From positions 1 through 46,346 of IMG/VR virus record IMGVR_UViG_3300025626_000038: DNA of 46,346 nt, one strand, 5' to 3'. The position numbers and the translations under genes were made by a program. Positions 1 to 46,346 of the stretch are shown here, one piece after another; the first letter of the stretch is position 1; each line of letters opens with the position of its first letter. The stretch is from a virus. Below the pieces are notes generated by a model. The model was not told the origin of the DNA, searched no databases, and saw only the letters and a list, made by a program, of their open reading frames with translations.

Positions 1-552
1 ATGGCTGGTGACGACGAAGGCGACGACATGGATGACATGGACGACGAAGGTGAAGAAGAGCCAGAAGAAGCATTTGCATTTGAAGCAACAGACGAAGAAG
101 TTGAAGAAGCAGCTGACGAAGAAGTTGAAGAAGGCGCACATAAAAGAGAAGTAACAGCTGACATGGAAAAAATGTCAAAAGCAGAATTTGCTAAAAAGCA
201 TGGCAAAGAAATGGCTGACGACATGTATGAAGCTGAAAAAAGCGCAGGCGAAACAATGCGTGAGTATGTAGAAAAAGTATCAGCAACAATGGGTGACAAT
301 GGCGCTAATACTAAAAGTGCAGTAGCAGGTCCAAACGATATGGGCGGAACGGCTGCAAACTTAGCACAAGGTGCAGACGAAAAAGGTGGATCAGCAGATT
401 CAGCTAAAGAAGACAATGCAGGTAACGTAAACGTACCAGGCGCAAAGGCTTCTAAGTCAATGACACCAAATGCTAAAGGCCACGGCGCTGAGAAAAAACA
501 GAGCGGCGGCGAAACTGGCACAAATGGTACAAAAAGTATCATTGGCCAATAA
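1..552 (+). CDS. Prohead core protein, gp67/gp68-like (possibly 5'-truncated)
   Basis: Probable component of the internal core around which a T4-like prohead assembles, to be digested later by the gp21 protease. The first 45 residues are extremely acidic (long Asp/Glu runs). The middle (about 46-95) is Lys/Glu-rich and probably helical, and the tail is Gly/Asn/Lys-rich and low in complexity. I see no enzymatic motif. The assignment rests on position (directly upstream of gp21, gp22 and gp23, where T4 has genes 67 and 68) and on composition. An ATG lies exactly at base 1, so the true start may be upstream of the window and the protein longer. It ends 17 bases before the gp21 start. Identity as a core protein is likely; which T4 gene it corresponds to is uncertain. 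Confidence 0.6.
   Translation: MAGDDEGDDMDDMDDEGEEEPEEAFAFEATDEEVEEAADEEVEEGAHKREVTADMEKMSKAEFAKKHGKEMADDMYEAEKSAGETMREYVEKVSATMGDNGANTKSAVAGPNDMGGTAANLAQGADEKGGSADSAKEDNAGNVNVPGAKASKSMTPNAKGHGAEKKQSGGETGTNGTKSIIGQ
91..133 (+). repeat. Two 19-bp direct copies in the acidic coding segment
   Basis: A 19-base unit at 91-109 is repeated exactly at 115-133 (24-base period). It encodes a repeated DEEVEE segment of the acidic core protein and probably arose by slippage or duplication. Confidence 0.7.
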
Positions 553-569
553 GTAGTAAGGAAATCTAG

Positions 570-1193
570 ATGAGAAACTTACAAGAGCATTTGACATTTG
601 ACCAAGCTAATATAGTGCTTGAGAATGCCAACGAAGGAAAAGACCTTTATCTAAAAGGTATTATGATCCAAGGCGGTGTTCGCAATGCTAATCAGCGAGT
701 GTATCCTGTAAATGAAATAGGCAGGGCTGTCAAAACTCTCAATGATCAGATTACGAACGGGTTTAGTGTTCTCGGCGAAGTTGATCATCCAGAAGGACTT
801 AATATTAATATTGACCGTGTAAGCCATATGATAACTGAATGTTGGATGGATGGTGACAACGGTTACGGAAAGTTGAAAATTTTACCAACACCGATGGGGA
901 ACCTAGTTAAAACGATGCTTGAAGCAGGCGTTAAACTAGGTGTCTCGTCACGTGGTAGTGGTAATGTAGCAGATGACGGTAGCAATACCGTCTCTGACTT
1001 TGAAATAATCACTGTGGACGTTGTGGCTCAGCCTAGCGCCCCTGGTGCATATCCTACACCAATTTATGAACATTTAATGAATGCACGTGGGGGAATGAAG
1101 GCATACGAATTAGCACAGGCAACAAAACACGACACTAAGGCACAAAAGTATCTTAAGGAATCACTAATCAACATGATTAGTAAACTCCAATGA
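570..1193 (+). CDS. gp21: Prohead maturation protease gp21
   Basis: Serine-type prohead protease of the T4 gp21 (peptidase U9/S78) family. It cleaves scaffold and capsid precursors inside the prohead before DNA packaging. At 207 aa it matches the T4 protein (about 212). The catalytic His lies in GEVDHPE (H73) and the nucleophile serine in GVSSRGSG (S126/S127 region). The N-terminal half carries the family's NQRVYP motif near residues 41-46. The start is supported by AAGGAA at 558-563, six bases upstream of the ATG. The stop overlaps an ATG of the next frame, but the better start of gp22 lies slightly downstream. Identification is strong from motifs, length and gene order. Confidence 0.95.
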   Translation: MRNLQEHLTFDQANIVLENANEGKDLYLKGIMIQGGVRNANQRVYPVNEIGRAVKTLNDQITNGFSVLGEVDHPEGLNINIDRVSHMITECWMDGDNGYGKLKILPTPMGNLVKTMLEAGVKLGVSSRGSGNVADDGSNTVSDFEIITVDVVAQPSAPGAYPTPIYEHLMNARGGMKAYELAQATKHDTKAQKYLKESLINMISKLQ

Positions 1194-1207
1194 AACAGGA
1201 GAATGTA

Positions 1208-2308
1208 ATGATAGATGCACTAAAAACTCTATTTGAAAACGATGTTGTTTCATCTGAGATTAGAGAACAAATTGAAGAAGCTTGGGATGCAAAAGTTCAA
1301 GAAAACAAGATGCAGGCAACTGCTGAGTTACGTGAAGAGTTTGCACAAAAGTATGAGCACGATAAGTCAACTATGGTTGAAGCTATTGACTCACTACTAT
1401 CTGAGCGTCTTGCTGAAGAGATCGCAGAGTTTGCAGAAGACCGCAAGCAACTAGCAGAAGCAAAAGCAAAATATGCTATTGCAATGCGTGAAAATGCAGA
1501 TCTACTAAAGGGTTTCGTTGCTGAAAACTTAGCAGCTGAAATTAAAGAATTAAGAGCAGACAAGAAAGCAATGGCTGAATCATATGCCAAGCTAGAAGAG
1601 TTTGTTGTAGAATCTCTAGCAGGTGAAATTGCAGAATTCAATGAAGACAAAAAAGATTTAGCAGAAACTAAAGTAAAATTAGTTCGTGAAGCTAAAACAC
1701 ACTTCGCTAAGGTTAAAGCTAACTTTATCGAAAGAAGTGCTACAGCAGTATCTGAAATGGTCGGTAAATCACTTAAAGGTGAAATTACTGCACTTAAAGA
1801 AGATATTGATACAGCACGTAGAAACGACTTTGGTCGTAAAATATTTGAAGCATTTGCAAACGAGTATACAACTTCGCACTTGAATGAAAATTCAGAAGTT
1901 AGTAAACTAATGGGCGTACTAGCTGCTAAAGACAAGCAACTAGCAGAAGCTAAAGCATTTGCTACAAAAGCAAAAACTCTTGCAGAATCAGTAAACAAAG
2001 AGAAATCACGTTTAGTTGAATCAGCACGTAGAGAAAAGATTATGAACTCGCTAATAGCGCCACTAGGCAAAACACAGCGTGAGATTATGACAGACTTACT
2101 GGAATCAGTACAAACCGATAGACTTCAAAAGTCTTTTGATAAGTACCTACCATCGGTAATCGACGGCAACACTCCAGCAAAGCGTAAGGCAACACTTACA
2201 GAAGGCACAGAAGTAACAGGCAATAGAGAAGAAACAAAAATGACAACTAAAGCAGACGAATCAAATAACAATGTCCTCGACATTCGCCGTCTTGCTGGAT
2301 TAAATTAA
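1208..2308 (+). CDS. gp22: Prohead scaffold protein gp22
   Basis: Major scaffolding protein of the prohead core, removed by gp21 during maturation. The protein is almost entirely predicted helix, rich in Ala, Glu, Lys and Leu. It contains several repeated segments of the type LAEEIAEFAEDRKQLAEAK (about residues 70-150), typical of long coiled coils. An in-frame ATG at 1190 overlaps the gp21 stop, but AGGAG at 1197-1201 sits six bases before the ATG at 1208, so the 366-residue version is preferred. It is longer than T4 gp22 (269 aa). Position between protease and capsid gene and the coiled-coil composition make the call firm. Confidence 0.9.
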   Translation: MIDALKTLFENDVVSSEIREQIEEAWDAKVQENKMQATAELREEFAQKYEHDKSTMVEAIDSLLSERLAEEIAEFAEDRKQLAEAKAKYAIAMRENADLLKGFVAENLAAEIKELRADKKAMAESYAKLEEFVVESLAGEIAEFNEDKKDLAETKVKLVREAKTHFAKVKANFIERSATAVSEMVGKSLKGEITALKEDIDTARRNDFGRKIFEAFANEYTTSHLNENSEVSKLMGVLAAKDKQLAEAKAFATKAKTLAESVNKEKSRLVESARREKIMNSLIAPLGKTQREIMTDLLESVQTDRLQKSFDKYLPSVIDGNTPAKRKATLTEGTEVTGNREETKMTTKADESNNNVLDIRRLAGLN

Positions 2309-2318
2309 GGAGATAATG

Positions 2319-3503
2319 ATGTCAGAACTACTAGAATCACGCTGGGTAGACACCAAAACTGCTCTTCTTGAAGGCCTGCAAGGCAACAAGAAGTCTGTTA
2401 TGGCTGCTACACTAGAAAACACTCGCAAGTATTTGTCAGAGAGTGCAACAGCAGGCGCAACAAGTGCAGGTAACGTAGCAACACTTAACCGTGTTATCCT
2501 ACCTGTTATCAGACGTGTAATGCCAACTGTTATTGCTAACGAACTAGTCGGCGTTCAGCCAATGACTGGACCAGTTGGTCAAATTCACACGCTACGTGTA
2601 CGTTATTCAGATACAATGGATGACACAAGTGCAGGTAACACTGATACTACAGCAGGCGAAGAAGCTCTAAGCCCATTCAAAATTGCTGAAGCATATTCAG
2701 GTGATGCAGCGACTGCTAAAGCTGCAAGTACTGCTGCACTAGAAGGTGCTGCTGGACGTAAAATGTCAATTCAAATCTTGAAGCAGACAGTAGAAGCTAA
2801 GACACGTAAATTGTCAGCTCGCTGGACGTTTGAAGCTGCACAAGACGCACAGTCTATGCACGGTATTGACGTAGAAGCAGAAATCATGGCAGCTCTTGCA
2901 CAAGAGATTACTGCTGAGATTGACCAAGAAGTTATCGGATCGCTTGTAACACTAAGTGGTGCAGCAGCACAAACTTATGACCAAGCAGCAGTATCAGGTA
3001 CAGCTACTTTCGTTGGTGACGAGCATGCAGCACTTGCAGTTCAAATCAACCGCGTAAGTAACTTGATCGCACAGCGCACACGTCGTGGCGCAGGTAACTG
3101 GGCAGTTGTATCGCCATTCGCGCTTACAATCCTACAGTCTGCAACTACTTCAGCGTTCGCTCGTACAACAGAAGGTACATTCGAAGCACCAACTAACACT
3201 AAAATGGTTGGTACATTGAACAACGCAATGAAAGTATATGTAAACACATATGCTGCTGATAGTGCACCAGTACTAATCGGCTACAAAGGTTCAAGTGAAT
3301 CAGATGCAGCGGCATTCTACTGCCCATACATCCCACTAATGAGCTCAGGCGTTGTACTTGACCCAACATCATTCGAACCAACTGTGTCGTTCATGACACG
3401 TTACGGATATGTTGAGCTAAACAACACTGCATCGTCACTTGGTAACGCAGCTGATTACTTAGGTAATGTTGCTATTACTAATGGCAATGTAAGCTTCAGC
3501 TAA
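2319..3503 (+). CDS. gp23: Major capsid protein gp23
   Basis: Principal shell protein of the head. It contains the gp23 core segment with RTRRGAGNWAVVSP (about residues 250-263) and a C-terminal RYGYVELN stretch. The N-terminal region, ending in a Ser/Ala/Gly-rich stretch near residues 40-55, is where gp21 is expected to cut the precursor. Two adjacent ATGs exist (2316 and 2319). AAGGAG at 2307-2312 gives six-base spacing to 2319, so that start is chosen. At 394 aa it is shorter than T4 gp23 (521 aa). The gene ends 22 bases before a strong intrinsic terminator, consistent with very high expression of the head operon. No gp24-like vertex gene follows. Confidence 0.95.
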   Translation: MSELLESRWVDTKTALLEGLQGNKKSVMAATLENTRKYLSESATAGATSAGNVATLNRVILPVIRRVMPTVIANELVGVQPMTGPVGQIHTLRVRYSDTMDDTSAGNTDTTAGEEALSPFKIAEAYSGDAATAKAASTAALEGAAGRKMSIQILKQTVEAKTRKLSARWTFEAAQDAQSMHGIDVEAEIMAALAQEITAEIDQEVIGSLVTLSGAAAQTYDQAAVSGTATFVGDEHAALAVQINRVSNLIAQRTRRGAGNWAVVSPFALTILQSATTSAFARTTEGTFEAPTNTKMVGTLNNAMKVYVNTYAADSAPVLIGYKGSSESDAAAFYCPYIPLMSSGVVLDPTSFEPTVSFMTRYGYVELNNTASSLGNAADYLGNVAITNGNVSFS

Positions 3504-3525
3504 GTTTTACTTATAGTAAACTAAG

Positions 3526-3550
3526 AATAGGCCCTACGGGGCCTATTTTT
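3526..3550 (+). terminator. Intrinsic terminator after gp23
   Basis: A perfect 9-bp stem (AATAGGCCC with GGGCCTATT) closes a TACG tetraloop of the extra-stable UNCG class and runs into a T-tract. It ends the head-gene transcript. Confidence 0.92.
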
Positions 3551-3553
3551 ATG

Positions 3554-3561
3554 ACTAAATA
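3554..3561 (+). promoter_or_regulatory. Weak late-promoter-like box
   Basis: ACTAAATA resembles the NATAAATA late box seen elsewhere in the window. It lies between the gp23 terminator and the start of the hydrolase gene, 25 bases upstream of its ATG. One mismatch makes this the least certain of the set. Confidence 0.35.
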
Positions 3562-3578
3562 TCCTGAGGACACAATTT

Positions 3579-4073
3579 ATGAAAAAGTACTTACTTCTTG
3601 CATTATTATTTTTACCTTCTTGTAGTGAAATAAAAAATAATATAGAAAATAATAGTGTAATAACAGCACAGCCTTATATTGGATTACAAGAACGTGTACA
3701 CAGAGACGAACTTAAAGAACTACTAGAAGTAGATCCTATGCGTACAGAATGGTGCGCGGCGTTTGTTAATGCTGTGCTAGAATTAGACAGCATACCAAAC
3801 TTAAACAATCAAACCAAATACCCTCCGCTTATGGCAAGAAGCTTTTTGTTTTGGGGTGAACGTGTAGAACCTGCAGACATACAACGTGGCGATGTTGTTG
3901 TATTTCCAAGAGGCACACAGGGCTGGCAAGGGCATGTTGGATTCTATGTAGATACACAAGTTGTCAATGGTAAAGAAATTTGGATCGTACTAGGCGGCAA
4001 TCAAAGTAACGAAGTAAGATATGATTTCTTTTCACCTAATAAAGCACTTGGTATTAGACGCTACTCAAATTAA
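3579..4073 (+). CDS. Lipoprotein-like CHAP/NlpC-type peptidoglycan hydrolase
   Basis: Probable cell-wall amidase or endopeptidase, for lysis or entry. Residues 2-14 are Lys-Lys followed by a hydrophobic stretch ending in LPSC, a plausible lipobox with C15 as the acylated residue. The mature part has the Cys/His hydrolase pattern: EWCAAFVN (C59), RGDVVVFPRG (103-112), GHVGFY (H119), then LGGNQSNEV (138-146), in which N141 could be the third catalytic residue. This arrangement is that of the CHAP/NlpC-P60-like family found in phage and bacterial wall hydrolases. The gene stands alone between a terminator and a late promoter. A lipidated wall hydrolase is unusual for a T4-like phage, whose endolysin is normally soluble and gp5-associated. 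The substrate bond is unknown. Confidence 0.8.
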   Translation: MKKYLLLALLFLPSCSEIKNNIENNSVITAQPYIGLQERVHRDELKELLEVDPMRTEWCAAFVNAVLELDSIPNLNNQTKYPPLMARSFLFWGERVEPADIQRGDVVVFPRGTQGWQGHVGFYVDTQVVNGKEIWIVLGGNQSNEVRYDFFSPNKALGIRRYSN

Positions 4074-4075
4074 AT

Positions 4076-4083
4076 GATAAATA
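4076..4083 (+). promoter_or_regulatory. Late promoter box GATAAATA
   Basis: Exact match to the NATAAATA box, followed by C as at several other sites here. It lies 3 bases after the hydrolase stop and 87 bases before the next gene, implying a long leader RNA. Confidence 0.8.
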
Positions 4084-4170
4084 CTTGTGTCAATAATCGT
4101 GCCGTGTAACACGGACTTATGCAGAGCTGACCCACTGCGTAAACCTAGAACGTTTTAAAGGAGAAAACAA
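4084..4170 (+). other. Structured 5' leader of the 4171 gene
   Basis: The 87-base leader between late box and ATG contains a perfect 5-bp hairpin (CCGTG at 4102-4106, CACGG at 4110-4114) and a GCAG...CTGC pairing (4121-4124 with 4135-4138). It ends in AAAGGAG before the ATG. Its function is unknown. Confidence 0.4.
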
Positions 4171-4596
4171 ATGGGAAGACCACTTAATAAAAGATATTTT
4201 GGCCCACCTACAGCAGGCGGCAACGAAATTAAAGTACAGTTTCATAATGGAACTGGATCAGTAAACGGCTGGATTGTTAAGCAACTTGGAAGTAAAAAAT
4301 TCCGTTGCACTGACGGTACTGCTACAAAAGATTGTGTTTTAGTAGACAAAGCAACTGGCGCTATTTTAGCCGGTGAAATGTCAATTGTAGTTAAAGACGA
4401 TGGCGGCACAGCACGTCAAGTTACTAAAATTGCAGGACGTAAAGTAACACTTGACACAGGTGCAACAATTGCTTGGAACTTCAGTAATGCTACAGATGAT
4501 GGCGCAGTTGAAATGGAAGAAGCAGGCGACGATAACGTTATTGATAACGTAGGCACAGACGAAGATGACTTCGAAGGTGATGATCCAGCTCCATAA
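4171..4596 (+). CDS. Putative virion structural protein with acidic tail
   Basis: Not recognised as a named family. The 141-residue protein begins with a basic MGRPLNKRYFG segment. It continues as a Gly/Thr/Val-rich beta-type domain (about 15-110) and ends in a strongly acidic tail (about 112-141, many Asp/Glu). It has a strong Shine-Dalgarno (AAAGGAG), its own late promoter and its own intrinsic terminator, so it is probably made late and in high amounts as a single-gene unit. That pattern fits an abundant capsid-associated or head-decoration protein, but this is inference from expression signals and position just after the capsid gene. Confidence 0.6.
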   Translation: MGRPLNKRYFGPPTAGGNEIKVQFHNGTGSVNGWIVKQLGSKKFRCTDGTATKDCVLVDKATGAILAGEMSIVVKDDGGTARQVTKIAGRKVTLDTGATIAWNFSNATDDGAVEMEEAGDDNVIDNVGTDEDDFEGDDPAP

Positions 4597-4608
4597 GCAA
4601 AGTAAACG

Positions 4609-4637
4609 TGTAGGGGAGCAATCCCCTACATATTTTT
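4609..4637 (+). terminator. Intrinsic terminator with GCAA tetraloop
   Basis: A perfect 9-bp stem (TGTAGGGGA with TCCCCTACA) closes a GCAA (GNRA) tetraloop and is followed by TATTTTT. It closes the single-gene unit at 4171-4596. Confidence 0.92.
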
Positions 4638-4649
4638 AAGGAATTATAA

Positions 4650-5630
4650 ATGTCAAAGTATCTAAATGTATCAAATGGAAATTACAAAGTATCTGTACAA
4701 ACAGGCGGCACTATCTTTTTGGATACAGGGTTTGAAACAGGTACTGTTGAAATATCTGGAAATTTGTTAGTTAAAGGTGAAACTACGACAGTTAATACTA
4801 CCCAATTAGATATTGAAGATAATATTATTACACTTAATAGTGGTGAAACTGGAGCTGGTATTAGTGACATTGGCGCCGACTCTGGTATTAGAATTGACCG
4901 AGGTACTTTGCCTGATGCATTTTTAAAGTTTGATGAAGATGTAGCAGGATTTATTGCAATTAACGAATCGAGTCAATTAATATCTCTAGCAACAAATGAA
5001 ATTGATTCAAGAAGTCAAAACTTATTATTAAATGCAGGAACTAGCACAGTTAATGTATCGCCGACTGTAGATTACGAGCAAAAAGTATTTACATATGCAG
5101 GCGGAGAATTAACAGGATACAATTCTGCAAAAGCAGATGTAATACCAAACACACAAGCTGTAGTCGATTACGTTGCATTTAACTTTGCAAATGTTTTCTT
5201 GCGTCAAATTGGTGATGGTGTATTAAGTGTTAGTAGTATTACAATCGATGATGAAGAAAATACAGGTGTAGATAGTGTAATTAAATTTGCTATTGACGGT
5301 AACACAGTAAGTCAATTGTATGCTGATCGTTGGGAATTTGATGAAATTAGATTTGCAGGATCAACAATTGAAACAATCTCAAGCAACGAAGATTTAGTTT
5401 TAAAATCTTCAGGCATAGGTAGTATTAGAATAGACGATACACTGCATTTAAATCGTGTACCGAGTGCCGGCGATCCAAGTTTAGAACCGTCACAACCTAC
5501 AGACGGAATGAAAATTTATGTAGCTGATCAGTATACAGGTAAATCAGGATTATTTTTTACCAACGATCAAGGCAACAGAGACGAATTAGTAAGTAAGAAT
5601 AGAGCACTCCTTTTCGGAATGTTATTTTAA
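4650..5630 (+). CDS. Tail-fibre-like virion structural protein
   Basis: Likely virion protein exposed on the tail or head. The 326-residue sequence is beta-rich and includes a segment typical of marine T4-like fibre proteins: a VEISGNLLVKGETTTVNT stretch (about 34-50), followed by IEDNIITLNSGETG (about 55-70). Further on are GSIRIDD-type strands and a C-terminal QPTDGMKIYVADQ segment. The start has AAGGA eight bases upstream. It follows a terminator and has no clear NATAAATA box of its own. It opens a series of fibre-like genes that share GNxTVTG-like strand repeats. It is followed 9 bases later by a small beta protein. The exact location in the virion is unknown. Confidence 0.75.
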   Translation: MSKYLNVSNGNYKVSVQTGGTIFLDTGFETGTVEISGNLLVKGETTTVNTTQLDIEDNIITLNSGETGAGISDIGADSGIRIDRGTLPDAFLKFDEDVAGFIAINESSQLISLATNEIDSRSQNLLLNAGTSTVNVSPTVDYEQKVFTYAGGELTGYNSAKADVIPNTQAVVDYVAFNFANVFLRQIGDGVLSVSSITIDDEENTGVDSVIKFAIDGNTVSQLYADRWEFDEIRFAGSTIETISSNEDLVLKSSGIGSIRIDDTLHLNRVPSAGDPSLEPSQPTDGMKIYVADQYTGKSGLFFTNDQGNRDELVSKNRALLFGMLF

Positions 5631-5639
5631 GGAATAAAA

Positions 5640-5981
5640 ATGGCAATAATAAATGCACAACTAACAACTACAAAATTAGATTTGCTAACTGTTCCAGCAA
5701 GTAAATCATATGCAATTACTAACATTTTAGTTTGTAATAATGGCGCTGCACAAGCGTCTTTCGATCTTCACTTAATTCCGCAGAGTGGCACATTAAACAA
5801 TGCTGTAACTAGAGTTATTAACAATTTAGAACTTCCTGCAGGCGAAACATTTACATTTGACAATGAAAAAATTGTATTAGAACAAGGCGACACAATTTCA
5901 TTTGTAGCAGAACCAGATCTAGGCGGTGTTAATGCTGGTTTAACAAATCTTGCAGCAACAGTGAGCTACTTGGAAGTATAA
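5640..5981 (+). CDS. Small beta-sandwich virion protein, copy 1
   Basis: A 113-residue protein predicted to be nearly all beta strand, with the core pattern TVPASKSYAITNILVCNNG (about 17-35), then ELPAGETF and a C-terminal strand. Two distant paralogues occur later (13722-14051 and 23409-23726). All three directly follow a large fibre-like gene, suggesting a small partner or cap for fibres. AAGGA lies just before the ATG, and the next gene starts two bases after the stop. No known enzymatic motif. The family call is by internal comparison only. Confidence 0.6.
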   Translation: MAIINAQLTTTKLDLLTVPASKSYAITNILVCNNGAAQASFDLHLIPQSGTLNNAVTRVINNLELPAGETFTFDNEKIVLEQGDTISFVAEPDLGGVNAGLTNLAATVSYLEV

Positions 5982-5982
5982 A

Positions 5983-6561
5983 ATGAGATTAATTAAAGCA
6001 CAAACTACTAATTTGAGAAGTATATACGGCAAAGGTGTCAAATATGACGTCGATGACCAAGTAATTGTTGATAGTACTCGTGCTATGGTTGTTCCAGTAG
6101 GCACACTAGAACAACGTCCTGGAGAATTAGGTGTTGCAACAAGTTCAACAGCTGGACAACTTAGATACAATACTACAGACCAGCAGTTAGAAGCATATCA
6201 AAATGGAGCCTGGAGAGAAATACGGTTTAAAGAACCAAATCAAGATCCGGGAATTGTTTGGCAGAACTTAGGTGTAGGAAATATAACAGCTGACGAAACT
6301 GTGTTTGGCGAATTGCAAAGTAATGATACAGATTTTCCAGTACCAGCAAGTGCTAATAATATTATAGTAATGATTGAAAACGTAGTTCAAATACCGACTA
6401 CAAACTATACAATACATCAAACTGCTGAAATTACAACAGGTGGCGCAGAACAAGGACCTAATCATCCTTACATTGCATCGGGTTCTGGGTGGTGGATTAA
6501 ATTTACAAGCCCTGTGCCAACAGGCAAGCCAGTTACTGTAATTCACAACCTTGACAAATAA
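5983..6561 (+). CDS. Virion structural protein with fibre-type RYNT motif
   Basis: A 192-residue probable structural protein. Residues around 55-75 carry GQLRYNTTDQQLEAYQNGAW, the phage-fibre motif (RYNT...E.Y..G.W) that recurs near the C-termini of the large proteins at 6587 and 10380. The C-terminal half is beta-rich, with INPNW-poor, aromatic segments (GSGWWIKF) and an ending VTVIHNLDK. It is translationally close to the preceding gene (one base apart). The stop (TAA 6559-6561) overlaps the late box for the following giant gene. No more specific role can be supported. Confidence 0.6.
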   Translation: MRLIKAQTTNLRSIYGKGVKYDVDDQVIVDSTRAMVVPVGTLEQRPGELGVATSSTAGQLRYNTTDQQLEAYQNGAWREIRFKEPNQDPGIVWQNLGVGNITADETVFGELQSNDTDFPVPASANNIIVMIENVVQIPTTNYTIHQTAEITTGGAEQGPNHPYIASGSGWWIKFTSPVPTGKPVTVIHNLDK

Positions 6562-6564
6562 ATA
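6557..6564 (+). promoter_or_regulatory. Late promoter box AATAAATA
   Basis: NATAAATA match followed by C, 22 bases upstream of the 6587 start and overlapping the stop codon of the preceding gene. Confidence 0.75.
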
Positions 6565-6586
6565 CTATGTTAGAGGGAGTAATTAA

Positions 6587-9500
6587 ATGGCAGAATCACA
6601 AAACGGTCGTATAGGCGGCGGCGTATTAAAAGATAATCTTTTACGCCAAGGTGTTGATCTTAATTTTAAAAATACTAGTAACGATACTGCATTACTCCAT
6701 CTTGATGTAAATAATTCTAAAATTGGTATTAATACAGAAGCGGCATCTGATGCACTTACTGTACCAACAACACTAGCATCATCAAATTTAATATCAACAT
6801 ATAATAACATTGCAAATTTTACAATTGATGAAAGTCAAATCGTAGCACTAGGCGGCGATGGTTTTATTAATTTTAATGCAGCAAATAATATTTTTGCAAC
6901 AGCAATTGCAACCGATGATTTAAAAATAGATTTTAATACAATTAGTACAACTACTCCTAATACTAATATTGAATTACGTCCAGCCTCAATAGTCGGTACC
7001 TTAGTACGTACATTAGATAATCCAAATGCCTATTCTTCAGGCGCAAGTGATCGATTTAGTAGCTCAGTAGCAATATCAGGCAACTATGCTATTGTTGGTG
7101 CTCGAACCGAAGACGATGCTGGCGGAACTAGTTCAGGTAAAGCATATATCTTTGATGTAACAACTGGTAATTTATTTCACACTTTAGATAACCCTAATGA
7201 TTACGGCACGAGTGCCGGTGACAGTTTTGGCGTTTCTGTAGCAATATCAGGCAACTATGCTATTGTCGGTGCTCAAGAAGAAGATGATGCAGGCGGATTG
7301 AATTCAGGTAAAGCATATATCTTTGATGTAACAACTGGTAATTTACTTCACACTTTAGATAACCCTAATGATGACGGCGGGAGTGCCGGTGACAGGTTTG
7401 GCGGTTCTGTAGCAATATCAGGCAACTATGCAATTGTAGGTGCTTGGTTCGAAGACGGACCTGGCATCATAGCCCAATCAGGTAGAGCCTATATCTTTGA
7501 TGTAACAACTGGTAATTTACTTCACACTTTAGATAACCCTTCTGCTTATTATGAAGATTTTTTTGGTCGGTCAGTTTCAATATCAGGCAACTATGCTATT
7601 GTCGGTGCGCATAACGATGATGACGCAGGTGGTACTAATAGTGGCAAGGCGTTTATCTTTGATGTAACAACTGGTGCTTTAGTTCGTACACTTGACAACC
7701 CAAATGCTTATGGTACAAGTGCGCTTGATTACTTTGGCTATTCAGTAGCAATATCTGGCAACTATGCAATTGTAGGTGCTTATACAGAAGATGATGCCGA
7801 TGGCTTTAGCTCAGGTAAAGCATATATTTTTGATGTAACTACTGGTAATTTACTTTATACCTTAGATAACCCTAATGCTTACTCTACAAGCCAAACTGAT
7901 TTCTTTGGATCGCGTATTGCAATATCTGGTAACTATACAGTTGTAAGTGCTTATGCAGAAGATGACGCTGGCGGAACTACTTCTGGTAAAGCCTATATAT
8001 TTGATGTAACAACTGGTGCTTTAGTTCGTACACTTGACAACCCAAATGCTTATGGTACAAGTAATAGTGATTTCTTTGGTCTTTCAGTAGCAATATCAGG
8101 CAATTATATTATTGTTGGAGCTCCTGAAGAAACTTTTGGCTCAGGTAAGGCATATATTTTTACCACTGTACCTGTACCCGGTGCAGTTAATATCAATAGC
8201 AATTGGAATATTACAGGAAGTTTATATGCAACTGGCAATATTCAAACTGTAGGTGATTTTACATTCGGTTCAGGAGATGAAGATAATGTATCATTTGCTG
8301 CTAATGTAAACAGTGATATTATCCCCAATCAAACAGATACAAGCAGTTTAGGATCAGAATCTAAACGATGGTTAGATCTCTATACTAGTCTAGTAAATGG
8401 CGAAGCTATTGAATTAGACGAACTAGTTGTAGGAGATGGTGAATCGAGTTTAGCACGTAGACAAGGTAATACATTTTATGTTAGTACACTCGGTAGCGAT
8501 ACTAATGTCGGCGATCATCAACACGGCGCATTTCGTACACTAAAACATGCACTTACACAAGTAGACGGAAGTACTTCTGGACCAACTGTAATACATGTAT
8601 ACCCCGGAGTGTATGAAGAAGAATTTCCTTTAACTGTTCCGTCACATGTAGACATAGTTGGCGAAGACATAAGAAATGTTGTTATCAAACCAACAGTTGC
8701 TACACAAAATAATAGTGTATTTTATTTAGAAGATGATGTTACTATTGAAAATTTAACTGTTAAAGACTTTTATACAGGCTATGCATTTCAATTTACATCA
8801 GGAGGGCTAGTAAATACACGTTCACCATATATTAGAAACGTGACTGTAATTACAAAAGGCAGTGTTACAAGTGCAGACGACCCAAGAGGATTTTCACAAG
8901 GCGATGCAGGTAAAGGCGCACTAATAGATGGCGCTGCATTAGATAGTTCTAGTCTAGAAGCAAGTATGCTGTTCCACAGTTGTACGTTTATAACACCTGG
9001 CGTCGACACTATTACAATGACAAATGGTGTAAGAATAGAATGGCTAAACAGCTTTACATATTTTGCTAACCGTGGACTATATGCAACACAAGGCGCAAGT
9101 GGTAAACTAATGCCAGATGCATCAATACGATACGGTGCAGAAATACGTTCAATTGGATCAGCAAACGTTTACGGAAACTACGGTGCAGTAGCTGACGGCG
9201 CAAATACACTAATGTATCTAATTAGTCATAACTTTGCTTATATTGGTACAGGCAAAGACGCAAGTAATGATAACACACTTGCTACTGAAAGTCAAGAAGT
9301 ATTAGAATTAAATTCTGGAACAGTTGTTTACACAAGTACAGATCAAAAAGGTAAATTTAAAGTAGGCGACAGCTTTTTCGTAGATTTTGAAACTGGTGAA
9401 ACAAGCATTGATGCAAATGAAGTAGACTTTAGTGGTATTGGTAATATTACTGTAAACAACGGAGTTGAAACAACTTATATAGACGGCGAAAGAGTTGATA

Positions 9501-10243
9501 CTGGTAATATAAGATTTACTGGCAATACTGTTACTACGCTCGATGGAGATTTAAATCTAAGCCCACAAACTGAACTATTTAATACTGATAATAATGCAAG
9601 TTTGATAATTAGTAGAGGTACTGATCTTCAAAGAAATAATGAAACTGCTGATATCAGATATAATACAGAAACGGATTTGTACGAGGGATACAGTTCGGGT
9701 AATTTAAGCTTTGGCGGAATATATAGTTCTGATAGATCCGACGGTATAGACGCACACGATATTAATAATACAATAGTATTAACTGTAGGCGGAACTCAAA
9801 TAGGTTCTATTGATAATAATAGTACTAATTTACACGGCTTGTCTACTGGTGATGTGTTATTTGACAATAACTTAATTACAACAACTTTATCTAATTCAGA
9901 TTTAGAACTTAGAAGAGCAACTGCTACAAATGTAGTTGATATTTTTGATATAGAAATAAAAGAAAATAATTTTTCGAATTCAAGTAATAATCTTTTCACT
10001 CTTGCAACCACTGGATTAGGATTTGTAAAATTTAGTGGTACTACAGGACTAGTTATTCCGTCTGGATTAGAATCAGAACAATCAATTGCACCACTAGCAG
10101 GCGAAACTAGATATAATACAGAGCAAGCATATCTTGAAACTTGGAATGGCGAATCATGGCAGAGAAGCGCCGGCGAAGGCGAAGAAGTTACTGACGAAGT
10201 TCTTAAAGAATTAGTTGATATTTACACCCTTGTACTAGGATAA
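6587..10243 (+). CDS. Giant fibre/adhesin with seven-bladed FG-GAP propeller and beta-helix
   Basis: A 1218-residue probable tail-fibre or adhesin. Layout: N-terminal fibre head (1-138) opening with NGRIGGGVLKDNLLRQGVDL; seven FG-GAP-like repeats of about 50-58 residues (139-527), each with a VAISGNYAIVGA strand, an EDDAGG-type acidic loop and SGKAYIFDVTTG; a short linker; a pectate-lyase-like beta-helix (about 625-920) starting at FYVSTLGSD; a YTSTDQKGKFKVGD module (about 910-930); more beta repeats; and a C-terminal RYNTEQAYLETWNGESW segment. Seven blades make a complete propeller, a fold used for protein or glycan binding, often with calcium. Relative to the next gene (10380) the propeller is an insertion, and the flanks align. 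A late promoter lies immediately upstream. No catalytic residues are evident. Confidence 0.85.
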   Translation: MAESQNGRIGGGVLKDNLLRQGVDLNFKNTSNDTALLHLDVNNSKIGINTEAASDALTVPTTLASSNLISTYNNIANFTIDESQIVALGGDGFINFNAANNIFATAIATDDLKIDFNTISTTTPNTNIELRPASIVGTLVRTLDNPNAYSSGASDRFSSSVAISGNYAIVGARTEDDAGGTSSGKAYIFDVTTGNLFHTLDNPNDYGTSAGDSFGVSVAISGNYAIVGAQEEDDAGGLNSGKAYIFDVTTGNLLHTLDNPNDDGGSAGDRFGGSVAISGNYAIVGAWFEDGPGIIAQSGRAYIFDVTTGNLLHTLDNPSAYYEDFFGRSVSISGNYAIVGAHNDDDAGGTNSGKAFIFDVTTGALVRTLDNPNAYGTSALDYFGYSVAISGNYAIVGAYTEDDADGFSSGKAYIFDVTTGNLLYTLDNPNAYSTSQTDFFGSRIAISGNYTVVSAYAEDDAGGTTSGKAYIFDVTTGALVRTLDNPNAYGTSNSDFFGLSVAISGNYIIVGAPEETFGSGKAYIFTTVPVPGAVNINSNWNITGSLYATGNIQTVGDFTFGSGDEDNVSFAANVNSDIIPNQTDTSSLGSESKRWLDLYTSLVNGEAIELDELVVGDGESSLARRQGNTFYVSTLGSDTNVGDHQHGAFRTLKHALTQVDGSTSGPTVIHVYPGVYEEEFPLTVPSHVDIVGEDIRNVVIKPTVATQNNSVFYLEDDVTIENLTVKDFYTGYAFQFTSGGLVNTRSPYIRNVTVITKGSVTSADDPRGFSQGDAGKGALIDGAALDSSSLEASMLFHSCTFITPGVDTITMTNGVRIEWLNSFTYFANRGLYATQGASGKLMPDASIRYGAEIRSIGSANVYGNYGAVADGANTLMYLISHNFAYIGTGKDASNDNTLATESQEVLELNSGTVVYTSTDQKGKFKVGDSFFVDFETGETSIDANEVDFSGIGNITVNNGVETTYIDGERVDTGNIRFTGNTVTTLDGDLNLSPQTELFNTDNNASLIISRGTDLQRNNETADIRYNTETDLYEGYSSGNLSFGGIYSSDRSDGIDAHDINNTIVLTVGGTQIGSIDNNSTNLHGLSTGDVLFDNNLITTTLSNSDLELRRATATNVVDIFDIEIKENNFSNSSNNLFTLATTGLGFVKFSGTTGLVIPSGLESEQSIAPLAGETRYNTEQAYLETWNGESWQRSAGEGEEVTDEVLKELVDIYTLVLG
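7001..8170 (+). repeat. Seven tandem FG-GAP coding repeats
   Basis: Seven in-frame units of about 150-175 bases. Several stretches, such as the bases encoding KAYIFDVTTGN and ISGNYAIVGA, are almost identical between units at the DNA level, which points to recent tandem duplication or gene conversion. Confidence 0.9.
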
Positions 10244-10254
10244 TTTCAAAAAAC

Positions 10255-10262
10255 GATAAATA
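10255..10262 (+). promoter_or_regulatory. Late promoter box GATAAATA
   Basis: Exact NATAAATA match followed by C, 11 bases after the preceding stop and 117 bases before the next ATG. Confidence 0.8.
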
Positions 10263-10379
10263 CTATTAATGCAGTACAGCGACCATTGTATTGCACTATC
10301 AAACTGTGGTTAACCAGCAAAGAGTCGTGAGACTGAGAATTCGGCTAGAGGGACAGGATCCCCGTATTGAGGAGAAGAG
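10263..10379 (+). other. Long 5' leader of the 10380 gene
   Basis: A 117-base untranslated leader between the late box and the ATG. It contains no ORF of note. A GGGA...TCCC pairing lies shortly before the GAGGAG ribosome-binding site. It is longer than most other leaders in the window. Confidence 0.4.
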
Positions 10380-13300
10380 ATGGCTATCGGTCGCATAAGT
10401 GGTCCGCTCTTAAAGGCAAACTTACTTCGTGAGGGAGTAAACTTAGCTTTTGAGAACGACTTACTATATCTAGATGTTAATAACAGCCGCATCGGTATTA
10501 ACAATGCGTCACCTCAATACGATTTAGATATAATCGGAACAACTAGAGCACCTGCACTTGAAGTTAGCACACTTGCTAACATCGGTGATGTAAATATCAC
10601 AGGTACAACAATTTCAACAAATCAGCCTACACTTACATTAGGTGCAGCTGATAATGTAATCTATCAAAATCGCTTAACAATCGACAGTTTAGATTTAGAA
10701 AACAATGTTATCAGTTCAAACGAAACTAATGCAAACATAGAGTTTTCGCCTAACGGCACCGGTACTGTAGAAATATTTGCAGACACAAATGTGACTGGTA
10801 ATGTGTTTGCAACTGGTTCAATTACAGCAGATGGTAATATCACTATTGGTGATGCCGACACAGATAATATTACATTTAACGCAGAAATTAATTCAGATAT
10901 TATACCCGATGCAACAAATACATACTCATTGGGAAGTGACCCTGCACTGGGAGGTTCTCAGTGGTCTGATGTGTTTACTCAAACACTAACTGCCGGAACA
11001 GTAAGAACAACTGCAATTACAGTAGACGGTGTAGATATTGCATTGCGCCAAGGAAATATCTATTATGTTGCTGAAAACGGTAGTGACAGTTACACAGGTG
11101 ATCATCCTAATGATCCGTATGGCTCGTTAAAGTTTGCACTAACACAAGCAACCAGCGGCGACACAATACACATTTATCCAGGCGTATATCAAGAAGCATT
11201 TCCAATGACAGTGCCAGTGGGTGTAACTGTTAAAGGACACAGCCTCCGCGGAGTTAATATTACTCCAACACCTGCTACACAAAGCAATGATGCATTCTTG
11301 CTCAACGGCGGTGCAACAATAGAAGATTTAACTATTTCAGGATTCTACACAGGATATGCATTTAAGTTTGCTCCTGGCTTTACAGTATCAGGAAACAACC
11401 GTTCACCTTACATAAGAAACATCAGTGTTATTACTCAAGGCAGCGTTTCAAGCGCAGCAGACCCGAGAGGTTTTGACGAGGGTGATGCAGGGCGCGGAGC
11501 GTACATAGACGGCGCTGTAGCAGCCGCTACAAGCTTGGAAGCGACTATGCTGTTCCATAGTGTCACATTTATTACACCCGGCGTAGACGCTATTACAATT
11601 ACTAACGGCGCTAGAGTAGAATGGCTTAACAGCTTTACATACTTTGCTAATCGTGGCATATATGGTGTAGACGGAGCAACAGGTTTACGTGGTACAGGTA
11701 AGACAGCAGTTAGAGTAGATGACTTAACAGGTACTATCGTAGACGGAAACACCTTTACATACTACGATACAGATGGAACTACTGTTCTTGCAACAGGTAC
11801 TATTAACGGTGTAGATGCAGATGGTAAGTTTTATGTAGACGGAAATCTAACAGGTCTAGAAACTGCTGGCGAACGCGGCGGCAAGATTATAACCAAGTAC
11901 GGAACTCCTACTACAGACACAACTGTTAAAAAGTTTGGCACAAGTAGTTTAGAACTCAATGGAACTACTGATTATCTAGGTGTAGTAAGCAACAACGACT
12001 TTGGGTTTGGCACTGGTGATTATACTGTTGAAGGATGGTTTTATTTTAATAGCGTAGCTGCTACAACAAATTTATTTGATTTTAGAGCAGGTGCAGGATC
12101 AGATGTTGCACCAGTAGTTTATATTGATGCCGGCGGCGAATTACGCTTTTACTCATATAGTGCAGATAGAATTACAGGCACAACATTAGTAGCAGATACA
12201 TGGTATCATATTGCAATTAGTCGTAGTGGTAATGATACTAAACTATTTTTAAATGGTTCTCTAGAAGGAACGTGGACTGTAGCAGCAACAGATTACGATG
12301 TTGCAAAGCCTCTCATAATCGGAGCACGTTGGGATGCTGCAAACAAACTAGACGGTTATATAGATGAGTTTAGAGTTACAAAAGGATTAGCACGATATAC
12401 TAGTGCATTTGTAGAACCAAGTTCAGAATTTGCAAGTGACACTGATACAAAACTATTATTACATTTTAATAATGCAGTTGACGGTGCAAACACTATTGTA
12501 GACGATACACTTAATTCACAAGATTTAAGATTTAGTAATGGTGCAACTGCTAGCTTTGTTACTCTTGCAGATCAAACAGAATTTGGTGCAGAAGTACGTG
12601 CAATTGCAAGTGCTTGTGTATACGGCAACTACGGTATTGTAGGAGACGGTCCAGGTGTACTAATGTATTTGATTAGTCAAAACTTAGCGTACATCGGTGT
12701 AGGTAAAGAAACTGACAACGACGAAACTAGTGTAATACAAGCAAACGAAGTAGTCGAAACAAACAATGCACAAATAAGATACAGTAGTGTAGATCACAAA
12801 GGTGACTTTAGAGTTGGTGATTTATTTTATGTAAATCAAGAAGACGGCACTGTAGACTTCAGTAGTTCAACATTTAACATTAATACATCTGCTGGTATTA
12901 CAATTACTACAGGCGGAAGTCAAACTACTATTACTGGTGATAAAATTGATACTGGTAATTTAAGAATTAGTGGCAATACTATTCAAAGTTTGAGTGGAGA
13001 TATCAATTTAGACGCAGATAGCGGCACAGTTAGAATTAATTCAACAAGTGCGCTACAATTGCCTAAAGGTGATACAGCAAGTCGTCCAACACCTGCAACT
13101 GGTATGATTCGTTATAATACTGATACAGCATTGTATGAAGGCTATGACGGCAACTGGATAGCACTTAACGGTGTTTACGATTTAGATTTAGACACACGTA
13201 TTACAGCAGAACTTACTCCGGGTGCAAACGATGGTGTAATTAGATTTTATATCCAAGACAGTGTAGTTACAACTATTGATGCAGACAAATTATCAACACC

Positions 13301-13715
13301 TAGAATTGAAGTAGACGATATAAGTATTGATGGCAATGTTATTACAACAGAAACATCAAATACAGATTTAACTTTTAGTGCAAACGGCACAGGGTCAGTT
13401 GTAATTGACAATCTTGCATTTAAAGATTCAACTATAACTAATACCGAAGTTGATGGAATTTTTAATTTTGAGCAACAAGGTAGCGGCTACTTTAAAATTG
13501 AAGGTACAAACGGATTTGTTGTTCCGGTAGGAGATAATGTACAGCGACCAGCAGCAGCATACCGAGAAACTGGAATGGTTCGCTATAATACAGAACAAAG
13601 ATATTTAGAAATATGGGACGGATTTAGCTGGGTATCTGTCGCTGGCGCAACAGGTTCAATTAGTGTAACCGCAGCAGAAGACTTAGCAATAGAATACGCA
13701 TTAACATTAGGATAA
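10380..13715 (+). CDS. Giant fibre/adhesin with LamG-like lectin insertion
   Basis: An 1111-residue paralogue of the 6587 product. Order: N-terminal fibre head (IGRISGPLLKANLLREGVNL); GNV/ITADGNITIG strands; a NSDIIPDATNTYSLGS linker; pectate-lyase-like beta-helix from about 220 (IYYVAENGSDSYTGDHP, IHIYPGVYQEAFP). Then comes an insertion (about 430-735) that includes a concanavalin/LamG-type domain with FGTSSLELNG, YTVEGWFYFN, WYHIAISR, LFLNGSLEG and YIDEFRVTKGLARY. The helix then resumes (EFGAEVRAIASACVYGNYG), followed by the YSSVDHKGDFRVGDLF module and a C-terminal RYNTEQRYLEIWDGFSW motif. LamG folds commonly bind carbohydrate, so a role in glycan recognition is likely. GAGGAG precedes the ATG. 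The propeller of the upstream paralogue is absent here. Confidence 0.85.
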   Translation: MAIGRISGPLLKANLLREGVNLAFENDLLYLDVNNSRIGINNASPQYDLDIIGTTRAPALEVSTLANIGDVNITGTTISTNQPTLTLGAADNVIYQNRLTIDSLDLENNVISSNETNANIEFSPNGTGTVEIFADTNVTGNVFATGSITADGNITIGDADTDNITFNAEINSDIIPDATNTYSLGSDPALGGSQWSDVFTQTLTAGTVRTTAITVDGVDIALRQGNIYYVAENGSDSYTGDHPNDPYGSLKFALTQATSGDTIHIYPGVYQEAFPMTVPVGVTVKGHSLRGVNITPTPATQSNDAFLLNGGATIEDLTISGFYTGYAFKFAPGFTVSGNNRSPYIRNISVITQGSVSSAADPRGFDEGDAGRGAYIDGAVAAATSLEATMLFHSVTFITPGVDAITITNGARVEWLNSFTYFANRGIYGVDGATGLRGTGKTAVRVDDLTGTIVDGNTFTYYDTDGTTVLATGTINGVDADGKFYVDGNLTGLETAGERGGKIITKYGTPTTDTTVKKFGTSSLELNGTTDYLGVVSNNDFGFGTGDYTVEGWFYFNSVAATTNLFDFRAGAGSDVAPVVYIDAGGELRFYSYSADRITGTTLVADTWYHIAISRSGNDTKLFLNGSLEGTWTVAATDYDVAKPLIIGARWDAANKLDGYIDEFRVTKGLARYTSAFVEPSSEFASDTDTKLLLHFNNAVDGANTIVDDTLNSQDLRFSNGATASFVTLADQTEFGAEVRAIASACVYGNYGIVGDGPGVLMYLISQNLAYIGVGKETDNDETSVIQANEVVETNNAQIRYSSVDHKGDFRVGDLFYVNQEDGTVDFSSSTFNINTSAGITITTGGSQTTITGDKIDTGNLRISGNTIQSLSGDINLDADSGTVRINSTSALQLPKGDTASRPTPATGMIRYNTDTALYEGYDGNWIALNGVYDLDLDTRITAELTPGANDGVIRFYIQDSVVTTIDADKLSTPRIEVDDISIDGNVITTETSNTDLTFSANGTGSVVIDNLAFKDSTITNTEVDGIFNFEQQGSGYFKIEGTNGFVVPVGDNVQRPAAAYRETGMVRYNTEQRYLEIWDGFSWVSVAGATGSISVTAAEDLAIEYALTLG

Positions 13716-13721
13716 ACGAAG

Positions 13722-14051
13722 ATGGCAACGCAATTTAAAAATAAAGTAGTAAAAGACATAGGCAGTGTTCCAATACTTGCATTAGAAACAGATGCTGCTA
13801 CAAGATCAACTATAATTGGATTAACTTTAACTAATTTACAAGATTTTATAGTTTATGCTAGTTTATTAGTGCATGATGATACTAGTGTAGAAGGTTACTT
13901 TATGAAAGATACAATAATCCCTCCAAATAGTAGTTTACATGCGCTATCAGCAGGCGAAAAACTAATACTTGCTCCTACAAATCAGCTATATATAGTAGCC
14001 GACCAAAATGATGCATTAGACGCAGTTATAAGTTACGTAGATATTGTATAA
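13722..14051 (+). CDS. Small beta-sandwich virion protein, copy 2
   Basis: A 109-residue beta-rich protein distantly similar in size and strand pattern to the products of 5640 and 23409. Residues about 23-50 (TDAATRSTIIGLTLTNL...YASLLV) correspond to the first strands of the other copies, and the end forms ITYV-like strands (AVISYVDIV). It starts six bases after the stop of the LamG-containing fibre gene, so it is probably co-transcribed and co-regulated with it. There is no signal peptide or enzymatic motif. A fibre partner or small head/tail decoration is plausible but unproven. Confidence 0.55.
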   Translation: MATQFKNKVVKDIGSVPILALETDAATRSTIIGLTLTNLQDFIVYASLLVHDDTSVEGYFMKDTIIPPNSSLHALSAGEKLILAPTNQLYIVADQNDALDAVISYVDIV

Positions 14052-14062
14052 GGAATAAAGAT

Positions 14063-14803
14063 ATGTCAAATTACACAGGAATGTCACCAGAAAAAATGAT
14101 GGGATCAGTACCCAACAGATTCTTTTACGGTTTACGTAGAACAGATAACGGTGAATTATTTTTATCAAAAGCTGATCAAATGAAGACAACTGATGATCAT
14201 ACAGTTACAATTAATAAGCCGGGTGATCCTGCAAATAACTTTCCTAATTTTGAGCAAGGGCAAGATTTTTACGAAGGTAGAGATATTAATCATAATATAG
14301 TTTATGAAAATTTAAATTACGAGCAACTGCGTTGGGATGAAAGAAATATTTCCTATTATGTAGATGAGGATGGTGAATTAGTAGCAAGAATTAATCATAC
14401 GTTTACATATGACAACAATTCAAGTACAGACGGTCTTGTAGAATACAACAAAAACGACTATGATGTTAGTGTTGCAAGCGGTACTAACAGTTATGGTACT
14501 GGTAACAAGTATTATATCGAAAGACACGATGGCGCAAGTCCAACTCTTAACTTAATAGAAGGTGAGACATATATCTTTAGACAAGACGATAGTTCAAATG
14601 CTACACATCAATTGTTGTTTTCAACAACTCCAAACGGAACTTGGGGCGGCGGCGTAGAATATACTACAGGTGTAACTAAAGAAGGTACAGCAGGAACTCC
14701 GGGTTCTTATACACAAATAACAGTAGCAGCAAGTGCCCCTGTTTTATACTATTACTGTATAAATCATAGTGGCATGGGCGGTCGAGTAAATACAATTACA
14801 TAA
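14063..14803 (+). CDS. Structural protein with C-terminal cupredoxin-like copper domain
   Basis: A 246-residue protein. The N-terminal part (1-130) starts MSNYTGMSPEKMMGS and is not recognised. The C-terminal part (about 160-246) has the cupredoxin signature: LIEGETYIFRQDDS (first strands), H182 in ATHQL, and VLYYYCINHSGMGG giving C232, H235 and M238. His-Cys-His-Met is the full type-1 copper ligand set, and the C-x2-H-x2-M spacing equals that of amicyanin. Such a domain would bind copper or use the fold only as a scaffold. It sits among fibre genes with AAGGAATAAAG before the ATG, so it is probably a virion protein. No signal peptide, so export for electron transfer is unlikely. Confidence 0.7.
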   Translation: MSNYTGMSPEKMMGSVPNRFFYGLRRTDNGELFLSKADQMKTTDDHTVTINKPGDPANNFPNFEQGQDFYEGRDINHNIVYENLNYEQLRWDERNISYYVDEDGELVARINHTFTYDNNSSTDGLVEYNKNDYDVSVASGTNSYGTGNKYYIERHDGASPTLNLIEGETYIFRQDDSSNATHQLLFSTTPNGTWGGGVEYTTGVTKEGTAGTPGSYTQITVAASAPVLYYYCINHSGMGGRVNTIT

Positions 14804-14822
14804 TTAGTGAACAGGAAAGATA

Positions 14823-17800
14823 ATGGCAGATTTTTTATTAGATAGAATTAGATTTAAATGGAAGGCCGGATGGGTATCTGGCACTGTATACGCTAAGGAC
14901 GATGTAATTTATTACAGAGGTCGAGTTTATGTTTGTATGGTTGGACACACAGCTGGAGCTGATATAAGAACTGACATTTCTAAATGGGAATTAATGTTTG
15001 AAGGTCAAGAATGGCGCGGCGTTTGGACTGCAAATTCTAATTATGGTATCGGCAATATTGTAAAATATAATGGTTATATTTATAGATGCGTATCTAATCA
15101 TACCAGCGTTTTATTAGATAATCTAGGGTTACCTAACGACTTGGCACATTGGACATTGATAGCTACTACGTACGATTGGAAAAATGCATGGTCTACTAGT
15201 TATAATTATAATTTAGGCGATGTAGTTAGATACAATGGTATTGTTTATATTTGTTCAACTACACATACTAGTGCAATTTCTACAGATTTAGGTTTAGAAG
15301 CAGATCAATCTAGTTGGACTACAGTAGTTACTTCCGACTACTGGGCAACAGATTGGGCAATAGAAACAAGATATGTAGTAGACGATGTTGTGCGCTATGG
15401 CGGCACTGTTTATAGATGTATTGAAGGTCACACTAGTGCTGCTACGCTAGCAGTAGGTCTAGAAACTGATCAATCTAAATGGGAAGCAATATTATCAGGA
15501 TTGGAGTATAAAACAGACTGGGCACCGGGTGTAAAGTACAAAGTAAACGATATTGTTAAAGTTGATTCTTCTCTTTACATGTGTATATCGGCCCACACTT
15601 CGACTACATTTACTTCTGATAATTTAACCAACTGGCAAATCTGGATTCCAGGAATTGGATACGAAGATCCTTGGCTATCTAATGTAGAATACGATAAGGG
15701 TGATGTTGTTTTATATGGCGGGTATACATATGTTGCATTAGTAAGAAATTTAAATTCAACACCGTCGTCAACAGGATTTCAAAAAGGCGTAGGAAATTGG
15801 GATTTAATTAATTCTAATTATAAAATTACAGGACAGTGGAATGAAGCCACTAACTACAAAACAGGAGATGTTGTTAGACACGGCGGCAGCTTGTATTCAG
15901 CAATAACTGACTCGATAGCTGCACATCCGGATAGTAGTTTATCTTGGGGTGTAGTAATACCAGGATCTAAATTTAGAGCAGAATGGCAAGATAACGAAGT
16001 TTACTACCCCGGAGAAATTGTTACATATTTAGGTACTCCTTATACATGTATACTACGACACACATCGCTGGCGTCGGATAGCAGACCTGACTTAGATCAA
16101 GATTTGGACCAAGAAAATTATTGGGAATATGTATCCAAAGGCAGTGTAAACAATGTGTTGGCCGAAGCTGGTGATATGAGAGTTTATAATTCAGAAATAT
16201 CTAGATTAGGAATCGGTCTTCCGGGTCAAGTAACTAAAGTGGTTTCTAATCTTCCTACGTTTAGTAATTTCGGCGTAACTGAAAAAGTATATTTTGTGAG
16301 TACACAAGGATCAGACGATGTAGGCTTTGGATTTACTGCTAACGCACCATTTAGAACAGTTAAACACGCCTGTGATTACATTCTTGAAGATATTAATGGG
16401 CGTGCTCCTGCAACAATATATATTACAACTGGTATATATGAAGAGATACTTCCCATTTCTGTTCCTGTGGATGTGGCATTGGTAGGAGATGAACTTAGAA
16501 GCACAGTAATACAACCGGCTGCCGGATACGAAGGCGAAGATATGTTTTATGTTAGAAACGGAAGCGGAATTAGAAATATGACACTTCAGGGATTAACAGG
16601 AATATTAGGCAGTCCGAATTCTTATTTAACACAGCGTCCAATTTCGGGTGCATTCGTAAGCCTAGATCCAGGCACAGGCCCGACAGATACTAGTGTACAT
16701 ATTATAAATAAATCTCCTTATATACAAAACGTAACTACATTTGGAACAGCATGTGTAGGACTAAAAGTAGATGGTGCTCTGCACAACAGTGGCAATAGAT
16801 CTATTGTTGCCAACGATTTTACTCAAGTAATTGATGATGGTATTGGAGCCTGGATAACAAACGAAGGTCTATCAGAACTTGTTAGTGTGTTTACATATTT
16901 TAATTATATTGGTTACTTGTCTGAAAACGGCGGCAAAATGAGAGCCACAAACGGAAATAATTCATACGGAACTTATGGATCAGTAGCTGAAGGTGTTACA
17001 GCAGGCGAAGATCCAATTTTTGCTACTATAAATAATCAAAGTAAAGAAGCTGAAGTAGGCATAGTTCATAATAACGGTAATGAGATTATGGCAATAGCTT
17101 ATTCAAATGCTGGACAATCTTATTCAAATGCTACAGTTACAGTCGCAGGATCAGGTGCCAACGCAAGTTTAACAATGAGCGATTTTAGAAATGGCGCAGT
17201 AAGTAATGTAAGAGTTGCAACATTAGGAGATAGTAGTATTCCAGGAGGATTAAACTACACAAATATTGCTGCTGGAGCACAAACAGGCGATACTACAAGT
17301 ATAACACTTGATAATGGAGATCTACAAACAGATGCAGCAAAATATCAAGGACAATTTATTTTTATTACGGGCGGCGCAGGCATAGGCCAATATGGCGTTA
17401 TAGATACATATACCCCTGGCACAAAAGTAGCTACTATTGTAAAACATAGCGATGGTACAGCAGGCTGGGATAGAATCAGTAGCAACTATGCAATTGCTAG
17501 TGAATTAAATTTAACAACACGTTATAAAATTGAACCTAGACTAGTATTTGATGCACCTGCTTCAGGAACACGAGCATGGGGTAGAGCTATTATAGAAAAT
17601 AGTAGAATATCAGGTGTAAATATTTATGATCCTGGCTCAGGGTATACATCGGCTCCTAATATTACTGTAACTGATAACGAAGCAACTACCAACGCACAGT
17701 TTGATGTTTTTGTAAACGATGGAGTGTTAGGATTGCCTACCTTTGCAAATCGTGGTATAGGTTATATTAGATCAACTGCTACCATTACTGGAAACGGCTT

Positions 17801-18629
17801 TGCTGACAATTATCAAACTGGCGTAGATCTTAAAATTACTGGGTTAACTAGATTGCCTGGTCCGGGAGATAACGTTTCTATTAATGGCATCGACTCTTTA
17901 ATTTATAAACTTACTAGAGTTACAGATATAACAGGATCAGAACCAAATTTAAGTGCAACTATCAGATTATATCCTAGTATTGGCGAAGACGAATCTCCTG
18001 CACATAACAGTTCGATTACTATTAGACAAGACTATAGTCAGGTAAGATTAACAGGACACGACTTCTTAGATATTGGCTCAGGAAACGTATCTAGTACAAG
18101 ATATCCACAGCTATACTTGGACGGTATAAGTAGTGAAAATAAACCTCAACAACAAAGTGAAGTTATAGAAAACGGCGGCGGCAGAGTATTCTATACAAGT
18201 ACTGACCAAGATGGTAACTTCCGTGTTGGTGAACTATTTGAAGTTGAGCAATCAACAGGCATTGTTACTATTGATGCTTCGCAGTTTGATTTAACAGGGC
18301 TTACACAAATTAGTCTAGGCGGTATACAAGTTGGAGGTAGTGCAGTAGTAGTGAGCGAGTTTAGTAAAGACGGCACATTTGTTGCAAACAGTAATAATAT
18401 TGTACCTACACAGGCTGCTATTATAAAATATTTAACTAGTAGAATTGCAGGCGGTAGTTCAAATGCTACAACTAATAAATTAACTGCTGGTCAAATTACT
18501 GTAGATTTAAGTAATATTAGTTCAAATGGAACTGAAATAAATATTCCTACTCCTGTGAATTTAACAGGCGGGATCGCCGGCGGCGACATGTTAGCAATGC
18601 AATTGTTTGCACATCGATCAAAAAGATAA
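14823..18629 (+). CDS. Giant fibre/adhesin: eight CBM5/12-like repeats plus beta-helix
   Basis: A 1268-residue probable adhesin. Residues about 7-440 are eight repeats of 48-58 residues with the pattern W..G..Y..GD.V.Y.G..Y.C...HTS, like small chitin-binding (CBM5/12, ChtBD3-type) modules. A pectate-lyase-like beta-helix follows, opening with VYFVSTQGSDDVGFGFTANA (about 490) and VALVGDELRSTVIQP (about 550). The rest is further beta structure, an IRQDYSQVRLTGHDFLDIG segment (about 1065), then RVFYTSTDQDGNFRVGELF and a C-terminal VPTQAAIIKYLTSRI segment. The same C-terminal modules end the 18657 paralogue. The start follows GGAAAGATA closely. Repeated CBM-like units suggest multivalent polysaccharide binding. 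No catalytic site is evident. Confidence 0.85.
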   Translation: MADFLLDRIRFKWKAGWVSGTVYAKDDVIYYRGRVYVCMVGHTAGADIRTDISKWELMFEGQEWRGVWTANSNYGIGNIVKYNGYIYRCVSNHTSVLLDNLGLPNDLAHWTLIATTYDWKNAWSTSYNYNLGDVVRYNGIVYICSTTHTSAISTDLGLEADQSSWTTVVTSDYWATDWAIETRYVVDDVVRYGGTVYRCIEGHTSAATLAVGLETDQSKWEAILSGLEYKTDWAPGVKYKVNDIVKVDSSLYMCISAHTSTTFTSDNLTNWQIWIPGIGYEDPWLSNVEYDKGDVVLYGGYTYVALVRNLNSTPSSTGFQKGVGNWDLINSNYKITGQWNEATNYKTGDVVRHGGSLYSAITDSIAAHPDSSLSWGVVIPGSKFRAEWQDNEVYYPGEIVTYLGTPYTCILRHTSLASDSRPDLDQDLDQENYWEYVSKGSVNNVLAEAGDMRVYNSEISRLGIGLPGQVTKVVSNLPTFSNFGVTEKVYFVSTQGSDDVGFGFTANAPFRTVKHACDYILEDINGRAPATIYITTGIYEEILPISVPVDVALVGDELRSTVIQPAAGYEGEDMFYVRNGSGIRNMTLQGLTGILGSPNSYLTQRPISGAFVSLDPGTGPTDTSVHIINKSPYIQNVTTFGTACVGLKVDGALHNSGNRSIVANDFTQVIDDGIGAWITNEGLSELVSVFTYFNYIGYLSENGGKMRATNGNNSYGTYGSVAEGVTAGEDPIFATINNQSKEAEVGIVHNNGNEIMAIAYSNAGQSYSNATVTVAGSGANASLTMSDFRNGAVSNVRVATLGDSSIPGGLNYTNIAAGAQTGDTTSITLDNGDLQTDAAKYQGQFIFITGGAGIGQYGVIDTYTPGTKVATIVKHSDGTAGWDRISSNYAIASELNLTTRYKIEPRLVFDAPASGTRAWGRAIIENSRISGVNIYDPGSGYTSAPNITVTDNEATTNAQFDVFVNDGVLGLPTFANRGIGYIRSTATITGNGFADNYQTGVDLKITGLTRLPGPGDNVSINGIDSLIYKLTRVTDITGSEPNLSATIRLYPSIGEDESPAHNSSITIRQDYSQVRLTGHDFLDIGSGNVSSTRYPQLYLDGISSENKPQQQSEVIENGGGRVFYTSTDQDGNFRVGELFEVEQSTGIVTIDASQFDLTGLTQISLGGIQVGGSAVVVSEFSKDGTFVANSNNIVPTQAAIIKYLTSRIAGGSSNATTNKLTAGQITVDLSNISSNGTEINIPTPVNLTGGIAGGDMLAMQLFAHRSKR
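14838..16143 (+). repeat. Eight CBM5/12-like coding repeats
   Basis: Eight in-frame degenerate repeats of about 50-57 codons, each with the W...Y..GD.V.Y.G..Y signature. The DNA is diverged between units, unlike the FG-GAP array. Confidence 0.85.
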
Positions 18630-18632
18630 ATA
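18625..18632 (+). promoter_or_regulatory. Late promoter box GATAAATA
   Basis: Exact NATAAATA match overlapping the stop of the previous gene, 24 bases before the next ATG. Confidence 0.75.
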
Positions 18633-18656
18633 TATAAAATAGAGCGGAGTTTTTAA

Positions 18657-21600
18657 ATGGCTGAATTTAAATTAGGTAGAATTAGATTTATATGGAAAGG
18701 TGCTTGGACAGGCACCACTGTATACTATAAAGATGACATAGTAAAGCATGGTGGCAATACCTTTGTATGTACAATAGGACATACAAGTACAAGTAACTTT
18801 GATACTGACTTCGCTACATATTGGGATAAAGTTTCCGATGGTCAAGAATGGAAAGGCGATTGGACAGACGCTACCGTTTATAAAATAAACGATATTGTAA
18901 AGTACGGTGGTTATTTGTATGTTGCAAACACAGCACACACAGCTAATACATTACTTGAAAACGATCAGTCTAAATGGGATTTATATGCTGAAGGGTTTGA
19001 TTGGAAAAACACATGGGCAACAGGTACTCATTATAAAGTAAACGATATTGCAAAATATAATGGTATAACTTATCTATGTATTACAGCGCATACCAGTGCT
19101 GCATCAGATGCATTAGGTTTAGAAGCAGATCAAGCTAACTGGCAGAAATTTACAGACGGTCTGCAATGGCAGGGCGACTGGGCTATTGATACTAGATATC
19201 GTGTAAACGATGTTGTCAAGTATGGCGGACAACTTTATGTTGTTAATACAGGTCACACTAGTGCTGCAACAGACACATTAGGACTAGAAGCAGATCAGGC
19301 TAAGTTTGATTATATGCACAAAGGCATCGAGTACAAAGGAACGTATGCTGTCGGTACACGCTATAAAGTAAACGATGTTGTTAAATCAAGTGGCGGCCTT
19401 TGGATATGTGTAACTCCGTACACTGGTCGAGACAGAATTAGTCAAGACCAAGCAAATTGGGCAGAATTTGTAGAAGGTTTAGAATTTGAAGATAGCTGGA
19501 ACCCGACAACAAATTATGAAACAGGCGACATTGTAACCTACGGAGGCTACTCGTATGTTGCTATTACAAATAATGTAGGATTGCGTCCTATTGACAACGA
19601 CACTGATTGGGATCTATTTAATACAGGGTTTCGTTTCGTTGGCGATTGGGGCGACGATAGCTCATCACAAGATTACCTTATAGGCGATGTAATACGTCAC
19701 AGTGGATTTACTTATGTAGCTATAGCTGATAGCAACAATCAAGAACCGCCTAATGCAACTTATTGGGAAAAACTTAATGAAGGATTTAAGTGGAAAAACA
19801 CTTGGTCAGATGCAACCGAATACGATCTAGGCGATGTTGTTAGTTATAACAGTAACTCATATGTTGCTGTTGCAAAACACACATCAGACGAAACAGTTGT
19901 CCAAAACAGACCAGACCAAGACACAGATGGATCTGAATGGAATCTAATGGCCGGCGGGCCTGAAAACAATGTAATGACTACAGATGGTGATTTAGTTTAC
20001 TATAGTGGTGCAGGTCCAGCAAGATTACCAGTTGGACAACTTGGACAAATTTTACGTGTAAATTCTGCAGGTGATGCTCCTGAATGGGGTTTTTATGGTG
20101 CTATTAACAATGTTGTGTATGTTGATGTAAACGGAACAGATGGCGCAGCACCTAGCTTCGGCACAACAATTGATAGACCGTTTAAAACTATTAAACATGC
20201 TGCTTACAATATTGAAAATGGATATATGCGAGCTAATGCACGTAAGTTAATTGAATTAAATGCTGCATTTATACAAGATGAAACTGTAGAGTGGATTGAT
20301 GCGCAAGTAATAGCAAACGCAGGAACACCATTTACTAATTCTTTCACTTATGACAAAGCAGCATGGAGAGTTTATTTTGGACGACTAATAACTGCATTAT
20401 TGTATGATTTAGGACACAGCGGCAACGAAGAATCTCGTAAACTAACACTAGCAATTTTTAATGCAGGCGATATCACAGGCAAAACAGCTGAGTTTGTTGC
20501 GGCAACAGAATACGCAGAAACAGTTATAGATGCAATTATTAGTAATGTTGCTCCAGTAGCAACATTCGGCGCATTGACAAGACATACTGATTCAACACTT
20601 ACAGAAGAAGCAGATGCCCAAGGCATTATTAATAATCTTATAGACATACTTACAGCCGCAGTAACAGCAGGAGTAGATACAAATGTTCCTGCAGAAGTAC
20701 AACCACAAAATACTATTTTTGTAAAAACTGGACAGTTTCTTGAAGTGTGTCCGATTGTAATTCCAAAAAATACAGCACTTGTCGGCGACGAACTGCGTTC
20801 TACTAAAATTAGTCCAGCAGGTGGACTAGTAGCGGGCTCGGACGTAGCATATAGCTTAGACGGCATATCTAGATTACAAGCAATTATAAGCGATGCTGTA
20901 ACAGCGCCGGGCAATATTACTAAAACTACAGGCAATGCATTAGACCCCGTTACAACCCACGTAGTTGGATCAGCTGCTGCTGGCACTGCTGCTGCTGGAA
21001 TTGTGCAAGATATATATGATCATATTGATTTTGAAATTAATGCTACAGGAACTAAACCGACCTTAGCAGGAACAATGACTCCGTTAACTTCAACTGATTA
21101 CACTTATGCAATTGAATCACTCGAAGCAAATAGAGAATTTTTAAAAGCAGAAGTATTAGCATACATTGCAGATACATATCCTTCTTATGTTTATAATGAA
21201 ACTGCATGTGCTAGAGATGTCGATCGTTACATTAGTGCTACGCAATATGATTTAATTAATACCGGAAATTACAAAGCAATTAGAGCTGCACAAGCATATG
21301 TTGCATCTGTTCAAGGATCATTAGATAAAGATATGCTTTATCTACGCAATGGCGCTGGATTTAGAAATTGTACTGTTACCGGGTTAACAGGTTCACTAGG
21401 TGCAGCTAATGCAAATGGCACAAAACGCCCAACAGCAGGCGCTTACGTAAGTCTAGATCCTGGTTTCGGCACAACAGATGAACATGCATGGATTACCAAT
21501 AAATCACCATACATACAAAACGTAACTACGTTTGGTACTGGGTGTGTTGGTCTAAAAGTAGACGGCGACTTACACGCTGGCGGCAACGATAGTATTGTTG

Positions 21601-23393
21601 CTAATGACTTTACACAGATTCTAAGTGATGGCATCGGCGTTTGGGTTACTAACTTAGGACGTTCAGAATTAGTTAGTGTGTTCTCGTATTACGGACACAT
21701 TGGTTACTTATCAGAGAACGGCGGAAAAATTCGAGCAACAAACGGCAACTCCTCATACGGTGACTTTGGTACTGTCGCTGAAGGCATTGATAGCACAGAA
21801 ACTGCTATAACCGCAACAGTAAATAATTATTCGTCTGAAGCAAATGTTTCTACTGTATTAACTGACGGTAATAATATTCTTACTCTTGAATATGCAAATG
21901 CTGGTGTTAACTATACATCAGGTGCCACAACCATAACTCCAACAGGCGAAGGCTTTGGAGCAACAGTAGGAACAGTTAATGTTAACAATGGCGGTGTATA
22001 CGAAGTTAGACTAACTGATCCGTCAAATAACTTTGGTGGAGATGGATTTATAGACGGAACTAATACTGCCCAAATTGGTACTTCGACACAGATTACATTA
22101 AGTAACACTGATATTAGATCAAGTGCTCAATATGTAGGAATGGCTATATGGATCGTAAGTGGTACAGGCGCAGGACAATATGGTTACATTGATACTTACA
22201 ATAGTGGTACAAAAATTGCAACTGTTAAAAAACAAAGCGACGACTCTGCAGGATGGGATCATGTTACAGGTGTTGCAATAGCAAGTGTTCTAGATGACAC
22301 TACTGAATATTTAATTGAACCAAGAGTAACATTCAGCGGCGGCGGCGTAACTGCTTATGCTGATATTGCTAAAGCTCGTGCTAGAGTAAGCGACGAAAAG
22401 ATTGTAGAAATTCGTATTTGGGATTCAGGCAATGGATACACAAGTGCGCCTACTATGACAGTTACTGATCCAAACAACACTGTAGAAGTTCCGCACTTAG
22501 TTAGAATTGGTGACGGAGTATTAGGTCAGCCAACGTGGACAAATAGAGGCACAAACTTTACAACAGCACAGGCTGAAGTATCTGGTGATGGATATGCAGA
22601 CTTATACCAACCTGGAACAAATATAGTTGTAGCAGGATTGACAGCTATTCCGCAAGCTGGCTCAAATGTCGAAATAGCCGGAATAACAGGGACATTCTTT
22701 AAACTTGTTACTGTTAGAGATTTAGCAGGAACTGGACCGTATACTGCAAGACTACAAATATCTCCAGCAATTAGTATTACTGATGCTCCGGAACATAATG
22801 AAGGTGTAGAAATGCGCATTCGTTACAGTCAAGTACGCTTAACAGGACACGATTTCCTAGATATCGGTACTGGTAACTTTGCAAATACCAACTATCCAGG
22901 TGTTCCTTTGATAGATCCAGATCCGACCAAAGAAACAAATGACTTAGGTGGCGGTAGAGTATTCTATACAAGTACTGACCAAGACGGTAACTTTAGAGTT
23001 GGTGAGTTGTTTAGTATTGAACAAGCAACTGGTATTGCTACTCTTGATGCTGATGCTTTTAATATTAGCGGCTTGCAAGAACTGCAACTAGGTGCAATTA
23101 GTTTAGGTGGCACCAACGCCACAATTACAGAGTTTAGCGTAGATGGTACATTTACTGCTAATAGTGATAATATTGTCCCAACACAAAAAGCAATTAAAAC
23201 TTATATACAGTCACAAATCGGCGGTGGTGCAGGCGAGTTGAATGTTAACCAACTTACTGCTGGTAATATAAGAATTAATAGTGATACTATTACTAACACA
23301 CTTGGCGAAACGATAAATATAACTACTAGAACTAACTTTACAGGCGGTATCAAAGGTGATCCTGTTGCAATGAATATGTTCTTATCAAATTAA
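18657..23393 (+). CDS. Giant fibre/adhesin: eight CBM5/12-like repeats, beta-helix with helical inserts
   Basis: A 1578-residue paralogue of the 14823 product and the largest of the four beta-helix proteins. Residues about 5-433 hold eight CBM5/12-like repeats. The beta-helix starts at VVYVDVNGTDGAAPSFG (about 483). It is interrupted by two helical inserts of about 160 residues (about 523-684 and 724-889) that share an F(I/L)..E...WI/YI...Y....RD/W pattern. It resumes at DMLYLRNGAGF and NKSPYIQNVTTFGTGCVGLK. The C-terminus carries YSQVRLTGHDFLDIG, RVFYTSTDQDGNFRVGELF and VPTQKAIKTYIQSQI. It has its own late promoter. The two giant genes follow one another and most likely build related or co-assembling fibres. 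Substrate unknown. Confidence 0.85.
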   Translation: MAEFKLGRIRFIWKGAWTGTTVYYKDDIVKHGGNTFVCTIGHTSTSNFDTDFATYWDKVSDGQEWKGDWTDATVYKINDIVKYGGYLYVANTAHTANTLLENDQSKWDLYAEGFDWKNTWATGTHYKVNDIAKYNGITYLCITAHTSAASDALGLEADQANWQKFTDGLQWQGDWAIDTRYRVNDVVKYGGQLYVVNTGHTSAATDTLGLEADQAKFDYMHKGIEYKGTYAVGTRYKVNDVVKSSGGLWICVTPYTGRDRISQDQANWAEFVEGLEFEDSWNPTTNYETGDIVTYGGYSYVAITNNVGLRPIDNDTDWDLFNTGFRFVGDWGDDSSSQDYLIGDVIRHSGFTYVAIADSNNQEPPNATYWEKLNEGFKWKNTWSDATEYDLGDVVSYNSNSYVAVAKHTSDETVVQNRPDQDTDGSEWNLMAGGPENNVMTTDGDLVYYSGAGPARLPVGQLGQILRVNSAGDAPEWGFYGAINNVVYVDVNGTDGAAPSFGTTIDRPFKTIKHAAYNIENGYMRANARKLIELNAAFIQDETVEWIDAQVIANAGTPFTNSFTYDKAAWRVYFGRLITALLYDLGHSGNEESRKLTLAIFNAGDITGKTAEFVAATEYAETVIDAIISNVAPVATFGALTRHTDSTLTEEADAQGIINNLIDILTAAVTAGVDTNVPAEVQPQNTIFVKTGQFLEVCPIVIPKNTALVGDELRSTKISPAGGLVAGSDVAYSLDGISRLQAIISDAVTAPGNITKTTGNALDPVTTHVVGSAAAGTAAAGIVQDIYDHIDFEINATGTKPTLAGTMTPLTSTDYTYAIESLEANREFLKAEVLAYIADTYPSYVYNETACARDVDRYISATQYDLINTGNYKAIRAAQAYVASVQGSLDKDMLYLRNGAGFRNCTVTGLTGSLGAANANGTKRPTAGAYVSLDPGFGTTDEHAWITNKSPYIQNVTTFGTGCVGLKVDGDLHAGGNDSIVANDFTQILSDGIGVWVTNLGRSELVSVFSYYGHIGYLSENGGKIRATNGNSSYGDFGTVAEGIDSTETAITATVNNYSSEANVSTVLTDGNNILTLEYANAGVNYTSGATTITPTGEGFGATVGTVNVNNGGVYEVRLTDPSNNFGGDGFIDGTNTAQIGTSTQITLSNTDIRSSAQYVGMAIWIVSGTGAGQYGYIDTYNSGTKIATVKKQSDDSAGWDHVTGVAIASVLDDTTEYLIEPRVTFSGGGVTAYADIAKARARVSDEKIVEIRIWDSGNGYTSAPTMTVTDPNNTVEVPHLVRIGDGVLGQPTWTNRGTNFTTAQAEVSGDGYADLYQPGTNIVVAGLTAIPQAGSNVEIAGITGTFFKLVTVRDLAGTGPYTARLQISPAISITDAPEHNEGVEMRIRYSQVRLTGHDFLDIGTGNFANTNYPGVPLIDPDPTKETNDLGGGRVFYTSTDQDGNFRVGELFSIEQATGIATLDADAFNISGLQELQLGAISLGGTNATITEFSVDGTFTANSDNIVPTQKAIKTYIQSQIGGGAGELNVNQLTAGNIRINSDTITNTLGETINITTRTNFTGGIKGDPVAMNMFLSN
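18672..19957 (+). repeat. Eight CBM5/12-like coding repeats (second array)
   Basis: A second set of eight in-frame repeats matching those of the upstream paralogue unit by unit, so the array predates the gene duplication. Confidence 0.85.
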
Positions 23394-23408
23394 CGGAGAA
23401 AGTAGAAA

Positions 23409-23726
23409 ATGGCTACAGGAAAACTAGGCGCAAACGATTTAAGCGCAACAACATTAACTACAGTATATACCTGCCCCGCGGAAACGTATGCTGTAGTGTC
23501 GATAAATATATGCAATAGAGGATCGGCAACAACCGGTATCCGTATTGCAATTGCAGATGCGGCAACGCCTGGCGCAGCAGAATACATAGAGTATGATACA
23601 GAAGTATTTTCAAAAAATGTATTAGAGCGCACTGGTATAGTACTAGCAGCTACACAGCGTATTGTTGTTTATTCAACGCAAGCTAGTGTTAGTGCTGTAG
23701 TAGTAGGTATCGAAACCGCAGCATAA
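23409..23726 (+). CDS. Small beta-sandwich virion protein, copy 3
   Basis: A 105-residue beta-rich protein. Its core TVYTCPAETYAVVSINICNRG (about 18-38) resembles TVPASKSYAITNILVCNNG of the 5640 product, including a Pro-Ala turn and a Cys-Asn pair at the end of the second strand. It begins 15 bases after the 1578-residue fibre gene, so here too the small protein follows a large one. The stop overlaps the next late box. Probably a virion component; function unknown. Confidence 0.6.
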   Translation: MATGKLGANDLSATTLTTVYTCPAETYAVVSINICNRGSATTGIRIAIADAATPGAAEYIEYDTEVFSKNVLERTGIVLAATQRIVVYSTQASVSAVVVGIETAA

Positions 23727-23729
23727 ATA
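23722..23729 (+). promoter_or_regulatory. Late promoter box CATAAATA
   Basis: NATAAATA match followed by C, overlapping the preceding stop and 21 bases before the 23751 ATG. Confidence 0.75.
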
Positions 23730-23750
23730 CATATGAGAGGTTATTAAAAA

Positions 23751-24044
23751 ATGGGAAGATATACAAGCAGCGCAACAGGTACAGCGTCAGATATGACAGC
23801 TGCATTTACAGCAACAAACAGTGTCGAAAATGCAGATGGATTTCTTACATCCTATGTAGCAAACAACATAACTTATTCAAGTATTACATATGTTGACGAC
23901 AATGGAGTTAATGCTGATTATGGCGGCGCATACAAAAAAGTAGGTAGTTGGACTGAAACTAATAACCTTACTAACGAAACACAAACAATTACAGTAAACT
24001 ATGATGCTACGACCGGCGAAGTATCAAGTCTAAGCATAGTATAA
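23751..24044 (+). CDS. Small protein of unknown function, probable virion component
   Basis: Not recognised. The 97-residue protein is Thr/Ala/Asn-rich, with predicted strands toward the end (SSITYVDDNG, KKVGSWTETNNL, TITVNYDATTGEVSSL). It has no cysteine, signal peptide or membrane segment. It has its own late promoter and opens the transcription unit that contains the two cysteine-rich adhesin-like genes, with only 12 bases to the next gene. The opening MGR is shared with the 4171 product, but the rest is not clearly related. Confidence 0.55.
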   Translation: MGRYTSSATGTASDMTAAFTATNSVENADGFLTSYVANNITYSSITYVDDNGVNADYGGAYKKVGSWTETNNLTNETQTITVNYDATTGEVSSLSIV

Positions 24045-24056
24045 CAGGAGAATACA

Positions 24057-25046
24057 GTGGCAGATCCAGCAGTATATAACACAGTATTAAAAGAAACAAA
24101 AGCAATCCAAACTACTACGCAAGAAAAAGGCTTAGCCCTAGCGATAGCAGGACTTGCAGAGGAACCAGGCAATCCAGCTAATTGGAGCCTGATGCCGTTG
24201 TTAAGTAACCCTGCCGGGTGTTTGTGTGTTGTTAACACATCGACTAGATTCGGCTGTGGTGTAGGCTGCACATGGACAGTTCCGAGTGGAACTTCAAAGG
24301 TTCAATTCCAGTTATGGGGTCCAGGTGCATCGACTATGAACGGCATGTGTTGTGCAGGTTCGCCAACAGGCGCAACAGGAGCTTTTGCAACAGTAATTAT
24401 CGACGCTAATCCAGGAGATAGTTATACATTATGTGCAGGTTGTGCAGCATGTTGTTACGGTTATTGTAGTCAAGGATATGCTGTTTGTGGAAGTAGTACT
24501 TATGTAAACGGACCTGGGCTTAGTGGTCTATGTGCAGAAAGTGGCCACTCTAGAATATCATGCGGTATGAAAGATTTACATGGTGGCAGTTATGGCCAAT
24601 GTAGATTTAGAGGCGTAGGTTCTAGCGAACAGTCTGGTCCTTGTATTTGTGAAGGCGGCACTTGGTACTGCTTTGACAATAGTTGTGCATCATGCGGAGT
24701 AATACCATTCACAGGATCAGCAGATAATACCTTTGGAGGCACAGCTACATCAGGAACAGTTTACGGACTACCAGCAACATGGGGCGGCGGATGTTTTGAC
24801 ACTAACCACTACGGATATATGCAAGCACCTCCGGTGATTGGTCCATGTCACACAGCACAGCCAAATTCATGCTGCTGTTATGGATTTAGTAGTGGTAGTT
24901 GCTGTGGTGGTTGTCGCTGTAGAGCACAAGACGGCCACAGATGCTATCCTGGCGCAGGTGGAACGTACACTCACATGATGGGTGGATCAATGTACTGGTC
25001 AGGCGATTATGGTCGAGCAGGAATGGTAAGAGTAACTTGGTGTTAA
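24057..25046 (+). CDS. Cysteine-rich Gly-rich adhesin-like protein, copy 1
   Basis: A 329-residue protein with 31 cysteines. The start is GTG with CAGGAGA eight bases upstream. Residues 1-54 form a helical, cysteine-free attachment-like segment. From 55 on the chain is Gly/Ser/Cys-rich. WTVPSGTSKVQFQLWGPGAS (about 73-92) matches the entry strand of Gly-rich tail-fibre domains (WTVPAGV..V.V.LWGAGG). A CAGCAACC cluster lies at 126-133, and the end GDYGRAGMVRVTWC is typical of these domains. Cysteines replace many expected glycines and occur as CC, CCC and CxC. It probably forms a disulphide-stapled or metal-binding receptor-binding tip. That inference rests on composition and on its position at the end of the fibre block. 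No signal peptide. Confidence 0.7.
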   Translation: MADPAVYNTVLKETKAIQTTTQEKGLALAIAGLAEEPGNPANWSLMPLLSNPAGCLCVVNTSTRFGCGVGCTWTVPSGTSKVQFQLWGPGASTMNGMCCAGSPTGATGAFATVIIDANPGDSYTLCAGCAACCYGYCSQGYAVCGSSTYVNGPGLSGLCAESGHSRISCGMKDLHGGSYGQCRFRGVGSSEQSGPCICEGGTWYCFDNSCASCGVIPFTGSADNTFGGTATSGTVYGLPATWGGGCFDTNHYGYMQAPPVIGPCHTAQPNSCCCYGFSSGSCCGGCRCRAQDGHRCYPGAGGTYTHMMGGSMYWSGDYGRAGMVRVTWC

Positions 25047-25060
25047 AAGGAAAATAAATT

Positions 25061-25699
25061 ATGGAAAAAACATTTACAGTAAACGTTCCAGACGATCTTT
25101 GGGTAGATAGCTGGACAGAAAATAAAACAACAGACTACACATACAATGGTCCATCGACTATTAATGTGCTAGTAAGTTTAACAGACGACTTTCCTATTGT
25201 TAGGTGGTCCGAAGACGACATTACAGTTGATGATGAAGATAAGCAACTAGTAGTAACTATTGATGCAGATACTGATACTGCTATTGCACATGCAATAGTA
25301 AATGCAGGTGCAGAGCATGAGTATACATATACTACTATTACAAATCATGATGATTCGACGCATGAAGAAATTAATAATCCTACAATAAATGATATTTACG
25401 AAGTGGTATATACACCAGCAAATGGATTTGAATTAGAACAGATTATTAAACAATCAGAAACTATGAATGAAAGAACAGCCAAAGAAAGATTAGCATATGT
25501 TGTAAAATACGACGAAGCTTACGATTTCGATGATGCAACTCAAACAGTTATTGATACATTTAAAACTAATATAGATAATTATTTAACAACAATGTCTACA
25601 GTTTATCCTTGGAGATATGTAACAATTGATGCAACTGTAATTCCAAAGATTCCTGCGTCATTAGTAGCAACGTTTAATACTTTGCCTGATATATCTTAA
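25061..25699 (+). CDS. Unknown protein between the cysteine-rich paralogues
   Basis: Not recognised. The 212-residue acidic protein has a beta-rich N-terminal half (TFTVNVPDDLWVDSW, YNGPSTINVLVSL) with many Asp/Glu/Thr. The C-terminal half has a helix-prone segment (about 140-165, ETMNERTAKERLAYVVKYDEA) and a YPWRYVTID stretch. It contains no cysteine, in sharp contrast to both neighbours, and is spaced 14 and 10 bases from them. Co-expression suggests a partner, an assembly chaperone or a shared linker for the cysteine-rich proteins. That is inference from context. Confidence 0.6.
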   Translation: MEKTFTVNVPDDLWVDSWTENKTTDYTYNGPSTINVLVSLTDDFPIVRWSEDDITVDDEDKQLVVTIDADTDTAIAHAIVNAGAEHEYTYTTITNHDDSTHEEINNPTINDIYEVVYTPANGFELEQIIKQSETMNERTAKERLAYVVKYDEAYDFDDATQTVIDTFKTNIDNYLTTMSTVYPWRYVTIDATVIPKIPASLVATFNTLPDIS

Positions 25700-25709
25700 G
25701 GAGATTTAA

Positions 25710-26780
25710 ATGAGTGACGTAATATTATATGCAGCAATTAAAGAAAGAGATCGGCTAAAAGCTGCTGACGGTGACGGTGCAGTTGCTATTGATTATAGTA
25801 AACCGACTCCTACTGGATATCCTTACCAAACAGGTGCCGCCGATGGAGCTGGCGAATTTAATACGTGTCCACAAATTGTTAAGGACTGGGTTACTAATCT
25901 AACTCCTTTAGTTTGTCCAGCACAAACATATGGCTTTAAAGTCTGTGGCAGTTGTTGGAGATGTGGCAACAATTGTAACCATAGTATTTGTTCAGGAGTA
26001 TCGAATATTCAAGTGCAAATGTGGGGCCCAGGTGGCGGCACCAGTGGTAACTGCTGCTGTGGCGGATCACCATTTGGTCCAAGCGGCGCATATATGGTAA
26101 TGCAGTTTTGCGTAAACCAAGGCGAAACATATTGTTTTTGCGCAGGTTGTGCATATTGCTGCTGGGGCGAGCAAACTACACCAGGAATTTGCGGAAACCC
26201 AACTTGGTTTAATTCAACATCCGGTATAAATGCATGTGCAGACAGTGGAATTAGTTGTTTCTGTTACTGGAACGAAGATTTAAAATCTAACACTTCGACC
26301 TGCGGACACAGAATACCAGATCCAGATCAAGCAGGCGGCACATGTAGTGCAAACAGATGTAGCGGCTGGAACTTCTGTTACGACGATTACTGGGATGAAT
26401 CTTTAGCATGTCACGCATTTGCTAGTAGAACAACATTCAGATTAAATACTGGAGCAAGCGACGGCAGAACTATTACAAAATATGGGTTAAATGGCCTTTG
26501 GCCTGCAATATGTGTCGGCGGCTCAGGCAGCTGTTTACACAATAGTTGTACTATATCAACTCCGGTATTCGGATTTGAAGCTTGCACTTGTGCTGATGCT
26601 TTCAGTGGCAGTCAGAATAATGCGCAGGGTTACGGCGGTTGTTATCGTAGCGGCGCACAAGGTTATCTTAGAATACCAGGCGCCGGCGGCTGGCGCAATT
26701 ATACTTGTGGTGGCTACAATGGATGTCAAGGTGACTCAGGACGATTTGGCATGGTATGTGTAAGCTGGGAGTGTAACTAA
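25710..26780 (+). CDS. Cysteine-rich Gly-rich adhesin-like protein, copy 2
   Basis: A 356-residue paralogue of the 24057 product with 35 cysteines (about one residue in ten). The N-terminal helix (MSDVILYAAIKERDRLKAA) is cysteine-free. The central entry strand is IQVQMWGPGGGTSGNCCCGG. The conserved cluster CFCAGCAYCCWG corresponds to CAGCAACC of copy 1. The C-terminal GDSGRFGMVCVSWEC matches the end of copy 1. Between these landmarks the two copies differ strongly, as expected for a receptor-binding surface under diversifying selection. It is the last gene before the inverted repeat and terminator at 26792-26897. Cytoplasmic folding with so many free thiols would be a problem unless metal is bound or disulphides form after lysis. 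Confidence 0.7.
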   Translation: MSDVILYAAIKERDRLKAADGDGAVAIDYSKPTPTGYPYQTGAADGAGEFNTCPQIVKDWVTNLTPLVCPAQTYGFKVCGSCWRCGNNCNHSICSGVSNIQVQMWGPGGGTSGNCCCGGSPFGPSGAYMVMQFCVNQGETYCFCAGCAYCCWGEQTTPGICGNPTWFNSTSGINACADSGISCFCYWNEDLKSNTSTCGHRIPDPDQAGGTCSANRCSGWNFCYDDYWDESLACHAFASRTTFRLNTGASDGRTITKYGLNGLWPAICVGGSGSCLHNSCTISTPVFGFEACTCADAFSGSQNNAQGYGGCYRSGAQGYLRIPGAGGWRNYTCGGYNGCQGDSGRFGMVCVSWECN

Positions 26781-26791
26781 TTGTTATTCAT

Positions 26792-26836
26792 TTAATCATC
26801 TAGTATTGCAATATATTTAAAATACTAGATGATTAA
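26792..26836. repeat. 16-bp perfect inverted repeat
   Basis: TTAATCATCTAGTATT at 26792-26807 is mirrored exactly at 26821-26836, with a 13-base loop. It has no T-tract, so it is not a classical terminator by itself. It could be an RNA 3'-end stabiliser, a recombination hotspot or a protein-binding palindrome between two gene blocks. Confidence 0.85.
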
Positions 26837-26867
26837 TGCCATAAAATATCTGTAAATTTTCCAAATT

Positions 26868-26897
26868 AAAAATCTGCTAATTCAGCAGATTTTTTTT
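26868..26897 (+). terminator. Intrinsic terminator after the fibre block
   Basis: AATCTGCT (26871-26878) pairs with AGCAGATT (26884-26891), extendable through flanking A and T runs, and is followed by a run of eight Ts. It ends the late structural transcript. Confidence 0.9.
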
Positions 26898-26918
26898 GTT
26901 CATAGCCAGAAATAAAAT

Positions 26919-26945
26919 TTGATACTCTAAATTGTAATATATAAT
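26919..26945 (+). promoter_or_regulatory. Possible sigma-70-like promoter
   Basis: TTGATA at 26919-26924 and TATAAT at 26940-26945 are separated by 15 bases, shorter than optimal, just after a terminator and before the 26972 gene. A second TATAAT occurs at 26948-26953. No NATAAATA box is present, so this block may be read early or by a host-type polymerase. Confidence 0.4.
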
Positions 26946-26971
26946 AGTATAATGTTTACCTAGGAGTACAA

Positions 26972-27979
26972 ATGAAGAAGGCATTTTTTATAAACGGCGG
27001 CGCTGGCCGAGTTTTATGCAGCATACCTGCATTAGAGTATTACAAAGAAAACACTGATCCAGATGTTGTAATAGTATCAGAAGCATGGCATGAATTATTC
27101 CTTTCTTCAAAATTAAGAAATAATATTTGGCCAGTAGGCAGTAAGGAATTATTTAAAACTGTTCTAAAAGATAGAGAAATTATTAGTCCAGAGCCTTACA
27201 GACTAAATGCTTATTTTAATCAACGTGTTAATTTAATACAGGCGTTTGATATGCTTATTAATGATGTTGACGAAGCTGTAGAAAGTAAGCCTATAAATTT
27301 AGATCTCGGAAAAGCCGATCAAATTTATGGGTATAATTTAGTAGGCCAAGTTAAGCAACAAATGAAAAAAGAAAAGGTTATTGTCTTTCAACCATTTGGC
27401 AGCGGTGTTAAAATAGATGGCAATTTTGTATTTGATGAAAGTGGCCGCAGTTTTGAATTATCAGATGTGTTTAGAATAGTTGACGAACTATCTAAGGATT
27501 ATGCAGTAATATTAATGACAAATCTCAAAATTCCAACCGATAGGCCTATGGGTGCTGCTATACCAGATAATGCAAGCTTGCTACAGTGGACGGGAATAGT
27601 TAATGCAGCAGACTATTTTCTAGGTTGCGATAGCATGGGACAACACTATGCCCACGCATTAGGCAAACCGGCAACAGTGGTTATAGGATCAACTTTTCCA
27701 GAAAACATAAGTTATCCAGGAAATAAAGACTTTACAATTATTGATAACGGAAAAGAAAATAGAGTATACGTGCCGTATCGAGTTACTCAAGATCCTGCAA
27801 GAGAAAGACACAACGAAGATAATATGATTTTAAACGAGGAAAATTATAAAAAAATTATGAAAAGTATCGCAGATAAAATCGGAAAACCAGAAAGTTCAAA
27901 TAAGAAATTGCCGTCGGCAAATAATAAACCTTCGACCATATTTGATAAACCAAATAAAAAACTAATAGGAGAAAAATAA
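26972..27979 (+). CDS. GT9/heptosyltransferase-like glycosyltransferase
   Basis: Probable glycosyltransferase of the GT-B fold. The N-terminal FINGGAGRVLCSIPALEYY fits the first Rossmann strand and loop of GT9 heptosyltransferases (normally GD.....P....L). The C-terminal domain has VIVFQPFGSG, then LLQWTGIVNAADYFLGCDSM, and HYAHALGKPATVVIGST, matching the GT9 donor-binding part (AD..IG.DSG..H.A.ALGKP). The start follows AGGAG closely. The C-terminal 40 residues are Lys/Ser/Asn-rich and disordered. It ends two bases before the carbamoyltransferase. Together with the ADP-heptose genes at 38-42 kb it could transfer heptose, but donor and acceptor are unproven. Confidence 0.75.
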   Translation: MKKAFFINGGAGRVLCSIPALEYYKENTDPDVVIVSEAWHELFLSSKLRNNIWPVGSKELFKTVLKDREIISPEPYRLNAYFNQRVNLIQAFDMLINDVDEAVESKPINLDLGKADQIYGYNLVGQVKQQMKKEKVIVFQPFGSGVKIDGNFVFDESGRSFELSDVFRIVDELSKDYAVILMTNLKIPTDRPMGAAIPDNASLLQWTGIVNAADYFLGCDSMGQHYAHALGKPATVVIGSTFPENISYPGNKDFTIIDNGKENRVYVPYRVTQDPARERHNEDNMILNEENYKKIMKSIADKIGKPESSNKKLPSANNKPSTIFDKPNKKLIGEK

Positions 27980-27981
27980 TT

Positions 27982-29781
27982 ATGTCATCAGGATATATTT
28001 TAGGTATTTCAAGAGGCCATAATGCAGGCGTTTGCTTACTTAAAGATGGTAAAATTGTATTTGCAAGCGAAGAAGAACGCTTTACAAGACACAAGTATGA
28101 TGGCGGCCCTTTAGCAACAATGTTGAAAGTAAAAGAATATACTGATAAAATTGATGCACTAGTGGTGTGTCACACAACGTCTATTAATGATGGACCAAAA
28201 ATAGAGTATACGGGCGATAATCTTTATTCAGGTTTAGCTAGAAAAATGGGATTAATTGATAGAAAAGGTGATATACATGATCATCCACAATGTATCGATG
28301 TTTCCCATTTACACCATAAAGTACATGCTGCTTGTGCATTTTATAGGAGTGGCTTTGACGAAGCTGTAGCAGTAGTTATTGATGGCGCTGGATCTGCAAC
28401 TTCAGGACAAACTCAAGATGGTAATGTGTTACTTTGGGAAGTTGAGAGTATTTACGATTGTTCTTATCCTGACAATATTAAAACTCTATACAAACATTTT
28501 GGATGTAGAGATCCAATTGTTACAGCCATTAATACCAATACAGATGGAGCACAGTTTGGCGAAGAAGGCAATACATTTACTTCTGTAGTTTCAGGACACG
28601 CCGGCATAGTAAAAGTATACGAAGCAGTAACACAATACTGCGGCTTCCAAGCAATCGAAGCAGGTAAAACAATGGGACTATTTCCATACGGTAAAGAAAA
28701 TAGTAATATACCCAAACTGTTTTTAAACAGTACTAAAATTCCACTAGCTGATAGAAGTCTTTTCGTTCCAACATATCCAAATGCTGCAATAGTAAATCAT
28801 AAAAATTATGAAGAATTGTCAGATAGTCCTGTTGGAGATGACCATACTTGGACAGAGTACCAAAATCGAAGAGACTTAGCATATGCATGTCAACAAGAAA
28901 CACAAGAACAAGCATTAGATATAATTTTGTCTGCTACAAAATTATCAGGTAAAAATAAAGTAGTACTATCTGGCGGCTACGGATTAAACTGTGTAGCAAA
29001 CTACTGGTATCTTAATAGGCTTAATGAAGAAGGTATCGAATTATTTGTTGAGCCTATATCAAATGATGGCGGAACAGCCATTGGCGCTGCTTTACTATAT
29101 TATTATGCTACTAGTCAATCTTTAGAATCACAGCCTAGAGAAATTTATCTAGGTCCTCAGTATAATTATAAAGATGAAGATATTACTAAATTGGCAGAAG
29201 AATATAATGCTATTGTTACTGATGCAACAGACGATGACGTTATCGAATTAATGACTAATAAGAATATTGTAGCAATGTTTCAAGGTCGTGCTGAAAACGG
29301 TCCACGTGCATTAGGAAATCGTTCGTTGATGTTCGATCCGACCTTTGAAGATGGCAAAGATTTCGTTAATGAAATTAAACATCGAGAATACTTCCGTCCG
29401 TTTGCAGGATCAATACTTGCCGAAGACGCACACGAATGGTTTGATTTACGGGGAATGGAAGACAGTCCACATATGATGTATGCTGTTAATTGTCAACCAG
29501 GCATTGCTGAAAAAATACCTAGTATTATTCATGTGGACGGTACATGTCGCATTCAGACAGTTACTGAAGAAGAAAATCCTCTTTACTACCGAGTGATTAA
29601 GGCATTTAAAGAAAAGACTGGAGTTCCGATTATCTTTAATACTAGTTTTAATCTAGGCGGAGAACCTCTTGTAGAAACATTAGAAGATGCACTTTGGACA
29701 CTGAGCGAAAGTAAGATTGAATATTTGTATTTGCCAGAATACGGAAAGCTTCTTACAGTCGGAAATTGGAAAGTTGCTTAA
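27982..29781 (+). CDS. NodU/TobZ-type carbamoyltransferase
   Basis: Full-length O-carbamoyltransferase (599 aa, usual for the family) expected to transfer carbamoyl from carbamoyl phosphate, via carbamoyl-adenylate, to a sugar or other hydroxyl. The N-terminal Kae1-like domain has ILGISRGHNAGVCLL (6-20), SEEERFTRHKYDGG (29-42), the metal-binding HHKVHA (H111, H112, H115) and VVIDGAGS (131-138). The C-terminal YrdC-like domain has LSGGYGLNCVAN, GRAENGPRALGNRS, REYFRPFAGSIL and IIFNTSFNLGGEPLV. Genes of this family occur in many marine T4-like phages. It lies between a glycosyltransferase and a methyltransferase, suggesting a glycan-decorating cassette. The acceptor is unknown. Confidence 0.92.
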   Translation: MSSGYILGISRGHNAGVCLLKDGKIVFASEEERFTRHKYDGGPLATMLKVKEYTDKIDALVVCHTTSINDGPKIEYTGDNLYSGLARKMGLIDRKGDIHDHPQCIDVSHLHHKVHAACAFYRSGFDEAVAVVIDGAGSATSGQTQDGNVLLWEVESIYDCSYPDNIKTLYKHFGCRDPIVTAINTNTDGAQFGEEGNTFTSVVSGHAGIVKVYEAVTQYCGFQAIEAGKTMGLFPYGKENSNIPKLFLNSTKIPLADRSLFVPTYPNAAIVNHKNYEELSDSPVGDDHTWTEYQNRRDLAYACQQETQEQALDIILSATKLSGKNKVVLSGGYGLNCVANYWYLNRLNEEGIELFVEPISNDGGTAIGAALLYYYATSQSLESQPREIYLGPQYNYKDEDITKLAEEYNAIVTDATDDDVIELMTNKNIVAMFQGRAENGPRALGNRSLMFDPTFEDGKDFVNEIKHREYFRPFAGSILAEDAHEWFDLRGMEDSPHMMYAVNCQPGIAEKIPSIIHVDGTCRIQTVTEEENPLYYRVIKAFKEKTGVPIIFNTSFNLGGEPLVETLEDALWTLSESKIEYLYLPEYGKLLTVGNWKVA

Positions 29782-30415
29782 TACAGACATTGTTGAAGTT
29801 AGACTAGATAAATTTTTAGTCTACTCATCGAATAAATTAGATGGATACGGTTATCAGACAGCAGCTGATGCCGTATCCTGTATTAATCATTTTTCAAATG
29901 GCAGAATATATAATCATTGTTTAGAATGGTGTTCTGGCCCTGGATATTTAGGTTTTGGAACATTAAGCCAAGGCTTAACAGAACGTCTTACATTATTAGA
30001 CATACACGAGCCAAATAAATTTGTAGTAGAAAAAACTATAGATAAAAATAATCTTAATAATAATGTAAATTTTGTATTGTCTAATAATTTTAAAAGTCAT
30101 CCTACAAACATAGCATATGATCTAATAATTGGAAATCCGCCGCATTTTAGCTTTACTCCGTCATTTGGAAATATCGACCCTAACGAGCATCGAAAATATA
30201 AAGATCAAAACTGGAACATACATCAAGATTTTTTTAATACTGTTAGTAGCTATATAACTGATGATGCTGATATTGTACTAATGGAAAATACAAAAGGTAG
30301 TAATCCAGAAACATTTGCGAAGATGATCGAAGATAACGGATTAAGAATTGAAAATTATTGTTTGAGTGTAACTTATCCTAATGATATCTGGTATTTACAT
30401 ATTAAAAAATCTTAA
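29774..30415 (+). CDS. Small class I SAM-dependent methyltransferase
   Basis: Probable methyltransferase of about 213 residues. Motif I is EWCSGPGYLGFGTL (SAM-binding loop) and motif IV is DLIIGNPPH, the (N/D)PP(Y/F/H) type found in N-methyltransferases of the HemK/PrmC and adenine-N6 groups. The frame is open from 29717, but only TTG codons are available. The TTG at 29774 gives an 8-base overlap with the carbamoyltransferase and has GGAAA upstream, so it is preferred. No target-recognition domain is seen, so it could methylate a protein glutamine, a nucleic acid or a small molecule. The stop overlaps the convergent SGNH gene by four bases. Confidence 0.75.
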   Translation: MLNTDIVEVRLDKFLVYSSNKLDGYGYQTAADAVSCINHFSNGRIYNHCLEWCSGPGYLGFGTLSQGLTERLTLLDIHEPNKFVVEKTIDKNNLNNNVNFVLSNNFKSHPTNIAYDLIIGNPPHFSFTPSFGNIDPNEHRKYKDQNWNIHQDFFNTVSSYITDDADIVLMENTKGSNPETFAKMIEDNGLRIENYCLSVTYPNDIWYLHIKKS

Positions 30416-31122
30416 TTTATAAACTCTTGTTCAAATCCTGTGGTTAAATCTAACACTTGATTATGTTTAATAGTCTGATATAGCTTTTGAGAAAGTATAA
30501 GATGATTGCACTCGGAGATATGGCCTTCCCTAGGATCTTTCCCGTTAATTTTTCCCTTCCAGTTCAACCAAGATTGCATATTTTTGCCTTTTACTTCGTT
30601 AATACACGGATCGAGTAAACTACCTTTTACTGCAATATTATTATTTAAAAAGAATCCTTCATTTTCAAATCCAGGAAGTATTAGTAAATTTAAATTATTT
30701 TGTTCTTTTAAAAAATTTAATCCATATAATAGCCACTGAAATCTTATAGAATCCTGAGGATTATCTGTTAGATGTTTGATGTATAAATTAATTGCTTTAG
30801 ATTGGTCTTTTGTTACATAATTGTCGAGGGGACCCATGTGAATATTACCTACGCCTTCATTATCTGGAAAAAACCATTGACGATTTATTTGAGTAGTAAT
30901 AAAAATAATAGTGTCTGTTTCTGGATTTATATTCGAAGAATTATCTATAAATTGGTAATATATCCATTCGTTAGCAACACCGTCTTCGCATATATTATAA
31001 AAATTTTCATGGCCTAGTTTTTCTGTAAGACTCCACATCCAGTGCCAGTCTTTAATTTCGTCACCTGATTGGTGAAATGTTCCGTAGCTATCGCCAAAAA
31101 TCCAAAGTTTTCCATTTTTCAT
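30412..31122 (-). CDS. SGNH/GDSL-like hydrolase
   Basis: Likely esterase- or acetylhydrolase-like protein. The N-terminus (from the ATG at 31122) reads MKNGKLWIFGDSYGTFH, where GDSY is the block I nucleophile motif. ICEDGVANEW could be the Gly block, and the C-terminal REGHISECNHLILSQKLY supplies a possible catalytic His in the block V position. An upstream ATG at 31149 would add nine residues, but it overlaps the + strand late box and has no Shine-Dalgarno; the ATG at 31122 also lacks a clear one. It is the only - strand gene in this part of the window, convergent with the methyltransferase. Possible roles are deacetylation of a surface glycan or lipid, or a fibre-linked esterase. Confidence 0.6.
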   Translation of the reverse strand: MKNGKLWIFGDSYGTFHQSGDEIKDWHWMWSLTEKLGHENFYNICEDGVANEWIYYQFIDNSSNINPETDTIIFITTQINRQWFFPDNEGVGNIHMGPLDNYVTKDQSKAINLYIKHLTDNPQDSIRFQWLLYGLNFLKEQNNLNLLILPGFENEGFFLNNNIAVKGSLLDPCINEVKGKNMQSWLNWKGKINGKDPREGHISECNHLILSQKLYQTIKHNQVLDLTTGFEQEFIN

Positions 31123-31146
31123 AATAATACTTATGCTTGGTAAGAG

Positions 31147-31154
31147 CATAAATA
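31147..31154 (+). promoter_or_regulatory. Late promoter box CATAAATA
   Basis: NATAAATA match followed by C, 21 bases before the 31176 ATG, at the head of the third structural block. Confidence 0.8.
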
Positions 31155-31175
31155 CTATAAATTGGAACCATAAAC

Positions 31176-31580
31176 ATGTTTGATATTACAAGATACTTTA
31201 ATAAAGGAATTAGAACCAGTATTCAGCTTCAGGATAACGGATCATTTTCTCATAACGGCCCTTGGAAACAAGTGTACACTAATACACAAGTTGCACGGTG
31301 GCATGCAGGCGAATTTTCCAGTGCAGAATTTACAATAAGTATAGATTATAGCACAACTCAAAAAGAAATTATAAAGTGCATAGTGTGTAATGGCGTAGAT
31401 TATGCAAGTTTAGTTGTAATAGGAAGAAGTAACTTAGGAACTAATATAGTTGAATTAAGTGCAATAGTAAATTCTTCTTATGTTGATTTGATTATCAATC
31501 CTGCTGATGCAGCATATAACGGAGCTAAGTTTATACATACAGCACAATACTTTAGAAATCAAAATCCATTAACTTCATAA
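31176..31580 (+). CDS. Small putative virion protein
   Basis: Not recognised as a named family. The 134-residue protein is beta-rich: SIQLQDNGSFSHNGPWKQVY, then AEFTISIDYSTTQKE, CIVCNGVDYASLVVIG and VELSAIVNSSYVDLI. It ends with a short aromatic segment (HTAQYFRNQNPL). No signal or membrane segment. It has its own late promoter, and the next gene has another, so its amount can differ from that of its neighbours. Virion location is inferred from the late promoter and the adjacent fibre-type genes. Confidence 0.55.
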   Translation: MFDITRYFNKGIRTSIQLQDNGSFSHNGPWKQVYTNTQVARWHAGEFSSAEFTISIDYSTTQKEIIKCIVCNGVDYASLVVIGRSNLGTNIVELSAIVNSSYVDLIINPADAAYNGAKFIHTAQYFRNQNPLTS

Positions 31581-31591
31581 TGTTTTTGATT

Positions 31592-31599
31592 GATAAATA
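31592..31599 (+). promoter_or_regulatory. Late promoter box GATAAATA
   Basis: Exact NATAAATA match followed by C, 18 bases before the 31618 ATG. Confidence 0.8.
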
Positions 31600-31617
31600 C
31601 AATAGATGGAGTAATAG

Positions 31618-32508
31618 ATGACAACAATAGTAAATTCACCGTTTAAGTCAAAATTTGGGTTTGAAAGTGCTGGCTTTACAGTCGACGACGAAGGAAATAT
31701 TTCTGCTAAATCTATTAGTTTAGTAGACGAAGTTCCTGATGAAGTTGATACAGATCTACCTGCTGATAGAAAATTTGTAGAAGTTAGTGGTAATTTTAGA
31801 CTAAGTGGAAGTGCAACTGATAATCCAGGATTTACTGTTTTTCGAACTAAGACAACAACAATTGATCTTGAATTATCGACTCTTACATTTAATATTTACT
31901 CCGATGCTGGATTTACTACCTTGTATAATACAGGGTTAAGTCATAGTGATGGCGACTCTAGAGAAAATGCGCAAGGCAAGAATGCAGGCAGACTTGCTTG
32001 GTCAGTGCCACTATCAGCACCTAATACACTTTATTATGCAAATGTAAATGGAACAGTGTCAGGAACTATTACAGTAGAGAATGCACCTAGTGCATTCAGT
32101 GAAGTTGATATAACATCGACAATAGCAAGTACTAGTACAACTACTGGAGCACTTACAGTCGCGGGCGGCGCAGGCGTTGTTGGTGACATTAACCTAGGAG
32201 GAAATTTAAATATTCAAGGCCTTGGTATTCCTGCATTATCGTCTGGCACGAATTTAGATTTATCAGCAGGGAATAAAATAGTTGTAAAAATTAACGATGT
32301 ATTGTTAGGAAGTATTGGTGCAACCGGCTCTGCGCTTCCAGTAGTTGATACTACTATAAATAACACTACAATAGGTGCTACCACACCAGCAACAGCAGCG
32401 TTTACTTCGGCAACAGTAAGTATAGAGCCTGCGGTCAACAGTGGCGTAGCAAACAAACAATATGTAGACCGTACTGCGGTTTCACTGGCAATAGCATTTG
32501 GATTATAA
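31618..32508 (+). CDS. Tail-fibre-like structural protein
   Basis: A 296-residue fibre-type protein. The N-terminal part (SPFKSKFGFESAGFTVDDEG) and middle (GNFRLSGSATDNPGFTVF, FNIYSDAGFTTLYNTG) are beta-rich. The C-terminal third has the widespread phage-fibre segment STSTTTGALTVAGGAGVVGD (about 163-182), followed by INLGGNLNIQG and a closing GVANKQYVDRTAVSLAIAFG. The ANKQYVD ending is typical of trimeric fibre and collar proteins. Only three bases separate its stop from the next, giant gene, so the two are probably translationally coupled and may form one complex. Confidence 0.7.
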   Translation: MTTIVNSPFKSKFGFESAGFTVDDEGNISAKSISLVDEVPDEVDTDLPADRKFVEVSGNFRLSGSATDNPGFTVFRTKTTTIDLELSTLTFNIYSDAGFTTLYNTGLSHSDGDSRENAQGKNAGRLAWSVPLSAPNTLYYANVNGTVSGTITVENAPSAFSEVDITSTIASTSTTTGALTVAGGAGVVGDINLGGNLNIQGLGIPALSSGTNLDLSAGNKIVVKINDVLLGSIGATGSALPVVDTTINNTTIGATTPATAAFTSATVSIEPAVNSGVANKQYVDRTAVSLAIAFGL

Positions 32509-32511
32509 AAC

Positions 32512-35500
32512 ATGGCAAAGACACAAGTAAAAAATTACGTATTTAAACCAGGGGTAGGGGCGTCTGATAACTTATATCCTGCTGCATATGGATTATTATC
32601 CAGTAACAAAAGCTTTGTACAAAAGGAAGCAACGCAATGGATACAAGATCAAATTGATGCAGCAAATGCAGGCTTTGTAGGTTATACTTATAATTCAGAA
32701 AAATGCGAAAGAGATATCGGTTATAATATCGACGCATATTTAAAAGATCTAAGATACGGCGGCAATGAAAATACTTACAATGTTGTAAAATACTATTGGG
32801 ATCAAGATGTAGCACAGATTGACGGCGATAGAGCTGTAGAAATTGCAACTTATAATTTTATTAAAACATTAATACAAACTTATGTCCTGGCCAATACTGC
32901 TTATAGCGCAAGTAATACTGAAGTATCACAAACAATTGACAATACAAAAACTGCTGAAGCAGGTACATCTACTATTATTGGAGATTTAGTTCAGGCTACA
33001 TCTGATGTTATTAATACTGGAATATCAGCATTTCCAACGTTTGTTGCTACAGGTGTAGGAACGATTAAGATTCAAGGTAGATATGATTTAGATCAATTAT
33101 TATTAATTACTAATGTAACTTCTAATGATATTATATATAATTTTAGTGCACCAGCTACCGGTGGCTTAGTTAGTCTTAAAACTGACCAAATATCTAAAGA
33201 TGCAGATTTTACCAAATATTTAGAAACAACTGATGCTATTACAACGATTACTTTAAATTTTGATACTAGTAATCATTCCTCAACAGACGAATTACAAATT
33301 TTTGTAGAAAAATTAGAAAACGGCAAAAGTGTAGTAACTACTAGACCTTTTGATTTTGGTACAGATGCAATCGAACGTTTGAGAGTTGCGCAACCTCAAT
33401 CAATGCTTGACGCTGACTTTGAATATGGATTACAGCCTACTAAATGGGCAGCTATTTCAACAATGAGAGGTTATCCTTCGGTTTACGAAGTACCAGGAAC
33501 AGATACTCCAGTTTTATCAGTTGTAACTGATGCAAGTGCAGGCACAGATGGTATTGGTCAAAGTTTAATTACTGTAACTACAGTTGGTCCGCATAATATT
33601 CCAGTAGGTACACCTATAACTATTAAAGCACTAGAAGACTCAGTACCAGGTGCAGCACGAGCAGAAGGTAGTTTTGTAATTGTTGAAGCTCCAACTCCTA
33701 CCACTTTTACGTTTTATGCAAAATCCAAAGTTGGCACAGTTAATCCAACTACACTTTCTACAACATATACACAACTAAGACAGGCTGCATTCTACACAGG
33801 TGCAAACATTGGCGAACCAACAGTTTCGGTTGTAAGCAACGGTAGTGCAGGAACCTTAGCGGCTGAATTAGATATTGCAGCTGGAAGTACAATTATACCA
33901 TATGACGGACCATCGCCCGAAGTTGGTGCTCCTTTAATTAATGCAGGAATTCCTGAAGGATCTCAGGTTACTAGTATTATAGATACTAGTGCCGGCGGCG
34001 GCGAATACTTAACTCCTGTAATTACGGCAAATATTAACCCTAGCGATCTAAGTTTTGACGTAGACGACGCCACTGGCATTGTGCCAAATCTTGCTTTAGA
34101 TCGCGGCGATGGCACCGCTGTATATGTTACTAGCATTGTAGGAACAACAGTAAATGTGTCAGGAGCATTTACTACTGGATTTACATCTAATAAAGTTACT
34201 TACACAGGAATATCTCCAAGTCCCGTAGTATCGAGCGGCACCGGAGCAATATTTAATATTTCATCAGCAGGAGGAACATATACCTTAGACGGTTTTTCCA
34301 ATCAAGGTGATAACTATCAAGTAGGCGACATATTATTAGTAACAGGTAATAACTTAGGCGGTATATCACCAACTAACGATCTTACTATAACTGTTTTAAC
34401 ATTAGACAGTGACACAGGTATAGGAACAGTAAGTTTATCTGGAGACGCATTTGACGGAACAACTTCAGTTACTGGTGTTACCGGTAACACCCAAGGCGGC
34501 GTAGGGTTAGATGCATTTTTTGATATAACATATGTTAATAATGTATATACAGCTGATATAACATCACCGGATACTTCTACTGGCTATGCTGTTGGAGATA
34601 TTATAGTTGTAGATGGTTCTTTAATTGATCCAACAGCCGGCGGACCAGCAAATGATCTATATTTAACAGTTGCAACTATCGGCGCAGGCGGATCTATTGT
34701 AAGTGTAACAGCCAGCGGCACTGCTCCAGATACACAACTTCAGTTTAATCAGCCTACTTATTCTACATCAGGATCTGGTGTTGGCGCACTATTTTCAGTA
34801 AGTACTGATGGAACAACATATTCTGTTTCAATTGATCCTATTAACCAGGGTACAAACTTTTTACCAGGTGATACTATTACTGTATTAGGCACAGACCTTG
34901 GCGGCGCCACACCTGCTAATGATTTAACAATAACTATTGATAATGTAGGCGGCGCTGGCGAAATAACTGCACAAACAGCTACTGGAACAGCGTATAACGG
35001 ATCATCATCTATTAATATTGCCGGTACTAATCAAATAGGCACAGGAGCAACTTTTGATGTAAGCCTTGCTGGTGGCACGTACACTGTAACACTGACAGAT
35101 GGCGGCAACAACTATGGCGCTGGACAAACAATAATAATACCGGCAGGATTGGCTCTTCCCGGAACGTCGCCAACTAATGATATAACTATCACTATTAGTA
35201 CTGTAGATGCAATAGCAACCGGAACAGTAGCAACCTTTACTGATGCTGGCACAGCATATAACGGCACAGGATCTTTTACTGTAACAGGCAACATACAGCC
35301 TATTTCAGGTACTAATTTTACGTTAAGTTTAAATAGAGAAAATGGTACATATTCAAATATTACAGTTGATCTAGGTAGCATCAATTATGCTGTAGGAAAC
35401 ACATTTAGAATAAACGGACCAACGCTTGATGGTGTATCGCCTTTACACGATATTGATATAAGTGTTACTAGTGTTGATTCTGAAACAGGAGAAATTACAG

Positions 35501-38331
35501 GCATTTCTACAAATTTTGATTCTGCTATATCAGGAGATATTATAAGACTTATAAGTACATTAATTGTGACAGAGGCTACTAGTAGTACAATTTCTAAAAA
35601 TGCAGTAATTACATATGGCGCTTTGGCAACATTAGAAATTACATTAAATAATGCACATGGTCTTGTCCCAGGAGACACATTTATTGTAACATCTGCATCA
35701 GACGACGGAGTTAATAATCATGCATTATCAGCAGGATCGTTCTTTGTTACAGATATACCTGCTGTAAACAAATTAAGATATCAAGCAAGAGCAGTTGGAA
35801 CAATTGATGCAACAACATCTAGTATATTAGGCACATTATATTCAAGACCAGATAGTTTCTTTGTACACAGACCGTATGACGGCGGAGTACAGTTAGGAAC
35901 AGGCGGTCCGCAACACGGTGCGCAAGCAATACGTCAAAGTAAAAAGTATATTCGTTATCAGTCAGGTAAAGGTATTATGTATACTACTGGTGCATTGTTT
36001 GCACCAAGTTACGATCTGCGTAGTTTGACAGCAGGCGGTGTAGAAGTAGGATCACTAATTACAGTTGAAACAGACGACAATGATCACGGAGTACAAGTTG
36101 GCGGAGTTGTTAGAATTCTTGGAGTAGAAACTCCCGGATACAACAGTGGCCCTGGAACAGTAGTACCGCCAGTATTTGATTATACTGTTGAAAGTGTACT
36201 AGACGAACGTAGATTTACAGTTCGAGCACAGCGTAGACTAGGAGCAACTGAAGCAGTATTAGGGTTTGGTTCACAAATGAGTGTTGTTAGTTGGCATGGT
36301 GCTACAGTGCGTTCTGGTATCTTTGATGATCAAAATGGGATTTTCTGGGAGTTTGACGGAACGCAAATTAGTGTAGCACAACGTACAGGTACAAGACAAC
36401 TTGCAGGAACAATTGCCCTAAGCGTGGATGATAACCTAGTAGCAGGCACAAATACTAGATTCCAAGATCAATTAAAAGCCGGAGATAGAATTATTATCAA
36501 AGGTATGACACATGTTGTAAGTCACGTTAACAGTCAAACTGAAATTACAGTTACACCAGACTTCCGCGGAGTTGTAAACATTGCCGGCGCTAAGGCTAAC
36601 TTAATTGTTGACAAGAAAACAAAACAAAAAGACTTTAATCTAGATAAATTGGACGGCACCGGACCAAGTGGTTACGATATTGACATTGCTAAGATGCAGA
36701 TGATCGGCATTCAATACAGTTGGTACGGTGCAGGTTTCATTGACTTTATGCTACGTGGTGCAGATGGTAACTTTGTATTTGCACACAGAATGCGTAACTC
36801 AAACGTAAACACAGAAGCGTTTATGCGTTCAGGTAACTTGCCTGTGCGTTATGAAGTTAGTAATGAAGGACCGAGTGGCAAACTTGCAGCAGCACTCGAT
36901 GCAAGTCAAGTTACAATACCATTAACAGATAGTAGTTTCTTCCCGGACTATGGCACAGTTTATGTTGACAACGAAATTATGACGTTTACCGGTAACAATA
37001 AAACTACTAATACGTTAACAGGTGTAACTCGTGGTGCAACATTTACAAATTTCCAAGCAGGAGCAACACGCAGTTATACAGCAGGTATAGCAACAACGCA
37101 CACTGACAGAACCGGCGTTGTATTAATATCTCAAACAATTACACCATTGATTAGTCACTGGGGTAGTGCGTTTATTACAGATGGTATGTTTGATGATGAT
37201 AGAGGTTATATTTTCTCCTACGCAGAAAATCAAGTAAACGTTAGTACTACTAAACAAAGTGCTTTCTTAATTAGATTGGCACCAAGTGTATCAAATGCAC
37301 TTATTGGTGATTTAGGTGAAAGAGAACTACTAAACAGAGCGCAGTTACTACTACAAGGAATTGAAGTTACATCAGATGGCACTGACGGAACTAATGATAT
37401 TACGGGTGGCATTGTTGTTGAAGGAATTCTTAATCCGCAAAACTATCCATTAAATCCAGCAGACATTGGCTGGACAGGACTAAGTGGTGTTGCACAAGGT
37501 GGACAGCCAAGTTTTGCACAAATTGCTTCAGGTGGTAGTGTTAACTGGTCAACAGGTGATGCTGCAACAACTGCAACAGCTACAGCTCAAAGTGCAATTA
37601 GTGCAGATATTAATTCAGGCATATACAACAGTCCAAATAATAGAGATTACGTATACATTGATACAGCAGATTATCAAACTACATTCGGAACTACATCTAG
37701 GGCGCCAGTTTTAGGTAAAACTATTACAGGTTCTAACATTGATGCAAATACTACTATCACTGATGTGTATATCAGTGGCAGTTATGGTTATTTTAGATTA
37801 AGTCGAAGAACCCAAGGTCAAACAAGTGCCGGCACTGGAAGTGCGTTTTCAGTCTTAACTGCTAATGAAGCGTTGGTTAACAGAAACTTTGCATATTTTG
37901 ATAAAGCAAGTTTTGAAATATCAGGTGCAGGAATCGGTACAGAACTATCCAACGGCGGCAGTGTTACATTCCCTGCAAACACATTGGTTAACAGTGTAAA
38001 CTTGTTAGACTTCGGCGGCACAGAGTACTATGAAGTGCAGTTTAATAATGCGTTTACTGGAACACTCCCAGTGGGCACAGGTACAGTAGAATTTACGTTT
38101 GTACAACCACCGTATGCACAGCCTGGAGAAACAGTATTTTCATTCATTGCTACACCTGGAGAACGTGCTAGTTTAGACTTATCACAGTTGAAAGAACTTA
38201 CTAATACACCGTTAGGTGGTAGAGGAACATATCCAAATGGTCCAGATGTACTAGCACTTAACGTATATAAAGTTGGCGGCGCAGCAACTGATGCAAATAT
38301 TATTCTAAGATGGGGCGAAGCACAAGCCTAA
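32512..38331 (+). CDS. Giant (1939 aa) virion structural protein with beta repeats
   Basis: The largest protein of the window. N-terminus: short basic lead, then a helical module (about 30-130) with SFVQKEATQWIQDQI and CERDIGYNIDAYLKDLRYGG. The middle (about 570-1015) has five repeats of 80-95 residues, consensus G..A.F.V....Y...I...G..Y..GD.I.V.G..LGG.SP.NDLTITV. From about 1130 on are segments characteristic of large tail or baseplate proteins of marine T4-like phages (HRPYDGGVQLGTGGPQHGAQ, QSKKYIRYQSGKGIMYTTGA, VSWHGATVRSGIFDDQNG, MQMIGIQYSWYGAGFIDFML). The C-terminus has YPNGPDVLALNVYKVGG. It starts three bases after the fibre gene with a weak ribosome-binding site. It is probably a tail or baseplate-associated structural protein. 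The exact T4 counterpart, if any, is not clear. Confidence 0.8.
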   Translation: MAKTQVKNYVFKPGVGASDNLYPAAYGLLSSNKSFVQKEATQWIQDQIDAANAGFVGYTYNSEKCERDIGYNIDAYLKDLRYGGNENTYNVVKYYWDQDVAQIDGDRAVEIATYNFIKTLIQTYVLANTAYSASNTEVSQTIDNTKTAEAGTSTIIGDLVQATSDVINTGISAFPTFVATGVGTIKIQGRYDLDQLLLITNVTSNDIIYNFSAPATGGLVSLKTDQISKDADFTKYLETTDAITTITLNFDTSNHSSTDELQIFVEKLENGKSVVTTRPFDFGTDAIERLRVAQPQSMLDADFEYGLQPTKWAAISTMRGYPSVYEVPGTDTPVLSVVTDASAGTDGIGQSLITVTTVGPHNIPVGTPITIKALEDSVPGAARAEGSFVIVEAPTPTTFTFYAKSKVGTVNPTTLSTTYTQLRQAAFYTGANIGEPTVSVVSNGSAGTLAAELDIAAGSTIIPYDGPSPEVGAPLINAGIPEGSQVTSIIDTSAGGGEYLTPVITANINPSDLSFDVDDATGIVPNLALDRGDGTAVYVTSIVGTTVNVSGAFTTGFTSNKVTYTGISPSPVVSSGTGAIFNISSAGGTYTLDGFSNQGDNYQVGDILLVTGNNLGGISPTNDLTITVLTLDSDTGIGTVSLSGDAFDGTTSVTGVTGNTQGGVGLDAFFDITYVNNVYTADITSPDTSTGYAVGDIIVVDGSLIDPTAGGPANDLYLTVATIGAGGSIVSVTASGTAPDTQLQFNQPTYSTSGSGVGALFSVSTDGTTYSVSIDPINQGTNFLPGDTITVLGTDLGGATPANDLTITIDNVGGAGEITAQTATGTAYNGSSSINIAGTNQIGTGATFDVSLAGGTYTVTLTDGGNNYGAGQTIIIPAGLALPGTSPTNDITITISTVDAIATGTVATFTDAGTAYNGTGSFTVTGNIQPISGTNFTLSLNRENGTYSNITVDLGSINYAVGNTFRINGPTLDGVSPLHDIDISVTSVDSETGEITGISTNFDSAISGDIIRLISTLIVTEATSSTISKNAVITYGALATLEITLNNAHGLVPGDTFIVTSASDDGVNNHALSAGSFFVTDIPAVNKLRYQARAVGTIDATTSSILGTLYSRPDSFFVHRPYDGGVQLGTGGPQHGAQAIRQSKKYIRYQSGKGIMYTTGALFAPSYDLRSLTAGGVEVGSLITVETDDNDHGVQVGGVVRILGVETPGYNSGPGTVVPPVFDYTVESVLDERRFTVRAQRRLGATEAVLGFGSQMSVVSWHGATVRSGIFDDQNGIFWEFDGTQISVAQRTGTRQLAGTIALSVDDNLVAGTNTRFQDQLKAGDRIIIKGMTHVVSHVNSQTEITVTPDFRGVVNIAGAKANLIVDKKTKQKDFNLDKLDGTGPSGYDIDIAKMQMIGIQYSWYGAGFIDFMLRGADGNFVFAHRMRNSNVNTEAFMRSGNLPVRYEVSNEGPSGKLAAALDASQVTIPLTDSSFFPDYGTVYVDNEIMTFTGNNKTTNTLTGVTRGATFTNFQAGATRSYTAGIATTHTDRTGVVLISQTITPLISHWGSAFITDGMFDDDRGYIFSYAENQVNVSTTKQSAFLIRLAPSVSNALIGDLGERELLNRAQLLLQGIEVTSDGTDGTNDITGGIVVEGILNPQNYPLNPADIGWTGLSGVAQGGQPSFAQIASGGSVNWSTGDAATTATATAQSAISADINSGIYNSPNNRDYVYIDTADYQTTFGTTSRAPVLGKTITGSNIDANTTITDVYISGSYGYFRLSRRTQGQTSAGTGSAFSVLTANEALVNRNFAYFDKASFEISGAGIGTELSNGGSVTFPANTLVNSVNLLDFGGTEYYEVQFNNAFTGTLPVGTGTVEFTFVQPPYAQPGETVFSFIATPGERASLDLSQLKELTNTPLGGRGTYPNGPDVLALNVYKVGGAATDANIILRWGEAQA
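34225..35550 (+). repeat. Five beta-domain coding repeats inside the 1939-aa gene
   Basis: Five degenerate in-frame repeats of about 80-95 codons, each with an (S/T)P.(N/H)D(L/I).I.V motif after a GD.I.V.G strand. They look like stacked small beta domains forming a stalk. Confidence 0.75.
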
Positions 38332-38342
38332 AGGGCTTGTGC
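38320..38342. terminator. Hairpin over the overlapping convergent stop codons
   Basis: GCACAAGCC (38320-38328) pairs perfectly with GGCTTGTGC (38334-38342) around a 5-base loop that contains the stop of the + strand gene. The - strand stop is also inside the hairpin. Neither side has a clear T-tract, so it is a candidate bidirectional transcript-end structure rather than a classical terminator. Confidence 0.6.
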
Positions 38343-38948
38343 AAACTCCCAAAGATTATCAAACACAAGTGTTTGTTTTTTAATCTGTTTGTATGCGTGT
38401 TTGTTTAATTGTTTTTCGGTTTCTAGGCCGTACCCAGTTCTAACCAGTATAGGTCTAGCACCTATTTTGAAGGCGGCTTTTAGGTCACTAAGTTTGTCAC
38501 CAACAAAAAAACCTTTTGAAAATTTAATATACGGATGTTCTTTCTCACATCGCTTAAACATTCCGATATTTGGTTTAGCATACATGTCATTCTTACGACT
38601 ACTGGCACTATAGTAGATGGCATCAATACTAGGACAGCCTGCTTGTCCCAGTAACTCGAGCATTCTATTATTTACTGCATCTACATCAGCTGGAGTCATC
38701 AAGCCTTTTTCGATTCCTCCTTGATTGGTAATAACTGCTATCCTATGACCTTTAGACCTCAATAATGCAACAGCTTCTAAACTACTCGGTATAGGATCAA
38801 ACATCATAGGAGTGGTAACATATGTTCCAAGATCGACATTCAATACACCATCTCGATCCAGGCCTATTACCGGTTTGTTGTAAATGCTACTATCATTAAT
38901 TTGATTAGTATTGTTTACAAACGCATTGTCTAATACACTCCTAGCCAT
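38328..38948 (-). CDS. gmhB: GmhB-like heptose-bisphosphate phosphatase (HAD family)
   Basis: Expected to remove the 7-phosphate from D-glycero-D-manno-heptose 1,7-bisphosphate, the step between the two HldE reactions. HAD motifs: VIGLDRDGVLN (D31 and D33), VITNQGGIEKG (T74), KPNIGM (K125) and GFFVGDKLSDL (D151, D155). The start at 38948 (MARSV) has AAAGGA upstream and overlaps the cupin stop by eight bases; an ATG at 38984 would overlap far more. The protein lacks the Cys/His zinc loop found in E. coli GmhB between motifs II and III (here YYSASSRKNDMY), so it belongs to a zinc-free variant or to a relative such as a histidinol-phosphatase-type HAD. Location next to hldD and hldE favours the heptose role. 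Confidence 0.82.
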   Translation of the reverse strand: MARSVLDNAFVNNTNQINDSSIYNKPVIGLDRDGVLNVDLGTYVTTPMMFDPIPSSLEAVALLRSKGHRIAVITNQGGIEKGLMTPADVDAVNNRMLELLGQAGCPSIDAIYYSASSRKNDMYAKPNIGMFKRCEKEHPYIKFSKGFFVGDKLSDLKAAFKIGARPILVRTGYGLETEKQLNKHAYKQIKKQTLVFDNLWEFAQAL

Positions 38949-39333
38949 TTTTTTCCTTTGACCGTTGACTGTCACCTGGAGCAACTCTGTAATTGTCCTC
39001 TACACTATCAGCTGTGCTAACTTCGGTAATGCTAGAACTGCCTTGTAGACAAATCAACCTATGTGGCTGTAGCGGAGGATTATGCCAAACATCACCCTCA
39101 TTTAATTCTTTTTCATATAGCCCAGCAGTATCAGTGTCAATCCATTGTACTTTGAATTTACCTGTGTTTACAAACCATGTTTCGTCCTTTTCTCGGTGAA
39201 AGTGCATGCTGAATTGGGCGCCTTCCTTTTCAAAAAACATAATTTTACCACAATACTTATCGTTAGTGGCCCAAATAAGTTCGTATCCCCAACCTTTGGG
39301 TACTACGCCTTGTAATCTAGTTGGTTCTTGCAT
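38941..39333 (-). CDS. Cupin-domain protein (sugar isomerase/epimerase-like)
   Basis: A 130-residue single-domain cupin resembling the C-terminal part of mannose-6-phosphate isomerase/ManC proteins. It opens with KGWGYELIWATNDKYCGK. The first cupin motif is FSMHFHREKDETWFV (H44, H46, E51 as likely metal ligands), followed by LNEGDVWHNPPLQPHRL with H91 as the fourth ligand, and ITEVSTAD near the end. AGAGGA precedes the start. The gene overlaps hldD by 17 bases and the phosphatase by 8, so it belongs tightly to the heptose operon. It might supply or control a heptose or sugar-phosphate step, for instance in place of the absent GmhA isomerase. That role is a guess. Confidence 0.75.
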   Translation of the reverse strand: MQEPTRLQGVVPKGWGYELIWATNDKYCGKIMFFEKEGAQFSMHFHREKDETWFVNTGKFKVQWIDTDTAGLYEKELNEGDVWHNPPLQPHRLICLQGSSSITEVSTADSVEDNYRVAPGDSQRSKEKNG

Positions 39334-40141
39334 TTATATAATCCTCTACATTTGTCCATTGCATATCTACTACACTATTTAAATTAGTTAAGTTTGCGCA
39401 GGTATACTTTTGATATTGCGACTTAATATTTTCTGGCATAGGAATATACCTAATATCTGAATTGTACTTTTTAGCAATTGTTCTGCCAACAGTATCAAAA
39501 CTTACAGGAACACCTGTGCCCACGTTAAAAATTCCCGATTGAGTCACTTCGAACATTTTTTCATGTAGTTTGCATATATCGTCGACACATACGAAATCTC
39601 TTAGATATTTTTCACTGTCTTCAAATAATGTCACAACCCCTAAATCTTTTGCTTGATGTGTGAATTTACTTACTGGACTTGCTTGATCTTCTTTGTGTTC
39701 TTCGCCTTGTCCATAAACATTAAAGTAACGGAATCCTTGAATAATAATTTCAAACTCGTCTTGAAATTGACCTAAAAATCTATCAAACAGGTACTTACTC
39801 CAAGCATAAGGACTTTGCGGGAGCAATGGACCATTTTCTGTAAAGTGTTCAGTGGGTCCATAAACACTAGCACTACTAGCGTATTGTAAATTAGTACCAA
39901 AGTTTTCACACACTTGTGCTAATCTTACAGTAAACTCAAAGTTTTGTTCTAGTATCTGATTTACATCCGTATATGTTGTACTACTAATAGCACCTGTATG
40001 TATACACCAGTCGTAATCCTCTGTACTGGGAATAATACCAGGTTCCCACTCCCAACCTTCTACATCGTGTCCTTGCGATTGCAAATATAATGCAATGTTC
40101 GATCCAATAAATCCTTTATGTCCAGTAACTAATATTTTCAT
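39317..40141 (-). CDS. hldD: ADP-L-glycero-D-manno-heptose 6-epimerase
   Basis: Short-chain dehydrogenase-type epimerase that converts ADP-D,D-heptose to ADP-L,D-heptose with bound NADP. The Rossmann motif is VTGHKGFIGSN (G7, G10, G13). HTGAISSTTYTD (48-59) is close to the HldD hallmark H.GACSSTT. The catalytic pair is Y112 and K116 in SPYAWSKY, with S90-S92 upstream. FRYFNVYGQGEEHKEDQASP (137-156) matches the HldD RYFNVYGP.E.HKG.MAS segment, and YLRDFVCVDD follows. The length (274) is somewhat short of E. coli HldD (310). The ATG overlaps the stop of the oxygenase gene by four bases. Confidence 0.88.
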   Translation of the reverse strand: MKILVTGHKGFIGSNIALYLQSQGHDVEGWEWEPGIIPSTEDYDWCIHTGAISSTTYTDVNQILEQNFEFTVRLAQVCENFGTNLQYASSASVYGPTEHFTENGPLLPQSPYAWSKYLFDRFLGQFQDEFEIIIQGFRYFNVYGQGEEHKEDQASPVSKFTHQAKDLGVVTLFEDSEKYLRDFVCVDDICKLHEKMFEVTQSGIFNVGTGVPVSFDTVGRTIAKKYNSDIRYIPMPENIKSQYQKYTCANLTNLNSVVDMQWTNVEDYINARTN

Positions 40142-40767
40142 TTGTTTCTCTCAGCTGTTTTCATTAATTTGTTACTCCAATCTTTTTTAAATATAGGACT
40201 TATTATATTGTTATCGTGTTCGTGCTGGCTCTGCGGCGGCCCACCAAATATATAACCCAAAGTTATACGAGGCTCGACATCAATTGTGGGAATTCCTCGA
40301 TGCCATATATCACTTGGAAATATGATACAACGGTTATCTTTATAATCTACTTCGCATATTTTTCTGCCACCGTTATCGGGATAATCAGTCCAGAAGTCCA
40401 TGCCAGTGTCACCAGAAATAAGATGCACCATGGTCCATGCCGGAGGCCCCATATCTGCATGTACTCCTCCTACTAAGGTTTTTGTAGTTAGATTAAGTTG
40501 ACACTGAATTAAGTGCAATGGCAATACTTCGTCTTCTTTGCTCAATTTATTTCTAGAATCATTAAGTGCAGCAAATGTTGCTTTGTATTCCCACGGAATT
40601 TCGTGTAATCCAAATAACGGCCATATTTTACTAAAAAAAGAGTGACCTACATCAGGTCCAATGCCATGATGTTGGCACGTTACTGGTATTGATAAAATAT
40701 TTTTTTTAATAGACTCATATAACCACTCTGGCACAATGTCATCAAATACAAATACATCATTGGTCAT
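40138..40767 (-). CDS. 2-oxoglutarate/Fe(II)-dependent oxygenase
   Basis: A 209-residue oxygenase of the prolyl-4-hydroxylase-like class. The iron ligands are H103 and D105 in GGVHADMG and H156 in PSDIWHRG. R167 in VEPRITLGYIFGG would bind 2-oxoglutarate. MVHLISGDTGMDFWTDY supplies the jelly-roll core. Such enzymes are common in marine T4-like phages and their substrates are mostly unknown. Here the gene sits inside the heptose operon (24 bases after hldE, overlapping hldD by 4 bases), so hydroxylation of a sugar, a glycan-linked lipid or a fibre protein is possible. GGAG lies about ten bases before the ATG. Confidence 0.85.
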   Translation of the reverse strand: MTNDVFVFDDIVPEWLYESIKKNILSIPVTCQHHGIGPDVGHSFFSKIWPLFGLHEIPWEYKATFAALNDSRNKLSKEDEVLPLHLIQCQLNLTTKTLVGGVHADMGPPAWTMVHLISGDTGMDFWTDYPDNGGRKICEVDYKDNRCIIFPSDIWHRGIPTIDVEPRITLGYIFGGPPQSQHEHDNNIISPIFKKDWSNKLMKTAERNK

Positions 40768-40791
40768 TTATTAAAATTCTCCATAATTCTC

Positions 40792-41928
40792 TTATTTACT
40801 TGCTTCTATAATGCCAGTTGTTGAATAACCTTCTACAGTTTGTACTAGATGTACATCTGCTAAGTCGTGTCCAACAACTTGTTCTACTGTATAGTCGCCG
40901 CCTTTAACAATAACATGCGGTTTTAATTCCTTAATTAATTCGTAAGGTGTATCTTCGTGAAACACGATTACTTGATCTACCCACGACAATATTTCTAATT
41001 GACTGATACGTTTCATTTGGTTGTTAATAGGTCTAGTTTCGCCTTTAAGACGCTTTACACTAGCATCGCTGTTAATGCCTACAATTAGTTTATCACCCAG
41101 TGTACGTGCTTCTGCTAAGAGCTCAAAATGACCCTTGTGCAGTATATCAAACACTCCGTTAGTAAACACTACTCTTTCTTCCAAGTCGCTTACAGCAAGC
41201 GTATACGTGCCCGTGTGCTGAACACTTTCGCGTGAGCCTTTAACTGCTAGTTCAATTGCTTTTTTGTAATCATAATCTTTTGTAAGGGCATAAACAAATG
41301 CAGCTAGGAAACAGTCTCCAGCACCAGTTACATCACTAACTTCAACAGTGTCAACATCTACTTCGTAAACTTCATTGTCGATCTTAGCAACAACACTTTT
41401 GCCTGCTCTTGTTGTAATAATATTACCGTGCCAATTAAGGAAGTATTCTTGAAATTCCTTTTCGTTGGGTTTAACTAACCATGCACCTTCGTAGTTTTCT
41501 GCATGTGACTTAGGATCAACAATTACACGGCATCCAAATTTATTAAGATGTTCGATAATCTTAATAGACTCGTCTAATACACCTTTGTTGTAATCGCTTA
41601 GTATTACATACTCGTATTTGCTAAAGTCGTTGCGAAGAATTGTGTTGCAAACTTCAACGCCGTCTGCATAATGATCGTCGTCTATGCGTGTAACATAATG
41701 TCCGTCACACATAACACGAGTCTTTACACATTTTTTAGATGCATACTCAAACAGCTCAACATCAACACCGAGACTTTTTAAGTTTTCGTAAACAAGCCCT
41801 GCGCCGCCTGTAGTTTCTACAACATGTTTTTGTGCTACTACAGGCACAGGAGCCTCAGGACTTAAACGTGTGCTTGTTCCATAGATATATTTGTCGATTA
41901 TTATGTCGCCAATAATTAATACTTTCAT
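40792..41928 (-). CDS. hldE: Bifunctional heptose-7-phosphate kinase / heptose-1-phosphate adenylyltransferase
   Basis: Catalyses the first and third steps of ADP-heptose synthesis. The N-terminal PfkB-type kinase has GDIIIDKYIYG, the HldE hallmark RLSPEAPVPVV (21-31), TTGGAGLVYENLKSLGVDVE, and the catalytic VTGAGDCFLAAF near 200-211. The C-terminal nucleotidyltransferase has VFTNGVFDILHKGH (HxGH), VGINSDASVKRLKG, IVKGGDYTVEQVVGHD and GYSTTGIIE. Both active sites look intact. At 378 residues it is about 100 shorter than E. coli HldE (477), with the kinase part reduced to about 250 residues. A consensus sigma-70 promoter ends about seven bases from the ATG, leaving almost no leader and no Shine-Dalgarno. 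An MKVLIIGD start is the only reasonable one. Confidence 0.93.
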   Translation of the reverse strand: MKVLIIGDIIIDKYIYGTSTRLSPEAPVPVVAQKHVVETTGGAGLVYENLKSLGVDVELFEYASKKCVKTRVMCDGHYVTRIDDDHYADGVEVCNTILRNDFSKYEYVILSDYNKGVLDESIKIIEHLNKFGCRVIVDPKSHAENYEGAWLVKPNEKEFQEYFLNWHGNIITTRAGKSVVAKIDNEVYEVDVDTVEVSDVTGAGDCFLAAFVYALTKDYDYKKAIELAVKGSRESVQHTGTYTLAVSDLEERVVFTNGVFDILHKGHFELLAEARTLGDKLIVGINSDASVKRLKGETRPINNQMKRISQLEILSWVDQVIVFHEDTPYELIKELKPHVIVKGGDYTVEQVVGHDLADVHLVQTVEGYSTTGIIEASK

Positions 41929-41934
41929 AACGCT

Positions 41935-41963
41935 ATTATACTTTCTTTTGAGTTATTTGTCAA
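41935..41963 (-). promoter_or_regulatory. Consensus sigma-70 promoter for hldE
   Basis: Read on the - strand, TTGACA (41958-41963) and TATAAT (41935-41940) are both perfect and separated by exactly 17 bases. The expected transcript start falls at about 41928, the A of the hldE ATG, so the mRNA may be leaderless. The -35 box overlaps the end of the Nudix gene. Confidence 0.88.
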
Positions 41964-42393
41964 GAAGATTTATAGTTTGAAATACAGTATCTAGCTTAGT
42001 AAGATTAATTTTACTTTGAAGTGTGTTGCGCAAGCCGTGGTGCAACGGTTTTGGCCACTTAGTAAAACTGCACCAAGCATATCCATCGTGTTCATTATTA
42101 AGTTTAGGAATAAATTCTTCTTGAATAACACAAAGATATGTATGAAAATAAAACCTACTGTCAGGTGAAATAAAACTTTCCAAAGGAAGTGTTTTTTTAA
42201 TATCAGGAACAAATCCAATTTCTTCCTCAATTTCTCTTTTTAAACCTTCCCACGGAGTTTCGGCACCTTCGTTTGTGCCGCCAACGAGTCCCCACAAATT
42301 ATTACGCTTGCCTTGCGCCCTGTGCAGAAATAAAAATCTATTTGTATCTAGTGTGTAAAATAGCGCACCGCTACATGTAATACGATTGTTCAT
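41953..42393 (-). CDS. Nudix hydrolase
   Basis: A 146-residue hydrolase of nucleoside-diphosphate-linked compounds. The complete Nudix box GTNEGAETPWEGLKREIEEE continues into IGF (residues 39-61) and matches G-x5-E-x7-R-E-U-x-E-E-x-G-U exactly. The preceding beta strands (CSGALFYTLDTNRFLFLHRA) are typical. The overall context (NNLWGLVGGT...AWCSFTKWP) resembles GDP-mannose- or dinucleotide-type Nudix proteins, but substrate cannot be read from sequence. It lies between gp15 and the hldE promoter. It could clean up nucleotide sugars or belong to general phage nucleotide metabolism. It is upstream of the sigma-70 promoter, so it probably belongs to a different transcript from hldE. Confidence 0.9.
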   Translation of the reverse strand: MNNRITCSGALFYTLDTNRFLFLHRAQGKRNNLWGLVGGTNEGAETPWEGLKREIEEEIGFVPDIKKTLPLESFISPDSRFYFHTYLCVIQEEFIPKLNNEHDGYAWCSFTKWPKPLHHGLRNTLQSKINLTKLDTVFQTINLLDK

Positions 42394-42441
42394 ACATATA
42401 ATTAGCAGACGAGTATGTCTTAATACACGCTATTTGGACAA

Positions 42442-43854
42442 TTATCCTGCTAGTTCAACACGCCAAGTTCCTACAGGGTAGTCGCCATCGATACTTAATA
42501 ACCATTCGTCGTTATTAAATCGATACTGTACGCTTGTATTTAAATTAGTAGTGTATGTGACATCAGTAGCAGCACTTGCATCGAATACTGTATTCCATTT
42601 AGAACCATCCCATTCGATAATATCATTTGCACTTGCAACGGTTGCAGTAGTATCTGTGTTTTGCCATGCTGTTGGTGATTCAGTAGCATCTGCATTACCA
42701 ACATCGTCTAATAGCAATAGTCTCACACCAGGTGTTTTAATTGGAGTAGGATTGTAATTAGTAGGGTCAATGATATAATCTATACTTGTACGTCCTGCAA
42801 TTACAGTGTCGCTTGGAAAACTATCTGTGTCCCAGTTTATTAATATTGTTGTTTCATCAAACGGACTTAGTGTAAACGTTCCTGTAACAGTTTTAGAATT
42901 ATCTTGACTAGTGAAATATATACGACTTACATCAGCAGCATATGTGCCCGGCAACGCTTCAAAAATTTCTCTCCAATTCTTATTACCAACAATACCATTG
43001 GAAAATAATTGCGCATTGTTGCCACTTACAAATGCACCGTATGTATTGTAGTTGACATTTGCCATTTCAGCAGCAGTGTCGGATATAGCTTTTCTACCAA
43101 ATTCGTTTTCTGTAATTCCTGCTCTTGGCGAATCGTCGTATGCATTAAGCACTGGAGCACTAACTCCACTTTCAATATCACCCAGTGTTTCGTCAAACAT
43201 GCTTGTAATAATATTAGTAATTACTCCCATTTTTCGTACTTTAGTAGGTGGACTGATATAGATAGGAATACTAAATGTCATAGTACAAATATCTATTTCA
43301 CTGTCTACACCAACAGGTACACTTCTGTTTGACCATTGTACATTTTCTAAATTAACAACACTGATACTTGTCCAGTCAATAAAGTTGTCGGTAGTTTGCA
43401 TTTCTAAGCTAGGATTAAACAATACTAATATTTGTTCTAGCAATTGTAATTTTTGATCTGTATTGCTTGTCCAGATATCTGCATTAATGCGCATCATGTA
43501 TGGAGTTGGTATTAAACGTTCAACTGTATAATTCTTACCTTGTGTGTTTAAGTATTCTCCTGCTTCGCTATCATATGCACGTTCTCTAATATTAGTTTTG
43601 CGAGTATATGTTGAATCTGTTAGTCTATCTTTGTCTAGTTCTAGTCCAGTTAAGTACACAGCAATTCGCGGCGCACTAGGTAATTTGTTTTCACTGTTTT
43701 CTCTAATAATATTAGCAACTTGGCGTGTTAAATCGCCGTAAGTAACTGGAACATCTTTTTGCACACCTTTTCCGTCTTGTACAGGAAAGTTTGCTAGTAT
43801 GCGCATCATTTGCGTAAGATATCTTCTTATTTGTCCGTCGTAAAAATGTTGCAT
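42442..43854 (-). CDS. gp15: Tail sheath stabiliser/tail terminator gp15-like
   Basis: Neck-proximal protein that caps the tail and joins it to the head. The first 230 residues align in pattern with T4 gp15: FYDGQIRRYLTQMMRILANF (start), VPVTYGDLTRQVANII, PRIAVYLTGLELDKDR, IPTPYMMRINADIWTSNTDQ and LQLLEQILVLFNPSLEMQT. A TFSIPIYISPPTKVRKMGV segment also fits. At 470 residues it is much longer than T4 gp15 (272). The extra C-terminal half is a beta-rich extension ending WDGSKWNT...GDYPVGTWRVELAG. It lies one base from gp14, as expected for the neck genes. Expression is probably from the gp14 late promoter. Confidence 0.85.
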   Translation of the reverse strand: MQHFYDGQIRRYLTQMMRILANFPVQDGKGVQKDVPVTYGDLTRQVANIIRENSENKLPSAPRIAVYLTGLELDKDRLTDSTYTRKTNIRERAYDSEAGEYLNTQGKNYTVERLIPTPYMMRINADIWTSNTDQKLQLLEQILVLFNPSLEMQTTDNFIDWTSISVVNLENVQWSNRSVPVGVDSEIDICTMTFSIPIYISPPTKVRKMGVITNIITSMFDETLGDIESGVSAPVLNAYDDSPRAGITENEFGRKAISDTAAEMANVNYNTYGAFVSGNNAQLFSNGIVGNKNWREIFEALPGTYAADVSRIYFTSQDNSKTVTGTFTLSPFDETTILINWDTDSFPSDTVIAGRTSIDYIIDPTNYNPTPIKTPGVRLLLLDDVGNADATESPTAWQNTDTTATVASANDIIEWDGSKWNTVFDASAATDVTYTTNLNTSVQYRFNNDEWLLSIDGDYPVGTWRVELAG

Positions 43855-44963
43855 TAATTATCTGCCTTTGGACGAAGTGCTTTAGACAAACTCTGTCTTT
43901 CTTGAACAGTTTCGCCGTCGATTTGACTAGTTTTATTATTATTAATAAATGTAGTTTTATATGTTTGTCTTTCAAGCGTGTTGCTTAGAGACATTCTAAT
44001 ATCATCCTGCACTTTAACCCACCTTGTTCCATCATATCTAAACATTCTATTTGGTAAAAAGTCTGTACGTAAGAAATAATCACCTTCTTCATTGTTAGTA
44101 GGAAACCCTATACCAAAACCAAACGGCGCCCCATTAGGAGCAGCATCACCAGTACCAACTAAGTAACCTGTATATCCTTCACGTTCTGGTCTACTTGTAA
44201 CTTCGTCTGTAGTTCTGTCTATATTACTTGCTTCAATGTCAGTGTCGTCTGCTGTTTGTAGTGCAACACTGCCGTCGTCATTTGTACTTACTGTATAATA
44301 GTGACTAATGTCATATCCGCTTTTAGGAGCATCAGCTTCTGCTTGTGCAACCACAGCATTAGAAATCTGCATTTCTTTTTCATATGTTGATAATAAATCA
44401 CGTAGAGTATTGTCACTTCCTTCTTCTGCAGGTAAGTCTAATATTTCTGCGTATTCTTGACCATCATAAATTTGCTTTAATTTTAAGCGATATAAATGCG
44501 GATACCAAGTTTGACTAAATCCTTCTGCTGCACGATTTACATCTTCTACAACATAAAATCTTTTGAGTGCGAAACTGTAATCATTAAGAGCATATTCATC
44601 TTTTAGATGTGGCAGTTCAATTACATCACCTGACATAATTTTTCTACCTAGAGTTTTAACTGAACTATTAATATGTATAGTTAACATAAGTGTATCATTA
44701 CTTAAAAATAGTCCAAACGCACTAAGATCAAAGTCTATATCCTGGACATTATAAATGCCGCGAATATTGTAAACGTCGGGATCATACTTTCTGTCTCTAT
44801 TTTCTAAGAACAGTAAGTCTTGTATGTTGGTTTCTTTTACAGCATCGTATGTCGGCTGGTCAGCAGTTCCTTCGCCGACAGCGGGATTTTCTGCACCAAG
44901 GAACTTGTGGATATTAATATCTGTACCGCCGACAGTAAACATCTCTTGAATCTGTCGATCCAA
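43854..44963 (-). CDS. gp14: Neck protein gp14-like
   Basis: Part of the head-tail neck complex with gp13. FGLFLSNDTLMLTIHIN (about 83-99), IMSGDVIELPHLKDEYALND and KRFYVVEDVNRAAEGFSQTW correspond in order and spacing to T4 gp14 (FGMQVQDEVTLSINP, EGDLIYFP, EINWVEPYDPFYQLG). At 369 residues it is longer than T4 gp14 (256). The C-terminal part contains FLPNRMFRYDGTRWVKVQDD, common in marine T4-like homologues. The gene is first in a - strand late unit whose GATAAATA box lies at 45039-45046, leaving a 75-base leader. It overlaps gp15 by one base. Confidence 0.85.
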   Translation of the reverse strand: MDRQIQEMFTVGGTDINIHKFLGAENPAVGEGTADQPTYDAVKETNIQDLLFLENRDRKYDPDVYNIRGIYNVQDIDFDLSAFGLFLSNDTLMLTIHINSSVKTLGRKIMSGDVIELPHLKDEYALNDYSFALKRFYVVEDVNRAAEGFSQTWYPHLYRLKLKQIYDGQEYAEILDLPAEEGSDNTLRDLLSTYEKEMQISNAVVAQAEADAPKSGYDISHYYTVSTNDDGSVALQTADDTDIEASNIDRTTDEVTSRPEREGYTGYLVGTGDAAPNGAPFGFGIGFPTNNEEGDYFLRTDFLPNRMFRYDGTRWVKVQDDIRMSLSNTLERQTYKTTFINNNKTSQIDGETVQERQSLSKALRPKADN

Positions 44964-45038
44964 AAAGTGATAATCATTGCCGCGTTCCGGTTTGTATAAT
45001 GATAAGCGAGGGATAGCTATTCTCCTATTCGTTATGTA

Positions 45039-45046
45039 TATTTATC
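45039..45046 (-). promoter_or_regulatory. Late promoter box GATAAATA (minus strand) for gp14-gp15
   Basis: The + strand reads TATTTATC, which is GATAAATA on the - strand. It is 75 bases upstream of the gp14 start. Confidence 0.8.
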
Positions 45047-45063
45047 GTTAAGATAGCAGTTAC

Positions 45064-45071
45064 GATAAATA
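45064..45071 (+). promoter_or_regulatory. Late promoter box GATAAATA for gp13
   Basis: Exact NATAAATA match followed by C, 16 bases upstream of the gp13 ATG and its GGAGA ribosome-binding site. Confidence 0.85.
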
Positions 45072-45087
45072 CTATTGGAGAACTCAT

Positions 45088-45846
45088 ATGGCAGATTTAG
45101 CAACACAAAAACAAGAAGTATACGATTATGTTAACACATTCCTCGGCGGAGGTATGGTTGATGTTGAACTTGACCCTATACACTATCAAACTGCACTTAA
45201 CAAGGCATTGACCCGTTTTAGACAGCGTAGTGATAATGCTGTTGAAGAGTCGTATATGTTCTTAACAACTGTTGTAGATCAAAATGATTATATATTACCA
45301 AACGAAGTAATGGAAGTGCGTAAGCTATTCCGTAGATCAATTGGTTCACGTACTGGCGGCGGAGACGGCGGCAGTTTGTTTGAACCGTTTAACATGGCTT
45401 ATACAAATACATATTTGTTGTCAGGATCTAAACTTGGCGGATTAGCAACATATGATATGTTCTCCCAACACCAAGAATTAGTAGGTAGAATGTTCGGCAG
45501 CTTTATTGAGTTTAAATGGAGCAGCACAAGCAAAAAACTTACGCTGTTACAGCGTCCTAGAGCAGAAGAAGAACTATTGCTTTACTGCTATAACTATCGT
45601 CCTGACAGTGAATTACTAAATGATTATCTTGCAGTGCAATGGTTAAAAGATTACACACTAGCAGCATGTAAGTATATGCTAGGCGAAGCACGTAGTAAAT
45701 TTGCTACTATTGCCGGTCCACAAGGCGGCTCGACACTCAATGGCGATAGCTTAAAAGCAGAAGCACAAGCTGAAATGGAAAAACTAGAAGTTGAAGTTAG
45801 TATGGCTGTTTCAGGTGGTACAGGCTACGGATTCTTAATAGGCTAA
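45088..45846 (+). CDS. gp13: Neck protein gp13-like
   Basis: Head-completion/neck protein acting with gp14 at the portal. Recognisable parts are the N-terminal LDPIHYQTALNKALTRFRQR helix (about 28-47), VVDQNDYILPNEVMEVRKLF (62-81), the FIEFKWSSTSKKLTLLQRPR strand region (about 138-157), and YNYRPDSELLNDYLAVQWLK followed by AACKYMLGEARSKFA. The fold resembles small adaptor proteins of phage necks. It is 252 residues, versus 309 in T4. It is transcribed divergently from gp14 from paired late boxes, with a strong GGAGA 8 bases before the ATG. Confidence 0.88.
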   Translation: MADLATQKQEVYDYVNTFLGGGMVDVELDPIHYQTALNKALTRFRQRSDNAVEESYMFLTTVVDQNDYILPNEVMEVRKLFRRSIGSRTGGGDGGSLFEPFNMAYTNTYLLSGSKLGGLATYDMFSQHQELVGRMFGSFIEFKWSSTSKKLTLLQRPRAEEELLLYCYNYRPDSELLNDYLAVQWLKDYTLAACKYMLGEARSKFATIAGPQGGSTLNGDSLKAEAQAEMEKLEVEVSMAVSGGTGYGFLIG

Positions 45847-45881
45847 AAAACACCCGAGTTTACGCTAACATTTACGTATGC

Positions 45882-45889
45882 TGTAAATA
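45882..45889 (+). promoter_or_regulatory. Possible variant late box TGTAAATA
   Basis: One-base departure from NATAAATA, also followed by C, 23 bases upstream of the GTG start at 45913. Confidence 0.4.
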
Positions 45890-45912
45890 CAATATAACAA
45901 AGGAGTTACATT

Positions 45913-46149
45913 GTGTGCAGTCCATTTGTAAGAAAAGAAGCCAACAGACTTTTTTGGTTAGTTAAAGGTCACCTAATCCCCATATCAGAGCCAGACGATA
46001 TTGTAGAAGGTTATTACGAAAGTTATTTCAAACGTTTGTGGAATAATGAATCTGGATGCTTAGATCAGTATGAACATGGATTTGAGCAAGCATGGGCAGA
46101 ACGAGAAGCAGAAGAAATAAATCGAGTTGCTGTATTAGGTTACGATTGA
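45913..46149 (+). CDS. Small hypothetical protein
   Basis: Not recognised. The 78-residue protein starts at a GTG preceded by AAGGAG at 45900-45905. It is rich in aromatic and acidic residues (LFWLVKGHLIPISEPDDIVEG, YYESYFKRLWNN, GFEQAWAEREAEEINR). The predicted structure is mainly helical, with no signal peptide. It has a possible variant late box upstream and lies between gp13 and a methyltransferase gene. Small proteins of this composition are frequent in phage genomes, and no function can be assigned. Confidence 0.55.
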   Translation: MCSPFVRKEANRLFWLVKGHLIPISEPDDIVEGYYESYFKRLWNNESGCLDQYEHGFEQAWAEREAEEINRVAVLGYD

Positions 46150-46152
46150 ATG

Positions 46153-46160
46153 AATAAATA
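46153..46160 (+). promoter_or_regulatory. Late promoter box AATAAATA
   Basis: NATAAATA match 29 bases upstream of the ATG at 46190. The flanking base after the box is T rather than C. Confidence 0.65.
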
Positions 46161-46189
46161 TCTAGTATTTGTGTTATAAAGGACTAGGT

Positions 46190-46346
46190 ATGAGAAAACT
46201 CAAAATCAATAAGCCGTTGGACGTCCCAGGCTGGACTAACAGTATCCAGCATCGAGAATATAAAGACTTAGTAGCAGAGCTTCCAGAAAATCCTCGAGTA
46301 TTAGAAATAGGTTGCGGCTATGGCAGAAGTACTTGGGCTTGGTTAG
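46190..46346 (+). CDS. SAM-dependent methyltransferase, N-terminal part (runs off window)
   Basis: Only the first 52 codons are in the window. After MRKLKINKPLDVPGW the sequence reaches VLEIGCGYGRSTWAWL, the class I methyltransferase motif I (hhE.G.G.G), which binds SAM. AAAGGA at 46178-46183 supports the ATG at 46190. The gene has a late box upstream. Marine T4-like phages often carry FkbM- or Methyltransf_24-type enzymes that act on sugars or small molecules, but the target cannot be judged from this fragment. Confidence 0.75.
   Translation, partial: MRKLKINKPLDVPGWTNSIQHREYKDLVAELPENPRVLEIGCGYGRSTWAWL

Follow-up and report, generated by a model that had tools for sequence, protein, structure and literature searches.

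The closest described counterparts of the proteins discussed here are glycine-rich tips of phage tail fibres. The Pam3 fibre gp24 consists of helix, TNF-like and glycine-rich domains and is folded by the chaperone gp25; its distal domain contains 39% glycine, with neighbouring glycine motifs about 5 Å apart, and cysteine and disulphides go unmentioned in its description (PMC9608196). A related design occurs in gp38 of Salmonella phage S16 (PDB 6F45), a glycine-rich host-recognition tip on a T4-like long tail fibre (PMC9608196). Away from the locus treated below, Prochlorococcus phage P-SSM2 encodes an ordinary protein of the Gly_rich_2 family (PF21722), with 28% glycine and two cysteines. Phages put their tail tips together in the reducing cytoplasm of the host, and few cysteines are normally present in them; we know of no cysteine enrichment in S16 gp38.

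The window analyzed here, meaning the whole 46,346-nucleotide stretch of the virus record IMGVR_UViG_3300025626_000038, encodes structural proteins of the T4-like type (head protease, major head protein, baseplate wedge subunits, tail fibres and tail sheath-related proteins). A comparison of its DNA with a phage collection returned no close match, and its gene order is that of P-SSM2, where the tail fibre PSSM2_301 is followed by two small genes, PSSM2_304, _305, _306, _307 and the carbamoyltransferase _308. We assign the window, as a fragment, to a P-SSM2-like cyanomyovirus (Kyanoviridae). The succession of tail fibre, cysteine-rich genes, chaperone and carbamoyltransferase is conserved among relatives, and the corresponding features of the window, including the two cysteine-rich proteins A and B, are collected in Table 1.

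Table 1. Positions of the tail-tip module, its neighbours and selected cysteine sites in the window
Feature	Position	Strand	Remarks
Large tail fibre, seven CBM_5_12-like repeats	18657..23393	+	upstream in the conserved order
Small tail-fibre-like protein (phrog_11338 / phrog_693)	23409..23726	+	conserved upstream neighbour
Small gene, function unassigned	23751..24044	+	at the position of PSSM2_303
Protein A, cysteine-rich glycine-domain tail tip (predicted)	24057..25046	+	329 aa, 31 Cys, GTG start
Cys67 codon of A	24255..24257	+	co-absent with Cys132; candidate disulphide partner
Cys99 codon of A	24351..24353	+	candidate partner of Cys159, weaker link
CAGCAACC motif, A residues 126-133, contains Cys132	24432..24455	+	Cys replaces a Gly motif of ordinary glycine-rich domains
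Cys159 codon of A	24531..24533	+	Cys in 101/105 family members and in the cultured subfamilies
Gene between A and B, Cys-free, phrog_9740-like	25061..25699	+	212 aa; probable tail-fibre assembly chaperone
Protein B, cysteine-rich glycine-domain tail tip (predicted)	25710..26780	+	356 aa, 35 Cys, ATG start
CAGCAYCC, B residues 144-151	26139..26162	+	same motif as in A
phrog_8954 protein (weak glycosyltransferase family 9 match)	26972..27979	+	conserved downstream neighbour
Nol-like carbamoyltransferase	27982..29781	+	conserved downstream neighbour

The upstream tail fibre is 1578 aa long, and its seven carbohydrate-binding repeats lie toward the N-terminal part. Around the tail module (27982-31149 and 38328-41928) are found carbamoyltransferase, methyltransferase-like, HAD phosphatase, cupin, nucleotide-sugar epimerase and heptose kinase/cytidylyltransferase-like genes, which probably serve sugar synthesis or modification. 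Matches to the T4 late promoter-like sequence TATAAATA occur in the window at 16703, 17027 and 32355 on the plus strand and at 15084 on the minus strand, with none immediately upstream of the cysteine-rich pair.

Proteins A and B contain 31 and 35 cysteines in 329 and 356 residues, and both open reading frames and their counts are exactly as the initial annotation had described them. Cysteine thus makes up 9-10% of both proteins, compared with 0.53% (76/14,263) in the other 34 open reading frames of the window that were considered, an excess with a binomial P of 2e-28 for A and 2e-32 for B; the other structural proteins have mostly 0-0.6%. The two sequences are 31% identical overall. The cluster CAGCA(A/Y)CC said to be common to them is present as CAGCAACC in A and CAGCAYCC in B, while the entry strand described as LWGPG occurs in A (QLWGPG) and reads QMWGPG in B. 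At the C-termini, GDYGRAGMVRVTWC in A and GDSGRFGMVCVSWECN in B, the pattern GD.GR.GMV.V.W.C was correctly recognized, except that B has one additional residue. Metallothioneins are a different kind of protein, being small, with 20-33% cysteine and few aromatic residues, whereas the family of these much longer proteins is rich in tyrosine and tryptophan.

Comparison of A with its relative in locus L007 gave a dN/dS of 0.09, and cysteine is retained at 30 of its 31 positions, at 11 of which another cysteine codon is used, which indicates that the cysteines are under purifying selection. Codon or mutation bias was ruled out as their source, as they are retained across synonymous TGT/TGC changes with dN/dS values mostly of 0.09-0.35. 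The GTG start of A is also common to its close relatives.

The stretch 24057-26780 also contains a cysteine-free gene that the initial annotation did not mention and that is part of the module. The product of this middle gene matches phrog_9740 weakly (E 7e-4); among its 32 orthologues, 30 give a match to the same family (best 2.5e-8). In the cultured phages S-SSM7 and Sf-FS3, the gene downstream of the cysteine-rich triplet scores above the Phage_tail_APC cut-off and matches phrog_9740 with E values of 2e-90 and 2e-40, respectively. An adjacent gene for a tail-fibre assembly chaperone, as next to the Pam3 fibre gene, is present in relatives, and the window gene is linked to it through phrog_9740, a link that is itself weak; a profile search of the PDB gave nothing convincing on its identity. 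By analogy with Pam3 gp24/gp25, the middle gene probably encodes a tail-fibre chaperone, and the presence of this chaperone family distinguishes the locus from the S16 gp38 system.

The structure prediction that had been suggested for A and B yielded monomer AlphaFold models with mean pLDDT values of 89.9 and 82.4 and a glycine-rich type of fold. Protein A is predicted to begin with a helix (residues 4-35), followed by a β-sandwich and a glycine/cysteine-rich part. Among solved structures, its best match is the Pam3 fibre (gp24/gp25, PDB 7YFW/7YPX; E 5e-6, TM-scores 0.35/0.44, rmsd 13.6), followed by the Bxb1 tail tip (4e-5) and the ALK/LTK glycine-rich domains (1e-3), and B gave the same set; because the TM-scores of the top matches are modest (0.29-0.49) and the rmsd values large, these matches speak for the type of fold and not for its detail. 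S16 gp38 was absent among the 50 best structural matches listed for A and B. Among viral models, the first match of A is the P-SSM2 protein Q58M49 (TM 0.83), after which entries named "Glycine-rich domain-containing protein" dominate, and Foldseek assigned a probability of 1.00 to the matches with viral glycine-rich domain proteins. Protein A may share with Pam3 gp24 the order of N-terminal helix, TNF-like part and glycine-rich distal part, and next to both lies a chaperone gene, a probable one in the window. Unlike the Pam3 fibre, the locus encodes two paralogous tips of high cysteine content, and their glycine contents (A 17%, B 15%) are below those of the Pam3 distal domain and of the ordinary P-SSM2 protein.

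Pfam searches with A and B gave no match at E ≤ 1, so that both fall short of the curated Gly_rich_2 cut-off of 24.3 bits, and a profile search of solved-structure sequences with the family was likewise empty; the family is therefore placed only through the fold search and distant relatives. Five of 23 close relatives match Gly_rich_2 weakly (best E 0.005), and two proteins of cultured phages, SXBG_00224 of S-CAM1 and S-SSM7_114, exceed the cut-off with 40.4 and 24.9 bits. Furthermore, the frame W-[TC]-VP ... WG.GG ... GxxGxVRITY is common to the family and to Gly_rich_2, from whose members A and B differ in having cysteine in place of glycine motifs. In a side-by-side comparison, CAGCAxCC, the CCC after WGxGGG, and xFCAxGG occupy the positions of glycine runs in the ordinary domain. 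In this family, many lattice glycines are cysteines. The glycine-rich tail-fibre scaffold claimed by the initial annotation, of the tip (adhesin) type, is supported by the fold matches, the relatives that pass the Gly_rich_2 cut-off, the position after the tail fibres and the neighbouring chaperone family. Since glycine-rich domains occur in other virus proteins too, A and B might instead be other virion or accessory proteins with this fold, such as capsid or baseplate decorations, but we consider this improbable in view of their location after the tail fibres, the match to a solved fibre and the adjoining tail-fibre chaperone family.

By sequence similarity, A and B belong to the unannotated family phrog_35878/phrog_4205. 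Both match phrog_35878 over most of their length (E 5e-48 and 6e-36), as do all 23 members of alignment A1. PSSM2_304 and PSSM2_306, with 36 cysteines each and both annotated as "hypothetical protein", are direct homologues with the same cysteine content and gene order. This also applies to the tandem genes of S-CAM1, S-CAM3 and S-SSM7; these cultured phages and Sf-FS3 each have three such homologues in a row (8-11.6% cysteine) at the same locus position, all called hypothetical. The P-SSM2-like phages have two copies with the chaperone between them, and the Synechococcus phages three copies followed by the chaperone. In IMG/VR, 73 loci matched the aligned profile, and from the loci fetched 131 distinct homologues were obtained, each with 6-13% cysteine; the seeds were cysteine-rich and membership was confirmed by similarity, so cysteine-poor relatives would be under-sampled in this set. 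Of 100 loci, a count in which the same contig is often represented by more than one cut, 88 have two copies, and most of the others end at a contig edge. Nearly all copy pairs flank one cysteine-poor gene of about 210-255 aa. In three loci (L045, L049 and L050) the cysteine-rich copies almost abut, with no chaperone gene between them, and those of L049 and L050 are longer (469 and 489 aa). Near the cysteine-rich genes of cultured cyanophages lie genes annotated as cysteine dioxygenase, 2OG-Fe(II) oxygenase or prolyl 4-hydroxylase (L104:14824-15180, L105:14802-15155, L103:15980-16447, L106:10618-11250). In a profile search of prokaryote genomes no cellular relative passed. A search of the open literature found no cysteine-rich cyanophage tips and no virion proteomics of PSSM2_304/306; overlap with PMC3426561 is possible, as the P-SSM2 proteins expressed there are named by accession and not by locus tag, except PSSM2_224.

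A second cysteine-rich domain was found at the same site. In locus L009, copy B (9668-10363) keeps the N-terminal anchor MSDVILYAALKENQRLN, but beyond it some 195 aa form another domain; the protein still has 24 cysteines in 232 aa and shows none of the WTVP, WGxG and GDxGRxGMV landmarks. A frameshift origin was ruled out, since no other frame carries a signal of the family. Relatives of this tip in L126 and L127 have 23 cysteines, are 57% identical to it and stand beside an ordinary copy A (L126:4995-5708). The single-cell virus AG-345-P14 (L128:5117-5962) encodes, at the same locus, a relative with 26 cysteines in 282 aa and a different N-terminus, and its stretch has no copy of the glycine-rich type. 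In two phages (L009 and L126), the second tip takes the place of copy B behind the shared anchor, and in the third it has another N-terminus. Each such tip is followed by a similar gene of 122-124 aa, which may encode its chaperone. Cysteine is thus enriched in two tip domains between which no similarity could be detected, and this points to selection on cysteine content at the tip site, although the two domains may have a common ancestry too distant to recognize.

In the homologues, among which the initial annotation had proposed to seek conserved cysteine spacing, cysteine occupies 14 columns in at least 75% of the 105 aligned members, and C71 is invariant. C67 is missing from 12 of 87 representatives, all of which also lack C132 (Fisher P 3e-12). 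This joint absence occurs in five lineages and therefore supports a disulphide pair; when the tree is considered, the coincidence is moderate, with three of the five on the same branch for both residues (P 2e-4 before correction for 91 pairs). Columns 59 and 325 co-vary as well (P 2e-8), largely clade by clade, and columns 99 and 159 show a weaker co-occurrence. Pairing of all cysteines was ruled out by the even split of total counts (33 even and 33 odd representatives, with no even-number bias) and by the loss of single cysteines between close relatives. The claim of stapled cysteines thus survives in part: some pairing is likely, on the indirect evidence of the C67/C132 co-absence, and complete pairing is not.

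Outside the 14 conserved columns, cysteine averages 6.2% (3.0-8.9%) and lies at poorly conserved positions. Together with the balanced even and odd counts and the equally cysteine-rich, unrelated tips at the same locus, this would suit proteins in which most cysteines are free thiols or exchangeable disulphides that act in adsorption, through thiol-disulphide exchange or metal-bridged contact with the host surface; we regard this role as unlikely, and seawater would tend to oxidise thiols that are free. A low probability is likewise given to the proposal that the cysteines of the same glycine-rich tips coordinate a metal (zinc, iron or copper) and do not form disulphides. The CxxCxxCC spacing of the conserved motif agrees with such a metal-loaded tip, as does the frequent loss of C67, C129, C132 and C133 as a group, expected of a four-cysteine site. 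However, L064 and L090 have lost only C67 and C132 of this group and keep C129 and C133, so a pair fits better than a four-ligand site; moreover, histidine is rare (1.4%), and the solved-structure searches gave no match to a metal protein.

The spacing between cysteines shows a slight excess at 3 (ratio 1.22, z 3.8) and at 1 and a deficit at 9, and hence no clear ladder of the three-residue kind expected of polyglycine-II strands. Alpha-carbons joined through a disulphide lie at distances that include about 5 Å, the spacing of the Pam3 glycine motifs; stapling of neighbouring strands is therefore plausible. All five complete phages searched encode glutaredoxins, and neither thioredoxin nor DsbA was detected in them; the search for Erv1/ALR gave no match even in control genomes and carries no weight. 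This enzyme set fits tips that stay reduced inside the host and become oxidised once released; as many T4-like phages encode glutaredoxins, however, finding them here proves nothing.

The explanation that we favour, and hold to be probable rather than settled, is that A and B are two paralogous tail-fibre tip adhesins of a P-SSM2-like cyanomyovirus, folded with the help of a chaperone and partly stapled by disulphides after their synthesis. Each tip would be carried on the virion and bind a receptor, and it would consist, like the Pam3 fibre, of an N-terminal helical anchor and a TNF-like β-sandwich that passes into a lattice of extended strands rich in glycine, with cysteines in place of many lattice glycines. 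The product of the gene between A and B would assist folding. Both proteins would probably be synthesised with free thiols in the reducing host cell, and conserved cysteines of neighbouring strands would then form the staples, with C67-C132 as the best candidates, followed by 59-325 and C99-C159. These bonds would probably form once the host lyses into oxygenated seawater.

A wider and more tentative proposal, which may well prove wrong, is that cysteine-rich tips arose two or more times at this locus of marine T4-like cyanophages, on domains unrelated to each other, because their thiol chemistry is part of what the tips do: they would be synthesised in reduced form in the host and hardened or activated by oxidation when set free into oxygenated seawater, or would contact the host through thiols or bound metal. 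The finding would label unannotated genes in the much-used isolates P-SSM2, S-SSM7 and S-CAM1, and a redox-dependent adsorption step becomes directly testable. Chemical stapling of this sort would be uncommon in a virus that is assembled within a bacterium, and about 10% cysteine in a probable host-recognition tip across many cyanophages would represent a new means of stabilising or tuning adhesins.
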